From NCBI GenBank assembly GCA_026874595.1, contig CM049306.1, positions 26,155,519 to 26,219,518 on the forward strand: a stretch of DNA of 64,000 nt. The letters are read 5' to 3'. Position numbers and translations under genes: made by a program. The notes beneath the pieces were generated by a model. That model did not search any database. It saw only the letters and a program-made list of their open reading frames with translations, and had not been told where the DNA came from. Numbering within the stretch: the stretch's first letter is position 1; each line of letters starts with the position of its first letter. Positions 1-64,000 of this stretch are shown one piece after another. The stretch comes from Sipunculus nudus (lineage: Eukaryota; Annelida; Sipuncula; Golfingiida; Sipunculidae).

Positions 1-870
1 AAATAAAAAATTGGTACCTTAAATTTTGCCCAACTTTGACCATGGCACGTTTTTTTACTGTAAGTACTGTGGATTTAATTTTCTCAGCATGTTTTTGTTA
101 GCATTTTGTCTGTTAACACCAAAAATTTGAAACCAGTTGATCAAAAACTGTAGATTTTATTCAAGTTTTCAAGCACCATGTAACAAATTGTTTACATCAA
201 GCTAGTGTTATGCAGTTTGCAAGAGCTCAGCTCCCCAGCTACAGCTCTCAGTTCCTAAAATTTGGCATACAATTAGATGTCTCCAAAATTCCCTACCATG
301 CCAAGAATTTGGTCACTAGGACTTAATACCTTTGAGATATTAATGAAAAACTTCATTTTTCCATTAAAAACCCATTGTTACACTTCAAGACTGCCTAATA
401 TCAAAACCACTGATGTGACTTTAATCATATATAATATACATATTTTTCTATACATTCTCTATGCATATGCCAGAAATGATGTCAGTATTGTGTAATTGTT
501 TTAAGTTATGGGCCCAAACATAATGCACTATGTAAAAAATCAAGAAATATATTTACTCCCTTAACAAGGGGATTGCTGAAGCTAGAGTTTTTTTGCCAGG
601 GATGTAACATTATTTAATCAAGATTCAATTGAATACCCCAAATTAGTCCTGAATTTTTCAAATTTTATATGTTATTAGTATAAATATAAAATAAGTACCT
701 TAAATTTTGCCCAACTTTGACCATGGCACATTTGTTTCCTGTGAGCACGGTTGATATAATTTTCATATCATGCACACAAGGATTTCAGCTTTTTAGTTTA
801 GAAAGCTGAAAGAAATTGGCCAAAAATTGTAGCTTTTATTAATGTTTTTATGAGACCATGTCAGACCTTA
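1..870. repeat. Dispersed repeat, copy 1 (inverted copy at about 25.17-25.91 kb)
   Basis: The segment matches, in inverse orientation, about 25170-25905. The 'accttaaattttgcccaact' stretch occurs twice inside this copy (from about 16 and 699) and once, reversed, near 25.34 kb. Both copies carry similar open frames (277-495 + and 25562-25765 -) that share words such as CYTSRLP, so the frames belong to the repeat and are not host genes. No terminal inverted repeats or target duplication were found, and the left end may lie outside the window. The class is unknown. Confidence 0.7.
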
Positions 871-2182
871 ACTCTCTCCAGCCCCTCTTGAGTCACCTGT
901 ATGTTGACCTTGTTGAACTTTCAGCAAATTATGCATGCTTGAGGCGAGCCATACACTGTTGCAGATAGGCAGCTTATGGCCAGCCACAGTTGATCCAGGT
1001 GTCCAACCCAACTCATCTAGTAGTTTTAACCAACAACATAACAATTAACAATAAATTAATAAATTTTAATGTTTTTTTAATAACAAATTAAAGAAAAATA
1101 AAAAAGAATTTGTTAGTTTATAATAACAAGAAATCAACTTGCAGTTACTGATGATAAAAGAATCTTGTATCGATGGATAGAATGTCACGTACTCCAAATA
1201 ACACCATGCAGTCACCTATGGTATTTTTCAGTTCAATTTTAATGATAAAAAAGTAAATCATATTATTCATTACTAATCATTAGGGATCATATGAAGGAAA
1301 TTAATGATAGACAAAGATGCAGTTGATATTATTAATCTAGATTCCTACTGTGTCTAGTGTGTACATTGATGTGAAATTAGTCAAAAATGAATATATTACA
1401 TTTTTTTTAAATATAAATAAAAGCCATAAAACCAGGTCTTTTGATCATAATTTAAATGTGTGAATTTTGTATATTCTGGATTCTCAACATAATTGTTTAG
1501 TGAAAACTGAATAAATGCCAGTAATGGTGGGAAAACTTTGCAGTTGTATTTAAATACGAATATTAATATGTACTCCATTATAAAATGTCTTGCATAAAGA
1601 ATTGGAATTCAGGTAAAAATGAAAGTATATGAATACCAGTGCAAATACTTTCAAAATGTATTCATGAATGCATTCATGAATATATTCTTTAATATTATTT
1701 TAATAATCATTTCAGTTATATTTCATTTTAAAAAATCATAAGATTCTCTTGTTATTTTTAACAAAAAATTATATTTGGGACAATATTTGTAATTTTTTTA
1801 ATAAATAGTTAAACTCTTATATCATATGTTCTGCTTATAAGTTATATGGCCAAGTCAAAATCTGTGTGACAATAGTACTCCATTTGTTAATAAAATAAAT
1901 GAAATCAATCCTCTTACCTGTCTCCAAAGATAATATCATAATCATACATAAGCTAAACACCAACAACTCATAATAAAGCTTATATTTATTACCACACCAA
2001 ACCAGCATATGCCTCATTCCTAAATCATATTTTTTAATCATATATAACAGCTGAGCGCCGTGACCCATAGGTCCCTTGTTATTTGATAAATCCCAGTAAT
2101 GTCCGTGAAATAATTTATTTTTTTACCCCGCTGTCTGAATTCTTTTAGAATCTCCCAAATAAAAACTTTCATGTGACGCGTT

Positions 2183-2258
2183 GGCTTTGTGGCCAATTGG
2201 ATAGAGGCGCTTGAACGGTTAGAATATTAACCTTATTCCCCTGGTTCAAACCTGTCAC
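2183..2258 (+). repeat. tRNA-like (Arg-type) SINE head or tRNA pseudogene
   Basis: The segment starts GGCTTTG. It has a recognisable A box (TGGCCAATTGG, 2190-2200) and B box (GGTTCAAACC, 2243-2252), about the spacing of RNA polymerase III internal promoters. The 5' half resembles arginine tRNAs. The anticodon stem and the acceptor-stem 3' strand do not pair well, so a working tRNA is unlikely; a tRNA-derived SINE head or pseudogene fits better. Confidence 0.5.
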
Positions 2259-3238
2259 TTTTTTTCCCCTTTTATGTTATTCCCCCGTCTCAGTTTAGAA
2301 ATATGATAACCATATTTTTTTTTTTATTTTTTTCTTTCCACTGGAATTAACAAACGTGTAAAATAAACATTTGATTTATTGAAATATATAAATAAATCTG
2401 GTGAGATTACATATTCACGGCTGTAATAAGTTCACTTGCCGCCAGGTGGCACCCGGAATAAATTTCATTAACGCCCTGAGAAAATCACCATTGCTTTTTA
2501 AGGGCGTATTTTGAAATCCATACAAATATGTAAGTAAATGAATTAAATGTTGCCATGAATTATTACAAAACAATAGCCCATTGTCTTACCGCTAATGATG
2601 CTACGCACCGACGTACGCCGTGAGAGACCCTTGCTAATGATGTTTTCCTTTCATGTCCAAACTGTGAAACCGATCGTTGCTTGTTTGTTTACCAATAATT
2701 TATTTGAAGTGTAATATTAAGGTGATCAGTGACTCCTGTCAATTTTGTTTGCACCATAGCCGTGATCAAACAAATTTGTAAACATACTAATGAGGTACAA
2801 ATTTAACAGTTTGGGGTAATAGATTACTGTAGTTCCATTGCCGGTAGCTGGATTTTTTGACGATCTTTATGATCTTTTGTGGCGGTCTGTGGGTTACAAA
2901 TGTTTAGTTTGTTCCGGCCGGCAGTACAGGCCGTCCCCGGCGGTTACCCCCGACCGGCGCGGCTAAAACCCTGTATATTATATATATATATGGTTTATAA
3001 AATGCCAGTTGGATATCTTTTTCGTCACCAGCAGCGCTCACATATATTCCCGAACAAGTGTTAAATAATAATTAACATGAGGGTTGCCGTATATCCTCTA
3101 TTATCGCCCACCGCCGATTCTCAGGTGTCAGACGATCTTCTCTCCTGCAATATTCTAATTTTTCATATTTTACATATAATAATTAGCACACTGAGAAAAA
3201 TAATTATTTTTTCCTGTACGAATTCAAGTAGACATTAC

Positions 3239-3239
<1 letters not shown>

Positions 3240-3332
<93 letters not shown>
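3240..3332. repeat. (TA)n microsatellite
   Basis: About 92 bp of uninterrupted TA dinucleotides, just upstream of the partial DD3-3 exons. Open frames reading YIYIYI across it on both strands are artefacts of the repeat. Confidence 0.97.
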
Positions 3333-3335
<3 letters not shown>

Positions 3336-3496
3336 CTATTGTTGTGGGTATCCAGCTATTTGTGGACATTTGAGTCCATAACCTATAAAAAAATTGGCAC
3401 CTCTGTATTATGATCAATGACCTAGGTCTAGACAGTGTCTGTAATTTGGAGGTTCCACTGTACACAGTGATGATAAATACTATCTGGTCATTACAG

Positions 3497-4247
3497 GCTC
3501 CAATTCTCACAACAATGGTAACCCAGCAGGGGACGGCCAGGCTGGTGACGCAGGAGAAGGAACAGGAGGTAGGGGGCACTTTTAACCAATTAACTATATA
3601 TCTATATATGTTGTAAAACAATTATCATTTATACATTAGTTTATTGTTATGGTGCTTTGTCATCCAGTTATTAAACTTTTTGCACAAAAATATTCAGTAA
3701 TTTCATTGATCTAGAATACTTTTGAAATGTTTAATATTAAATATTGGACCATCAAGCTTAATGATTTCTGTATAAAATTTCATCTTTTTATATGGTATCT
3801 TAGATCTGTTATCAAGTGACACAATATGTGCAGAGTTGAGTAAATTATAACACATTGGTGTATGTTTCAGGAACTGACAGAAATAACATGGTCCAGGTAC
3901 AAGACCTGAATGAGAACTTCCCTGTACCTTTTGAGAGAAGCACCATGTGGAACGCTGAGGTAAAGTGGATCTATCATGGCGTCACCAACCTGAAGCCCGA
4001 GGACCTGGCTGTCAACATCGCATCGTCAGGTTACTATCAATGTCTGAAGTCTGCCCAGTGTCCATCAAGTCTCAAAGCTCACGCCGCGGACACGAAGAAA
4101 CCGGAGATGAACAACCTGCTGAATAACGCTCCCGCATCATACGAGGGTGCCTTACTCAAGTTCAAGAAGGGGATTTATCATTATATCTGCTCCAGAAACA
4201 ACAACTTTACTAACAGGAGCCAGAAAGGAACCATTGTTGTGAAGTAA
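3497..4247 (+). CDS. DD3-3-like protein, last two coding exons (partial or truncated gene)
   Basis: Two exons, 3497-3568 (72 nt) and 3871-4247 (377 nt including TAA), have the same lengths and phases as the last two coding exons of the secreted DD3-3-like gene at 43530-52863. The first encodes a Gly/Asn-rich linker (starts [14 protein letters not shown], once a G from the previous exon is supplied). The second encodes the C-terminal domain, with a CLKSAQC cysteine pair, GIYHY and the double N-glycosylation sequon in NFTNRSQKG. The protein of the second exon differs from the other copy at only 3 of 125 residues. Acceptors are ttacag and tgtttcag; the donor is gtaggg. No homologue of the preceding exon, which contains [12 protein letters not shown], is visible in 1-3496, so the locus is either a truncated duplicate or a gene with a long intron reaching past the window edge. 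DD3-3 is a family named from a Dictyostelium cDNA; its biochemical function is unknown to me. The intact frame argues against an old pseudogene. Confidence 0.8.
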
Positions 4248-5677
4248 CTAAACTGTCTGTGTACACAAGAAATAAGCCTTGAACCTGAAACACATATTTT
4301 GTAACAACTTTGAAAATTGATAAAAAGCATGGTAATTTTACATGGTCTTTGGAGGAAATTTCAAAGGCTATGTATAAATCAGATCTCTAGAGTTTGGATC
4401 ATATTTGGTGATGTATTGTTGGTAAATGATACTTGTTCTAGATTATTGTATGACCAAACCCAGTGCCTGTAATTAGATCATGTGTAAAAGGAATCTTAAC
4501 TCTATATACCCGCCAGTCACATGACTGCCAGAGATTGCTGTTAATTATATTTTTTAGTAATCGGAAGTTTAATACCAGCATTTAATATCAGTATTTGTAG
4601 ATCTAACATGTAAATGTGTGTCCCATTTTATGGATTCATTTTGTTAGAACCCACCTGTTTTATACTCATCACAATATCAAACTACACACACTACAGTGCC
4701 TTCACAATATTTAATATTGTTTTCTGTAAATCAAAAATGAATATGTTGGTTATTTGTAAGACTACGTCTTTTGAGTAACATTCATGAATGCTCATTGGCA
4801 TTGAGGATCATAATATTTTCACTTGCATGTGATGACACCAATAAGTTTATTATGCATTTGCCATGTATCTTTCAACTTGCTGAGACTATTGGCCATGTTT
4901 AGGGTTTCTTTTTCAATAAAAGTCAGTATAACAGAGTAGATACATGAGTCTGTTAGAAAGGACCTTCAACAGGGTCATGGTTATGGTTACAGTCTAGAGC
5001 ATTTCTTCACCCTGCTTACAGTGAGATACCTTTGTATGGACTACATTCAAAAGAGTCTACCAGTACTCACTTTTCTACCCATTGGCCAAAGCCTGGACAG
5101 TACTTAGTTGCTTACCAGTTGCTTGAAACTTGTAATTTGTGAAGTAAGACCACATAAAAAATGATCTTTTCTACAGAATCTTGAACAAAAAATTAAATGT
5201 GCAAAGGTTTTTTTTTTAATTTACTGGTTCAGACAAATAAAAACTTTGCCAATTTGCAGATAGAATAATGTGCAGTAATTGTGCAGTGGAGCACATTTTC
5301 AGTGATACTTATACATGTTAAATGAGGTTTTGTATTGTTCATAGACCTAATGATTTCTTTGAAGGAATAAAGGCAAGACCAGCAGTTAGTAACATTAATC
5401 TTGGACTTGGTGCTTATTCACAAAAATAAAAACTTATTGTCCAAAAATAATAGGAAAAGAGATTCTGTGCATAAATACATAGTTGAATACATGAATTCTT
5501 TACATTATCTGATGTGTTATATATATATGCCATCCACAATGCTAGATTCACATTGTGTACAGAAGTTATATAAAGCTATGATGCTGACAAATCATGATAC
5601 TTGTATGTTACAGTAATGTTATATTTTCATATTTCTGACCTGCTGGCTCAGGTTGTATTGTAAGGTTATTATTATAT

Positions 5678-5683
5678 AATAAA
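5678..5683 (+). terminator. Candidate polyadenylation signal of the partial DD3-3 locus
   Basis: AATAAA lies 1.4 kb downstream of the stop codon, followed within about 20 bp by a GT-rich stretch (tcagtgtcctctgttc). Earlier AATAAA hexamers occur near 4915, 5226 and 5366, so the site used is uncertain. The 4248-5678 interval shows no other coding signal and is read here as 3' UTR or flank. Confidence 0.35.
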
Positions 5684-5699
5684 ACTGTCAAATCAGTGT

Positions 5700-7390
5700 C
5701 CTCTGTTCTTTTATATGGTATATCTGTCCTCCTGTTAAACACACAATAGACCCATCTGTTTTGGAGCATCACTAAAACTACACTCTATGGATTAATCTGA
5801 GAATATTATTAAATGCATCTCGATGTTTTCTGACTTCAGGTTCTGGATGTCCTTAAACTCTTGCCAATGTCTAAGTTTATATGTAATAAGGATGCTGTTT
5901 AATTCATTTTAAGAATTCTAATCAAATGCATTTCTTATTTTAAATCGTGTGTAGATTGGAAAATATGGATTTTTTTTTTAATTGATTTGGCATCATCATA
6001 ATCAAGTGATTGTATCCTTAGAAAAAAAATTGGCCGCTGATAAATCTTGTACGATAACTCAAAAAATATTTTACAGATCTTTACTACACTTGACGTGCAT
6101 AGATATGGGTGAGAGGAGGATGTCCTTTACTAGGGCAGTGATCTTGAATAGGTCCATATTTTGATTAAATCACACAAAATCTGAAATATCTGAAAGATTG
6201 CATGGATTGGTCCAAAAGTCAAGTTGATATAAGATCTTGGATAGCTATGTCTTGTACCCAAGACTGGTTGCACTACCTGTTATAATTTTATTTTTGCATC
6301 GTTTAATACCCCCATCATTGCCACTACAATTCCTATAGCTTTATAAGTAGAAAACTAATGGACAGATTATTTTCATATTATGCACATGCATAGCTATGAG
6401 TTGTAAGATGAAATCAATTTAATTTAGAGTCATGCATGACCTTTACTAGGAGTGGCCTTGACTCTGAATATTTCCATATTTGGTGGAAAACAAAGAAAAA
6501 CATTTTTTCTCAAGTGGATAGATGTATCTTTCAAAAAATCAAAATACCCCTGCAATTTTAGGTTTAATCTACAGAAAAGGATTTTTGTTAACTCTATTAT
6601 TTATTAAGTACTGCATGTTACCTTCAAATTTGTAACCAAAAATATTTCGACCAAGATCTCATATTTTCTTCAAGATTAGTGACCTTGACCTTGGTTTTCA
6701 AGGTCAAACCTGAAGAAAAATAGAATTTTGTGAAGCCAGTAACTTTTGGAAAACTGCTTTTCTTCCAATTTTGATACATGAATGGTCTCCACCAAGATGT
6801 TGGACAGGTTCAAACATTTGTGGCCTATACCCTGGTGGCCTAGTCAGGTGGTAGTATATGCTTCTGGGTATATCTTGGAAAGGGGTATGCTTTAATTTTC
6901 CAGGAATACTAATGGCATCTCAAGAAATTTCTAGTTGTTTTATTTATTTTTTGTGTGTGTGTGGGGGGCTGGGGCCCTGGGGGGGGGGGGGGTCCAATCT
7001 AGCTCCATTTATAAAGTTTAATGTTTGCCTATACATGTATCCCCCGACTGGTAGATGAAGTCATTCAGTTAAGGCCGGTCCATATCAACAATAATAATCA
7101 CCAATAATGTACAGTCATACTTGGTTTAGAGGTAATCTTGACAGGACAATTTCTTTGTTGCTTGCCAGAAATTTTCGATTTTGGCAAGCACGTTGGTCAG
7201 GAATGTATGCCTGTTTGAGGGTGGGTGTGTTTGTTTGTCAGTGTTCTCCTGACCAAAATTTGTAGCAATTGATTTGAAACATACAGGGTTGATTGAAAGT
7301 CAAAAGTCCTGGAAACTATTGTTTTTGGTCACCATAGGTCAAAGGTCAAGGTCATCAAAAACATAAAAAATTATTTTCATCACAATTTTG
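5700..7390. other. Intergenic, no gene recognised
   Basis: Only short unrelated open frames. Phrases such as 'aaggtcaaggtcat' and 'gaccttgacc' recur here and elsewhere in the window and look like decayed dispersed repeats. A poly-G run lies at about 6979-6991. Confidence 0.5.
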
Positions 7391-7399
7391 TCAATACTG

Positions 7400-8330
7400 G
7401 TCCTATCTCCACAAACTTTGGCTAATTTTCTTCTTCTGCATTTTCTTCATAACATGGTCTAGTCATCTTGTCTCAACTTTGTGTCGTTTTGTCAGTATTT
7501 CTATCTGTCAGTTGTCCTCAATTTCGTCTTTTTGCTGGTTCTTGTGTCTTAAATATAGCACTCTACAGGCCAATTTTGCAAGAATCATTTGAAACTGATA
7601 CATCTTATGTCTTGCACTAATACCTCTAAAATGATTTTTCATTTTTTTGGAAAATAGCTGCTAGGGGGCACTGCACTTGAAACACTACAATATAACATTT
7701 TTTGGCCATATCTCCAAAACTATATACCTGAATTACATTAAGTATAGCTTATTTTCTTCCTCTGAGTCTTCTGTATAACTTGGTCAAGTCATCTGGTCTC
7801 AACTTTGTCAGTTATTCTGTCTGTTTGTTTGTTGTTCTCAATTTTGCCTACTTGCTGGTTCTTGAGTCTTATATATAGCATTCTACAGGCCACAGTTTTG
7901 CAGGAATCCTTTTGGAACTGGAACATCTTATGTCATATACTAATATCTCAAAGGTGATTTTTCATTTTGGGATTTGGCCACTAGGGGGCACTGCATTCAA
8001 ATCACTTCAACATATCTTTTTTTTGGCCATATCTCCGAAAATATAAACCTTAATTATATAAACTATAGCTTATTTTTTTCCCTCTGGGTGTTCTTCATAA
8101 CTTGGTCAAGCCATCTGGTCTCAGCTTTGTGTCACATTGTCAGTATGTCTGTCTGTTTGTCACTTGGCCTAAATTTTGCCTTCTTGCTGGTTCTTGCCTC
8201 TTTAATACAGCATTCTACAAACCACCGTTTACCAGGAATCACTTTGTTACTTTCAACTATATCATAACAATTTCTTGAAGCTGAATGTGTATATTTAAAT
8301 TGGTCAAAATACAAGAACAAAGTCATGAAA
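7400..8330. repeat. Tandem repeat, about three units of about 323 bp
   Basis: The phrase (cataacatggtctagtcatc) and its variants recur near 7450, 7772 and 8097. Each is followed by a repeated Leu/Ser-rich pseudo-frame and the phrase 'ctagggggcactgca' where present. The open frame at 7974-8267 is part of the repeat. Its ends are not defined. Confidence 0.75.
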
Positions 8331-9120
8331 ACACGTCAAATTATAATTTCCATTGTAACTTTGGCAATATTGGTCAAATCTTTACAAACTAAAGCTCATT
8401 TACTTTCTCTTTGTCTTTTTTATGACATGTTCTGGTCATCTGTCATCAAATCTTGGTCAGAGTTTTTCCCGCAAGTGCATGACCTCTGGTCTTTAAACAA
8501 GCATATATGATTTTACACACAGATTTTTTATGTTGTGACAGGCAATAGTACTATATTTTTTCCTCAAATTTTACCTGCAAGTTATTTCTGACAATGTCTT
8601 GGATGAGTTTGAAAACTGGTGACCTAAACCTTCATCTTCAGGGTTCAATCTTTGAAAATATGGGATTTTTATTAACCCTTTAAATTTTGCGTATATGCAA
8701 AGACAAATTTTCTTTAAATTTGACACAAAAGTTGTTTCAACCTAGATCTCAAGAGGAGTTTTGAAAACTGGTGACCTTGATTTTAAGATAAAATCTTTAT
8801 AAATCTAGGATTTATTTTTAACCCATTAACTTTGTACTTCATATTTTTTCTTAAAATATAATAAACTAATTATTTCAACCAGGATTTTTGACAAATTCAT
8901 AAGCTGGTTAACTTGATCTTCAAGGTCAAAGGAGTTGAAAGAGGGAATTTTGTGAATAATTTTTAGGGTTAATTTTTGCTAACATTTGGGGATGAGGAGA
9001 GGTAGGGGATATAACTGGTTTTGCAACTGAAAAAGTAAAGCTATACTGGATCATATGTTTAGCTACATTCTGACAAATAATCAGTGTAAGAAACACCCTG
9101 AATATCAATAGCTTTTACAA
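8331..9120. other. Intergenic, no gene recognised
   Basis: AT-rich sequence with decayed dispersed-repeat phrases ('ctggtgaccttgat', 'cttcaaggtcaaagg'). No exon-like segment with splice sites and family similarity was seen on either strand. Confidence 0.45.
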
Positions 9121-9123
9121 TCC

Positions 9124-9129
9124 TTTATT
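9124..9129 (-). terminator. INTS13: Candidate polyadenylation signal of INTS13
   Basis: On the minus strand an AATAAA hexamer is followed by 'ggattgtaaaagc'. It lies 2.05 kb beyond the INTS13 stop codon, and 9130-11178 holds no other recognisable coding sequence, so that interval is read as a long 3' UTR. Other hexamers in the interval cannot be excluded. Confidence 0.3.
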
Positions 9130-11178
9130 TACAAAGTGGACAAACATACAAATTCTGTCTGAGCCGTTCACAAAGACACTGGTGAATGCATCACCACCTA
9201 TTAAAAATATATAACCAGCTTCACCATAACAAAAACATTCAACCCTGCAGTCCACAAGGTTTATTTAAACCTTCAATTGTCAGTGGTACACTGGATGAAA
9301 TATTTGTGGTATCATACCCTTTAATAAACAAGTTCCCTGTGAAGATTCCTATTATATTTGCTCATGATTAATTTGTGCTGACATTATACATATCACTCCC
9401 ACATGAATAATTTCAGGGAACACCAAATTTAAGGATTTCAACAAGGTCATAATATAAATACAGTAGAACCTCATATATTGGAATAGTTTTTGGGCATAAA
9501 ATTTGTTTGGATAAATGATGTTACGGATTTGCTAAGTAAACCATTTTCTGTAAGTAAAACCACAGGTAAGCGTGAACATAACACTCCAATATGCTAATCA
9601 TGCCAGTGACATTCTCATCTGAACATTTAGTCTCACGTCTTTTTATAAAAAGCTGCAACCATTTACAGTTATTGTAATCTTGTTCTAAAGAAAACTAACA
9701 ACTTTCTTTAAATACATTCAGCTTATAAAATATAATGAATTGACTGTTTTTGGTCAAAGCCCCCATAATAAATCTATGCACAATGCATTTTTGTTAACTA
9801 CTGCTGCCATCTATAGGCATTTTGCTGAACCAGATGTGCGCTCCTCTGTCTGCATTTGTTTTACTTCATGGGTGAGTGAATGCTACTCAGCTCATTATCC
9901 TCGGAGTCACAATATGTAATCTTGGAAAATTAATCATTCAAATGTTGTATTTATACTTTTCAGTTAATAGAGGAAAATTTTGGTTCCTTATTTAAAATTT
10001 CATTAAACATTTTTGGGGAAAAAGTGATTTGGAAATTTGACGTTCTTCTGTATGTGTAGACCTATTCCATATATACATATACTTTCATAAACTGCCACAA
10101 TGTTTAAAGTTATAGCTAATGACATTTTGTGAAACGTTATGGACAGGAATGCTGGAATTGAGGAGGAAATGGACAGATAAGGATCTTAAACACATTTAAA
10201 AATTTAATCTCAATAACAGTTTGCGAGCATGTCTCCAAGTACTGTGTTCTAAGCAGGAAAATCTTTTCAAGTATTATCTTGAACTGATCTACTATCTTCT
10301 TACATTACTTGGAATATTCAATCTGTGCATCACATACATTCAATCATAAGCTCTATATAAGTAAAAATAAAAAAAAATCAACAGTACTTTCTTTTTGAAA
10401 CTGCAGAGAACCAGTAAATTACATAAACAGTATAAAAGAAACTGAACTTTTCATAATTATCTTCATTTGGGTGTAAAAGTCTTAAAGTCTTCTGTTTCAT
10501 CTCAGCCGTTTCATTTTGTCTCACATTTTTTTATTTTTCATTCTTCAGAGTGATCCCTGTCTGCTGCCATATTGAGTGGTTCAGCATCTTTGCTTATTGT
10601 TTATAATTCACAGTGACCGACTGAGATCCCCCAGCTCATACATGGCTGTTTTTCATGCACATTATCACCTCTTGGAGCCAGTCTGTCCTTGCATTTCACT
10701 GAAACATAATACTGAGCTTTATAAGAAACCATCACTATTTACAATACAGACCTGTGCATAAAATACAAAATGAACTACTCATGCAGTTCTGGTCATTTAT
10801 CTTGGTACAACAGGAAAACTGGGGATCAAAGCTCAGTGAGTAATTTAAAGGACAACATGAAATACTGTTATTTTTTAATTATGTACTAGATTACTAAAAA
10901 CTACTTTTTCAGCAGATCAATGCACTTCATTTAAAGTGTACAAAGAAAATAATTAAATTTGGTTCATGTTAATTTAAGTTCACCTTATATTCGTATAAAT
11001 TAAGAAATATATTAAAGAATTTCTGTGATAGCATTTAACCTTAGGATCTCCTCAGTGACTTGTACATGTTCAATGCAGGTGACTAACACATTATATGTAT
11101 CCTCATAAAGACCTCTTAAACAAATGTTGTGTAAAATAATGATTAAATATCTGAAAACATGATATATGCTGATAAAAC

Positions 11179-14100
11179 TTACATATCCTTTGATTCATTC
11201 AGGTTGATGTACAGCTCAGCCCTGTTGCTCTTGGACTCTTTTCGTCCATCAAAGTCGTTATGTCTCTGGGCATGTAGGCTGTTGATATGCGCTGTCCATA
11301 ATGTTTTCAGAGACTGCCCTTCTGTAAACCAAATTAACTGAGGCTTGACAAAATTTAATTGATTTCAAGTAACTAAACTGATATCATACATACCTAAAAT
11401 TTTACTGTTAACCAGTGCTTTCCATCAAATAAGATCAATTGAGGTATCAATACTGAGCCATTTGATGATGTGGAAGGTTTATCTTTGTATAGTTGATGTT
11501 TACCAGTATACCATTACAGCCCTATCAGGTATGAATATAAACCTACAGATTTCTTTAAAAAACAATCAAAATCAAAGTTTTCACTCTTTCATTCCAAACA
11601 AATTGATGTAATCATTCATTCATGATATCTCAGTGAGCTTTCATCAATACATATATTTGAAGCTTTGAAGCAAACATGATAAATGTTGGTCTAATGAGTG
11701 TTAAACCAAATAATAAAATTTAAGCCTTCTAGGTTTTCAAAATATGGCTGATACTTTTAACTTTTATTACAGGCACTGATATTTTCATAAAGAAAATAAA
11801 CTGACCACAGGAAAAATGTTCTTATTAATTTAGACTACATTTTGTTTCAGCGATGCCAAAAATCAGCTGTTGGCAAGCTACCCAGAAAAATCAATTTTAG
11901 CAACGTAAACCATTTCGAGTTAAATGAACCAAAACACTGGAAATCTCCAAAACTGGTTCTTTTTTCAAGGATGAATGAAAACAGACTATTTGTTTGTTTT
12001 TTTTCCAGGAATAATTAAATTCTCAGCATTTGAAGAATTTTGGATTTGTTCATCGTAAATGAAGATATTCATAACCTTTATGTCAATTCTTTGATTTCAT
12101 CTTGAAATAAAACCATGATAGTGAAAGACATGAGTGCACATGTATATCATAAAACTCTAGTAAAAATATATATTTTGGTATGGTAAGCACATACAGCAGA
12201 ACCTGTCGTGGGAGGACACCTGTGGGATATTGTCAAAGTGTCCCTACATTGCAGGTGTCCCTTTATGAGAGGTACGGAGAGATGTGGGTGGGAATAATTA
12301 TAACTGTATGGAGATTCATTCAAAAATTAAAACAGAAAAATCGCATACCTATAAGTTTATAAAATAAAATGTTTTTTTATATCAATAATATATGAAAAAA
12401 TATTTATATGGACATCTAACACAGGAAAGCAGATTTTTTTATGTCATGATTAAGTATTTCAAGAGCTGGTTCATTTATAAATAAAAAATTAAATAATGGT
12501 GGATCACCTGCAGGTGCGCCTGCTATCATATTTGGATTATTGCACAGGCCAAATTGTTCTTGTTAATCAACATTTTAATGTCATTTGCAACAGTTGGAGT
12601 TACAATTATCAAATATGCTATCGTTATTATTTTTGCAACCTTGAAATAGTGCCGCAAGTTTGTCGGCGCAAACCACTCGTCCGCCATGCTTATATGACGG
12701 AAAAAGACTCGGGTCAACAAATGTTGATGCTCATTGGTCGAGTCAGTCATGTAATACGGAATTCCCGCAATTTACATAATATCTATGAATGAATCTATAT
12801 ACGAGCTGCTCACAGCATGCACGAAGCATTCCACAGAGCTGCTCAGCTGGTACACCGTGCAGCGTAACTGGTGGCTGCTGATAAACCAGACTCGGGTGTC
12901 AGTTCATGACAGGATTTTGGGCCAAACGTGACTGTCCCTGTCCGTGTTTAGCAGCAGTCCGCTAACAACAGGTCAGTTTTAATGGGAAATGGGTCAGGAC
13001 ATTGGCTTAGTGTCTGTACATTGAAGGTGTCCCCTCATCCCGGTGTCTCCTCAAGGCAGGTTCTGGTGTATATCATACCTTTTCCATGTCTGGTCAGGCC
13101 AAGATCAGGCTCCTGTTTCATCCGCTTTATGGGTGGTTGACTGATGCTACGATCACCTTTGTTCAGTTCAAGCTTCTCTCGTTCTGTCATTTTTGAGTAC
13201 CTTGTAGGAGAATTTACAAGAATTTATCATGGAATGAGTGGCTAAAATTTGTGATGATAGCATCCCCTCTCTAAGGTTATATTGGATATTGTGTGGTTGA
13301 TGTTACAGAATACTGTGGTTGGCTTTTTGTTCGAGCGGGTTACAAATTCATGATATTTGTGAAGGGGGTGAAGGGGAAATTATTCCAAAAACAAAACCTT
13401 TGTGAATAAAGCATCAAATATAAGCATACATTTTATGTTACCCAAAGTTAAAAAAATATATAATAATCATATTATAAGTACTTCTGTATATCTGCCACTA
13501 TTGCATGAAGACTTTCCACATGTTCGATGTTCTTTTAGCTTCTAGTGCACATGTTTGCTTTACGGTATAAATTGCAAAAATAAATCCTCACAAAACATAA
13601 ATTATGTGAAAATTGTGAATATTTAACCTCCCAAATAAGAAGCCAACCACAGTATGTGTTCCTATAATCTTTCAAGCCATGTTAAGAACCATCCTAAGTG
13701 GAATCTGTTCTTGCATGCTGCCCCCTTCCCAATAACAAGGGATTACAAGGAATACAATAACAAGGCCTCATGACCAGAGGTCTGATTTTGTGCATGCGCG
13801 ACAGATCCGACACAATGAGTATTCCAAACTTTCAAGGTCAAGGTCACTCTCCTAGTATAGGTCATGACCCCATTTTAAATAGGCTTCGTCCTCTCACAAG
13901 TTTGGTTAAGATCAGTGAGTTTTTTTAGTTATTTTGCCTGAAAGTAATCTCTGCAGCAGTGGCGGCGCAACAGTGCTTAAACCATACTATCCCCCGACTT
14001 TGTCAGGGGATACAATAATAACATGAAAATTCTGTTCTTCATTAAACCTGTAAATTCTTTTTAGATGACTGTAATTAAATATAACTTGATTTAGGCCCAA

Positions 14101-16340
14101 TTTTTTAAAAGAAGCATTAAATTATATGCACATGAATATTTTCTTTAAACCACCTGGGTATTCAGTACTGCATAAGTGGTGTCCTGATCTATAATAATAG
14201 CAGAATTTACCATTATGTTAATTATATAATGTGTTTTATCTATTTATTGTTCATAACCTACTTGTCATATTCCTTCCATGCCTGGTCTGGCTCCTCTTTC
14301 ACTGTTACTTTATCTGCCGCTTTCTGTGGTGATCCACGTTCCTCTGTTGGCTTCTTACACTCTAGCAGACACTCCAGGACTTTCTGGTGGTTGGGCGAGG
14401 TCTCTGCATGGGCCTGGATCAATGTCTCAAATTCCGACCACATCTGTCTGTACTGCTCCTCCCTGCCAGCATCATCATGGCCATCATTATCATCATGTAT
14501 ATATAGCTAGGGCTGACATGAATTACAGTCAAGCCCACTTAGTATCATATTGGTTAATAGAAAATCCTGTTTATTTTAACATAAATCTTAAACCCCTAAG
14601 TTTTTTTAGTAAAAAGATTGTGGAAACATATAAATTTTAACTAGGGCTCAAGGACCCAAAGCTCACCTTTATGTAATACATTAGACTTTAAAAACAAAAC
14701 TGAAGTTCATTAATCCTTCAGCAGTATTAAAAGGACAGTATGTGTGTGACAAGTTCTCCAGTAGTTTTTATTGTCTTTTGTCTCACGAGATGTCTGGTTG
14801 TGTTACATAAAACACTATCCTGTGGCTCTGAACCTGTTAACCAGAAGCATATATTACAGTCCCTTAAGTCCTTGTTTGATTCTTCACTACCTACCTTTTA
14901 GGTCCCTTCCCCCTGGAGCCCACCACAGGCACAGGCAGAGGTTCGTTCCTACTCTCCATGCTGACCACATGGTAGATGACTTTCTTACACTCGAGTACCT
15001 CCTCAGCCGTCAATCTCTCCTTCATGATCAGACTCGGCAGAGGCTGTATATGCTGAAGTAAGAACAACTACATATCATATAGAGTATTATCCTTGATCAG
15101 TGTATCAGTTATTATTTATATATATCAAAGCATACCTGGTATGGTATATTAAACACTAGCAAACACGTGTCAAACTACTATTTGGAAATCAATTTCTTAT
15201 TCTGCAACAGAATCATTCAGCCAAATTCTAAACATATCATGAAGAGTAACATATTTCCATTAGAATTTCCATACCTCTGCATACAGATGTATGTAATGCT
15301 CAAACCAGCATTTTAAAGGAAAATATTAAAACTTCACCAGTTTGATTGGTTTTGTTGCATATAGGTTGTGCCCTCCATATATATAATTTTACTAATAATT
15401 TTAATTTGACAAAGTTAACTGTACTCACAGTAAGCATATTGAAGATGATGGTATCACCAATTGTGAGGGGCCAATACCTAGTCATCCTCTCCAGCTGGGC
15501 TTTGGCTGATAAAGATAATATGTCATTACATTATGGGAAGGATAATATATGCCATGCAGTATAAATGCTTTTCCTTTCATGGCCTAATTATAACTGAACT
15601 GATTTACAAAAGTATATCTTAAGTATTTAAGGAACATTGTAGATTTAATGTTTTTACTATGCAACCTGACTTAACCATATTTTAACTGTAGCTAACATCT
15701 GTTTTCAGCGATGCCTTCAAAGTGAAACTATCAACTTTCAGATTTCTGAAATATTTTTCATAATTTAAGGAAACTACAAATTTCATCCTTGGCCATCATT
15801 TAGTAATAGGCTACTTGATACATATCATCCCCCTGGTATTTGTTCCCTATCCTTCTGCTTTGCAAGTTACAAATTTATACCACTGATGAGAAGAAACATT
15901 AAGTTAATCTATCATCACTGGGCTTTGAAATTTATATTGGTCATGAATAAAAGAAATCCAATCTAATAATTATAATAATTTCCCTACTGTATGAAAATCT
16001 TAATTTAACTGGATAGCTATCACAGGATTTTCTACATTTAGAATTGCTATTAAGATTATGATTAGGCAGCTGACTGATAATACTGAAGTGACTGAAGGAA
16101 CAAAAGCAAAGCCAATGTGACTATAGTGGGCGAGTGATGGCATTAACTTGCAGTATACCTGACCTGCTGATCAGTATTAAGAAGTAATATTCAAAACCAC
16201 TGACCTCTCTCTACAGGAAAGCTGTCAATGCTATCTGCAATGTTTCCTGCAGGGGCCATCCTGGTCTCTTTCATGAACTCTCCAAAATTCTGTGAAAAAA
16301 AATGTACAAGTGAAAATGAATATATGTGATTATAAATTCT

Positions 16341-16381
<41 letters not shown>

Positions 16382-19300
16382 TGAGAGAGAGATAATGAAC
16401 ACATCATATAAACACTGTCATAGATATCTTGAGTTCTGATCAAGTTTACATGACTGAAGAAGCTGAACAAGCTAAAGAACCACCTTTTAATGTTAAAATT
16501 AAAACCACCTTCTGGCCATTTTCATATGTAACTGATAAAGAACAAGGGGGAAAAAGCAAAAGACCTGATGCTTTTCATATGATGAAGGTTGACAGAAATG
16601 GCATCCATAACCCTGCATTGACTGACTCTCTTATTAAAGAATGCAATGGGACTTGTGGTGCAGTAGTGAGATCCTTACTGTGATCCTGTAATCTGTGACT
16701 CTGCCTCCGGATCCCTCACTGATTGATGGAGGATCCTCTAGGATTGAACGACTGCTCACTAACACATGAATGTAAATCTCTCCACCGTGACTGGTCAGCA
16801 TGTGGGACACAACTTTAGTTCCTGTTTTCCTGGGCTGTTCCAGCATCACAGACCGACCTAATGTGATATAAATTAAATTGTATTTTCATTAATTTCTTTT
16901 CAGTATTTCACAAATTACTAACATGATCAAGGACAATGCCATTATTCATGGGTATCAACAGGCTGAATGCTTTAGCCAAAGTAGAAGTTCTAAATCTTTT
17001 TAACAAATAAAATCGGATATAATATACACTTCAAGTTTTCAGTAGATATAAGGAATTTTTCATTTATTCATTTGTTCAATAACATGTACTTGTACCAAAA
17101 TTTACACAGAATTTGGAAATCAACTGGATCACTCATTTGGGCAAGCAACCACTGATTAACATAAATTAAATACATTACGTAACAGATGTAAGTGCTTTGA
17201 AAAGTAAGTCAAAGAGAGAGGAATTGCAAAATTCCAATCTCAACATATTTTACTACCTTATATTTCCCAAAGGTTCAGCACAAATAAAAAATTGTAATAA
17301 ATCGAAAACATAAATTAGCTCTCCTAAGATCAGCTGAATGATGAATGACTGATACTTGATGGCAGACAAGCAACCTAGCCTGGTAAAAATGATGAAGAAG
17401 ATATATATTTTATAACTGAACTGTACATACCATTCAGAAGGAAGTTGGTGAGGCAAGATGAAGGTCGACTGTTAACATCCACAGGTGTGATTCTGTAAGC
17501 ACCTGAGCACTGCTGCATTTCTGAGGAAGAAGAAAGACATTCCTTAGTTATGATATTTCAAAACAACCAACTACTTATTCTTGTAGATAGATATACAAAA
17601 CAGTATTCTTCAATTATTAAACCACATCAAAAGAGATCCATACCTCCTTCATAACTTTGTTCTTGAAATATTTGTTGTGCCTTTATGATTTGACTCCAGA
17701 CCATAAAGGATTCAGTCACTTACCTACAACACTTGTTTTTGGAGTGAGCCATTTGAGGGTGACTGTGCTGGAATAAAGGCCTTCCTTGGACTGTATCACA
17801 AGACCTTCTGCTTGGCCTGAAAGTAAAATGTAATAGTGATATAAATATATATTGAAATTCTGCTGAAAATGTTAACTGTGCAAAGCCATTTTTGTTTAAA
17901 ATAGGTCATTTTGTACCTATAACAATATGTCTATGAAATAAAAAGATAAGAAATTATACACTTATGGCAGTATTTTTATCAAATCTGAATGTTTATTTTA
18001 GAATGTAGTACATTAATGATTTTTAAAAATTTATCCACGCCTATTATAACTGACTTAACTGTAAAATGTTCTTATCACGTATTAAAAGCCAGAAAACATG
18101 GTAACATTTCTTAACAAACACATGTCATATATATATAGACATAAACTGACATGTTCAGGCTGATTATTCACAAGTTCATGGTGACAATATCTGATTAATT
18201 ATCACAAACTTTCACACTCAATTTATTATTGAATTTAAGTACATGCAATGGTGTCTCAATTTTAATATTTATTGTCATTTGTGTAAAGAGTTAACTGGGC
18301 AGCACACTTGGATAATTCACAGCAAATAAAGTCAGTTTAAAATCTGGTCTCAGAAAGCAGTTACATTTAATTGTTTAATTTAATCCTTGACAGAGTAACA
18401 TTTAGTTGACATATTCTAGTAAAAAAATACTAATTTCTGGAGCTAAAGTGAAAATAAGTCACCTGAGTTAATGAGCTCAGTGTGAGCATCAGAGGCATGG
18501 AGGAGCTCCACATCATAGTTGGCAGATGAGCTGGCATTTTGTTCCTCCTATAATCAAGAAAAAGAGTTGATATCTGTATCTCCTGTTCCTATGTGAACAT
18601 GTTTTTCATGATAATATTTTGATAAGATGCAAAAGAAAAATTATTATTGAACTAAAACAAATGTCCTACTGGCCACCAGGCGCAGCTGATTCTGACACAT
18701 GTCCAAAAACAAATTCATGGATGGACAAATAGACAGTCAGTGTGATTAATACAAGTCTCACTCTTTTCTAAGTGGGCCCTAATAAAGCAAAAATTAAAAA
18801 AAAAATAATTCATATAAATACATGCATGTGAATTGTGAGGGAGCCTTTTATTTGATTTACACAGCAATTTTTTACTTCTGATTCAATTCTAATTTCAATG
18901 ATTAATTTAGAAGTAATTTTAAACTTTTAAATATAAAAGCAAATATTTTACAACAATAAAATGGTTTTATTACCTGTAAAGCACAGCAGAATGTTGTAAA
19001 TTTGACAGCTCACTTTAAGCTCGTCGGTGGTCAATGCAATCAATATAAATTGAAAAGTGTTGATTCATAGGTTAAAATTCAATCACAATTTAACTAAGTT
19101 TGTATATAAATTCACTGATTATTTGATACATTGTTATGCCTCTAGTTTATAATGACAACCACTATCACTCACCTTCATGGGGATACCTGTGATGGTGGTA
19201 GATGACAGCTTCAGGTGTTTCATGACCAGCTGTACCATCTTCAGAGCCACAGCTCGTCCTGACTGGCTGGTGTGAACCTCACAACTCAGGGCTGGGCTGA

Positions 19301-22300
19301 TCTGCAACATTATATCTATGTATTAATCCTTTTATTATATCATATGACATAAAAGTAATCATTAACAGTAACATAAGATATTCTGCATGTCCTGTTACAA
19401 GCTGTTGTAATAGTGGTGTGCCGATTAATTGATGATTGGTCGTTTCCTTTCAAAATCTATTAAATCAATTGCATTTTTACATAATCTATTAAAAACGATT
19501 ATGTATGTACATGCAAAAATATAATCCTGTCAGAAATATACAAACACAAAGTTAAAAACAGCATCAAAACAAAACCTTGCATGTACAAAAAACCATCATC
19601 CGATGGCAAGTCGACATTGGATGTGGGTGGATTGATGGTTTCAATGTGAATACTGATGTACATGTCAGACTATTTACTGGGGTCAATATTTTAGGTACCA
19701 GAAAACAGCAGATTTCAAGGTAATATAGAAAGTGTGTAAAATAACCGGTTAATAATCGATCATTGGCTGTTTTTATTTTTCAATCATCGATTATGATTTA
19801 AAAACCAATTACTACCACTATTTTGTAAAGCTGGGATTAAATTTACAGTTGCCTAAAGTGTTTTTTTAATCATATTTGATGATGCTGTGACTTAATATAT
19901 ATTTTATTATGTTAACATCTTTCTTGTTATTGAAGTGATTTCACAGATATCTGACATACCTCTCGACAAGGCCTCTCCCTCACAGGACCTTCCATTCCAA
20001 CAGGTGTTATGTGTAGTAACACTAAGTCAATATGGTCAATCTGCATCATTCTGTTGATTAGAGTGCAATTTTTATTAAAGCATACATTCTATATGTGTAT
20101 ACAGAATTAACATACTATAGCAATGATATAAAGCAGCTTAAATTATATGTACAAAACATTTGATCAAAACATGTGATACAGAAGCTAGTGCGTTTTTTAA
20201 GGAATGAGAAGTGTAAGAGCAGATATAAGAAGACTGAATGATAAGTTCTGATAACATCTGAATTAACATCTAATTAAATTAGCAATTATTATACCTACAT
20301 TCCTGTAACAGAGTCTAAAGAAAAGTTTAACTAAAGTGCTAAAATGTAAGCCCTTACTGCTTAGTCTGTAATATCACTTTCATCACACCTTTAAGGCATG
20401 TATTTCAGAAATCAAATTAGTAGGGGTGTTTCAATGCACTGAATAATAAATGCAGAGCAGACATAAGAAGACTGAATGATAAGTTCTTATAACATCTGAA
20501 GTGATGTATAGCATCGATAAAATAAGTTTGTTTCCATTCAAATTAGCAATTATTATACCTACATTCCTGTATCAGAGTCTAAAGAACTAGATGTGTCGGA
20601 ACGACAAGAATGCCCCCGCCTGGGGCAAATTAGAAACATTTGTTAAATTTTGTAAAATTTTTTAAGTTCAGGAGGTGTCATATGGTCAAAAGTAGGTCAA
20701 CAAGGGCAAAATGCAAACACGATCTGTAACGGGTCATTATCAAGCAACACACCTAAAATCAGGCCAGTATCTACACGCATTGTGAAAAAAAGTCCATACT
20801 TGTGCATTTTTCATAAAAATTTCTGTCTTTCATGAAATTTTCTATGTTCAGGATCTGTCATATGGTCAAAAATAGGTCAACTGGGACGAAACGCGAACTT
20901 GATCTGTAAGTGGTCATTATGCGCCCACAGACCAAACATTAGGCCAGTATCTGTAAGCACTGCATTGCGAAACTAGGATATTAGCAAAAGCTGATAATCA
21001 GTTATAAATTTAAATTGGAGAGGTATGTACCATGTTTCATAACAATCCACCATATGGTTCCTGAGATATTAACTTTTGAGTGTTTTTGTATAATCAGCTC
21101 TAAAATGTAGAAAAATGGGTCAAGGTCACCCATCTTCGAACTTGACTGAGATTTTATCGATATACATATTCACTGATGAAATAAAATTGCAACAGTGAAT
21201 ACTTTTAGAGATATATATATCCTGCTCACAAGGTTAAAGTTAACAGACGCAGGATGGACAGACTCGGGAGGGACAGACAGATGGACAGCTTGGGTGACGA
21301 CAATAGCCCATCAGCCTATGAGCTGAGGGCTAAAATGGCTGTACATGTACATTTGTCATGAAAATTTATATTTTTCATGAAATTTTCTATGTTTAGGAGC
21401 CGTAAAAAAAATCAAAAGTAGGTCAACTGGGAGGAAACGCAAATTCGATCTGTAACTGGTCTTTATCTGCCCAGATACAAAAAATCAGGCCAATATCTGC
21501 AGGCATTGCGAAAAAAAGTCTGTACATGTGTATTTGTCATGAAAATTTCTATTTTTCATGAAATTTTCTAAGTTATGGAGCCGTAAAACGGTCAAAAGTA
21601 GGTAAACTGGGATGAAACGCGAACTCGATCTGTAACTGGTCATTATCTGCCCACACCTAAAATCAGGCCCATATCTGCAGACATTGAGAAAAAATATCCG
21701 TACATGTGTATTTGTCATGAAAATTTCTATTTTTCATGAAATTTTTAAAGTTTAGGAGCTGTAAAACAATCAAAAGTAGGTCAACCTGGACGAAACGCGA
21801 ACTCGATCTGTAACTGGTCATTGTCTGCCCATACAACAAAAATCAGGCCAATATCTGCAGGCACTGCGAAAAAAGTCCGTACATGTGTATTTGTCATTTA
21901 TATTTCTATTTTTCATGAAATTTTCTAAGTTGAGGAGCCATAAAATGGTCAAAAGTAGGTCAACCTGGACGAAACGCGAACTCAGTCTGTAACTGGTCAT
22001 TATCTGCCTACACACAAAAAATCAGGCAAATATCTGCAGGCATTGGGAAAAAAAGTCTGTACATATGTATTTGTCATGAAAATTTCTATTTTTCATGAAA
22101 TTTTCTAAGTTTAGGAGCTGTAAAACGGTCAAAAGTAAGTAAACTGGGACGAAACGCAAACTCAATCTGTAACTGGTCATTATCTGCCTACACACCAAAA
22201 ATCAGGCCAATATCTGCAGGCATTGCAAAAAAAGTCCGTACATGTGTATTTGTTATGAAAATTTCTATTTTTCATGAAATTTTCTAAGTTAAGGAGCCGT

Positions 22301-25300
22301 AAAACGGTCAAAAGTAAGTAAACCTGGACAGAACACGAACTTGTTCTGTAATTGGTCATTATCTGCCTACACACCAAAAATCAGGCCAATATCTGCAGGC
22401 ATTGTGAAAAAAAGTCTGTACATATGTATTTGTCATGAAAATTTCTATTTTTCATGAAATTTTCTAAGTTTAGGAGCCGTAAAACAGTCAAAAGTAGGTA
22501 AACTGGGACGAAATGCGAACTCGATCTGTAACTGGTCATTGTCTGCCCACACACCAAAAATCAGGCCAATATCTGCAGGCATTGCGAAAAAAAGTCCGTA
22601 CAACTGTTTGATTTCGGAATGACGGAATGACGGACATGGGTAAAACTATATGCCCCGGCCACTTTGTGGCGGGGGCATAAAAATTTAACTGAAGTGCTTA
22701 AAAGTAGCCCCTTATTGCTTAGTCTGCAAGGTCACTTTTATCACACCTTTCAGGCATGTATTTCAGAAATCAAATTAGTAGGGGTGAATCAATGCATTGA
22801 ATAATAAATGCATAAAATTATTATCATTGTACACCACACCAAGCCCCCAGTGAGCTCTCAACATTGATGGAGCATACTGCAGAGTTGAAACTATTTATTG
22901 TGTATGTGTGTGTGTGTGCTCAAGATATAATTTCAACCCTTGCCAATAAAGCGCTACATTCACACAGAAACAAAAATGGCAGTGATAAACAGAGGGCAAG
23001 CTTCATTTTTTATTTACTTGCTAAATTTAACTAACAATAATTGTGGTAAAATATGTTTATATTTAAAAGAAACTTTAAAGTTAAACAACCGCAGCAATAA
23101 TCGAGTCAAGATACTTGAGAATCAAATTAAATGTAGGGAATTGGTTAATTGAATCAATCCAAAGGCCTCTCACAAAACAGGCCCACAAATTAGGACACAG
23201 CAGTTCCTATGTATTTATATCCAGAAGTGAATCTCTTTCAAATGGAGGGATGGTGATAAATAAAATATAAGAAAATCCACACCAATACAACCTAACTCAC
23301 TGGACTGGACTTTAAAACCCAGGTTTTGACCAACCCTGGTCTGGAATCAAATCAATGATAAAGAATCTGTTAATTGAATGGATTCAAAGGCTAAGCACAA
23401 TCCACAGGCCTTCAAATTAGGAGAGTATTTATATTTTGTATTTATATCCAAAAGTAAAACTCTTTTAAGTGGAGATGGTGATAAATAATTTCTAACAAAA
23501 TCCCCACCAGATCAACCTAACAACTAAGGGACAACTAGTCCTTTCTGACAGGTAATAAAACAAGTAAAAATATTGATTGTACTCAAAATAGTGGTAATGG
23601 TAGTATTATACATTACTAGCATAAAAAGAATATTATTTCTATAATTTATGGTAACTTAAATATTGCTGTATTCCATCCCAGTACCTGTGTCTGCATGTTT
23701 TTCCCACATAATTTTTCATACATTACAAACACTAAAAAAATTCAGGCCCAGTGGTTGCAGAGGCTATTCCATAAACAGTCTGAGTGAAAAATAATATCTT
23801 ACCTTGAACTGAATTTCTATGAGACAATAATCCAAAATATGACAGAACAGTCATCAATAATTGGACATGTTAATAACTGGTGAACTGAGAAATAATGAGC
23901 CATTCCAGCTGTTGACGTTAGACAATGCAACGTGATGTGTAAACCTGTCACTATTGTCTTATAAATGTCTCTCGGTACCACAGACATGGAAGGTTTTTCA
24001 TGGAGGAATGTACTGTCCAGCTTTACCAGAACAAGGGACCCATGGGTCATGGCGCTTAGCTGAAGTTTAAAAAATTTTTGCAAATGCAAAATATGCAAAA
24101 TATTCTATTGTAATGTTTTTCATTTATATAAGCATATGAGAAGCTTAGAGGAAAGGGGCCGTCCTACTTGGTTATAGTAAAGTTCTAAATATATGATTGC
24201 AAACTAATACTCTGACAAGACTGTCATGAAGAAAAACAGTAAGTTTTGGGATACTGTGATGCATATGAAAAATTTATAGATGGACAGGCAAGTGGACAGA
24301 ATGGACTAATACCTTCGTTTTACTTTCAAGAGAATAATGCATTTAAGTTTATATATAAGCCTATTTTTTTAGCATATCCACTTTCTCCATTAATAGTTTT
24401 TATCTGATTCATTTTTTTATTTACAAGTTTTATTAATTTGTAATAAAAAAACTGAAAATATAAGTTAAAATATTAGAATTCTAAGTTGCAATCATTATAT
24501 ATATTCAGAGTGTAGCTCATATTGGGTCATATTATGCATACACATATATTTTATTATTTTTAAATCACAAATGATTAAACTTGTCTAAAAGAAAATAATG
24601 CCACAACATGGCATCTACAAGATTATTCCTTGAATCACTATTAAAAAGTTTTGCACATTGGAGTTTTCAGTACATGCTTAATTTTATTCACTGAATTGAA
24701 ATAAAAGATTCAGTAAATTTGATGAAATAAAAACATCTTTTCAAATAAAGTATACACACTGTTGGTTGAATGAGGGACAAACAATATCATTGTGCTAATT
24801 ACTATCTCAGCTATAATTTATTACTGGAATTAATAGTCAATTTCACACCTGGTGAAGTTTTTACTTTTCTAAAGTAAGGAATTACTTATTTGATGAACAT
24901 CCACACTTTCATACCAATACACCACTTTGTGGACACAATTCAATGTGCTCTTTAATCATTGTAACCCTGGTGATACAATACAAAGTCTAAAATTTAGCAT
25001 AGTGAAGAATAAAATAAAATACAGAAAATTATAACATTCATCTAGTTGATGCACCATCTGGGGGGGGGGGGGGGAGTGCAGGGCAAAGGGGAAGCTTGCT
25101 AGTAGTGGCCAAGCTGAGCCAAGGCAAGCTGCCTGGGGTCAGTTACATAATGCAAGTGAAGGCTGTACTACCAGGTGGGCTAGATGTAAACAACACTTGA
25201 CATGGTGTATGGAAACTTGAATAAAAGTTACTCTTTTCAATCAATTCCTTTGAAATTTCAGATTTAACTTATGTATATATGTTGTGAAAATTAAATCAAC

Positions 25301-28300
25301 AGTGCTTACAGGGAAAAAATGTGCCATTGCCAAAGTTGGACAAAATTTAAGGTATTGATTTTTTATTTATGCTAATAACTTGACAAATTTCAGATCTAAT
25401 TTTGGGTAAACAATTGAATCTTGATTAAATAAAGTTATATTCCTGAAAAAAAGTCTCCAGCTTCAGCAATTCTCATGTTAGGTGAGTAAATATATTTCCT
25501 GATTTTTTAAAATTTGCATTATATTTGGGCCCATAACTTCAAAATAATACCCAATACTGACCTAATTTTTGGTATGTTCATAGAAAATGTATGGAAGAAA
25601 ATGAATACTAAATATGATCAAAAACAAATCAGTGGTTTTGATTTTAGGCAGCCTTGAAGTGTAACAATGGCTTTTTAATGGAAAACGGAGGTTTTTCCTT
25701 AATATCTCGAAGGAACAAAGTCCTAATGACCCAATTTTCGGTATGGTAGGAGATTTTGGGGACATCTAATGGTATGCAAAGTTTTGGATTCGTAGGTCCA
25801 ACGGTTTTAAAACATGCCCTGTTAACGAACGGACAGCTGGACGGCCAGACGGCCGATGGACAAAGGACCACGACTATAGCTCAGATGACATATAGTCAGC
25901 TGAGCTAAAAACGCCATCCTCGGTCCATGGACAGTAAAACAACGCAACATGGTTGCAAAGTGAATACTTTTTACTTGATATAATATTTAGTTAAACAAAA
26001 TTAGCGGAACATCTGCAAATATGTGTTAGGACAAAATTTATTTGTAAAGAATATTCGTAAAACAGTTATCGCGAAAAAACATGCGGACAAGGGTTTTAGG
26101 ACGGACTATACACAGTGCAAGGACAGTGGAGCTGTGACTCACTCATCTTTCTCGGCAGCTTCCTTGTTGTGTTGCTTCACTGCCTCATGGACACACTCCT
26201 CTAGAGCCTTCACCTGGTTCTCACTGGTGAAAAATAAACTGCATTATATCTCATTTTATATGACCCATACATGCCACTCAATAAACACGGAGAGTTGTGC
26301 AATATACTAACGTAAAAAAGCAGATTCATATTTGGGGTAGCATGACATGTGAACAGATGCATGAGGCATGGTATAATTACTGATGGCCCTGACAAGAACT
26401 GATATGATTATCTATGGCTCTGGCTAAAATTACTAAAGATGACAAAAACGGTCTACTGAGATATTTTATGCTTGAGACATTTAGTTAGCCTTTCTTGGCC
26501 TTAATTAAAACAATCTGACACTTATTTTATCACATCTACGTTGCATCTATTGAGAAAGTCACACCAAAACTGTACCAGGTCACTGACTTTTTTTTACATG
26601 CATCATAGAAACGTTTCATGTAATATGTATCATATTTTTATTGTATCCCTGATGATGTGTCCATGGTTTCTCAAACACTGCCTTTCGATTAATCTTGGCA
26701 CGTGAGATAACTAAAAAATTATTCCACAGAAAGTTTTTCAAACTTTACATTTGAATATATAATTGTTTGAGAGGATAAAGTCTATCTAAAAATGGAAATT
26801 ACCTTTACTATGAGTGACCTTGACCCTGAACAGTTTAATTTTGTGTGAAATCACACAAAATATGAGAAAAGTCAAGATAGACTAGGGTAGTACATAGAAT
26901 GACAGGACATAAGTAATCTATTGCCATTTGGCAATATAACAACACTAGAAACATTCCAGACATTTACTTTTTCATGTGTGTGACACAAATGATGCGTCCA
27001 CGGTTAATGACCTGTTCCCCATCAGGAAGCTGTGCCTGGGCATCCAGTTGATCTTGTGTTGCCTGTCCCAGTGCTTCTATTGCCTGCAGCAGTCCATGGG
27101 TCACGCTACAGTCTTCTTTCTTAAGGTCTGTTCTGGGTGACCCAATCAACGCAAAGCCAATCATCATCTGCAAAGGAAGATCATATTACATAACAGATTT
27201 TCACAGTTATAAAGTATCCAACAACTGTACATGAAAAAATATATGAGGCCTGAAGGCCTAATGCGAACCTGTGCAATGGGATATAAATCAGGTAAAATGC
27301 TTCTATGCTGGACCATTACTTTTCAAGTTCCTGTGTGACATGAACATGTACAATGCAAGAACTAAACATTTTGAACCAAACTATAAGCACTAATTACACA
27401 AAATTCATTCCTGAAATACTGGCATGGATGTATACAACACAAAACTAGAATACGGGTAGTCGACAAGCAACTACGCGTATCTGCCGAAATTAGAGTGGGA
27501 CGGGTGAAGTGAGGCATGGATTGAGTGGCAAGGTGAAATAGAGTGAGGTGTGTTGCATATTAGCATGGATGTCTGCAGCCAAAATGTGTATGTAGGTTGT
27601 GCCACCTACCACAAAATCCAGAAAGCTATCAAAGTTGTATACAAATGCAAAAAGTCAAACCACTGCCGAGATATTAGTGATTTTATCCCACGGCAGAAAA
27701 CAGATAGATGATATGCAAAAATGGCTGCAGGTGGCGCCACCAGTTTTGCGTATGATAATGAGCTATGGAGATTGATACACATGTAAAATTTTGGCCCAAT
27801 CGGTCAGACGGTTCCCGAGATATAAGCCTGGATGTCTGCAGCGTAAACATAAATGTAGGTGGCGACACCTGCCACAAAACCCAGAAAGCTATCCAAGATG
27901 TATAAACCTGCAAAATTTTAGGCAGAAAAGTAAAACCAGTGCCGAGATACAAGTGATCTTATCCCACGGTAGACAAACAGACGGATGCTATGCAAAAATG
28001 GTTGCAGGTGGCGCCACCAGTTTTGCATATGATAAAGAGCTATGTGAGATCTATACACATGCAAAATTTTGGCCCAATCGGTCAAAAGGTTCCCAAGATA
28101 TAAGCTTTGATGTCTGCAACGTACACATAAATGTAGGTGGCGCCACCTGCCGCAAAATCCAGAATGCTATCCAAGATGTATAAACCCACAAAATTTTAGG
28201 CAGAAAAGTAAAACCAGTGCAGAGATACGAGTGATTTTATCCCACGGCAGACAAACAGACGGACGCTCTGCAAAAATGGTTGCAGGTGGCACCACTAGTT

Positions 28301-31300
28301 TTGTGTATGATAAAGATCTATGTAAGATCTATACACATGCAAAATGTTGGTCCAATCGGTCAAACGGTTCCCAAATATGAGCTTGGATGTCTGTAGCGTA
28401 AACATGAATGTAGGTGGCGCCACCAGAAGAGTCCACACCATCCAAGTCTGAGTGCCAGTCTGAATCAGGGCCACTCAAGTCCGAGTACAAGTCAGAGTCA
28501 TTGAGGTTTGAGTCTAAGTCCAGGTTCTTAAGTCTGAATATGTTGGAACCCAAGTCCAAGATTAAAATCCTTTAAAAAGTGATTAGATTATCAAGTAAAT
28601 TTGTAAGTTAGCTCACACATGCTTTTACTGACAAATGGTTAATTACATTTATAGCTCTCATTGCTGAGCAAAACTTGGTATATAGTGTTATTATTTTGTG
28701 AGTAGTTCACTGATTTCTCCCTGATTTTTTTTAGTCTTTACCTCTGGCTCTGAGTCGGAGTACAAGACCCTCAAGTCGAAGTCCGAACTTGAGTCTCTAT
28801 AAACAGGACTTGAGTCTGGACTCAATTCCTCACTCGAGTTCAACATCACTGCTGCACTCTTCCTGATACAGTGCATTAAGTACAAATTAGGGCCATCCTA
28901 TCACCAGACCCTTTGAACAAGAACAAATAAGAATAGGACAGGGTGTTTTAGTAAATGCAGTCATTGAACAACTGCACAAGGATACAAACTTTTCAAAAAC
29001 CATACACAAAATATTATAGTACCTGCTGCAAATTCTGCTCCTTGGCTGTCCATGAGTTCAATGACGCCCCACTTGTGTCACTCACAATAATTCTAACCTG
29101 AAAAACAGAAAAGAACATAATAATATTATTGGTTTCAGCTTACAACACACCACCCTAGCGTCCACATGTCAAAAAGAGAGGACTGGCACCTCACCTGCAA
29201 AGGGCCGTATGCATGCGAGTGCCAGGCTTGTGTGCTGTCAATCAAAAATGAAATGTGACAACATTGGCTGACTGAGAAGGTCCTCGCTGGCCTGGTCTTG
29301 GCTTTGCGGGCAATGGAAATATGGTTACAACTAGACATTTCTTGGCACCGCTGGTGCCATAGTATCGCCAGACAAATGAGGTTTTGTGGTATTTTGTTGA
29401 TATAATGTGATGTATTTGTATTTTAGCAATGAATGTGAGAAACATTTGTACAAAATATAGGAAAAAAAAAATTTAAATTAAATTAAATTTTAAAATTAAA
29501 TTTAAAATTAAATATACCTCATTCCATAAACCATATCTATATACATGCATAACATGAAAGAAATCTGTCCATTACTGTTTGACTTATAATGCTCACAGTA
29601 TATACTGTCAAGTGGCAATGATGGGGTAAAAAACAAGAAAAGGACAACAGGTGGCGCCACCTATCTTCTGCAAAAGACAAAACTATCCAAGATCTTCCGT
29701 CAACTTGATTTTTGGACCAATCCATGCATCCCTTTTTAAGATATTCATGATTTTATGTGATTTTCACCATATATGGTAATATTCAAGGTCAAAGCCACTC
29801 TCAAAGGAAAGGTCATGACCCCTATTTTAATATACATCATCCCATAACCCATACCTATGTACATGCATAATATTAAAGAAATCTGTCAATCAGTTTTTGA
29901 CTTGTGATGCTAAAAGTACTGTCAAGTGGCAATGATGGGGGTATTAAACGGCATAAAAACAAGAAAAGGATACTAGGTGGCACTACCAGTTTCTGGTACA
30001 TGACATCACTATCCAAGATCTTTGTCCAACTTGATTTTTGGATAAATCCATGAAAGATTTCTTGAGATATTTAAGAATTTGTGTGATTTTCCCCAAAAAT
30101 GGATCTATTCAAGGTCAAGGTCACTCTCCTAGTTGAGGTCATGACCCCATTTTGAATAGGCTTCGTCCTCTCACCTATATCTATAAATGTGTCAAGTTTG
30201 AAAAAGATCCTTGAAATATTTTTTGAGTTATTGTGTCCAAAAGAAATCTCTGCGGCGGCGGCGGGGCAACTGTGCCTAAACCATAGTATCTCCAGACTAT
30301 GTCTGGCGATACAATAAAATAGGTTGATGAAGCGGGAAAAAAGTGGAAATGTGATATGACCTAATATTTAATAAGAGTAGGCCAAAGAACACTATGGTGC
30401 ATACCTTGATGATCCAAAATAAATGATAACTCGTTTAACTAGAATATCAGCAGAAGCTGACAAAAGCCCTCAGCCAAAAGAACAGTGTGTAAAGGTGGTA
30501 ACAGTAACAAGTACTAAATATCTGTTCTCAAATGGATGTATATCTATACATGTCTCAGTTATAAATTTAAAATGGAGAGGTATGCACCATGATTCATAAC
30601 AATCCACCAAATGCTTCCTGAAAAATAAACTTCTAAGTTTTATTCTATTATAAGCTCTGTGACCTTGAAAAGTAGGTCAAGGTCACCCATCTTCAAACTT
30701 GACCGAGATTTTGTCGATAAATAAAATTCCTATTGTGAATCCTTTTAGAGATATCCTGCTCACAAGGCCAAAGTTGAAAAATCCAAGAAAAATTCATTAA
30801 AAATCAGAAATTGTAGGTGGCATCCCCATACCTATGCAGCAGTATGCTCTTTACACAGCGCTTTACCTATAGGGCTACTTCCTATATCATAAGGCGCTGT
30901 TTGTTATGACCTCGTATCCTGAATTGCAACACCAGAGGGGGAGCACTGTATTTTGGTCCAATCAGATGAGACCTTGTGCTGGAAGACAAAGCCAAGCGAG
31001 GAATACACGGAGCCAACATATTCATTTCTTTTTGAGTGACACTCATCCCCCAGCGTAACCGTCTGAACAGGCCACAGGCTCATAGAGAATTGCCCCTGAC
31101 GTGGTTTGCTTAGGGCCTTGGGCACATAGGATGCTCGGCCGTAACAACAAAGGCTGGCTGGTTTCAGTTCTGCAGACAACAGATACATGGCTACGCTAAC
31201 ACAATCATAATGTCATAATCGAATCGGTCGATGATGCGAGAATGCAGAGGGAGCAATTTAAATTCGACCGGAAACTCGATCATCATCGTCGCTTGAAGGG

Positions 31301-33416
31301 CGGCAATGGGCGGAGCCAGGATGCCTGTCGAGTGTTTGTTTATTGGCATCTGATTGGCTGCTTGTCACATCGTACGCACATTTATTTCAGTGGTCAACAA
31401 ACCGCCATCTGGTGTTTAAACATATCATAAACGGTCAAAGCTGGCAGCGTGAAAATCAGTTGCTTCTTTAGAAGCGCAAGATTTCCGCTGCCTCGGGAGC
31501 GTAGTGCAGCAGTTACAGACCATCAGTCCCTATAATCATAGTAAGTATTGTGAAAATCCACCCAATGGTTCCTGAGAAATAAGATTCTAAATGTTTTTTT
31601 CTATTATCAGCTCTAAAACGTAGAAAATTAGGTAAAGGCCATCCAAATTCGAACTTGACCGAGATTTTGTCAATATACATCTTCACAGAAAAAATAAAAC
31701 TCCCAAGGTGAATCCTTTTAGAGATATCCCGCTCACAAGCTCAAAGTTGAAAAATCCGATAAAAATTCATTAAAAATCAGAAATTGTAGGTGTCACCACA
31801 AAACTTGTGTAGCAGGTACAGACTATCAGTCCCAATAATCATAGTAAGTTTTGAGAAAGTCCACCAAATGGTACACTCCCGAGTCAGCGAAAATCTTGCG
31901 CTTCTAAAGAAGCAATTGATTTTCACGCTGCCAGCTTTGACAGTGTATGATATATTTAGACACCAGATGGCGGTTCGTTGTCCGCTGAAAGAAACGTGCG
32001 TATAATGTGACAAGCAGCCAACCAGATGCCAATAAACAAACACTTGACAGGCATCATGGCTCCGCCCATTGCTGCACTTCAAGCGCCATTTGAAGACAGT
32101 TAACATAGGAATTTTAATTGCTCCCTCTGTATTCTAGCATCACAGACCAATTTGATTATGACATTATGACTGTGTTAGCATAGACATGTATCTGTTGTCT
32201 GCAGAACTGAAACCAGCAAGCGAAGTGTGCACGCAGCCTAAGCCTTTGTTGTTATGTTTCGTTTTAATTATAGCTCACCGGCCGGGCATCCCATGTGCCC
32301 AAGGCTCTAAGCAAACCACGTCTGGGGCAATTCTCTCTGAGCCTGTGGTTACCGGGGCGATGAGCTGTCACTCAAAACGAAATCATCATGAATAGCTCCG
32401 TGTGTTCCTCTCTTGGCTCCGTCTTCCAGCACAAGGTCTCATCTGATTGGACAAAAATACAGTGCTCCCCTCTGGTGTTGCAATTCAGGATACGAGGTCA
32501 TAACAAACAGCGCTTACGATATAGGAAGTAGGCCTATAGTTAAAGCGCTGTGTAAAGAGCGTAACCAAATGGTTCCTGAGTAATAAGCATCTAAGTGTTT
32601 TTCTATAATCAGCTCTAAAATGTAGAAAATTAGGTCAAGGTCACCCAAATTCGAACTTGACCGAGATTTTGTCGATATAAATCTTTACCTAGGAAATAAA
32701 ATTCTGATGGTGAATCCTTTTCCAGATATCCCGCTCACAAGGTAAAAGTTAACGGACAATGGACGGACAGACAGCTTGGGTGACGACAATAGCCCATCAG
32801 CCAAAGGCTGAGGACTAAAAAGCACTTCCTAATGTCAGGATGCTGCAGTTGGAATCTGATCAAGTTACTTCTAGTCTATTCTGCAAAAGTTTAATACTGC
32901 AATGTCCTTTACAATGATAATGAAGCTGCCATGTTAAAAAATTGTACTGTGCACATACAAAACTAAGCCCCATCTATGGGCAGGTGACAAAACAAGTTTT
33001 CCATTGAAGATAAAAGATGCTACCTTGCTGCAGGCAGCTAGATAATGGTCAATCTCTAAATTATGAATAAATTTACATAAAATGAACTTCATATGGTGCA
33101 AAAAGACTTGCAAATTTACATTTTACAAGCCTTTCGAAATGAGGTAGTTTATCAACTGGAAAAGGTATAAGTCAAACCCCCGCATTTAACTTACCAATTT
33201 TTTTGTTGGATGAATATCATACATAATTCGACAGTACTCAATAATAGCCTCCACATTGCAAGTCCACAGCGACTTAACCACTGGTGCCAGGGGTATGAAC
33301 CCAGGTCCTCTGGCGCGTGTAATTACATCAAAGTCCACAGACTGTTTACTTGAATGAGTGAAGAAAGGACCCCGGTCCAACACAAACACAGTTTTATGTG
33401 AATTAGGGAAAGCCAT
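11179..33416 (-). CDS. INTS13: Integrator complex subunit 13 (INTS13, protein Asunder homologue)
   Basis: INTS13 is a subunit of the nuclear Integrator complex, which cleaves nascent RNA; it forms a module with INTS10 and INTS14, and the Drosophila homologue Asunder is needed for dynein localisation in spermatogenesis. Sixteen coding exons, in order: 33416-33195, 29097-29023, 27167-26968, 26223-26143, 20050-19960, 19301-19173, 18547-18463, 17816-17724, 17520-17431, 16857-16679, 16289-16205, 15505-15429, 15052-14895, 14462-14262, 13200-13079, 11321-11179. They sum to 2031 nt (676 aa plus TAA), close to the human protein (about 700 aa), with all phases consistent. Diagnostic stretches include [13 protein letters not shown] (residues 6-18), IIPLAP-type [58 protein letters not shown] and TRYWPL. 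The N-terminal half is the VWA-like region. A KR-containing acidic/basic stretch ([10 protein letters not shown]) precedes the C-terminal tail, which in the family contacts the cleavage module. The first ATG opens the conserved N-terminus. The start of exon 13 could be 15043 instead of 15052. Introns 1, 2, 4, 5, 14 and 15 carry transposons. Confidence 0.95.
12194..13068. mobile_element. Tc1/mariner-type non-autonomous element
   Basis: The left end CAGCAGAACCTG and the right end CAGGTTCTGGTG are inverted copies with one mismatch; pairing continues inwards imperfectly (GGACACC left, GGTGTCTCC right). TA flanks both sides (12192-12193, 13069-13070), the target duplication of this superfamily. 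About 875 bp with no transposase. It lies in INTS13 intron 15 and its right edge is 10 bp from the exon-15 splice donor. Confidence 0.65.
13313..13652. mobile_element. Short TIR element (MITE) with TA target site
   Basis: CTGTGGTTGGCTT at the left and its exact complement AAGCCAACCACAG at the right, each flanked by TA. About 340 bp, non-coding, in INTS13 intron 14. The superfamily is not certain. Confidence 0.6.
13690..14022. mobile_element. Dispersed element ending in a hairpin and A-rich tail
   Basis: The right end is a hairpin at 13988-14012: TATCCCCCGAC, a TTT loop and GTCAGGGGATA (10 of 11 paired), followed by an A-rich segment. The upstream phrase 'ggcggcgcaacagtgc..taaaccatact' is shared with the element ending at 30317, so this is a shorter relative. 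The left end is not defined. Lies in INTS13 intron 14. Confidence 0.5.
16337..16391. repeat. (TA)n-(GA)n compound microsatellite
   Basis: TA dinucleotides run directly into GA dinucleotides in INTS13 intron 10. The same TA-to-GA order occurs near 34.30 and 34.80 kb. Confidence 0.9.
19411..19820. mobile_element. hAT-like non-autonomous element
   Basis: The ends read TAGTGGT and ACCACTA, typical of hAT termini. Flanks tgttgtaa (19403-19410) and ttttgtaa (19821-19828) form an 8-bp target duplication with one mismatch. About 410 bp, non-coding, rich in AATCGAT-type words. It lies in INTS13 intron 5. Confidence 0.6.
20217..20454. repeat. Segmental duplication, copy A (uninterrupted)
   Basis: Starts gagcagatataagaagactg and ends aataataaatgca. 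It is tandem with copy B (20455-20586 plus 22681-22812), which contains a 2.1-kb insertion. This copy preserves the empty site 'gtctaaagaaaagtttaact'. Confidence 0.8.
20587..22680. mobile_element. Hairpin-ended element with a tandem 180-bp core (Helitron/Helentron-like, Pearl-like)
   Basis: Boundaries come from comparison with the empty copy A next to it. The left end is CTAG; hairpins follow at 20594-20606 (TGTCG, loop GAA, CGACA) and 20611-20627 (TGCCCC / GGGGCA). The right end has a hairpin at 22651-22677 (11 of 12 paired, TTT loop) and then A's. The 11-mer ATGCCCCCGCC at 20610-20620 is inverted at 22668-22678. The core is about nine units of about 180 bp: two diverged units at about 20640-20965, then about seven from 21336 to 22610, the latter including phrases such as 'aatatctgcaggcattgcg'. 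Open frames repeating every unit on the minus strand are artefacts. Lies in INTS13 intron 4. The architecture resembles bivalve Pearl elements and Helentron-derived repeats; that assignment is inference. Confidence 0.75.
20968..21335. mobile_element. Hairpin-ended element (same family as 30439-32820), nested
   Basis: Starts aactaggatattagc and ends gctgagggctaaaa, inserted in the A-run after 'cattgcgaa' of a 180-bp unit of the surrounding element. Its body ('aatggttcctgag'-type, 'ggtcaaggtcaccc', 'gggtgacgacaatagcccat') matches the element at 30439-32820. Confidence 0.7.
23150..23540. repeat. Local duplication of about 220-bp spacing in INTS13 intron 4
   Basis: The phrases 'gatggtgataaataa' and 'gcacaatccacaggcc'-like words recur between about 23150-23290 and 23370-23530. 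No gene was seen in 22815-25170 apart from this; the rest is AT-rich intron. Confidence 0.55.
25170..25910. repeat. Dispersed repeat, copy 2 (inverse of 1-870)
   Basis: The minus strand reads like the left end of the window, including the frame with CYTSRLP. Its right flank ends 'gctcagatgacatatagtcagctgagctaaaa', with the GGACGG-rich terminus common to several repeats here. Lies in INTS13 intron 4, so the open frames in it are not genes. Confidence 0.65.
27445..28425. mobile_element. Hairpin-ended element with about 277-bp tandem units, copy 1
   Basis: Starts CTAG after an A-run. A hairpin at 27450-27480 pairs ATACGGGTAGT with ACTACGCGTAT. The core repeats 'aaaaatggttgcaggtggcg' at about 27717, 27993 and 28270, a period of about 277 bp, each with the palindrome ggtggcgccacc. 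The 130-aa frame at 27791-28183 runs through it and is an artefact. Lies in INTS13 intron 2. Right end approximate. Confidence 0.65.
28430..28830. repeat. Degenerate 'agtccgagt' short-period repeat
   Basis: Two patches (about 28428-28560 and 28738-28830) are built from variants of 'agtccgagt/agtctgagt'. On the minus strand they read as Asp/Ser-rich peptide. They lie in INTS13 intron 2 and have no splice context or family match, so they are called repeat, not exon. Confidence 0.5.
29331..30317. mobile_element. Hairpin-ended element with about 305-bp tandem units
   Basis: Starts CTAG after 'aa'. Hairpin at 29343-29359: TGGCACC, loop GCT, GGTGCCA (perfect). Right hairpin at 30286-30312 (11 of 12 paired, TAT loop), then an A-rich end. 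The 12-mer GTATCGCCAGAC at 29362-29373 is exactly inverted at 30301-30312. The core holds two units starting near 29515 and 29820 ('aagaaatctgtcca', 'gtcaagtggcaatgatgggg'). Lies in INTS13 intron 1. Confidence 0.7.
30843..31503. mobile_element. Mutator-like non-autonomous element, copy 1
   Basis: The ends TATGCTC and GAGCGTA are inverted with one mismatch. Flanks atgcagcag (30834-30842) and gtgcagcag (31504-31512) are a 9-bp target duplication with one mismatch. About 661 bp. Open frames inside (30904-31188 -, 31242-31430 +) have mirror images in copy 2 and contain no recognisable transposase. Superfamily inferred from the 9-bp duplication only. Confidence 0.7.
31872..32563. mobile_element. 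Mutator-like non-autonomous element, copy 2 (opposite orientation)
   Basis: The ends TACACTC and GAGCGTA; flanks accaaatgg (31863-31871) and accaaatgg (32564-32572) are an exact 9-bp target duplication. About 692 bp, inverted relative to copy 1 and similar along its whole length, for example 'gcgcttctaaagaagcaa' against its complement near 31465-31480. Confidence 0.75.
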
Positions 33417-33849
33417 TATTCAAACAGAATTTTGCTCCCTCAGCTTAGTCCAATACAAACAAGTATACAAGCAGCCTTTACTATCTGAAGATTAACCGTA
33501 ATAAATTAACCGTTAAAGTCTAACTCTACTGAAGTTTGTATAGTTCCATGACTGATGATCTGTCATTCATCTGTTCGATTGTGCCAGTGCAGTTGATATA
33601 CGACTTGACATACGGGTCAGACTCTGGTCTACATATCGTTTGTGCGCTCACATCGCAGCATTTGTGTGTAATGTACTTGCGAACTGGTTACAGTTATATC
33701 TGTGGTGGTGTATTTCAAGGTAGGGACTAAGGTATCATATAATCACCGACTCCTCTTGATGTACACTGTGCCTTACACAAATCTAGTGTAGCCGGCTTGG
33801 ACGATAATAGAGTTTCTGTCAAATGCTGCAAGCTGACACCAGATGTCTC

Positions 33850-34060
33850 CGGTCGGTCTTTTTACCGAGCGCTACCGAGCGTACCGAGCGCTACCGAGCG
33901 CTAGCGCTCGGTAGGACTTTTTACCGAGCGCTACCCTGGTTTCATACAAGGCATTGCTCTGACCCGCGTGGGGCTACCGAGCGCTCGGACTTTTTACCGA
34001 GCGCTACCCTGCCCTAACAGCGGGCAGTGTTTTGCATACTCGGGACTACCGAGCGCTAGG

Positions 34061-34157
<97 letters not shown>

Positions 34158-34290
34158 ATATATATATTACGATAAACATACATATAAATTCGACATATAT
34201 GTTTAAATAATTTATTCATTTATCGATCAGTAGCCTATATAAATATAATATATAATTTAAAATTATGCTATATATTTATATATATCAGAT

Positions 34291-34343
<53 letters not shown>

Positions 34344-34760
34344 AAGAGACAGTGTAAAGAAAAAGAGAGCGCTATACCATAGCCTATATATAATATTTAT
34401 CCGATATAGGCTATAAAGGAGAGAGAGAAAGAATGAAAGAGAGAGAAAGAAAGAGAGACAGGCAGAGAGAGAGAAGAACCTGAATTAGAGGGAAAGGTAC
34501 CAAAGACCTATTTTATATATAATATTTATCCGATATATATAGGAGAGATGGAAAAAGAAAGAAAACAGAGAGAGAGATAAAGAAAGAAAGGGAGAGAAAT
34601 AGTAAGAGAAACAGAGAGAGAAAGAGAGAAGAACCGGAATAAGAGGGAATGTATAATAAAAAATACATATATATTCATTTAGGGTATATATGCTATATTA
34701 TAAAAATAAATACAGGATTTACTGCTTGATATATAGATTACATATATAATTTTTATAGCA

Positions 34761-34848
<88 letters not shown>

Positions 34849-35289
34849 TGGGAAAGATAACATAAGCATTGCTTATTCATGTTATATAAACAGAAACAAT
34901 GTAAATAATTAAATATGATATTTTGTGTTGAATGCGGTTAAAACTCCATAATTTGTCATGTGCGCGATGGTAGCGCTCGGCAAAAAGCCCTTAGCGCTCG
35001 TTAGTCCAAAGATGATTGAAGTATGTAAGAACACTTAATTCCCGTTTTAAGAGCAGGGTAACGCTCGGTAAAAAGCCCAAAGCGCTCGGTAGCCCCACGT
35101 GGGTCAGAGCAATGACTTGTGTGACCCCAGGATAGCGCTCGGTAAAAAGTCCGAGCGCTCGGTAGCCCCACCCTGGTCAAAGCGATGCCTGGTGTGAATC
35201 CGGGGTAGCGCTCGGTAAAAAGTCCTACCGAGCGCTAGCGCTCGGTAGCGCTCGGTACGCTCGGTAGCGCTCGGTAAAAAGACCGACCC
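33850..35289. mobile_element. 1.44-kb hAT-like element with palindromic AGCGCT-rich arms
   Basis: Arms of about 200 bp at each end are inverted copies. Each is packed with ACCGAGCGCT and its complement AGCGCTCGGT, separated by 'ctttttaccgag' spacers and a shared non-repeat segment ('gaccc.cgtggggctaccgag' left). Flanks gatgtctc at 33842-33849 and 35290-35297 are an exact 8-bp target duplication. The centre holds TA and GA microsatellites and no coding sequence. It sits about 430 bp upstream of the INTS13 start codon. Confidence 0.8.
34064..34160. repeat. (TA)n/(TG)n microsatellite
   Basis: TA dinucleotides interrupted by 'tatatacata' and a short TG run, inside the element at 33850-35289. Further TA and GA runs lie at about 34290-34340 and 34765-34842. 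Confidence 0.9.
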
Positions 35290-35404
35290 GATGTCTCACC
35301 TTCCAAGTCGTAACTCTTCGTATTTCGCCGATTGAAGCCGGTCACTTCGCATCGAAGTCAGTTCGCAAATTTAACGATACGGCTTGCCCTCATGAGATTT
35401 CGCA

Positions 35405-35521
35405 ACATATATGCTAGACTGGTACTCTGCTCTATTATGGCCCTCGGCCAAGCATATCTATGATAGGCCTGGAGCAGCGGTTTCATGATAGAGCGGGGTA
35501 CCAGTCTACATATATGACTAC
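35405..35521. repeat. Imperfect 110-bp hairpin (foldback MITE)
   Basis: 'agactggtactctgctctat' near 35413 is inverted as 'gatagagcggggtaccagtc' near 35489, with short AT flanks extending the pairing. No clear target duplication. Confidence 0.55.
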
Positions 35522-36167
35522 TTATGAAACTACATCTGCGATCTCAACTTCGGATCAGTTGTAAAAAATGAAAGAGACTAACTCACTTTGAAGATATGCG
35601 CATAAGTGTTAACAGGTCCTTTAACCGTAATATTACACATATACAAGTGATAACACGGTATTACAGTTTTATTATTGAGTCGTTTGACCTTATTTCGTCG
35701 TAGTATCTCTTAGAACATCGGAGATATGAAGACTTAATTATAAAAACGGATTCAAGCGCCTGTGATGTATGACATCTCCTTAAAGGTGAAGAGAATGAAA
35801 TCATGGGGGTGCGTTGTAGGAAGAGGTAAAACGTATATATCTATTTCTTATAGCCTTACGCTATTCAACAAAATACAATGCACCTGAAGCGAAGAATATA
35901 CACGTATATATATATCTATGCTACCAATTTTTTAAAATAAATTTTTAACACTCATCTCTGAGAATAATTGCTTTCTGACAAATCGCAATTTCCTTTTTTC
36001 CTTCTTCGAGATTGGGATATAATTATTTATTAACCGAAAAGAAAGGTGAAAACAGAGAAAATTAATTCACAAGTAATAATTCACAAGTTCTTCTAAAAGT
36101 TTAGCATTGATTTTTCCCCACGTACTCACTTATGACAATTATATTACAATGGTATTCATTTCGTTAC

Positions 36168-37466
36168 TACGGAAGCGTATTGCTGCCACCTGGTAAAAGA
36201 AAAATCATTTTTTATCTCGTACGTACAACATACTATCTCGTACGTACGACATATTATCTCGTACGTACGACATACTATCTCGTACGTACGACATATTATC
36301 TCGTACGTACGACATAATCTAACGCACCAGATTCACAGAATACACAACAGGCCAACTGATATATGTATAAGCAATATATATATGTTAAATAATGCGTGTT
36401 CGTACCCTAACTACACAGCATCTTCACCTTGCATACCCTCGGAACACCGTTGAACAGAAAAAAATACACATGATTATTTATGTTTTTATTTATTTATACT
36501 ATACATTTAAATGCTATTCGATTTATCATTTTTTTTCTTTGTGTCTAGGTTTCGGAAATATTTCAAGGAAATGAAATTTATCATATCGTTTTCTGCCAGT
36601 CATATACAGAACTTTCATTTTTAAAAAGGTAATTAAATTCTGTTAGCAGTGTATGATGTTATAATGATGAGCCTGTCATACTATTAATAGGAAAAAAATA
36701 TTGCCTTTGCCAAATTGAAACAACCTTTTGGAGAAGGAAGGGATCGGACAAGAGGTACAGCTAACAAATAGCCTGATTGTAAGTAATTGAAAATGGATAT
36801 ATGTGAGGTATGTTTCTTATATACCAAAACTGATCTGTATAAGAACTAGATTTATGACATAACGCACAGTGTCACTCGCCCTACTGTAATTGGCACGAAG
36901 TTCAACTGATGGGATCAAGCACTTCGCTTCATAATATGTGAATCAGGACCCTCTCCTTATGGGCATCTCTGTATTACAGACACCTCCTATATTTTGACAC
37001 TCAAGGTTCATATTCTTTTGTAATAATATGTATTTTGTCTCAGGTAATCGTGTGTGAGTAAACATAGTGCACCTTTGTCTGTTTACTATAACAAGGCCGC
37101 GTGACCAGAAGCAAGATCTTAGTCTAGCACACGCGACACTTATAAAAAAAGAGAAGAAACATGAAAGAAAAAACACCTAGGAAAGCTTGAAAAATATTGA
37201 TTTGTGAAGTTTAATTTCACGGCCACCAGGTGGCGTTAGCGCTATTTGTTTTGCCTTATTGATCGCGCCCAGGGCAAGTTTTTTTCCCCACTTGTATACA
37301 GGAGAAAGCAAACGAAGAACGAAGTATTTAAAGATACCGTAATAGTTTAAGAAGACTAAATTGTATTTCATGTATACTCAAAATACCTGGTTTGTAAAAT
37401 GTTAATAGGTCCTTTTTTCATTTAAACTCTCTATTATACAATCGGCTCTCTCTCTCTCTTTCTCTA

Positions 37467-37543
<77 letters not shown>

Positions 37544-37622
37544 CTCTGAAGAAAAACAACACTGTAAATTCACTACAGTCTGTTTCACGGGATGCGACCA
37601 GATCATCAGGTGAATGTTGTTA

Positions 37623-37674
<52 letters not shown>

Positions 37675-37675
37675 T

Positions 37676-37707
<32 letters not shown>

Positions 37708-39166
37708 AAAAGGCTGAAAGCCTTTGGATATAATACCAGCGCTGTGTTAGAATGAATCAGCCGGTGGATACTATTAATGTCATTAGTAATACATGTAATG
37801 TCTATCAGAGGTTCTTGTTTGACCAGATAAAATATCCCGACATGTGCAAGGGACACAATTAGTTATTGTTACTTGCGGGGGATTCCTATGCTTATATGGC
37901 AAATTTGAATTGGAAATAAAATTTAGAAACGAGACCAATCGTTCAGAAACAAGACAAACACAGCGCTCACGCCACCTGGTGGTGGTACAGCATAAATTCA
38001 CAATTCAAGGGTTTTCAAGCGCCTGTAGGTGTTCCTTCTTTCATGTTACTTTTCTTTTTATAATTATCGCATGTGCGCGACCAAGATTTTTCCTCTGGTC
38101 ATCCGACCTTCCTTTGTAAACACTTAACAGACACTTCTGTAATACGGAGATGCACAATAGGAGAGGTTCATGATTCATATATTATGAAACGAAGTGCTTG
38201 ATCCCATAAGTTGCACTTCATGCCGTTTACAGAAGGGCGAGTTACACGCACATGTACCGCATACAAGATCTTATACCAATCCGCAAATAAGACAAATCTG
38301 AGGTGTAGATTTTACCACCACTTCAGCCTGACATATCAGGTTAAGACTTATTTTAGAATTTCGAATTATTCTGTCACAGATTAATCGCACTTCCATGAGT
38401 GATAGTTTTAATATATATTTTTTATAATTTAGTTCAAAATAAAAATTATACGTACCCCATTAAATGGCTGTATATGCATTAAATAGTTTAAAAGATCAAC
38501 TACACGAAGCGTTATGTATAAACCTAGTTCTTAAAAAGTTCAGTTTAGAATATTAGAAACCTATACCCAACAAATACCCAATCTCAGTTACTTAAAATCA
38601 GGCTATTTGGATGCTGTACCTCTTGTCCAAACCCTACTTTCTCCAAAAAGTAGTTTCCGTTTGGCAAAGACAAGATTTGCTTCTTATTAACATTATGACA
38701 GGCTCACTATTATTACATCATATACAGATAACATTATTTACTCACCTGTCTAAAAATGGGAGTTCTGTATATGACTCTAAGACAACGAAATATTACAGAA
38801 ACCTGGACACACACAAAAAAATTGTAAATAAAATAGCATTTAAATATATACTATAAATAAATAGATATATGTGAGTGTGTGTGTTAGTTTCAACGGTGGT
38901 CCAGCGGTTTGCAAGGAAGTGGAGATGTTGTATATATAGTTAATGTGAAAACTTACATTATTTAACATATACATATTGCTCATACATATATCTGTTGGTA
39001 TGTTGTCTAGTCTATGAATCAGATCCGTGAGATTTATTAGGTCGTACGTACGAGATAGTATGTCGTACGTAAGAGATAGTATGTCGTATGTACGAGATAG
39101 TATGTCGTACGTACGAGATAAATAATTTATTTTTCTTTTACCCGGTGGCAGCAATACGCTTCCGTA
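36168..39166. mobile_element. 3.0-kb foldback transposon
   Basis: The ends TACGGAAGCGTATTGCTGCC and its complement at 39147-39166 pair exactly. Flanks cgttac (36162-36167) and cgttac (39167-39172) form a 6-bp target duplication. The arms continue inwards: a minisatellite of about 21 bp containing 'ctcgtacgtacgacata' at 36215-36316 is inverted at about 39039-39121; 'gggatcaagcacttcg' near 36911 is inverted near 38180; 'ccaccaggtggcgttagcgc' at 37222-37241 is inverted near 37957-37982. The arms are about 1.1-1.4 kb, with a centre around 37260-37950 that itself holds inverted CT/TA and TA/TG microsatellites. No transposase frame seen. Confidence 0.75.
37440..37712. repeat. Paired microsatellites (CT-CA-TA and TA-TG)
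   Basis: CT, CA and TA runs at about 37445-37535, then TA and TG runs at about 37625-37707, in mirror order in the centre of the foldback element. They generate spurious YIYIYI and ERERER frames. Confidence 0.9.
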
Positions 39167-39600
39167 CGTTACATACCGATACTTTAAATATAACCAGACC
39201 GGTCAACAATATCTATTCACGGTGAACATTGTATTAATGTAACGTAATTATATAAATGTTATTTTCTCAGATAAGTTTGAACAAATGGCAGAGTAATATT
39301 GATAACTGTAGAATAATTTTCAGGTTACAGCTCTGTACAAAGCTGATATATAGATGTATACAGAAAACCTTAGAATCACAAAAAAACATATACAATATGG
39401 CTTCATGTAAAAATATATTTATACATGCATACACGCAAAGATACGAATACTAAGGCATACACATATACGTACTTATATACATGTATACATATATATGATC
39501 CTACATATACACATATATATTCTTATATTCATAAAGTACAATTAACTCTATGCGCATCATATCATTTTGGGGGGAATACACATCGCTTGACACAAATAAA

Positions 39601-40560
39601 CTAGAATACGGGTAGTCAACAAGCGACTTTGTATATCCGCCGAAATCAGAGTGGGACGGATGAAGTGAGGCATGGATTGAGTGGCAGGGGGAACTAGAGT
39701 AAGGTGTGTTGCATATTAGCCTGGATGTCTGCAGCCAAAATATGTATGTAGATGGCGCCATCTGCTAGAAAATACAGAAAGCTATCCAAGCTTTATACAT
39801 ATGCAAACTTTTAGGCAGATAAGTAAAACCTCTGCTTGTATACCAGTGATGTTATCCCACAGCAGACAAACAGAACGACGCTGTTGCAAAAATGGTTGCA
39901 GGTGGCGCCAACAACTTTGTGTATGATAAAGAGCGATGTGAGATCTATACACATGCAAAATTTTAGGGGGATATGTCAAACCAGTCCTGAGATATAAGCC
40001 CGGATGTCTGCAGCGTAAACATAAATGAAGGTGGCGCCACCTGCCACAAAATCCAGAAAGCTATCCAAGTTGTACATACATGCAAAATTTTAGTGAGATA
40101 AGTCAAACCACTGCCGAGATATGAGTGATTTTTTTCCCACGGCAGAGAGACAGACGGGCGCTGTGCAAAAATGGTAGCAGGTGGGGCCACCAGTTTTGCG
40201 TATGATAAAGAGCTATGTGAGATCTATACAAATGCAAAATATCTGGAGGATACGTCAAACCAGTCCTGAGAGATAAGCCTCAACGCGTAGGGTGAACGTG
40301 TAGGGTGCGCCACCTGATATAAATCAAGAAAGCTATCCAGGATGAATACACATGCAAAATTTCAGGTGGATAAGTCCAACTACTGTAGAGATATGAGTAA
40401 TTTTTTATCCCAAGGCAGATGAACAGATGGACGCTGTGCATAAATGGTTGCAGGTGGCGCTACCATTTTGTGTATGTTATTAAGCTATCCAAAGGCTACA
40501 TTTGCGCAAAATTTTTAGCCTGATTGGTCAAACGAGTCCGAAGATATTTGGGTTAATGTG
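39601..40560. mobile_element. Hairpin-ended element with about 277-bp units, copy 2
   Basis: Starts CTAGAATACGGGTAGTC, as at 27445, and shares 'gtgaggcatggattgagtgg' and the ggtggcgcc units (about 39888, 40167 and 40440). The 5' hairpin is partly decayed in this copy. Right end approximate. Intergenic. Confidence 0.65.
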
Positions 40561-41050
40561 TCAAAACAGACGCACAGATGGGCGCACTGGAGAGAGGAAA
40601 GGTCAGAAGTCAAACGGAAAATATTTTGGTACCAGTTCACATTAGACCTGATAATCATGTAAAGTTTCGGAAAAATCTGTCCAGTGGTCTCAGAGTTCTC
40701 TTCCGGAAACGAATGCGGTCAAACCAGGTCAAAAACATAGTATCCGCAAAACTTTGTTAAGAGACAATAGTTCGAATGTAGCCTTTTTCTGAATTATCAT
40801 TATACTTTCCGAAAAATATCTCAATTTCGTTAAGTCTTATATTTGCCATGAATAATGCATCCCACCATATAACAAGGTCCTGCCACAAATTTAGAACATC
40901 TCTTCATTAATAATATTTGTGTATCAGGGTTTCTTCTTCTTCATGACAATGTTTGCAGACAGTAGAACGTACAGTATTCATTTTGTAAAGCCATCTGTCA
41001 GGTGAAACTACCCTGCGAATTAATCTATATTGATGCCTTGTAGTATTACG

Positions 41051-41620
41051 GCCCACTCAAAAATTCGAAACTAGTTTCGGTTCCGGGAAAACTGGTTTTG
41101 TATGTTTTCGCCTTGTGTTTAGAAGGGACGGTTTCGGTTTTATTGGACAAATTATGATAACATCGTAAATTATTTAATATAATTAAATGAATAAATGATG
41201 GAAATATTATAAAAAGTTAGAGATCCATGTCTGGGCACCTTGAGACCAAGTGATAGCATTATTCATTGTTACTCGATAATTTATTTTGCAATTATGATGA
41301 AAAAAGACTTTCTGTGTCTTTCTCTCTATAACAGATCCAGGTGTCAAACGACATGGACACACATGCAGGATACGCGCGTCTCAACTATTGCTATATACAG
41401 GGTTATAGTAAGGAATACTAAATTCAACACACTTCCGAACCACCACCACCACCATCATAAAAGTATAAGTATCGATCTGACGGTTTTGGCGAAACCGAAA
41501 CCATCTCCGGAAATGGGTTCGCAGTTTCGCTAAAACCAGTTTCGGTTTCGCTATATTATTTAATGAGTGGTTTCCCGTAAGTGGCCAAAACCGAAACAAG
41601 TTTAGAATTTTCGAGTGGGC
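41051..41620. mobile_element. 570-bp TIR element
   Basis: The left end GCCCACTCAAAAATTCGAAA and the right end, read on the other strand, GCCCACTCGAAAATTCTAAA match at 18 of 20. The flanks attacg and atttcg could be a 6-bp target duplication with one mismatch. The interior has 'gtttcggttt' motifs near both ends and no coding sequence. Confidence 0.6.
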
Positions 41621-43529
41621 ATTTCGAGTACAAGTATAAGGTAATTGATATATTTTAGGCCAATCCTCTTCCGGTATGTGGATCTCATTGTTCCATTTTT
41701 GCACTACAGAAGGTTCGTCAAGAATTGAAGCTGTTAGTGCCTTAATTACTTATACATTTACATAAGAGTTTGCTGCCTGCATGTAAATATGTCTATTTTG
41801 GGTTGATCGGTTAAATCTAACATTGTATCTTTATTTTGTTCTTTATTGTCTTGAAGTATTTTTTTTCTATGATCTTGGTATGGCACATTGTAATCCATAT
41901 AGAAATTTAAGTAGTTCATATCAATACTGAACTTTTCTTTTATAACTTTAATAGAAATAAAAGAAATGTATTAAACTCCAACACAGCTGTATGGTTTTTA
42001 CCGTTTTATTCCAAGTTACCAAGATGACGGCTGTCGCCACATGCCGTAAGTGCGACCCACTTACGATGTTGTAACAACGTTAAACCCTTTATAGCACAAT
42101 AACCATTTTCATCCAAGATATCCCCCGTAGTTATAATTCCAGCTTTATATACCTTTGTGAGAATAATGCAGATTAATATGTATGCGGTGATTAAACCATA
42201 ATATTTCTTAAGTTACATCTTCCCTGGAAGTGGAGTGTACGTCCTTTATCAACTGTGAAAGGTTATTAAAGATATTTATGTAGAATAAGGAAAGGTCATC
42301 TGGCAAAGGCATATAAAATCTACTGTTCAGTATATAAGCTATGTTTATAGGAATCTTAAAAAAAAATCAAGAATAACTCAATTATCGTTCTTACCATATC
42401 AGTTTGAAAGATAGATCTTGCGTCACTAAGCCTGGACCATTCAAACCACTGCGTTTTTTCATTGTCGACATAAGAATAGTGTTTTATTCTACCCAGTCGT
42501 CTCATGTGGGTCTTTGGGTCATGCCATTGCCTTTAGGGATTTACCTTGGTCCAAGTGTGGAGTCATATTTACACTTCACCGTATTTTCAATGTCATGCAG
42601 ATATATAAAATTGTATCCCTATCTTTCTTTTCACCCCCCCCCCCCCCCACGCTATCTCATTCCAGTCGAATGGGACGTAAAACATGGTTCACAGTTGGGG
42701 ACAGAGAGTAACTTATTATTCAGATAGACTAGAAATGGTCATATACATGCACTCAATTTGTTATGAAACAAGAAAAATATTAAGGACAACATACACACAC
42801 TAGAACACACACACATACACTTGTCATGAAGCATATTATTGACCACTATGAGAAAACTTAACACGAAAAAAATATACTTTAATTCAAGAAAATGTAGAAA
42901 TAAAGAACCTGACGCGGTTGCTGAGAAACGAGAAAAGCACTCCAAAGAGAGCAACCATGTCCATAAATGTGGTAGCAAAGGTGGTATATTATATACCATA
43001 GGTTTTTAAATATCAGCAAATATCCAAACATCCATTGTTAATAACATACTTGCAAAGTATATCAATCATATCAATGTTAAGATGTATATAAATACCTGAG
43101 CCAGCAGGTTCGAAACTTCTGAAATATCATGCATCGAGCCGCACGAGCATTTGTCACTTAATTATATACCAATAAACGGGCAGGTGCTATTATGGTAAGA
43201 TCGAATGGATCACTTTAAAAGTAATCATTATCTAGCCACAAAGTGACATGTAATATTTTTTTATAAATAAGCGTAAATTATTACACAATACGTTTTCATT
43301 CGATTAAAATAAAACTTTTACTACGAGCAAAGCAACAATGTCTTATTTTTAGAAAACCTTTCAGATTTTTTTCAAACTTTTTACAGATTTTTAAAAATAT
43401 TTCTCCGAAGAAATAGGTAAAACTCACCGCCCTATCATCATTTTAAATTTTAAAAATATTTACATATTTTTTTCACGTACAAAACTGACTTTTTGGTGTT
43501 CATTTTGATCACATCGGGTGGAAATTCAA
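41621..43529. other. Intergenic and 3' flank of the secreted DD3-3 gene, no gene recognised
   Basis: The only open frames are short (for example 42404-42727 +) and cross a poly-C run at about 42636-42648; they have no family match and no splice context. Confidence 0.5.
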
Positions 43530-46500
43530 TTATTTCACGACGATGGTTCCTTTCTGGCTCCTGTTAGTAAAGTTGTTATTTCTGGAGCAGATATAATGAT
43601 AAATCCCCTTCTTGAACTTGAGTAAGGCACCCTCGTATGATGCGGGAGCGTTATTCAGCAGGTTGTTCATCTCCGGTTTCTTCGTGTCCGCGGCGTGAGC
43701 TTTGAGACTAGATGGACATTGGGCAGACTTCAGACATCGGTAGTAACCTGACGAGGCAATGTTGACGGCCAGGTCCTCGGGCTTCAGGTTGGTGACGCCA
43801 TGATAGATCCATTTTACCTCAGCATTCCACATGTTGCTTCTCTCGAAAGGTACAGGGAAGTTCTCATTCAGATCTTGTACCTGAACCATGTTGCTCCGGT
43901 CAGTTCCTAGAAGAGACAACCATAATATGAGACATTTACTTGTATTTTTAGCCCTTGCTTAATTTATTATTAATCATAACGCATATCTTTATGGTCTGGC
44001 TTTAGTGCTAAGGTATGCACATAGAAGGTTCTGCAAATTCGGCAGGATTACCGTTGTTATGGGAATTGGAACCTACAAAAACGGAATGACGAAACTATGA
44101 TAATAAAAATACCAATATATTGAAGCCTTTTCATAAGATTGTCTGACATACACGGTTATGTTTGTTCCTTTTAGATCTGGGCATACTAATAATACCGGAA
44201 AACTGAGATATTTAGTCAACGGAAAAGATATGTATTTAATGACTGATATTATTTTAATCTGCAAAATGGTAAGTAAACTACATTAACACGTCCACAACCC
44301 ACCGCCTGTGCCCTCTCCCGCATCACCGGCTTGTCCATCCCCGGCAGGATTACCGTTGTTATGGGAATTGGAACCTACAAAAACGGAATGACGAAACTAT
44401 GATAATAAAAATACCAATATATTGAAGCCTTTTCATAAGATTTATATATAATTTATTGACTTTAGTTTTAATCTTAATGACAAAACAAGCTTTATTAATT
44501 AAAGGGTACGTTATACTGACAAAAGAACACGGTGGCTATATGTTCGGCTATAACATGTCTTGTATATTTCTGTGTGTCTTATATGTTGAGGTGAAAATAT
44601 GAGTTTTCGTCTGCGTGTTTGTGTATATAGAGTTAAAAAAATGAAATATAAATATGTTCCAACTGTTCAATGCTGCTTATCCATTATAATATATATCAAT
44701 ATTGTCTCAGAAACCATGAAATACCTCCAGGATTGATATATTACCTGTCCATTGTACGTGAACCCTGTCGTTACTGGTGACTTCCAGGTTATTTGGGAAG
44801 AAGTCATATTCCACCGCTGGGTAGACTTGTACAATGTTTCCTCTCTTGCCCCTGACATTTAGGTTATATATAGTACTCTGTTCTTCCCCGGCTGGGCGTG
44901 ACTTCATCCTGAACACATGAGTGCGGTCCTCGAAAGTTCGGCCAAACTGTGCCGTGTTGATGGCGAGCCTCAGGGGAGACGCTCCGGCGTTGATCTCAAC
45001 GTAAGGGTTATTAGACACGGGTGACATCACCATCTTGCCCCTACAAATAACCAGTTTTCATTAAATAGTTATTCACTTCACATACCTGTAAAGTACAAGA
45101 GAGCATTCAGATATTTCAGATAATTAAGGGCTGTATCACACAGCACAGGTGACGTACACCACCATTTTTCCCCTGTTGGGATAGTCAGCTGATTTGTATT
45201 AACATCTGCTCTACATCATTCAATTTGATTTAAAGAAATTAGAGCATTGATTTTATATATTTTTTGTTCTTTGAATTTTACCCTTAATGTCATTGGAACA
45301 TAACCAGCAAGACAATGAATACTCTATGTACCTCCTTAAAACCTGTTTATACGCGATGGGTTTGTCGCCACCATCCATTATATACAGTCTTTTAATGATA
45401 AGTACCACATTTTTTTCTAAGAAAGTCATGAATTATAGGAGATACAAGACATGAGCGAAAATTACATAAAAACTAAGTCACCGGAAGAAAAGAAAGAAAG
45501 AAAGTAATAATCATCATGTTCATAAAAATATCAAACCTTTATATTATGTTTTGACTACCAGTATTATTACTTTGCGAAAATGTGGTGTCGAAATAATTTT
45601 AATAAGATTACCGCAAACCTGCATAATACGCCTTTTGTATGTAACAACATGATCTCATTTAATATGCACATATTTATGTACATAACTGAATCCAGATGAG
45701 AAACGCTATTGGCACATATCTATATGTCGTGAGTTTCATGAAAACCCGTCAAATATTTGGTAAGTCAACACAGCGCCATCGAAGTCTGAAGACTTCATTA
45801 AATATCCATAGATTTTGACGAGTATCGAACGCATGCGAGATATACCGGTTAATATTTCTGTTGAGTTTAATAAAAATCCATCATGTTCCTGCTAAGTAAT
45901 CGAGGCGACACCACAAAGCAGCCTGGTGACCTATGATTTCATTATATATGCATGGACTTGCAAAGAATCGAACTCGGGCGAGATAATCTATTGGTTAATA
46001 TTTAAAGTGAGTTTCCCATCAAAATCCCAGCAAGTTATCGTGGCGTTACTAAAAGCTAACGGACGGACGGACGCTGTCCATATATACACCATAATAAGGG
46101 CGTATAAAATACTTTGCAGGCCATAGGAATATAATGGAACAATTATCTTCGATACACGTGGAAATGTCTCTTAATGGACCAAGTGAATTATGCACGTGTG
46201 GATTAAAAGAGGACCCATGCTCCTCTGGGTCACATTATTTTGCCATCAGTTAGATTGAACATTGAAATTTGATTGAAACTCTTAAATCGTTATAATTGTC
46301 GCGCGGTCCATATCTTCAGTATTAAGGAATGTGAGAATACTATATTGTTGACGTACCTGTTTTCATTATGCCTGGAGTCAGTGAAGTATGGGTTGTAGTC
46401 ATCCGTAGAGATGTTGTACCTAATGAATGAAATTTTAATTTGCATACAGAGAGTGAAATCCCTAAAAAAAGGATAATGGAATATCTAGTAAAATTTAATT

Positions 46501-49500
46501 TAAACCACAAAATTTACCAACTCCCTACTATTAATAAAACGTTGTACAATAAGAGTCTGATGATTCTGTTGATTCATGGGATATCTGAGATAAAAGTGTA
46601 AAAACTGCTGTCCACACATGTCCAGAAAATAACTAAGTAAAGATTTACAGATCTTTTAAAAATTAATCTTAGATCATTGGTGAACCTGACTTATGTTTTC
46701 ATTAGTGTCAACTATTAGTTGACTCCAGTGTTGTGGCTGTAGGTGTGTACATCTATGTTAGAATAATTGGGAAAACATGAATGTTTATACCTGATTCTCA
46801 GCATACAGCGCTGTGTATCTCCAGAGGGAAAGAAGGGCAGAGTCCAGGTGTAGTTATTTGGTGTCCCGTGCCGTCCGTTCCCAAGATGGTTTGACCTTAC
46901 AAATTACAAGTATATTATTCAGCCAATAATTACAAGGGGTAATCTCTGTAATAAAAATTGACAGCTGTACTTATTTTCAAGGAATATAGAACAAAGATGC
47001 GGCTTGGAACATTTTTAACACCGCGTATTACTTTGGGAGAAAAAAATAATATTACCTGGACCACGGAGCTTCAGCACAGTCTGGTTCTGGTAGGGCTACA
47101 AGACATTCCTCTGTGCCAGATCTGGAGTCATGTGGGATGACCCAGATGTACTTGACAACATTGTTACTGGCACTCTCACAGGCCGCCTTATTCTTGTGTT
47201 CTAAAAGAGTTGGGGAAAAGATGAATAGTCATATTAAGCATTCGTATAATCTAAATTGCAAACAGACATTTTTACATATGGTGAAAGTATATATTATCTA
47301 TATATTAATCTTAATATTATACAGTTGGGGCACTACGCTAACGGGAGCCAAATGTAAACATTTTGGTCGTCAGTGTATATTCTTTACAATAAAAATTTCA
47401 TTTACAGTAACAAAACAAGTTACTAAACATACGACGAAATATATTTTACATGATTAATTTGCATATTTTTTATAGCCAATAATTCGGTATTTTGAGGAAA
47501 AGAAAACCTACGAGTGGCTTTTTCCAGGTAGTTATGTAAAGCGGTCCACGTGCCTCCGTTCTCTGTACATTCCTTCTCGTTGTTCCACCGGGAGTTCTTT
47601 CTCCTTGTCTTACCACCGTCCCAGAACTCCAGACATTCGTGGTAGGGCTGTGTGTTAAAACTCTTACTCTTGTAGTGACTGAAACAGCAACGTGAACACA
47701 ATCATGGTAAACTGAGAACTCAGACAGTCAAAAAGAAAATTTTATATTACAACTGACGATTGTTGTCCCTACCGTTATCATTGAACTCCTTTGTGACCGG
47801 AGCTCGGAAATGCCCGTGTGTTTGACCTTGAAATACCGGAACAGTGCTGTGTGTGTCCTAAGGGTGCCATTTTCCCATATTCCCTTGTAAACCTGAGGTT
47901 TGATAATGTTTCGCGTAAGGATTATTGCAGCATCATCTATCAGAAACTACACCGGTGTATCCAATGGGCGAACTTTCAGCGCCATTGATCATATTTGGAA
48001 TGAAACTAAACTGATCTTCAAGTGTGGAATAATGAACAGGTAATGTGCTTGTAATATTTAAAGGGATATTCAAGAGATCTCATACAACAAATACCTCTTC
48101 CAAAAGCTGTCTATAGAAAGTCAAGATCAACTCAATCAATTAAAAACTGCCCAGACTACTTCCGTTAAGTGCCATGTATTCCAATACTAATAAAACATTC
48201 CACTAGATGTCAGCACTGAGGGTTGTCCCTTACTAATCAATTTAAGAAGAACATTTCATGTATTCATGAATGCTATATATAAAAGTAAACCTGGCCATGG
48301 GGGTAATGCCACAGTTATAGTATTAAAATCATGACAATTATATTGTACGTCATTTTTAACATGTATTTATCATCTTACCTGCACATTGTAGCATTTTCGG
48401 CCAGTACAGCGATGTCTTTCCATGGAGTTGGGTGCCAGTAAGGGTAGTAGTCTCTCTCCTCTGGACATTCGTAGCCACGACGGTTTCCGTTGGCATTCTG
48501 ACGAGTGTAGATTGCGCTGCTATAGCCGAGGCCATTGTTGCCCTTTAACTTTTGATCAGCGGTAAACAGGCCTAGAAAAAGGTCGAAACACATGTGACCA
48601 TTAGGTGTTAAATTAACATCAAATAACCATGCAACTATTTCCACTTACCATGAAGATTTAGACAGCTGTATTAAATAGCATAAAAGTGTACAGCCTATAG
48701 TGTACAATATAAAATAAATATAATCATCAAATTCCAAAGAACTGATTTCTCCGAGGTAACTGTTGTTAGAAATAGTTTTAAGCCTCACCTTTTCAATAAG
48801 ATTTGTAACACATATGGTATAACATATTATATCTGGACACATTAGGGTAATGAGAGATTTTGAAATAAAAGGCAAACTCTGGGTACCTTTGTTCCTCTCT
48901 CTGACGTAGCATTTGTCGTACCATTCCCAGGGTTCATGGTAACCTTTATTCAGGTCTATGTTATTTAATCTGCGGTTATTCTTGGTGCCCTCCCTTTCAT
49001 TTTTCTGCGGTCTGTTATAATTTTGTCGTCCTGTACTTGTGCCATCACGGAAAAGATCCTGAGACTTTGACCCTGTAAATATAGTGCTCATATTATAAAT
49101 AAGAAACAACTCTCGGTGAGGCAACTACAAGCTCATCGCATGCAATATTTATATAAGATTTTGTAAATTTATTTCACAACTCATATATTATTACTATATT
49201 ACCTATATTATATTTTAAAATATTTTCCAATACTAGTTAGCTTACGCACACATCATAAATTTTATTATTGCTTATCATATGTCCTTCATTCTTCATTATC
49301 TGTATGATAAGTTAAAGCACGTTTTATGTTACTTACAGATGGCCTTAACTGTACATGTTAATTTCAACGGGGGAAAACATACAAGCCAGTTTGGGTATTT
49401 TCGGCAGAGATGAATTTAAGGGTGATAGGCATTTGTTAAGTTAGGAATGCTGGAGGTTTTTGGAAATTCTTTAAGCCTCTCTAATCTACATCGTAATTAA

Positions 49501-49648
49501 TCTGATTATATTTTCTCCGTTGGTAACGCCCTTAACCGAGAATTTCTTTCCTTTTATACTCCAATCGAGGACATTCTTTATCATGGAATCATGTTTCTAC
49601 AAGAGTAGTAATTGTTAAATTGAAAATATGTCAAATACCGTTAATGCT

Positions 49649-49734
<86 letters not shown>

Positions 49735-52700
49735 TACACCACGTATACACGTGTACAAAGAAATCGTGGCAAAACGCGCCATTGTGAACGTACCCTTCCA
49801 TGTTGAAAGACAATATTACTAGAGGTTGTATTAAAATGTAGAACATAGTATAACATCTGCAAAGGTTTGTCATTTTTTTTTTACTTTATAACATTACACC
49901 GAAATTCTGATATTTTCCCGCTGAAAGATTGCCATATTAATCGGTAACGAAGGCAAGGAAACTGGATGTTGTGTATATCCCTTTCTTACATATATAGGTC
50001 AAACCAAGTACAGAAAAGCTCAAATGAAAGTCAGTGTCAAACAAGGACTTACATTTCATATCGCTGGTTAGCCGTTGATTAAAATTCCTGATCTTAATTG
50101 TTCATGACCTTTCATGAAAAATAAAATACCACGTGACCTAACTGTAACCAACAATTACCATAAAACTCACCTGTGACAGAGGCCTGGTCCGGCTGACACA
50201 TGTACTGGAACACGATGTTACAGTTGAGCTTGTGAGGGTCGGAGTCTTCGTTCCCACCACATCCATGCTGGTTTGTCCACTCTATTGTCATAAACGTTTT
50301 GGCGTTTTTATTACTAGCTGATGTATATGGCCCACTTTGGAAATACGTCTGTTAGGAAACAAACAGAAAGTTAGATGAGCGCATTATGAATGCTTTGGTC
50401 AAAAGTATTATTATTCTGTTGTATGTAACCGTATAAAGAACATACTAGCTGCACATGCCAAGGAAAGGGATGGCATTATAGTCAATGTAAAGTCAAGGCA
50501 AATGGATTTGGGCCCTGTGTGTTTTTTTTTTTACTGTAGTGCCTTATTGTTTTGTTTTTTACTGTGGTGCTTTATTCCAGGGTATTATATGTAATTGTGT
50601 CCATTTATACATAGAATTCTTAAGTTTTATTTATGTCCAATATTTGACAAATGCACCAGGCATCACTTTATTACCAATTACTTTGTTTGATTGTTATTAT
50701 GATGCTCATTCAACGGGTTATACAGGTGTTACACTGTCGAAAGTTCTCAGCCTGGTCCATTATATGCTTCCACAATCGCGCGCTACTTTTCATCAAATTG
50801 TGCTCTTTGAATGGTTCATTATCCAGCTTACATTAATACGTGGTTTCTCTCGTTTTCACTGTTCATCCACATCAAGTTTCACAGGAAATCCTCTCATGAC
50901 TAAAGCTTCTACAGAATTAGCTGATTAGGCGGTGTTCCCTTAATTGTCCCTATAAATCTCACGACTGCACAAGCACAAGTTATTTTGCCCACTATGACGT
51001 CCGCTCCCAAACAACTATAAACAGTTCGATCTCTATTCATGGATCATATATTTAAGTCATTTGGCGCCCAAATTAGTGTGTGAGAGAGAGAGAGAGAGAG
51101 AGCATGCATGACGTATCACCTCTACATAACAGGATGGGAGTTGCTAAAATACCTGCCTTTATGACACCGATTACATATTCCTAGCTAATTTGAAGGAAAA
51201 ATAAATAAATATGGTATACAACATCGTAACATACTGTCGCACGTTATAATACTTTTATAACGTGATAATAACAATAAGCAAAATGATGATATACCGTCAG
51301 ATTCCTTAAGGAAGGGGTTTTGCATAGGGTAGTCCGAAGAAAATCACCCAGTTCCTTTTTTTCCAGACATTTATTATAATTTGCGTCAAGTGGGAAAAAA
51401 TGAAAAATATATCTTGTGAGAAAAAGGTTAAAGATACGAACAACATTGCCTGCGATATACTATCTACATTGCCTCTTCATATTCTAATTTCTTACCGAAG
51501 TATGGTTCATAATAACGTAACACATTTGTTGAGCCTTGAGGCTTTTCTGGGCAGTGACTCAATTAGGTTTCCGCCAGAACTAGTACGATTATACACGCGC
51601 CCATAAAAGGAATGCTAGGATATATAATGGTTCAAATTGACCTTAAGCATTGCACTCGTGGCCGTGACGGGCTATCTGCATGGCTGCATTACACCGTCTG
51701 GGCACGCCTGGGCGCAGATAATACCTGGATTACATAAGTCTACACAAATTATGCTGCGAAATCGTGTGTGCGTGACAGATTAATCATTACTATTAACCAC
51801 TGAAAACTCACCATCCGGTACTGTTTTGACTGGTCCCGTCCTGCAGACCGCTCCGTCTTGTCTCCAACATTGTAGCCTCCTCTGTTATTGTTCTATGAAT
51901 TAAACGATTTAACATTAACAGAAATTGATTTAACAAAATGAATATAACTGACCATTCCTGACTGTAAGAACGTTTCATTATGAGTCAAATTTATGACCGA
52001 TCATTACTGCATATTTTGAAATATTAAGACGGAAGGACTAATAGTGGATTTAAAGTATTTGTGAAAAAAGGACAGCAGAAAATTTTTCTATATGAAAACC
52101 TTGATAAACTTATTTTAGGTGTAAGGTCATGTCAAATCAATCTGATCCACCACGTCATAATTAAGACCTCCACCTGCGATGTGGTGATTTTGCCGTGACA
52201 TTCCAGCCAAACTATAATTTAAAGGAAATGTCAGTCCCAATGATCCAAATTCTCGCACCCAAATAAACGACTAGGCAGAGAATTTGTCACCTTTTTTTTC
52301 AATTCATGTCACTTGCGGGGGGGCATATATTAGAAGATTAATGACATGTATATGCACTACACGAATACTGTGGTAAACAGTGTACGGTTAAAAAACAATT
52401 GAAATTAAAAAACATAGTTAACATGCAGTGTTCATACCAATATACTTTTTCTCAATACTTTTAGTGCTTCATGGACGTTCTTATCTAGGTATACATTTTG
52501 TGATATTTTCGCAAAAGCAAGCCACTGTAACTGCACCTCGAAACTCAAAAGCAACCGGTGGAAAAAGGTGCTGTGATACTTTGGTTGCACACACAACAAC
52601 CGCATACCACAAGTAGCCGGAAATGTGTAAAAGTAGCATCCCCACATGAAAGACCACATGTATCAAGAAAAAAACTATGAATCATTGATCAGGATGGGCA

Positions 52701-52863
52701 GGATTCTGAATGTCCTCCTTACCTGTGAGTCAAACAGTCTGTTGGCGTTTGCTCGCTGTGCTGAGCGTTCGTTCAGCCTGTTATTAGAGCCTCTAGGGGA
52801 GTGCATATATACATCAGCCAAGCAGCCAGTTACTGCCAGCAACAACAAATATAAATGTCTCAT
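43530..52863 (-). CDS. Secreted DD3-3-like protein
   Basis: A complete gene with twelve coding exons: 52863-52723, 51892-51812, 50348-50171, 49072-48887, 48571-48379, 47678-47512, 47200-47056, 46895-46791, 46419-46357, 45040-44745, 44374-44303, 43906-43530. They sum to 2004 nt (667 aa plus TAA) with consistent phases. Residues 1-16 are a signal peptide ([16 protein letters not shown]), and the mature chain begins [13 protein letters not shown], the family hallmark. Next come [11 protein letters not shown], cysteine pairs ([15 protein letters not shown]), [68 protein letters not shown], a Gly/Asn linker (about 519-543), and a C-terminal domain with CLKSAQC and the double sequon in NFTNRSQKG. 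It ends VVK with no membrane helix, so it is predicted to be secreted. A non-coding first exon ending at 53353 (donor GTGAGT) joins the acceptor at 52875, 11 nt before the ATG. Function unknown; the family is named from a Dictyostelium cDNA. Confidence 0.9.
44040..44140 (-). pseudogene. Duplicated exon-11 acceptor fragment (101-bp direct repeat)
   Basis: Identical over 101 bp to 44342-44442. On the coding strand it carries the intron 3' end with its GTAG acceptor plus the first 33 nt of exon 11 (44040-44072), without the donor. It lies between exon 11 and the last exon, so it is a broken exon copy that could act as a decoy 3' splice site. Confidence 0.85.
49651..49730. repeat. (TA)n microsatellite
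   Basis: About 80 bp of TA in the third intron of the secreted DD3-3-like gene, giving spurious YIYIYI frames on both strands. Confidence 0.97.
50520..51800. other. Intron of the secreted DD3-3-like gene, nothing recognised
   Basis: The stretch holds a 129-codon frame (50539-50928 +) with no family match, a (GA)n run at about 51080-51100, and no element boundaries that I can define. Confidence 0.5.
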
Positions 52864-53353
52864 CTCTCCTGTTTCTGAAATAAGATTACACATGCAAATC
52901 ATTTAATCTATAAATGTACGTTAAAGTACAGAATACACATCATTCATGGATCATTTAACAGGACGATCAAACTAGATGCTTCCTCTACATACACACGCAT
53001 TTACTTTCTCATGGACAACACGGATAAGGTATAGAATAGTACAATGCCAAGGAATTCACCTGCTTGATCAATTCACATATGCTTCACATTCTGTTATATA
53101 CGTGTATACATTAATCTCTGCAGGATTAGGTCGGTATGATTAATTCGGTAATATATGTTTAGAGTAATATATTGATAATATTGACTACAGTATATTAATA
53201 TTTTAAGAGAAATATATTAATATTTCAAGTAACATATGAATGAAAATATATAAAATCGTCTCCAATATTTTGACATAGTTGAAGCTTCCATCCAATTAAC
53301 AGTTTTCCAAAACAAGCCTGATGTTACGTTATAACCAAGTACAGCGACTCACC

Positions 53354-53836
53354 TCGGGGAAACCTGCAGACTTTTCTTGCCGTTACACTTTTCAGATTTC
53401 AAGAGTTGTGGTACAGGTTCATACAGGGCCTTATTAAAGCCAGCACGCTGGAACACTATTTATTAACCGGACCTTGTTAATCCCCTCCTCATGTTCGTTC
53501 ACGTACATCACGATGTCGACCTTTGACCCGCTTAATATAAAGAAATATAGATCCAACAATTTATAATCGTTTATTTTTTATTTTAAAATAAATAAATGAA
53601 TAAACTTTTTCTTATTCTTTACATTTTACAAATAAAATTGTGAAAAAGACCCAAATAAAAATTAAGTTAAGCATTGCATAATGCGCTCATGCAAGAACAT
53701 ATGCAAATTTGTAGTGCTCGGGTCATGCATTATACCCTGCATTGAGATATATATACACTAGTAAAATTGCATTCATAACCAGCACAACGGTGGGACACGC
53801 GAGGAAGCTATAGTGATAAGAGCGTGGACGGCAGAC
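53354..53836. promoter_or_regulatory. Shared intergenic promoter region of the divergent DD3-3 pair
   Basis: Only 483 bp separate the first-exon donor of the minus-strand gene from the ATG of the plus-strand gene, so both transcription starts fall here. TATATATAC at 53748-53756 is a plausible TATA box for the plus gene (start about 53780). On the minus strand TTAATAAATAG (about 53456-53466) is a weaker TATA-like box. CGACCTTTGACCC at 53517-53529 (minus strand GGGTCAAAGGTCG) fits a DR1 nuclear-receptor element. Positions are sequence-based guesses. Confidence 0.55.
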
Positions 53837-56800
53837 ATGGGACCTGTACTGATATACATGACTTTGCTGGTAGCAGTGAATGCTGATATATATTTTCACA
53901 ATCCAAGGTAAGAATGTTTTTTTCTCTCATATTTTCTTTTTCTTAAGGAATGCATGTAACATATAACATTTAACTGGATTAATACAATTGTTTTTTTAGG
54001 CTTTCTATGTATCAATATTTAGACTAAATTAATTATTTTTAAAGATATATAACCCACGAGCCGCATTTATAGACTGGTCTATTCGACTATTTGGAAAAAA
54101 TGAAAATCATAATCGTATTTTTTTTAAAATGTATACTACAAACGATTTTAATGTTTCAGATGATTAAAAAATTGTTTTCATATATGCCTGGAAGACTATG
54201 ATTCATGGGAAAAGGAAACATTTAATTGCAATTTGCATAATGTGGTCAATATGGGAATAAACATATACATTTATAACCAGCCTCATGTTGTTACAGAAAG
54301 TATGTACATATTAACAACAATTGCAGATACGTAAGTCATATTATATAAAAAAAACTTATTTTTAAATGACCAGGATATGCAATTATAAGCGCTCGTGTGG
54401 TTCGCTTTGTCCCTCCATCATGGTGCTACCAAAGCAAAACTAAAGTTAACCCGGTCTCGTTATACAAGAAATGATATATCTATCTAATTTCAATATAATT
54501 TTGGTTGGTCTGTCAATTATGACTGAATTATATCAGCAGCATTTCTTTCACAATATGTTTGCATAAAAGATTATAATATGACACATATATGACACTCAAT
54601 ATAATCTAAAATGGTATTTATTTGTTGCAGGGGTAGCAATAACAGGCTGGATGAGAGAGGGAGAGAAAGAAGAAACGCAAACAGGTAATACACTGAATGC
54701 ATACAGTTATAGGTAAAACCAAAAAAGTTCTCAGTCCCATAATGTTATCATTTGCCAATAAAAAAAAGCAAAACAGATTTTGCATAATCTGAACTTTTTT
54801 GTCAGAAAGCTGTCAGGACTTATTTGTTACAGTCAACTCTAGTGTCACATGAGCTACAGGGAATCCCTTCTAAAAGAAAAATTTATATCTCAACAAACGA
54901 TAAGTATTTTTACACTTTTTGCAGCAAATTTTCAGGGCTCTAATCAATAATATGCCGTGATTCTATTGTTCAATGATTCGGGGGGGGGGGGGGGGGACCT
55001 TAATACATATCTTGATATGCGAATACATTTTACATGTCAAACCAAGGAGATTACGTGACCTCGATATATAAAACCAATAAATCTTAATTCTTTTACCATG
55101 TGGTTTAAAAGCATATGCAAGGTTGTTTCATCATAAAACGTTTTTAGTCCGTTATTTATATGGCCCAGTCGCATCAGCATAAAGCTGTGTGTAACATATC
55201 ATTTTTAACTTTATCAGTTTATTCTAATAGAATATCATTTTTTCCAGACTCTTTGATTCACAGAACAACAACAGAGGTGGCTACAATGTTGGCAGTTTGT
55301 ATTATTATGTTGGTTCAAAACTACCGATTGAATGGTAAGTTTTTTTTCACTTAATAATTTCCCTATTCTATAACTGCTGAGAAATATTATTTTCCATCAA
55401 TAAAATTCTATATTTTATTCATATATTTACTTTATAGATTCTCTTTCGTTTCATATTTGATGTATTTAAATTAACCTCACTTAAAGTTTTACTTATATCA
55501 ACTTATTTGATTCTTCCTATGTAAATGAAGAGACTTACCAAATTTAGCATGTTGATGCTGTATACCTGTGTACGCAGGTATGTGTTGATTAAATGATGTA
55601 TAATGTTTATTTATACAAGGTCAACTCTTGTGATTAAAAAAAATATAATATTCATAACATTTCTCTAGTGATTTGGCTTTGTGTGCTCGTAAGTTATATT
55701 TTGATAAAATAAAACAGGTAATTTATTTTTTTCCTGCAGGACAAATCAACACTCTTGTAACACCCCGAACAATCATTGCGAGTTAATCGTACAGTATATG
55801 TGCGGGGATGCTGTGCGTGATGGAACAACTATTTCGTAAGTAATCAAATATTTTAAATAAATTTGTGCTGCTTATTGCTTTAATAGTTCACTTCTATTTA
55901 AACTGAACTTTCTTTTGTTTTAAAGCAACATGTCAGTGGTTGTAGGTGCAATAAAAGTAGTGAGATAAGGCCAAAAAAAATTAAAGGTATGGTTCTCAGG
56001 CACCGCCCGCATCAATTTTAACCCCCCCGCATCAAAAATTTTTATTTTGATTTTCAACAGAAACTTACCGATTTTGAGCTGCAGCCGCTCGGATATTTCT
56101 TTTAAGTAGATAAAATCATACAATTTCCTTTGTTATGTAGTGCTTTAGCTTGTTTAGCAAAATAAATCTGTTATTATCATGTTTTTTCCTTATCATCTGA
56201 CATTTTTATCGAAACATACAAAAAAGATAAAAAATAAAAAAACCGCCCGCCCGCATTGATTTCTAAAAAAAAAGTGCCTGAGAACCATATCTTTTTTTTA
56301 TTTTGGCCTAATACATGTACTGTGTTTGTTAACATTGCTTTTGACTTAGTCTTAAACTTGGTATATGAAGTGTTGTGCGCTTGAGACCATTTATAAATAT
56401 ATAAGGTGTTTATGTTGTATAATTTCATTGTACCCCTACATGTATGCACATAATTAGAATATTTAAACGGAAAATATCAAGGTGACATGCTCGGAACTTG
56501 TTGCCTGGTTCCCGGTTTATTATATGTGGATTGTTTTATTACAGGACCATCCCTGATAACCCGATGCAGTGTAAGAACTACGACTGTAACTCTCACACGG
56601 AGTACGGGATGCACGAGGATTACGATTACTACATGAACTGTAAACTACGACAGAGGAACAAGGGGCTCTTCACGGCAGACCAGGTAACCGAGTTTAATAC
56701 ATATTGATCTTAGTTTGGACCTATATGCGTATCTTCATTTAGTGTGGAATGTATTGAGATATAGAAAACCGCAGCAAACATCCCATGAAAAGGCAGAAAA

Positions 56801-59800
56801 GACGCACTTAGGTTTTGTTGTTTAAGATGTATTCTGGTGTATTTTCTTAAAAATATTTATTACTCATTAAAAAAGAATAGGACAGGCAAGAAAGTGAGTT
56901 AGATATGAAATTTCTTTTATAAAAATGAAAAATGAAAATGAAAATAAGGAAGTCTTTAAATGAAGGAGTGAAAAAGTATAAAAGGTGATAAAAAATACAA
57001 ATTTACACAATATTAGGAAATTATAAATGATGAATATTATGACCCATACATGTGCAATAGAATCTGCGTGGGAGAGAAAGAGCCAGAAATACACGTCAGA
57101 ATCCTCGTGGAACCCGCAGAGGGTACGAGTGTCCGGAGGAGAGAGATTACTACCCTTACTGGCATCCTACACCATGGAGGGTGAGTTGTTTCACCAACCA
57201 GTCTATACATGTCAAGAATGATCAAACATTACCCTCAACATTGAGGTCTCTTGTCTCTCTCATGCTCCAATATCTTTAATGCATTATAACCCAAGAACAG
57301 CCCATGGGGAAATGTATATAAAATATATATTTGAAAACGTGTAATGAATCTTATTCTAAGTTTTACTGCTTATGTATGACCTCATGTTACGACCAGCTAG
57401 ATGGTTCCAAGAACGTTGGAATGAGGAAGTGAATCCGCATAAGACATATCACCATTATTGGTATTAGCTCTCTCAAAACCTTTATTCACATTAAGGATAG
57501 AAGGCTGGTGGACTCTTTTTATGTGCGATCTTCTTAAGCCCCACTGATGTTTCTTAGGCGGAAATGTTGGATTTAGGAATAAAAATAACTTCAATGACCG
57601 AAGTTGAGGAAAACACTTTCATTGAAATCGTTAATTATACCTGTCGGCACTTAAATGCTACAGGCCTGAATGATGTACAGCTCTGAATGAGCGATTTTGG
57701 TTATCCCTCCACAAAGTTTGCAGTGTGGAGCAACAATTGCTTCCACCCAATGTACTTGCTTATGATTGTGTGAATTTGGTCTTGAACATGCAGGATATCG
57801 CTGTGATGACGAATGATGTGAACCGCTGTCCTTACTACCAAGAAAACAGTGAAAATGTCAAAGGTCGCTGGGCATGCGTGTTACCAAGAAGTCTAATGAT
57901 GAGAAATCAGAAGAACAGACAATTTATAATTCCCAACAACCAGAAGGACTGTGAGGTGGGAACGAAAGCCATTGAAACTGATACACAATACACGTTACCA
58001 CACAATAATATGTTCGTTTTTACAATCCACAATTGTCGTTGATTTCTGTCTCAATTAAGTGTCGTAGTCACAATAACATCTTTAAAAATACATCCTTAAT
58101 ATAAACACTAAACAAATGTTAATAATAATCACTTCTGCGTGTTTTTATTCTAATTTCTAAGCAATATCTGATATATAAAACAAGAAATAATCACCTAATG
58201 TTTCAATGTACTGCCTAACAACTACTTCTTTTCCTTTATGAAGTCATTCAGGTGGCCGAAAAATGACAGGAACGGCACTCGCGCTAGATGGGTCCAATTT
58301 CCCTCACACAAACAGGCAGCGCCACAGTGCCAAGAAACCCGCTTCAGTCGAGACAATCACCTAGGTAACGGCCTGGGAGGGTTCCCAAACACGTTCGACT
58401 GGACTGTGCCAAACACACTACATGAAAGATGCGTGCTTAGAATCAGGTATAACCCTTTTACTCTTCTAATAAGGTATACCTATATCACTTAACATATTAG
58501 ACTGGCCAAGTCGGTAAGCTTTTGTTTTGCTAGTTGGCATTACCTCGGGCAGGCACTCCTATCCGGTGGGAAATTATAAAACCAATAAATTCATAGGACC
58601 GTCATGTTTGGTCGGCTTTACCAGTAGGTACACATGAACCATGCAGCGCCATGGTAAAATTGCTGAAGCAGAAAGCTTTTACATTCTAGTAACTTTACAC
58701 ACACATTTAAAAATATCGATTTTAAATTTCATATACTCGTCTTTTTTAATAATTATCCTTTTAAAGCTGCCTTTCCATGAATATGATTTTTATGCGGTGC
58801 GATGGCATTGCGCTGGCGAGGATATACCTAGCGGAGCGTTGAACGCGTTCACCGCGCGGAAACCCGCGTCATTGAAAAGGCTACATGAATAAAATGATTA
58901 AAAACGCTTGAGCGATTTTGACCGCCAACGCAACGCCATCGCACTGCTGAAAGAACGCGTTCATGGAAAGGCAGCCTAACGTGGCCACTTCCTTTGCTGC
59001 AGAGAACGCTAGCGGCCCTCAGAACTGACATTGAACAGTTCTGATTTAAAACCGTTATCACTCATGTATCTAATCTAGTCTTTTCTTTTAATGTTTCCGT
59101 TTTCAAGTGTATTTAAAAATAATAATAATATCAAGCCATCTGTTTCAGCGTCATTTTCTTCTTCGTCTTTCAGATACAACATCTCTACCGCTGATTATAA
59201 TGCTTGGGATGACAGTGTGAATGCCTCAAATAATGCACCAAAAGCAGGCCAGCCCGCCAAATTATCTCTGGCCGCAAAATTTGGCTTCCAGTCAGACAGC
59301 GCAGCGAGCCAAAGGGGCTATGTTTTCGAGAATAACCCAGAAGTGAACGTGTTTGAAGGGATAAAATTTAAGTTAAGACTGGCAATTAATACCGCGCAGT
59401 TTGGAAGGACCTTCCAAGACAGGTAAGTGTATATAGATATAGAATCACAGCAGTTCTGAATAAATGCAGATGTTCATTTGTATATAATTGAAAATAACTG
59501 TTTGCGGGGATTACCTGCCCATCCTTACCTGTTCTTGTAACCGGTACATATCTCCTTAGTTTCTCAGGTAAAATAACGAAATTTTCATGTTCTGTGAATA
59601 TTTGGCAAAATAACTTCTTGACGAAATGGCCCTTGTAAAAATGACATATATAAATGCAGCACCATGGACTAATATCTGCTTATACACAACCTTCGTTGCA
59701 GGTCTCACACATTTGCCATACGTGGCAGACCAAAAGAGCTGAAGGGTGCAACAATCCACAACCTGAACGTTCGTGGAAAACGTGGTAACATTGTACAGGT

Positions 59801-62315
59801 TTACCCTGGGGTGGAATATGACTTTGTCCCAAACACCTTGGAAGCCTCCAAAGATGATTACATACACTTTCAGTGAGTTAAATAATTAAAATGACATTTA
59901 CACACCTGCGTTATAACGTGAACTGGCATGTTAATATTCTGTACCTCAGTGTTTGAGGTTTCTTTTTCCTGCAGAAAAATGTTTGATTTATATATCTTTG
60001 AAGACCTTTCTTTTTATTTGACGATGGTGCATAAAGAAAGCTATTACATAAAACTTAAGTTTCATAAAGATATTTGCTGGTATATCAATGATGTGTTTCT
60101 TAACCCATTTCAACGTTTATTTGATAACAAGGAAGGGTCTGGTGAAGATACACGGGTCTTAGAATGCATTGAAACATTTCAGTGAACACATTTTAACTGT
60201 TCCTTGAGTGCTTTTGTTGTAATCTTATGTTTACCTGGTCTTACTTTACCTTAAGTTGACCCGGTCATTATTTTTGCTGTTCAGGTGGACTGGTTCCAAT
60301 ACCAATCCAAACAACAACGATGGACAGGGTCAGGCCGGGTCAGATCGTTCCAATGTTGTCCTGCAGAGGGAGCAGTCGTACGATGAAGGCACTGGCGTAT
60401 TCTACAGTGATACAGAGAAGTACGGTCACTGGGGCCGCAGTTATCCAGCATCACTCAGCAACGCTTCCTTCCTTGGCTTCTCTAAGGAAAATCTTATGAG
60501 ACTGGCTCTCCTTGAAAACCGTAAGTAAAAAAAACTGGATAATCAATTCAGTCTGAATACAATTTCATTACTTTAATTTTGCAAATATATTTCATGTAAT
60601 ATTGATCACATGAAGTTAATGGTAATATATTTTACTTATGACAATAACTGCTTTTCGATAACCACCCCCTGAGCGTAAGAAACAGGCAGTCTATGTACAA
60701 GACAAATGTTTATATATGGGTACCACAATGTAAATAGGTTAAACGTAAAGATATTATTTTTAATTATAGATAATTGAACGTTTAAAGCTTCGTAGAAAAG
60801 TATATACATTCATAAACAGGACTAGTAACCAGGTAGAAGACAGTAACACAAATCCCCCCTTTGCTAAAGCAATCAGTGTTTTACCCGCCGGTGTGCATCA
60901 CTATAGATTTTTCTTATTAAAATTATACACGTGCATGTCAGTAAACAATTAAGAGAATTTCAGGTATATCAAATACATTCGATAAAGTGTTTTAAGATAT
61001 ATAAGTGAGAGATTACAGATGTACCTAATTGCTAAATAACAACCAAATATTTTCTTTGCTCCGATTCCATCCCATGCAAACCTTGAAAGAACTCGCATAT
61101 AAATTGGTAATTCATAATAGGACAGCAAAATAACTAAATTTATATGAGATGCATACAAATATGGTTTCTACAAGAGAAGTTATTGTCTTTATTAGACCAT
61201 CCTTTCTTGTTTTCTGTTCTCTCAGATCAGTTCCGTGGTGAGATGTCGGAGTTAGACGATGCCGGTACGTATTTTGACCTGAAACCTCAAAAGGTCACCA
61301 GAGAGGGTATCTACCACTACCTCAGCACCAGAAACAACAATTTCTCCAACAGAAGTCAGAAAGGCAAGATCATTGTCATAAGAAGAAGAAAAGCTGAGCA
61401 GAGTATTGGATGGAATGGAGGACAGGCAGAACTGACAGAGTAAGTCTGTTACAGGATTGTTAAATATTTAACATCATTGATATTTTAATTTATGCCGCTT
61501 TTTTTTAAGTGGGATATAAAGTTAACGTCTACTGTTTTGTCCACAGATCATTTAAGGTAACATTCGGAAGAGGAACCTTGTCCAAGCTGCAGCAGCTAAC
61601 AATTGAAGAAATTTCTGTGGATGAAGGACGGAATGCCATAGAACATGCTGGACGGGTACCACCTGTGAGTGTTTTCCTAATTTATTTGAGCATTAAATGC
61701 TCATGTATTTAGTAAATGAACAACTTCAACAAGTTAATGAATACCCATCAAGAATGTAAAAAGGAGCGCTTTGCAGTTGTTTTTCCTACAGTCTGCCTAA
61801 ACTTTGACACAGCAAACTAGTTCCATGTAATTATTTTATAATAGGCCTTTACTAATATATTTGTTTTTGGGTCATTCGTCAGGGACATTCATTGTTACCT
61901 TTAATTTTCTCCATCACAGAATGGGGATTATGCCAGCAACTTCTTGGTTCTTGAGCCCAGTGACAAGATCACATCTGGTAACAAGAAGTTTACCATTGAA
62001 GCAGAGATCGACCCTGGCAGTCCAGGCAGCACTGTCAACCTGTACCGAGCAGACAGCAGCAGCTTTGCCACGTGGACGGTCATGGACTGTGACATCAGTG
62101 GACGTAAAGCCGTCTGTCAGACAGACAGAGGGGGTACTTACATAGCCATCCGTGACAGTAAAGTACCTGTGATCGTGGGTATCGTTGCAGCCCTGGTAGT
62201 GTTAGTGGCCATCATAGCAGGAACTGCAGTGTACTGCCGCAGGAACCCCGATAAGCTGACCAACGTCCGTAATTGTTTCAGACAGGCTTCCAGTTCCATG
62301 CAAGGACAAGTGTAG
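53837..62315 (+). CDS. Membrane-anchored DD3-3-like protein
   Basis: A complete gene with fourteen coding exons: 53837-53907, 54631-54684, 55248-55334, 55740-55835, 56545-56683, 57061-57180, 57794-57955, 58244-58446, 59174-59422, 59702-59872, 60285-60520, 61226-61439, 61547-61664, 61920-62315. They sum to 2316 nt (771 aa plus TAG) with consistent phases. Residues 1-16 form a signal peptide; the mature chain starts [13 protein letters not shown]. Family blocks shared with the divergent neighbour include [72 protein letters not shown] and [17 protein letters not shown] with its two sequons. The neighbour ends at that point; this protein continues with about 180 residues: a basic RRRK patch, an acidic/Ser-rich domain with two cysteines (DCDIS, VCQTD), a transmembrane helix at about 722-745 ([20 protein letters not shown]) and a 26-residue cytoplasmic tail with basic residues. 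Predicted type I membrane protein. Exon 8 needs the AAG acceptor at 58241-58243; the nearby CAG acceptor would break the frame. Function unknown. Confidence 0.9.
55969..56308. mobile_element. PIF/Harbinger-type MITE
   Basis: The ends GGCCAAA and TTTGGCC form an imperfect TIR of about 35 bp ('atggttctcaggcac' left, 'gtgcctgagaaccat' right). TAA flanks both sides (55966-55968, 56309-56311), the 3-bp TWA target of this superfamily. 340 bp, in intron 4 of the membrane-anchored DD3-3 gene. Confidence 0.65.
58765..58976. mobile_element. PIF/Harbinger-type MITE, 212 bp
   Basis: GCTGCCTTTCCATGAA (58766-58781) and its exact complement (58960-58975) are 16-bp TIRs. TAA flanks both ends (58762-58764, 58977-58979). 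The interior is CG-rich and partly self-complementary ('gaacgcgttca', 'gaacgcgttcatgg'). In intron 8 of the membrane-anchored DD3-3 gene. Confidence 0.75.
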
Positions 62316-62760
62316 TGTTTGTACAAGTAATTATGTTTGGTTAAAGAGCATTACAAATACAGAAAACAACATTCTTATATATATATTCTTGTAGAATCTT
62401 TACAATCTTAATTACTGACATCATTCCATCTTGCCTGAATACAATGAAGAATCAAGAAAACAAATTTCTGTCTTTTGTTCTACAGTATAAATAGTTCACG
62501 ATTAAATGCTTCTTAATTCATAACTTATAGATATGGATAATATATGTATTTAATCTTTAATGCCAAATAACATGACATTACACTGTGACGTTCTTTAAGG
62601 ATGTAAACTTTGAAGTTCATCCATCAGTGCCCAATGTCTTCTTTTGCAATTGACCAAGAAGTGAATGATGAACTATCGGTTAGGCTGTTTCATTATGGAA
62701 CATGATCACGAAGCAGTCCTTAATATATTTTATTAAATTTGTCTGCTGGCCAGATTGCCG

Positions 62761-62766
62761 AATAAA
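62761..62766 (+). terminator. Candidate polyadenylation signal of the membrane-anchored DD3-3 gene
   Basis: AATAAA lies 446 bp after the TAG stop, followed by T-rich sequence. Another AATAAA occurs near 63477. The 3' UTR up to 62760 has no other feature. Confidence 0.4.
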
Positions 62767-62837
62767 AATTTTTTAAAAAATATTTATTATAACTGTATGA
62801 ACTTTTTTAAAAGTACATTATTTAGTAATGTATTTTT

Positions 62838-62975
62838 ATGGTCGTTGAGTGAATGAGGGGAGATGTATTTTTTTATGGTTGTTGAGATTTGCAAGCATAG
62901 TGCATGAGGGGAGATGTGTGTATTTTTTTATGGTCATTGAGATTTGCAAGCACAGTGATTGCGGGGAGATGTGTG
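62838..62975. repeat. Short tandem repeat, period about 64 bp
   Basis: 'tttttatggtcgttgag', 'tttttatggttgttgag' and 'tttttatggtcattgag' repeat with 'ggggagatgtgtgt' between, about two and a half units, just beyond the 3' end of the membrane-anchored DD3-3 gene. Confidence 0.75.
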
Positions 62976-64000
62976 TTAGGAGATTCAGCAGCACTCTTAA
63001 GCCTCCATCTACAGTACTGAGGGAGCTAGGCTCATAGCGGCTGATGATTGTATGTCAGTATCGATATTTGGACAAGGTTTTTATTTTTTAATTGGGTAAT
63101 GGTTCCTAGGTGCCCCGGACTACACAACCATCAACCACGAGTGTTTTTCTTCTGTTTTTTTATCTGCCCGGCGTGAATGTGCCCGATCCAAAATACGGTT
63201 GATTTTCCAAGACGGACCTTCCAAAGTAATAGTCAGGTTATTATTTTTTTTTACCTCGACTTTTAAGATGGTGATGGGCGGGAGGCTTCTTGTGATTACT
63301 GAACGACTGCACACCTCGAGTTATCATTCATATGTAAGGTCACAAACAAAGCAAGATATCCTGGCTTATAAATATTTCCCCGGATCACTGTGAGTAGGCT
63401 TGTGTGTGTGTGTAGCATCAAATAATGTTGTTTTGTGCTCTTGTTTGATCCCTCCACAGAAATTATTGTGTTCAGAATAAAATGTTTTCATGCATTCGCA
63501 AGTGTATCATTGAAAATTTATAAAGCTAAACTTACGTGTTAATTTGTTCATATGTACCATTTAAAGAATTTTAACACAGTTCAGTATCTTATCTGTAGGT
63601 ATTCAACGGTTTTTGAAGTTTGTCTTTTGAGGAGTGATTAATTAAAATAAATCTGCGCCCCTTTATTTAAAATGGTTTTGGTCGTAGAGTACGTAGAACA
63701 TTTTGATACAGAACACAAGATATTTTCAGACTGAAAATGAGGTCTAGCAATATCAGCATTTTGACGGACAACAAAGTAAGCCACCAGGTATTACAATTCT
63801 TAACGCTTGGAACGTTTTTAGTTTTAAGTATATAAACTTACCATGGTGCCCAGCTAATCCTTGTAATTAATATTATATCGCAACGTTATAAACTGGGTCT
63901 TTGAAAGATAATTTTCAATAAAAAGTGTTATTATCAAACATCATATACCTCTGAGTATACTTTAGCGCTGTGCACTTCCAAAATATGTGCTTCAACAGAG
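62976..64000. other. Intergenic to window end, no gene recognised
   Basis: Short open frames only (63120-63393 on either strand) without family similarity. A first exon of a gene lying further right cannot be excluded. Confidence 0.45.

Follow-up and report, generated by a model that had tools for sequence, protein, structure and literature searches.

Genes S1 and A1 and their inverted counterparts

The window, by which we mean the whole 64,000-nucleotide stretch of Sipunculus nudus DNA analysed here, contains two divergently oriented genes for DD3-3-like proteins, one secreted (S1) and one membrane-anchored (A1). It also holds the last two exons of S2, the secreted member of a second pair (A2 and S2); exons 1 to 10 of S2 lie to the left of the window. 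The genes are made up as follows.

43530..52863, minus strand: S1, secreted DD3-3-like protein of 667 aa, 12 coding exons, with a signal peptide and no transmembrane helix; 11/11 introns GT-AG
S1 coding exons, minus strand: 52863-52723, 51892-51812, 50348-50171, 49072-48887, 48571-48379, 47678-47512, 47200-47056, 46895-46791, 46419-46357, 45040-44745, 44374-44303, 43906-43530
53837..62315, plus strand: A1, membrane-anchored DD3-3-like protein of 771 aa, 14 coding exons; 13/13 introns GT-AG
A1 coding exons, plus strand: 53837-53907, 54631-54684, 55248-55334, 55740-55835, 56545-56683, 57061-57180, 57794-57955, 58244-58446, 59174-59422, 59702-59872, 60285-60520, 61226-61439, 61547-61664, 61920-62315
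61920..62315, plus strand: last exon of A1, encoding the membrane-proximal ectodomain, the transmembrane helix (~residues 722-745) and a 25-aa tail
3497..3568 (contig C1:26159015-26159086), plus strand: S2 exon 11
3871..4247 (contig C1:26159389-26159762 plus stop), plus strand: S2 exon 12 and stop codon

Both genes are complete, as the preliminary description had stated, and it was likewise right that the two proteins have ectodomain blocks in common and that the 771-aa protein carries a transmembrane helix which the 667-aa protein lacks. The ectodomain blocks of S1 and A1 are aligned by BLASTP with an E-value of 1e-126 and 38% identity across the gapped alignment; over 530 aligned codons the identity is 47.9%. 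Block order is alike in the S and A ectodomains. Large insertions occur only in S, the membrane-proximal region and the helix are absent from S, and no counterpart of the last exon of A1 was found in S1 or S2. Hydropathy assigns a single transmembrane helix to A1 and A2 and none to S1 and S2, the best 19-residue Kyte-Doolittle mean being 3.17 in the C-terminal helix of A1 and 2.83 in A2 versus 0.46 in S1 (past residue 20) and 0.46 in S2. Matches of A1 to transmembrane profiles are weak (EphA2_TM, E 0.069; TM_ErbB1, E 0.3), both lying below the curated cut-offs.

A truncated or alternatively spliced A that has lost its transmembrane exon was rejected as an account of S, because the last 131 residues of A1 match only A1 and A2 (tblastn, 119-kb cluster, E<=0.01). 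Comparison of the 6.2 kb downstream of S1 and of S2 revealed no common sequence (blastn, E<=0.001). A diverged transmembrane exon near the S genes may have been overlooked.

The second pair is a mirror image of the first, with A2 encoding an anchored protein of 766 aa and S2 a secreted protein of 667 aa. It is inverted and lies ~39 kb from the first pair (the tail-to-tail space), on the same contig and within the same 119-kb cluster. Both pairs are divergent, their start codons being 973 bp apart in the first and 1454 bp in the second, and all four reading frames are open. Given the open multi-exon frames, the similarity of the two proteins and this identically organised second pair in the cluster, the pairing of S1 and A1 exceeds chance. 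No fifth gene was detected in the 1.43-Gb genome with two narrow probes, one taken from exon 10 of S1 and the other from its exon 5 block; their matches (six at E<=1 and four, respectively) all fall in these four genes.

The computed precursor masses are 75.9 and 75.7 kDa for S1 and S2, and 87.6 and 87.5 kDa for A1 and A2. There are five N-glycosylation sequons in each S protein, six in A1 and seven in A2. Inspection by eye did not reveal long low-complexity or repeat stretches in any of the four proteins.

All four mature proteins are basic, with a computed pI of 8.6-9.1. Such a charge, together with a secreted S and an anchored A with a short tail, would suit an extracellular matrix or cuticle/shell component (S) to which A ties cells. 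We consider this improbable, as the long low-complexity or repeat stretches are missing, judged by eye, and the published localisation of DD3-3 proteins, in the accessible portions of the reports, concerns free cells.

Divergence of the four genes

Both members of both pairs are under purifying selection, with dN/dS (NG86) of 0.12 for A1/A2 and 0.07 for S1/S2 at dS values of ~1.06 and 0.54. Positive selection was not seen in 60-codon windows, in which the defined ratio reached at most 0.50 (A, membrane-proximal) and 0.32 (S), dS being undefined in three A windows. Mirror-image copies within one contig might raise the suspicion of an assembly artefact, the second pair being a misplaced haplotype. 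However, these dS values and the mostly unalignable introns are far beyond any allelic difference, and this exceedingly unlikely origin was rejected.

All intron positions are common to A1 and A2 (13/13) and to S1 and S2 (11/11), whereas A1, with 13 introns, and S1, with 11, have only one in common. The split between A and S is therefore far older than the duplication of the pair. Identity between A and S is 47-50% (530 codons) and synonymous sites are saturated; a recent tandem duplication giving rise to A and S was rejected on the basis of this saturation and the single common intron.

Fourfold-site differences are unevenly distributed across exons, equally uneven permutations being found in 0/5000 (S) and 3/5000 (A) cases, and the longest identical run has a p-value of 0.042 (S) and 0.006 (A). 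Low-divergence exons 6 and 10 of S have raised identity in their 5' intron flanks (0.70 and 0.79) and ordinary 3' flanks (0.56 and 0.29). S exons 5 and 12, which are also of low divergence, have ordinary flanks on both sides, and the remaining S flanks range from 0.09 to 0.61. Exon 10 of A, with 2/25 fourfold differences, also has ordinary flanks (0.42 and 0.49). As only S exons 6 and 10 show raised flanks, and these on the 5' side, the pattern suggests gene conversion for no more than parts of S.

These hints of homogenisation stay within class (A with A, S with S), which bears on the earlier proposal of a decoy and its receptor, S being a soluble duplicate of the receptor's ectodomain and a competitor for its ligand. 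The like order of ectodomain blocks and an S without membrane-proximal region and helix would fit such a role. However, A and S are only half-identical with one common intron, the large insertions are confined to S, and A1 is about equally close to S2 (47.0%) and to its neighbour S1 (47.9%). Neighbouring A and S thus resemble each other no more closely than they resemble members of the other pair, which speaks against S as a plain soluble decoy, and we regard this proposal as decidedly improbable.

The interval between the start codons

The following features were located between the two genes.

52864..53836, no strand assigned: interval between the S1 and A1 start codons, 973 bp
53442..53723, no strand assigned: stretch collinear with the intergenic region of the second pair, a candidate shared promoter, 114-395 bp from the A1 start codon
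53701..53708, plus strand: octamer ATGCAAAT, within a 25-bp block that agrees with the A2 promoter at 20/25 positions
52875..53352, minus strand: candidate 5' UTR intron of S1, donor 53352-53351 and acceptor 52876-52875, proposed from sequence

The intergenic region had been put at less than 500 bp, a figure that has to be corrected, since the start codons at 52863 and 53837 leave 973 bp between them. The CpG observed/expected ratio of this interval is 0.98 versus 0.51 across the 119-kb region. An acceptor-like TTTCAG ends 11 nt before the ATG of S1 and a consensus donor, GAG/GTGAGT, is present at 53352-53351; S1 probably has a spliced non-coding first exon. With this candidate intron, transcription of S1 would start within ~500 bp of the A1 start codon. 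A similar acceptor is found upstream of S2 along with three donor candidates, one of which is GTAAGT at 532 bp.

Collinearity between the intergenic regions of the two pairs scores 39.5 (opposite orientation, 26.0), which none of 387 control windows reaches; as the control maximum is 38.5, the margin is small and the similarity weak. For the 25-bp block, 2/970 control pairs reach 20/25. Its octamer ATGCAAAT, which we take to be a POU/Oct octamer and which lies 136 and 141 bp upstream of the two A start codons, was chosen post hoc.

Close divergent gene pairs are common in animal genomes, so that orientation by itself means little. A and S could be paralogues that work independently, adjacent by inheritance and copied together in one segmental event, with no joint function. 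Their low identity, single common intron and saturated synonymous sites, as well as the weak promoter similarity between pairs, would agree with this, and we give it real weight while holding it short of probable. However, both members have been retained in both pairs since A1 and A2 separated (dS ~1), and the divergent spacing is close both times compared with ~39 kb tail to tail.

That both pairs are intact since an old duplication suggests that the anchored and secreted forms belong together. The head-to-head pair has behaved as a unit, present twice in mirror image with all members open and constrained. The earlier view that one module comes in a soluble and an anchored version gains support from this; that the arrangement is not a local accident also gains support within this genome, from the second pair and the slight intergenic similarity.

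DD3-3 relatives and a possible recognition module

The name DD3-3 was taken from the preliminary description, its one backing being the N-terminus of the ascidian protein HrSMLP1. The mature N-terminal pattern D-x-Y-x-x-x-PRG-x-NNRL is present in the four genes as D[VI]Y[MLF]H[SN]PRGSNNRL. That of HrSMLP1 is DMYMQNPRGXNNRLNEN (accessible part of PMC6916515), and of its 16 read positions S1 matches 12 and A1 11. Searches with whole S1 and A1 gave no Pfam family at E<=1 and no convincing match among solved structures. The C-terminal ectodomain matched TIGR03102 halocyanin with E 0.046 (13.8 bits, cut-off 93.8) and one plastocyanin with an hhalign probability of 1% (E 0.054), and had no match to a cupredoxin family in Pfam; these values are no more than suggestive of a cupredoxin (plastocyanin-like) fold. 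Scans with two peptide patterns each yielded 44 matches in bacterial/archaeal genome contigs and 47 in viral contigs, none of them confirmed as relatives.

According to the available portion of PMC6916515, the reported range of DD3-3 proteins extends from Dictyostelium to invertebrate chordates but does not include vertebrates. It places HrSMLP1 of Halocynthia roretzi on the hemocyte plasma membrane as a proposed allorecognition self-marker, with amino-acid variation that is not in step with the allorecognition reaction. With a calculated mass of 73.8 kDa and five sites for N-glycosylation, HrSMLP1 is nearer to S1/S2 than to A1/A2, and the word 'transmembrane' is absent from the main text on it (PMC6916515); a partner may therefore keep a form of secreted size on the cell surface. 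However, a single Southern band is reported for HrSMLP1, so that a partner in the ascidian is hypothetical, and that available portion describes no gene pair. The name-giving DD3-3 of Dictyostelium discoideum (DDB_G0283095) has been used, like A1, as a single-transmembrane surface protein (PMC10022678, in part), but the accessible text mentions no secreted partner for it. Its knockout is reported to show faster aggregation and a defect in cAMP signalling (Sakuragi 2005, cited in PMC6208332, in part). A sponge DD3-3 gene is up 3 h after exposure to a microbial pattern (PMC6208332).

The earlier statement that no function is described holds for the divergent anchored/secreted arrangement, for which our literature searches yielded none, but not for the family, which these ascidian and Dictyostelium reports link to hemocyte self-recognition and cell aggregation. 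The accessible literature on the family names no partner or ligand. Here the family is found only as maintained anchored/secreted pairs, which names a candidate partner and opens the question to co-expression and binding assays.

Our tentative best explanation, held with somewhat less than even confidence, is that the A/S pair works as a surface recognition module of two parts that share a divergent promoter region. For this module we infer a shared promoter, co-expression, contact between A and S and a recognition function. A would show its ectodomain on the cell, perhaps a hemocyte. S would be secreted by the same cells via the shared promoter region, and might either coat the surface by binding A or share with A the type of glycan or cell-surface ligand that it recognises.

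A comparable layout is provided by fuhc-sec and fuhc-tm of Botryllus, where a secreted and a membrane-bound gene adjoin, 227 bp apart, are co-expressed, and have polymorphisms that both correlate with allorecognition outcome (accessible part of PMC3691228). However, these are described there as another protein type, with three Ig domains in fuhc-tm, and the end of the secreted gene faces the membrane gene rather than head to head; the comparison is one of working, not membership. In a wider reading, the divergent pair might be an ancient two-component unit for cell recognition, conserved among invertebrates, in which A displays S on the cell, an extension that we consider unlikely. In the available portion of PMC6916515, accession numbers of two DD3-3 proteins are consecutive in amphioxus and acorn worm, two apart in Capitella and seven in oyster, as neighbouring genes might have. 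The gaps of 488 in Trichoplax and 58 in Amphimedon, and the numbers lying far apart in Ciona, Strongylocentrotus and Nematostella, count against an ancient conserved pairing.

Gene models and layout of the two pairs

Gene models were built from both strands of window positions 42500-62700 and comprise a secreted (S1) and a membrane-anchored (A1) DD3-3-like gene, placed head to head, with GT-AG at every intron. A search of the animal's own genome (1,426,538,692 bases), with A1 and with S1 as queries, revealed a second, mirror-image pair (S2, secreted; A2, anchored), so that the order in the 119-kb cluster is A2(-), S2(+), ~39 kb, S1(-), A1(+).

DD3-3-like genes of the cluster (window positions, or positions on contig CM049306.1, C1)
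52863 to 43530, minus strand: S1, complete gene, 12 coding exons, 667 aa
53837 to 62315, plus strand: A1, complete gene, 14 coding exons, 771 aa
C1:26137555-26123196, minus strand: A2, 766 aa, open throughout
C1:26139010-26159762, plus strand: S2, 667 aa, open throughout
3497-3568 and 3871-4247, plus strand: last two exons of S2, in the window

Among the matches listed (at least 30 for A1 and at least 30 for S1), all lie on one contig at 26.123-26.218 Mb. Of the candidates scored with narrow probes from two conserved blocks (E<=1), 6 of 14 matched for S1 exon 10 and 4 of 4 for the S1 exon 5 block, all within A1, A2, S1 and S2; these counts are lower bounds, and the genome contains at least the four DD3-3-like genes found. 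Intron 8 of S2 (C1:26152989) is read as GC-AG (AG|GCAAGT), whereas its S1 counterpart is GT-AG.

Our models agree with the preliminary description in the sizes, coordinates and topology of S1 and A1 (667 and 771 aa, with a helix in A1 and none in S1). A1 extends ~190 residues beyond the end of S1: membrane-proximal sequence comes first, then a hydrophobic helix (hydropathy mean 3.17 over 19 residues), and the last 25 residues form the tail. In S1 the chain stops 12 residues past an invariant RNNNF block, and no second hydrophobic stretch is present in it (hydropathy maximum 0.46 after residue 20). S1 thus has neither a helix nor a hydrophobic tail of the type required for a GPI anchor. Both N-termini carry a signal peptide followed by D-[VI]-Y-[MF]-H-[SN]-PRGSNNRL. 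This motif matches the Edman sequence of mature HrSMLP1, a DD3-3 relative in the ascidian Halocynthia roretzi (DMYMQNPRGXNNRLNEN; PMC6916515), and cleavage before D17 is thus supported by homology.

S1 also contains an exact 101-bp direct duplicate (window 44342-44442 and 44040-44140, minus strand), in which a segment running from the last part of intron 10 through the first 33 nt of exon 11 recurs within intron 11. The rest of exon 11, with its donor, is missing from the second copy, which looks like a partial exon that is now dead. Between S2 and S1, the 39-kb interval carries tandem arrays at window 21332-22602, 27650-28424, 39713-40476 and 7413-8245, with units of about 180/359, 278, 279 and 320 bp; a 135-aa ORF (27776-28183) sits inside one of them. 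Two inverted repeats, at C1:26186361-26188081 (window 30843-32563) and C1:26191686-26194684 (window 36168-39166), whose matching stretches span ~710 bp in each case at 82% and 76% identity, are possibly mobile-element hairpins.

Divergence of the copies and depth of the A/S split

A1 and A2 are 80% identical over 766 codons (Nei-Gojobori dN 0.128, dS 1.058, ratio 0.12) and S1 and S2 93% identical over 667 codons (dN 0.039, dS 0.541, ratio 0.07), while YN00 gives dS 1.002 and ratio 0.127 for the former and dS 0.416 and ratio 0.093 for the latter. Both are old duplicates under purifying selection. Inverted DNA matches between genes of the two arms track exons and overrun them by some tens of bases at most, and the remaining inverted matches in the cluster resemble scattered repeats. 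The possibility that the second pair is a haplotype is ruled out by the divergence and by this restriction to exons. Among defined 60-codon windows, the highest A1/A2 dN/dS values (0.22 and 0.50, still below 1) fall in the membrane-proximal region, at A1 residues ~577-666 (exon 12 end to exon 14 start).

The dS of S1/S2, lower than that of A1/A2, is patchy: fourfold differences range from 1/17 in exon 6 up to 4/4 in exon 9, and their unevenness exceeds all 5000 permutations. In exons 6 and 10 the identity of the 5' intron flank is raised and that of the 3' flank is not. Gene conversion between S1 and S2, which would leave such a pattern, is suggested. Unevenness in A1/A2 is similar (3/5000 permutations), without a sign in the flanks.

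In an alignment of the four proteins, intron positions and phase are common to A1 and A2 at 13/13 and to S1 and S2 at 11/11, whereas A1 and S1 have one position in common. Over 530 codons, the A and S proteins are 47-50% identical and their synonymous sites are saturated; neighbours are about as close as non-neighbours: A1 is 47.9% identical to S1 and 47.0% to S2, and A2 49.8% to S2 and 50.2% to S1. Together these features indicate that A and S are separate old lineages, placed head to head, the pair having been copied, on the simplest reading, as a unit. They also bear on the possibility that S is a soluble decoy for A, against which the strongest argument is that a decoy should track its receptor, yet the A-S split is old and neighbours are no closer.

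The space between the start codons

The start codons are 973 bp apart in S1-A1, not the under 500 bp that the preliminary description gave for the intergenic region, and 1454 bp apart in S2-A2. Compared without the last 30 nt before S, the two intergenic regions are collinear in the same orientation (alignment score 39.5, against 26.0 in the opposite orientation), over a stretch at a distance of 114-395 bp from the start codon of A1. This score was reached by none of the 387 control windows taken within the 119-kb cluster (400 drawn, 13 overlapping dropped), the margin over the best of them being small (maximum 38.5, mean 23.9), and 100 crude shuffles peaked at 36.0. Within this stretch a 25-bp block around ATGCAAAT, a motif picked post hoc, matches at 20/25 positions, 136 and 141 bp upstream of the A start codons; among 970 random pairs of 200 bp, 2 attained this level. 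The observed/expected ratio of CpG in the intergenic regions is 0.98 and 0.85, versus 0.51 across the cluster.

A splice-acceptor-like TTTCAG lies just upstream of the ATG in both S genes, and strong donors occur 485 bp from the A1 start codon and 532 bp from that of A2. It is therefore likely, from these signals, that a non-coding first exon of S adjoins the conserved stretch. Two further candidate donors are present in S2. If the putative intron of S1 is unused, an in-frame ATG at 52902 is an alternative start for that gene.

Relatives and possible joint use of S and A

Whole proteins gave no Pfam match at E<=1. All matches of protein pieces were sub-threshold, among them those to a cupredoxin (halocyanin) profile of NCBIfam (E 0.046) and to DUF4518 and transmembrane profiles of Pfam. 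No convincing relative was found among solved structures, and none was confirmed in bacterial, archaeal or viral contigs.

Passages of the published literature connect the family, named after Dictyostelium DD3-3, with several settings. DD3-3 has been used as a single-transmembrane example (PMC10022678), its knockout in Dictyostelium aggregates faster, and a DD3-3 gene of a sponge shows raised expression 3 h after exposure to microbial patterns (PMC6208332). DD3-3 is among the settler-enriched proteins of a coral proteome (PMC12960093) and is named in two gene lists of a Ciona transcriptome (PMC8495957). Between two Alvinella species, a DD3-3-like gene is among 37 with significant dN/dS>1 (PMC9441076); between the copies studied here the ratio is low.

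HrSMLP1 is located on the hemocyte plasma membrane and has been proposed as an allorecognition self-marker; its charge variants, which the authors supposed to be glycan differences, track the allorecognition reaction, while amino-acid variation does not (PMC6916515). It resembles S1 and S2 in its secreted-size mass (73.8 kDa calculated) and five N-glycosylation sites, and a word search of that paper's main text found no mention of a transmembrane helix. If HrSMLP1 is S-type, something would have to hold it on the membrane, and the simplest candidate would be the A-type product of a neighbouring gene, although HrSMLP1 gave a single band on the ascidian Southern blot (PMC6916515). On this basis, the best explanation is that S may be displayed by, or used together with, A on the surface of the same cells. 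The fuhc-sec and fuhc-tm genes of Botryllus (PMC3691228) differ from the A/S pair in protein type and in not being head to head, but they are likewise an adjacent secreted and membrane gene, and show that such neighbours can be tied to allorecognition.
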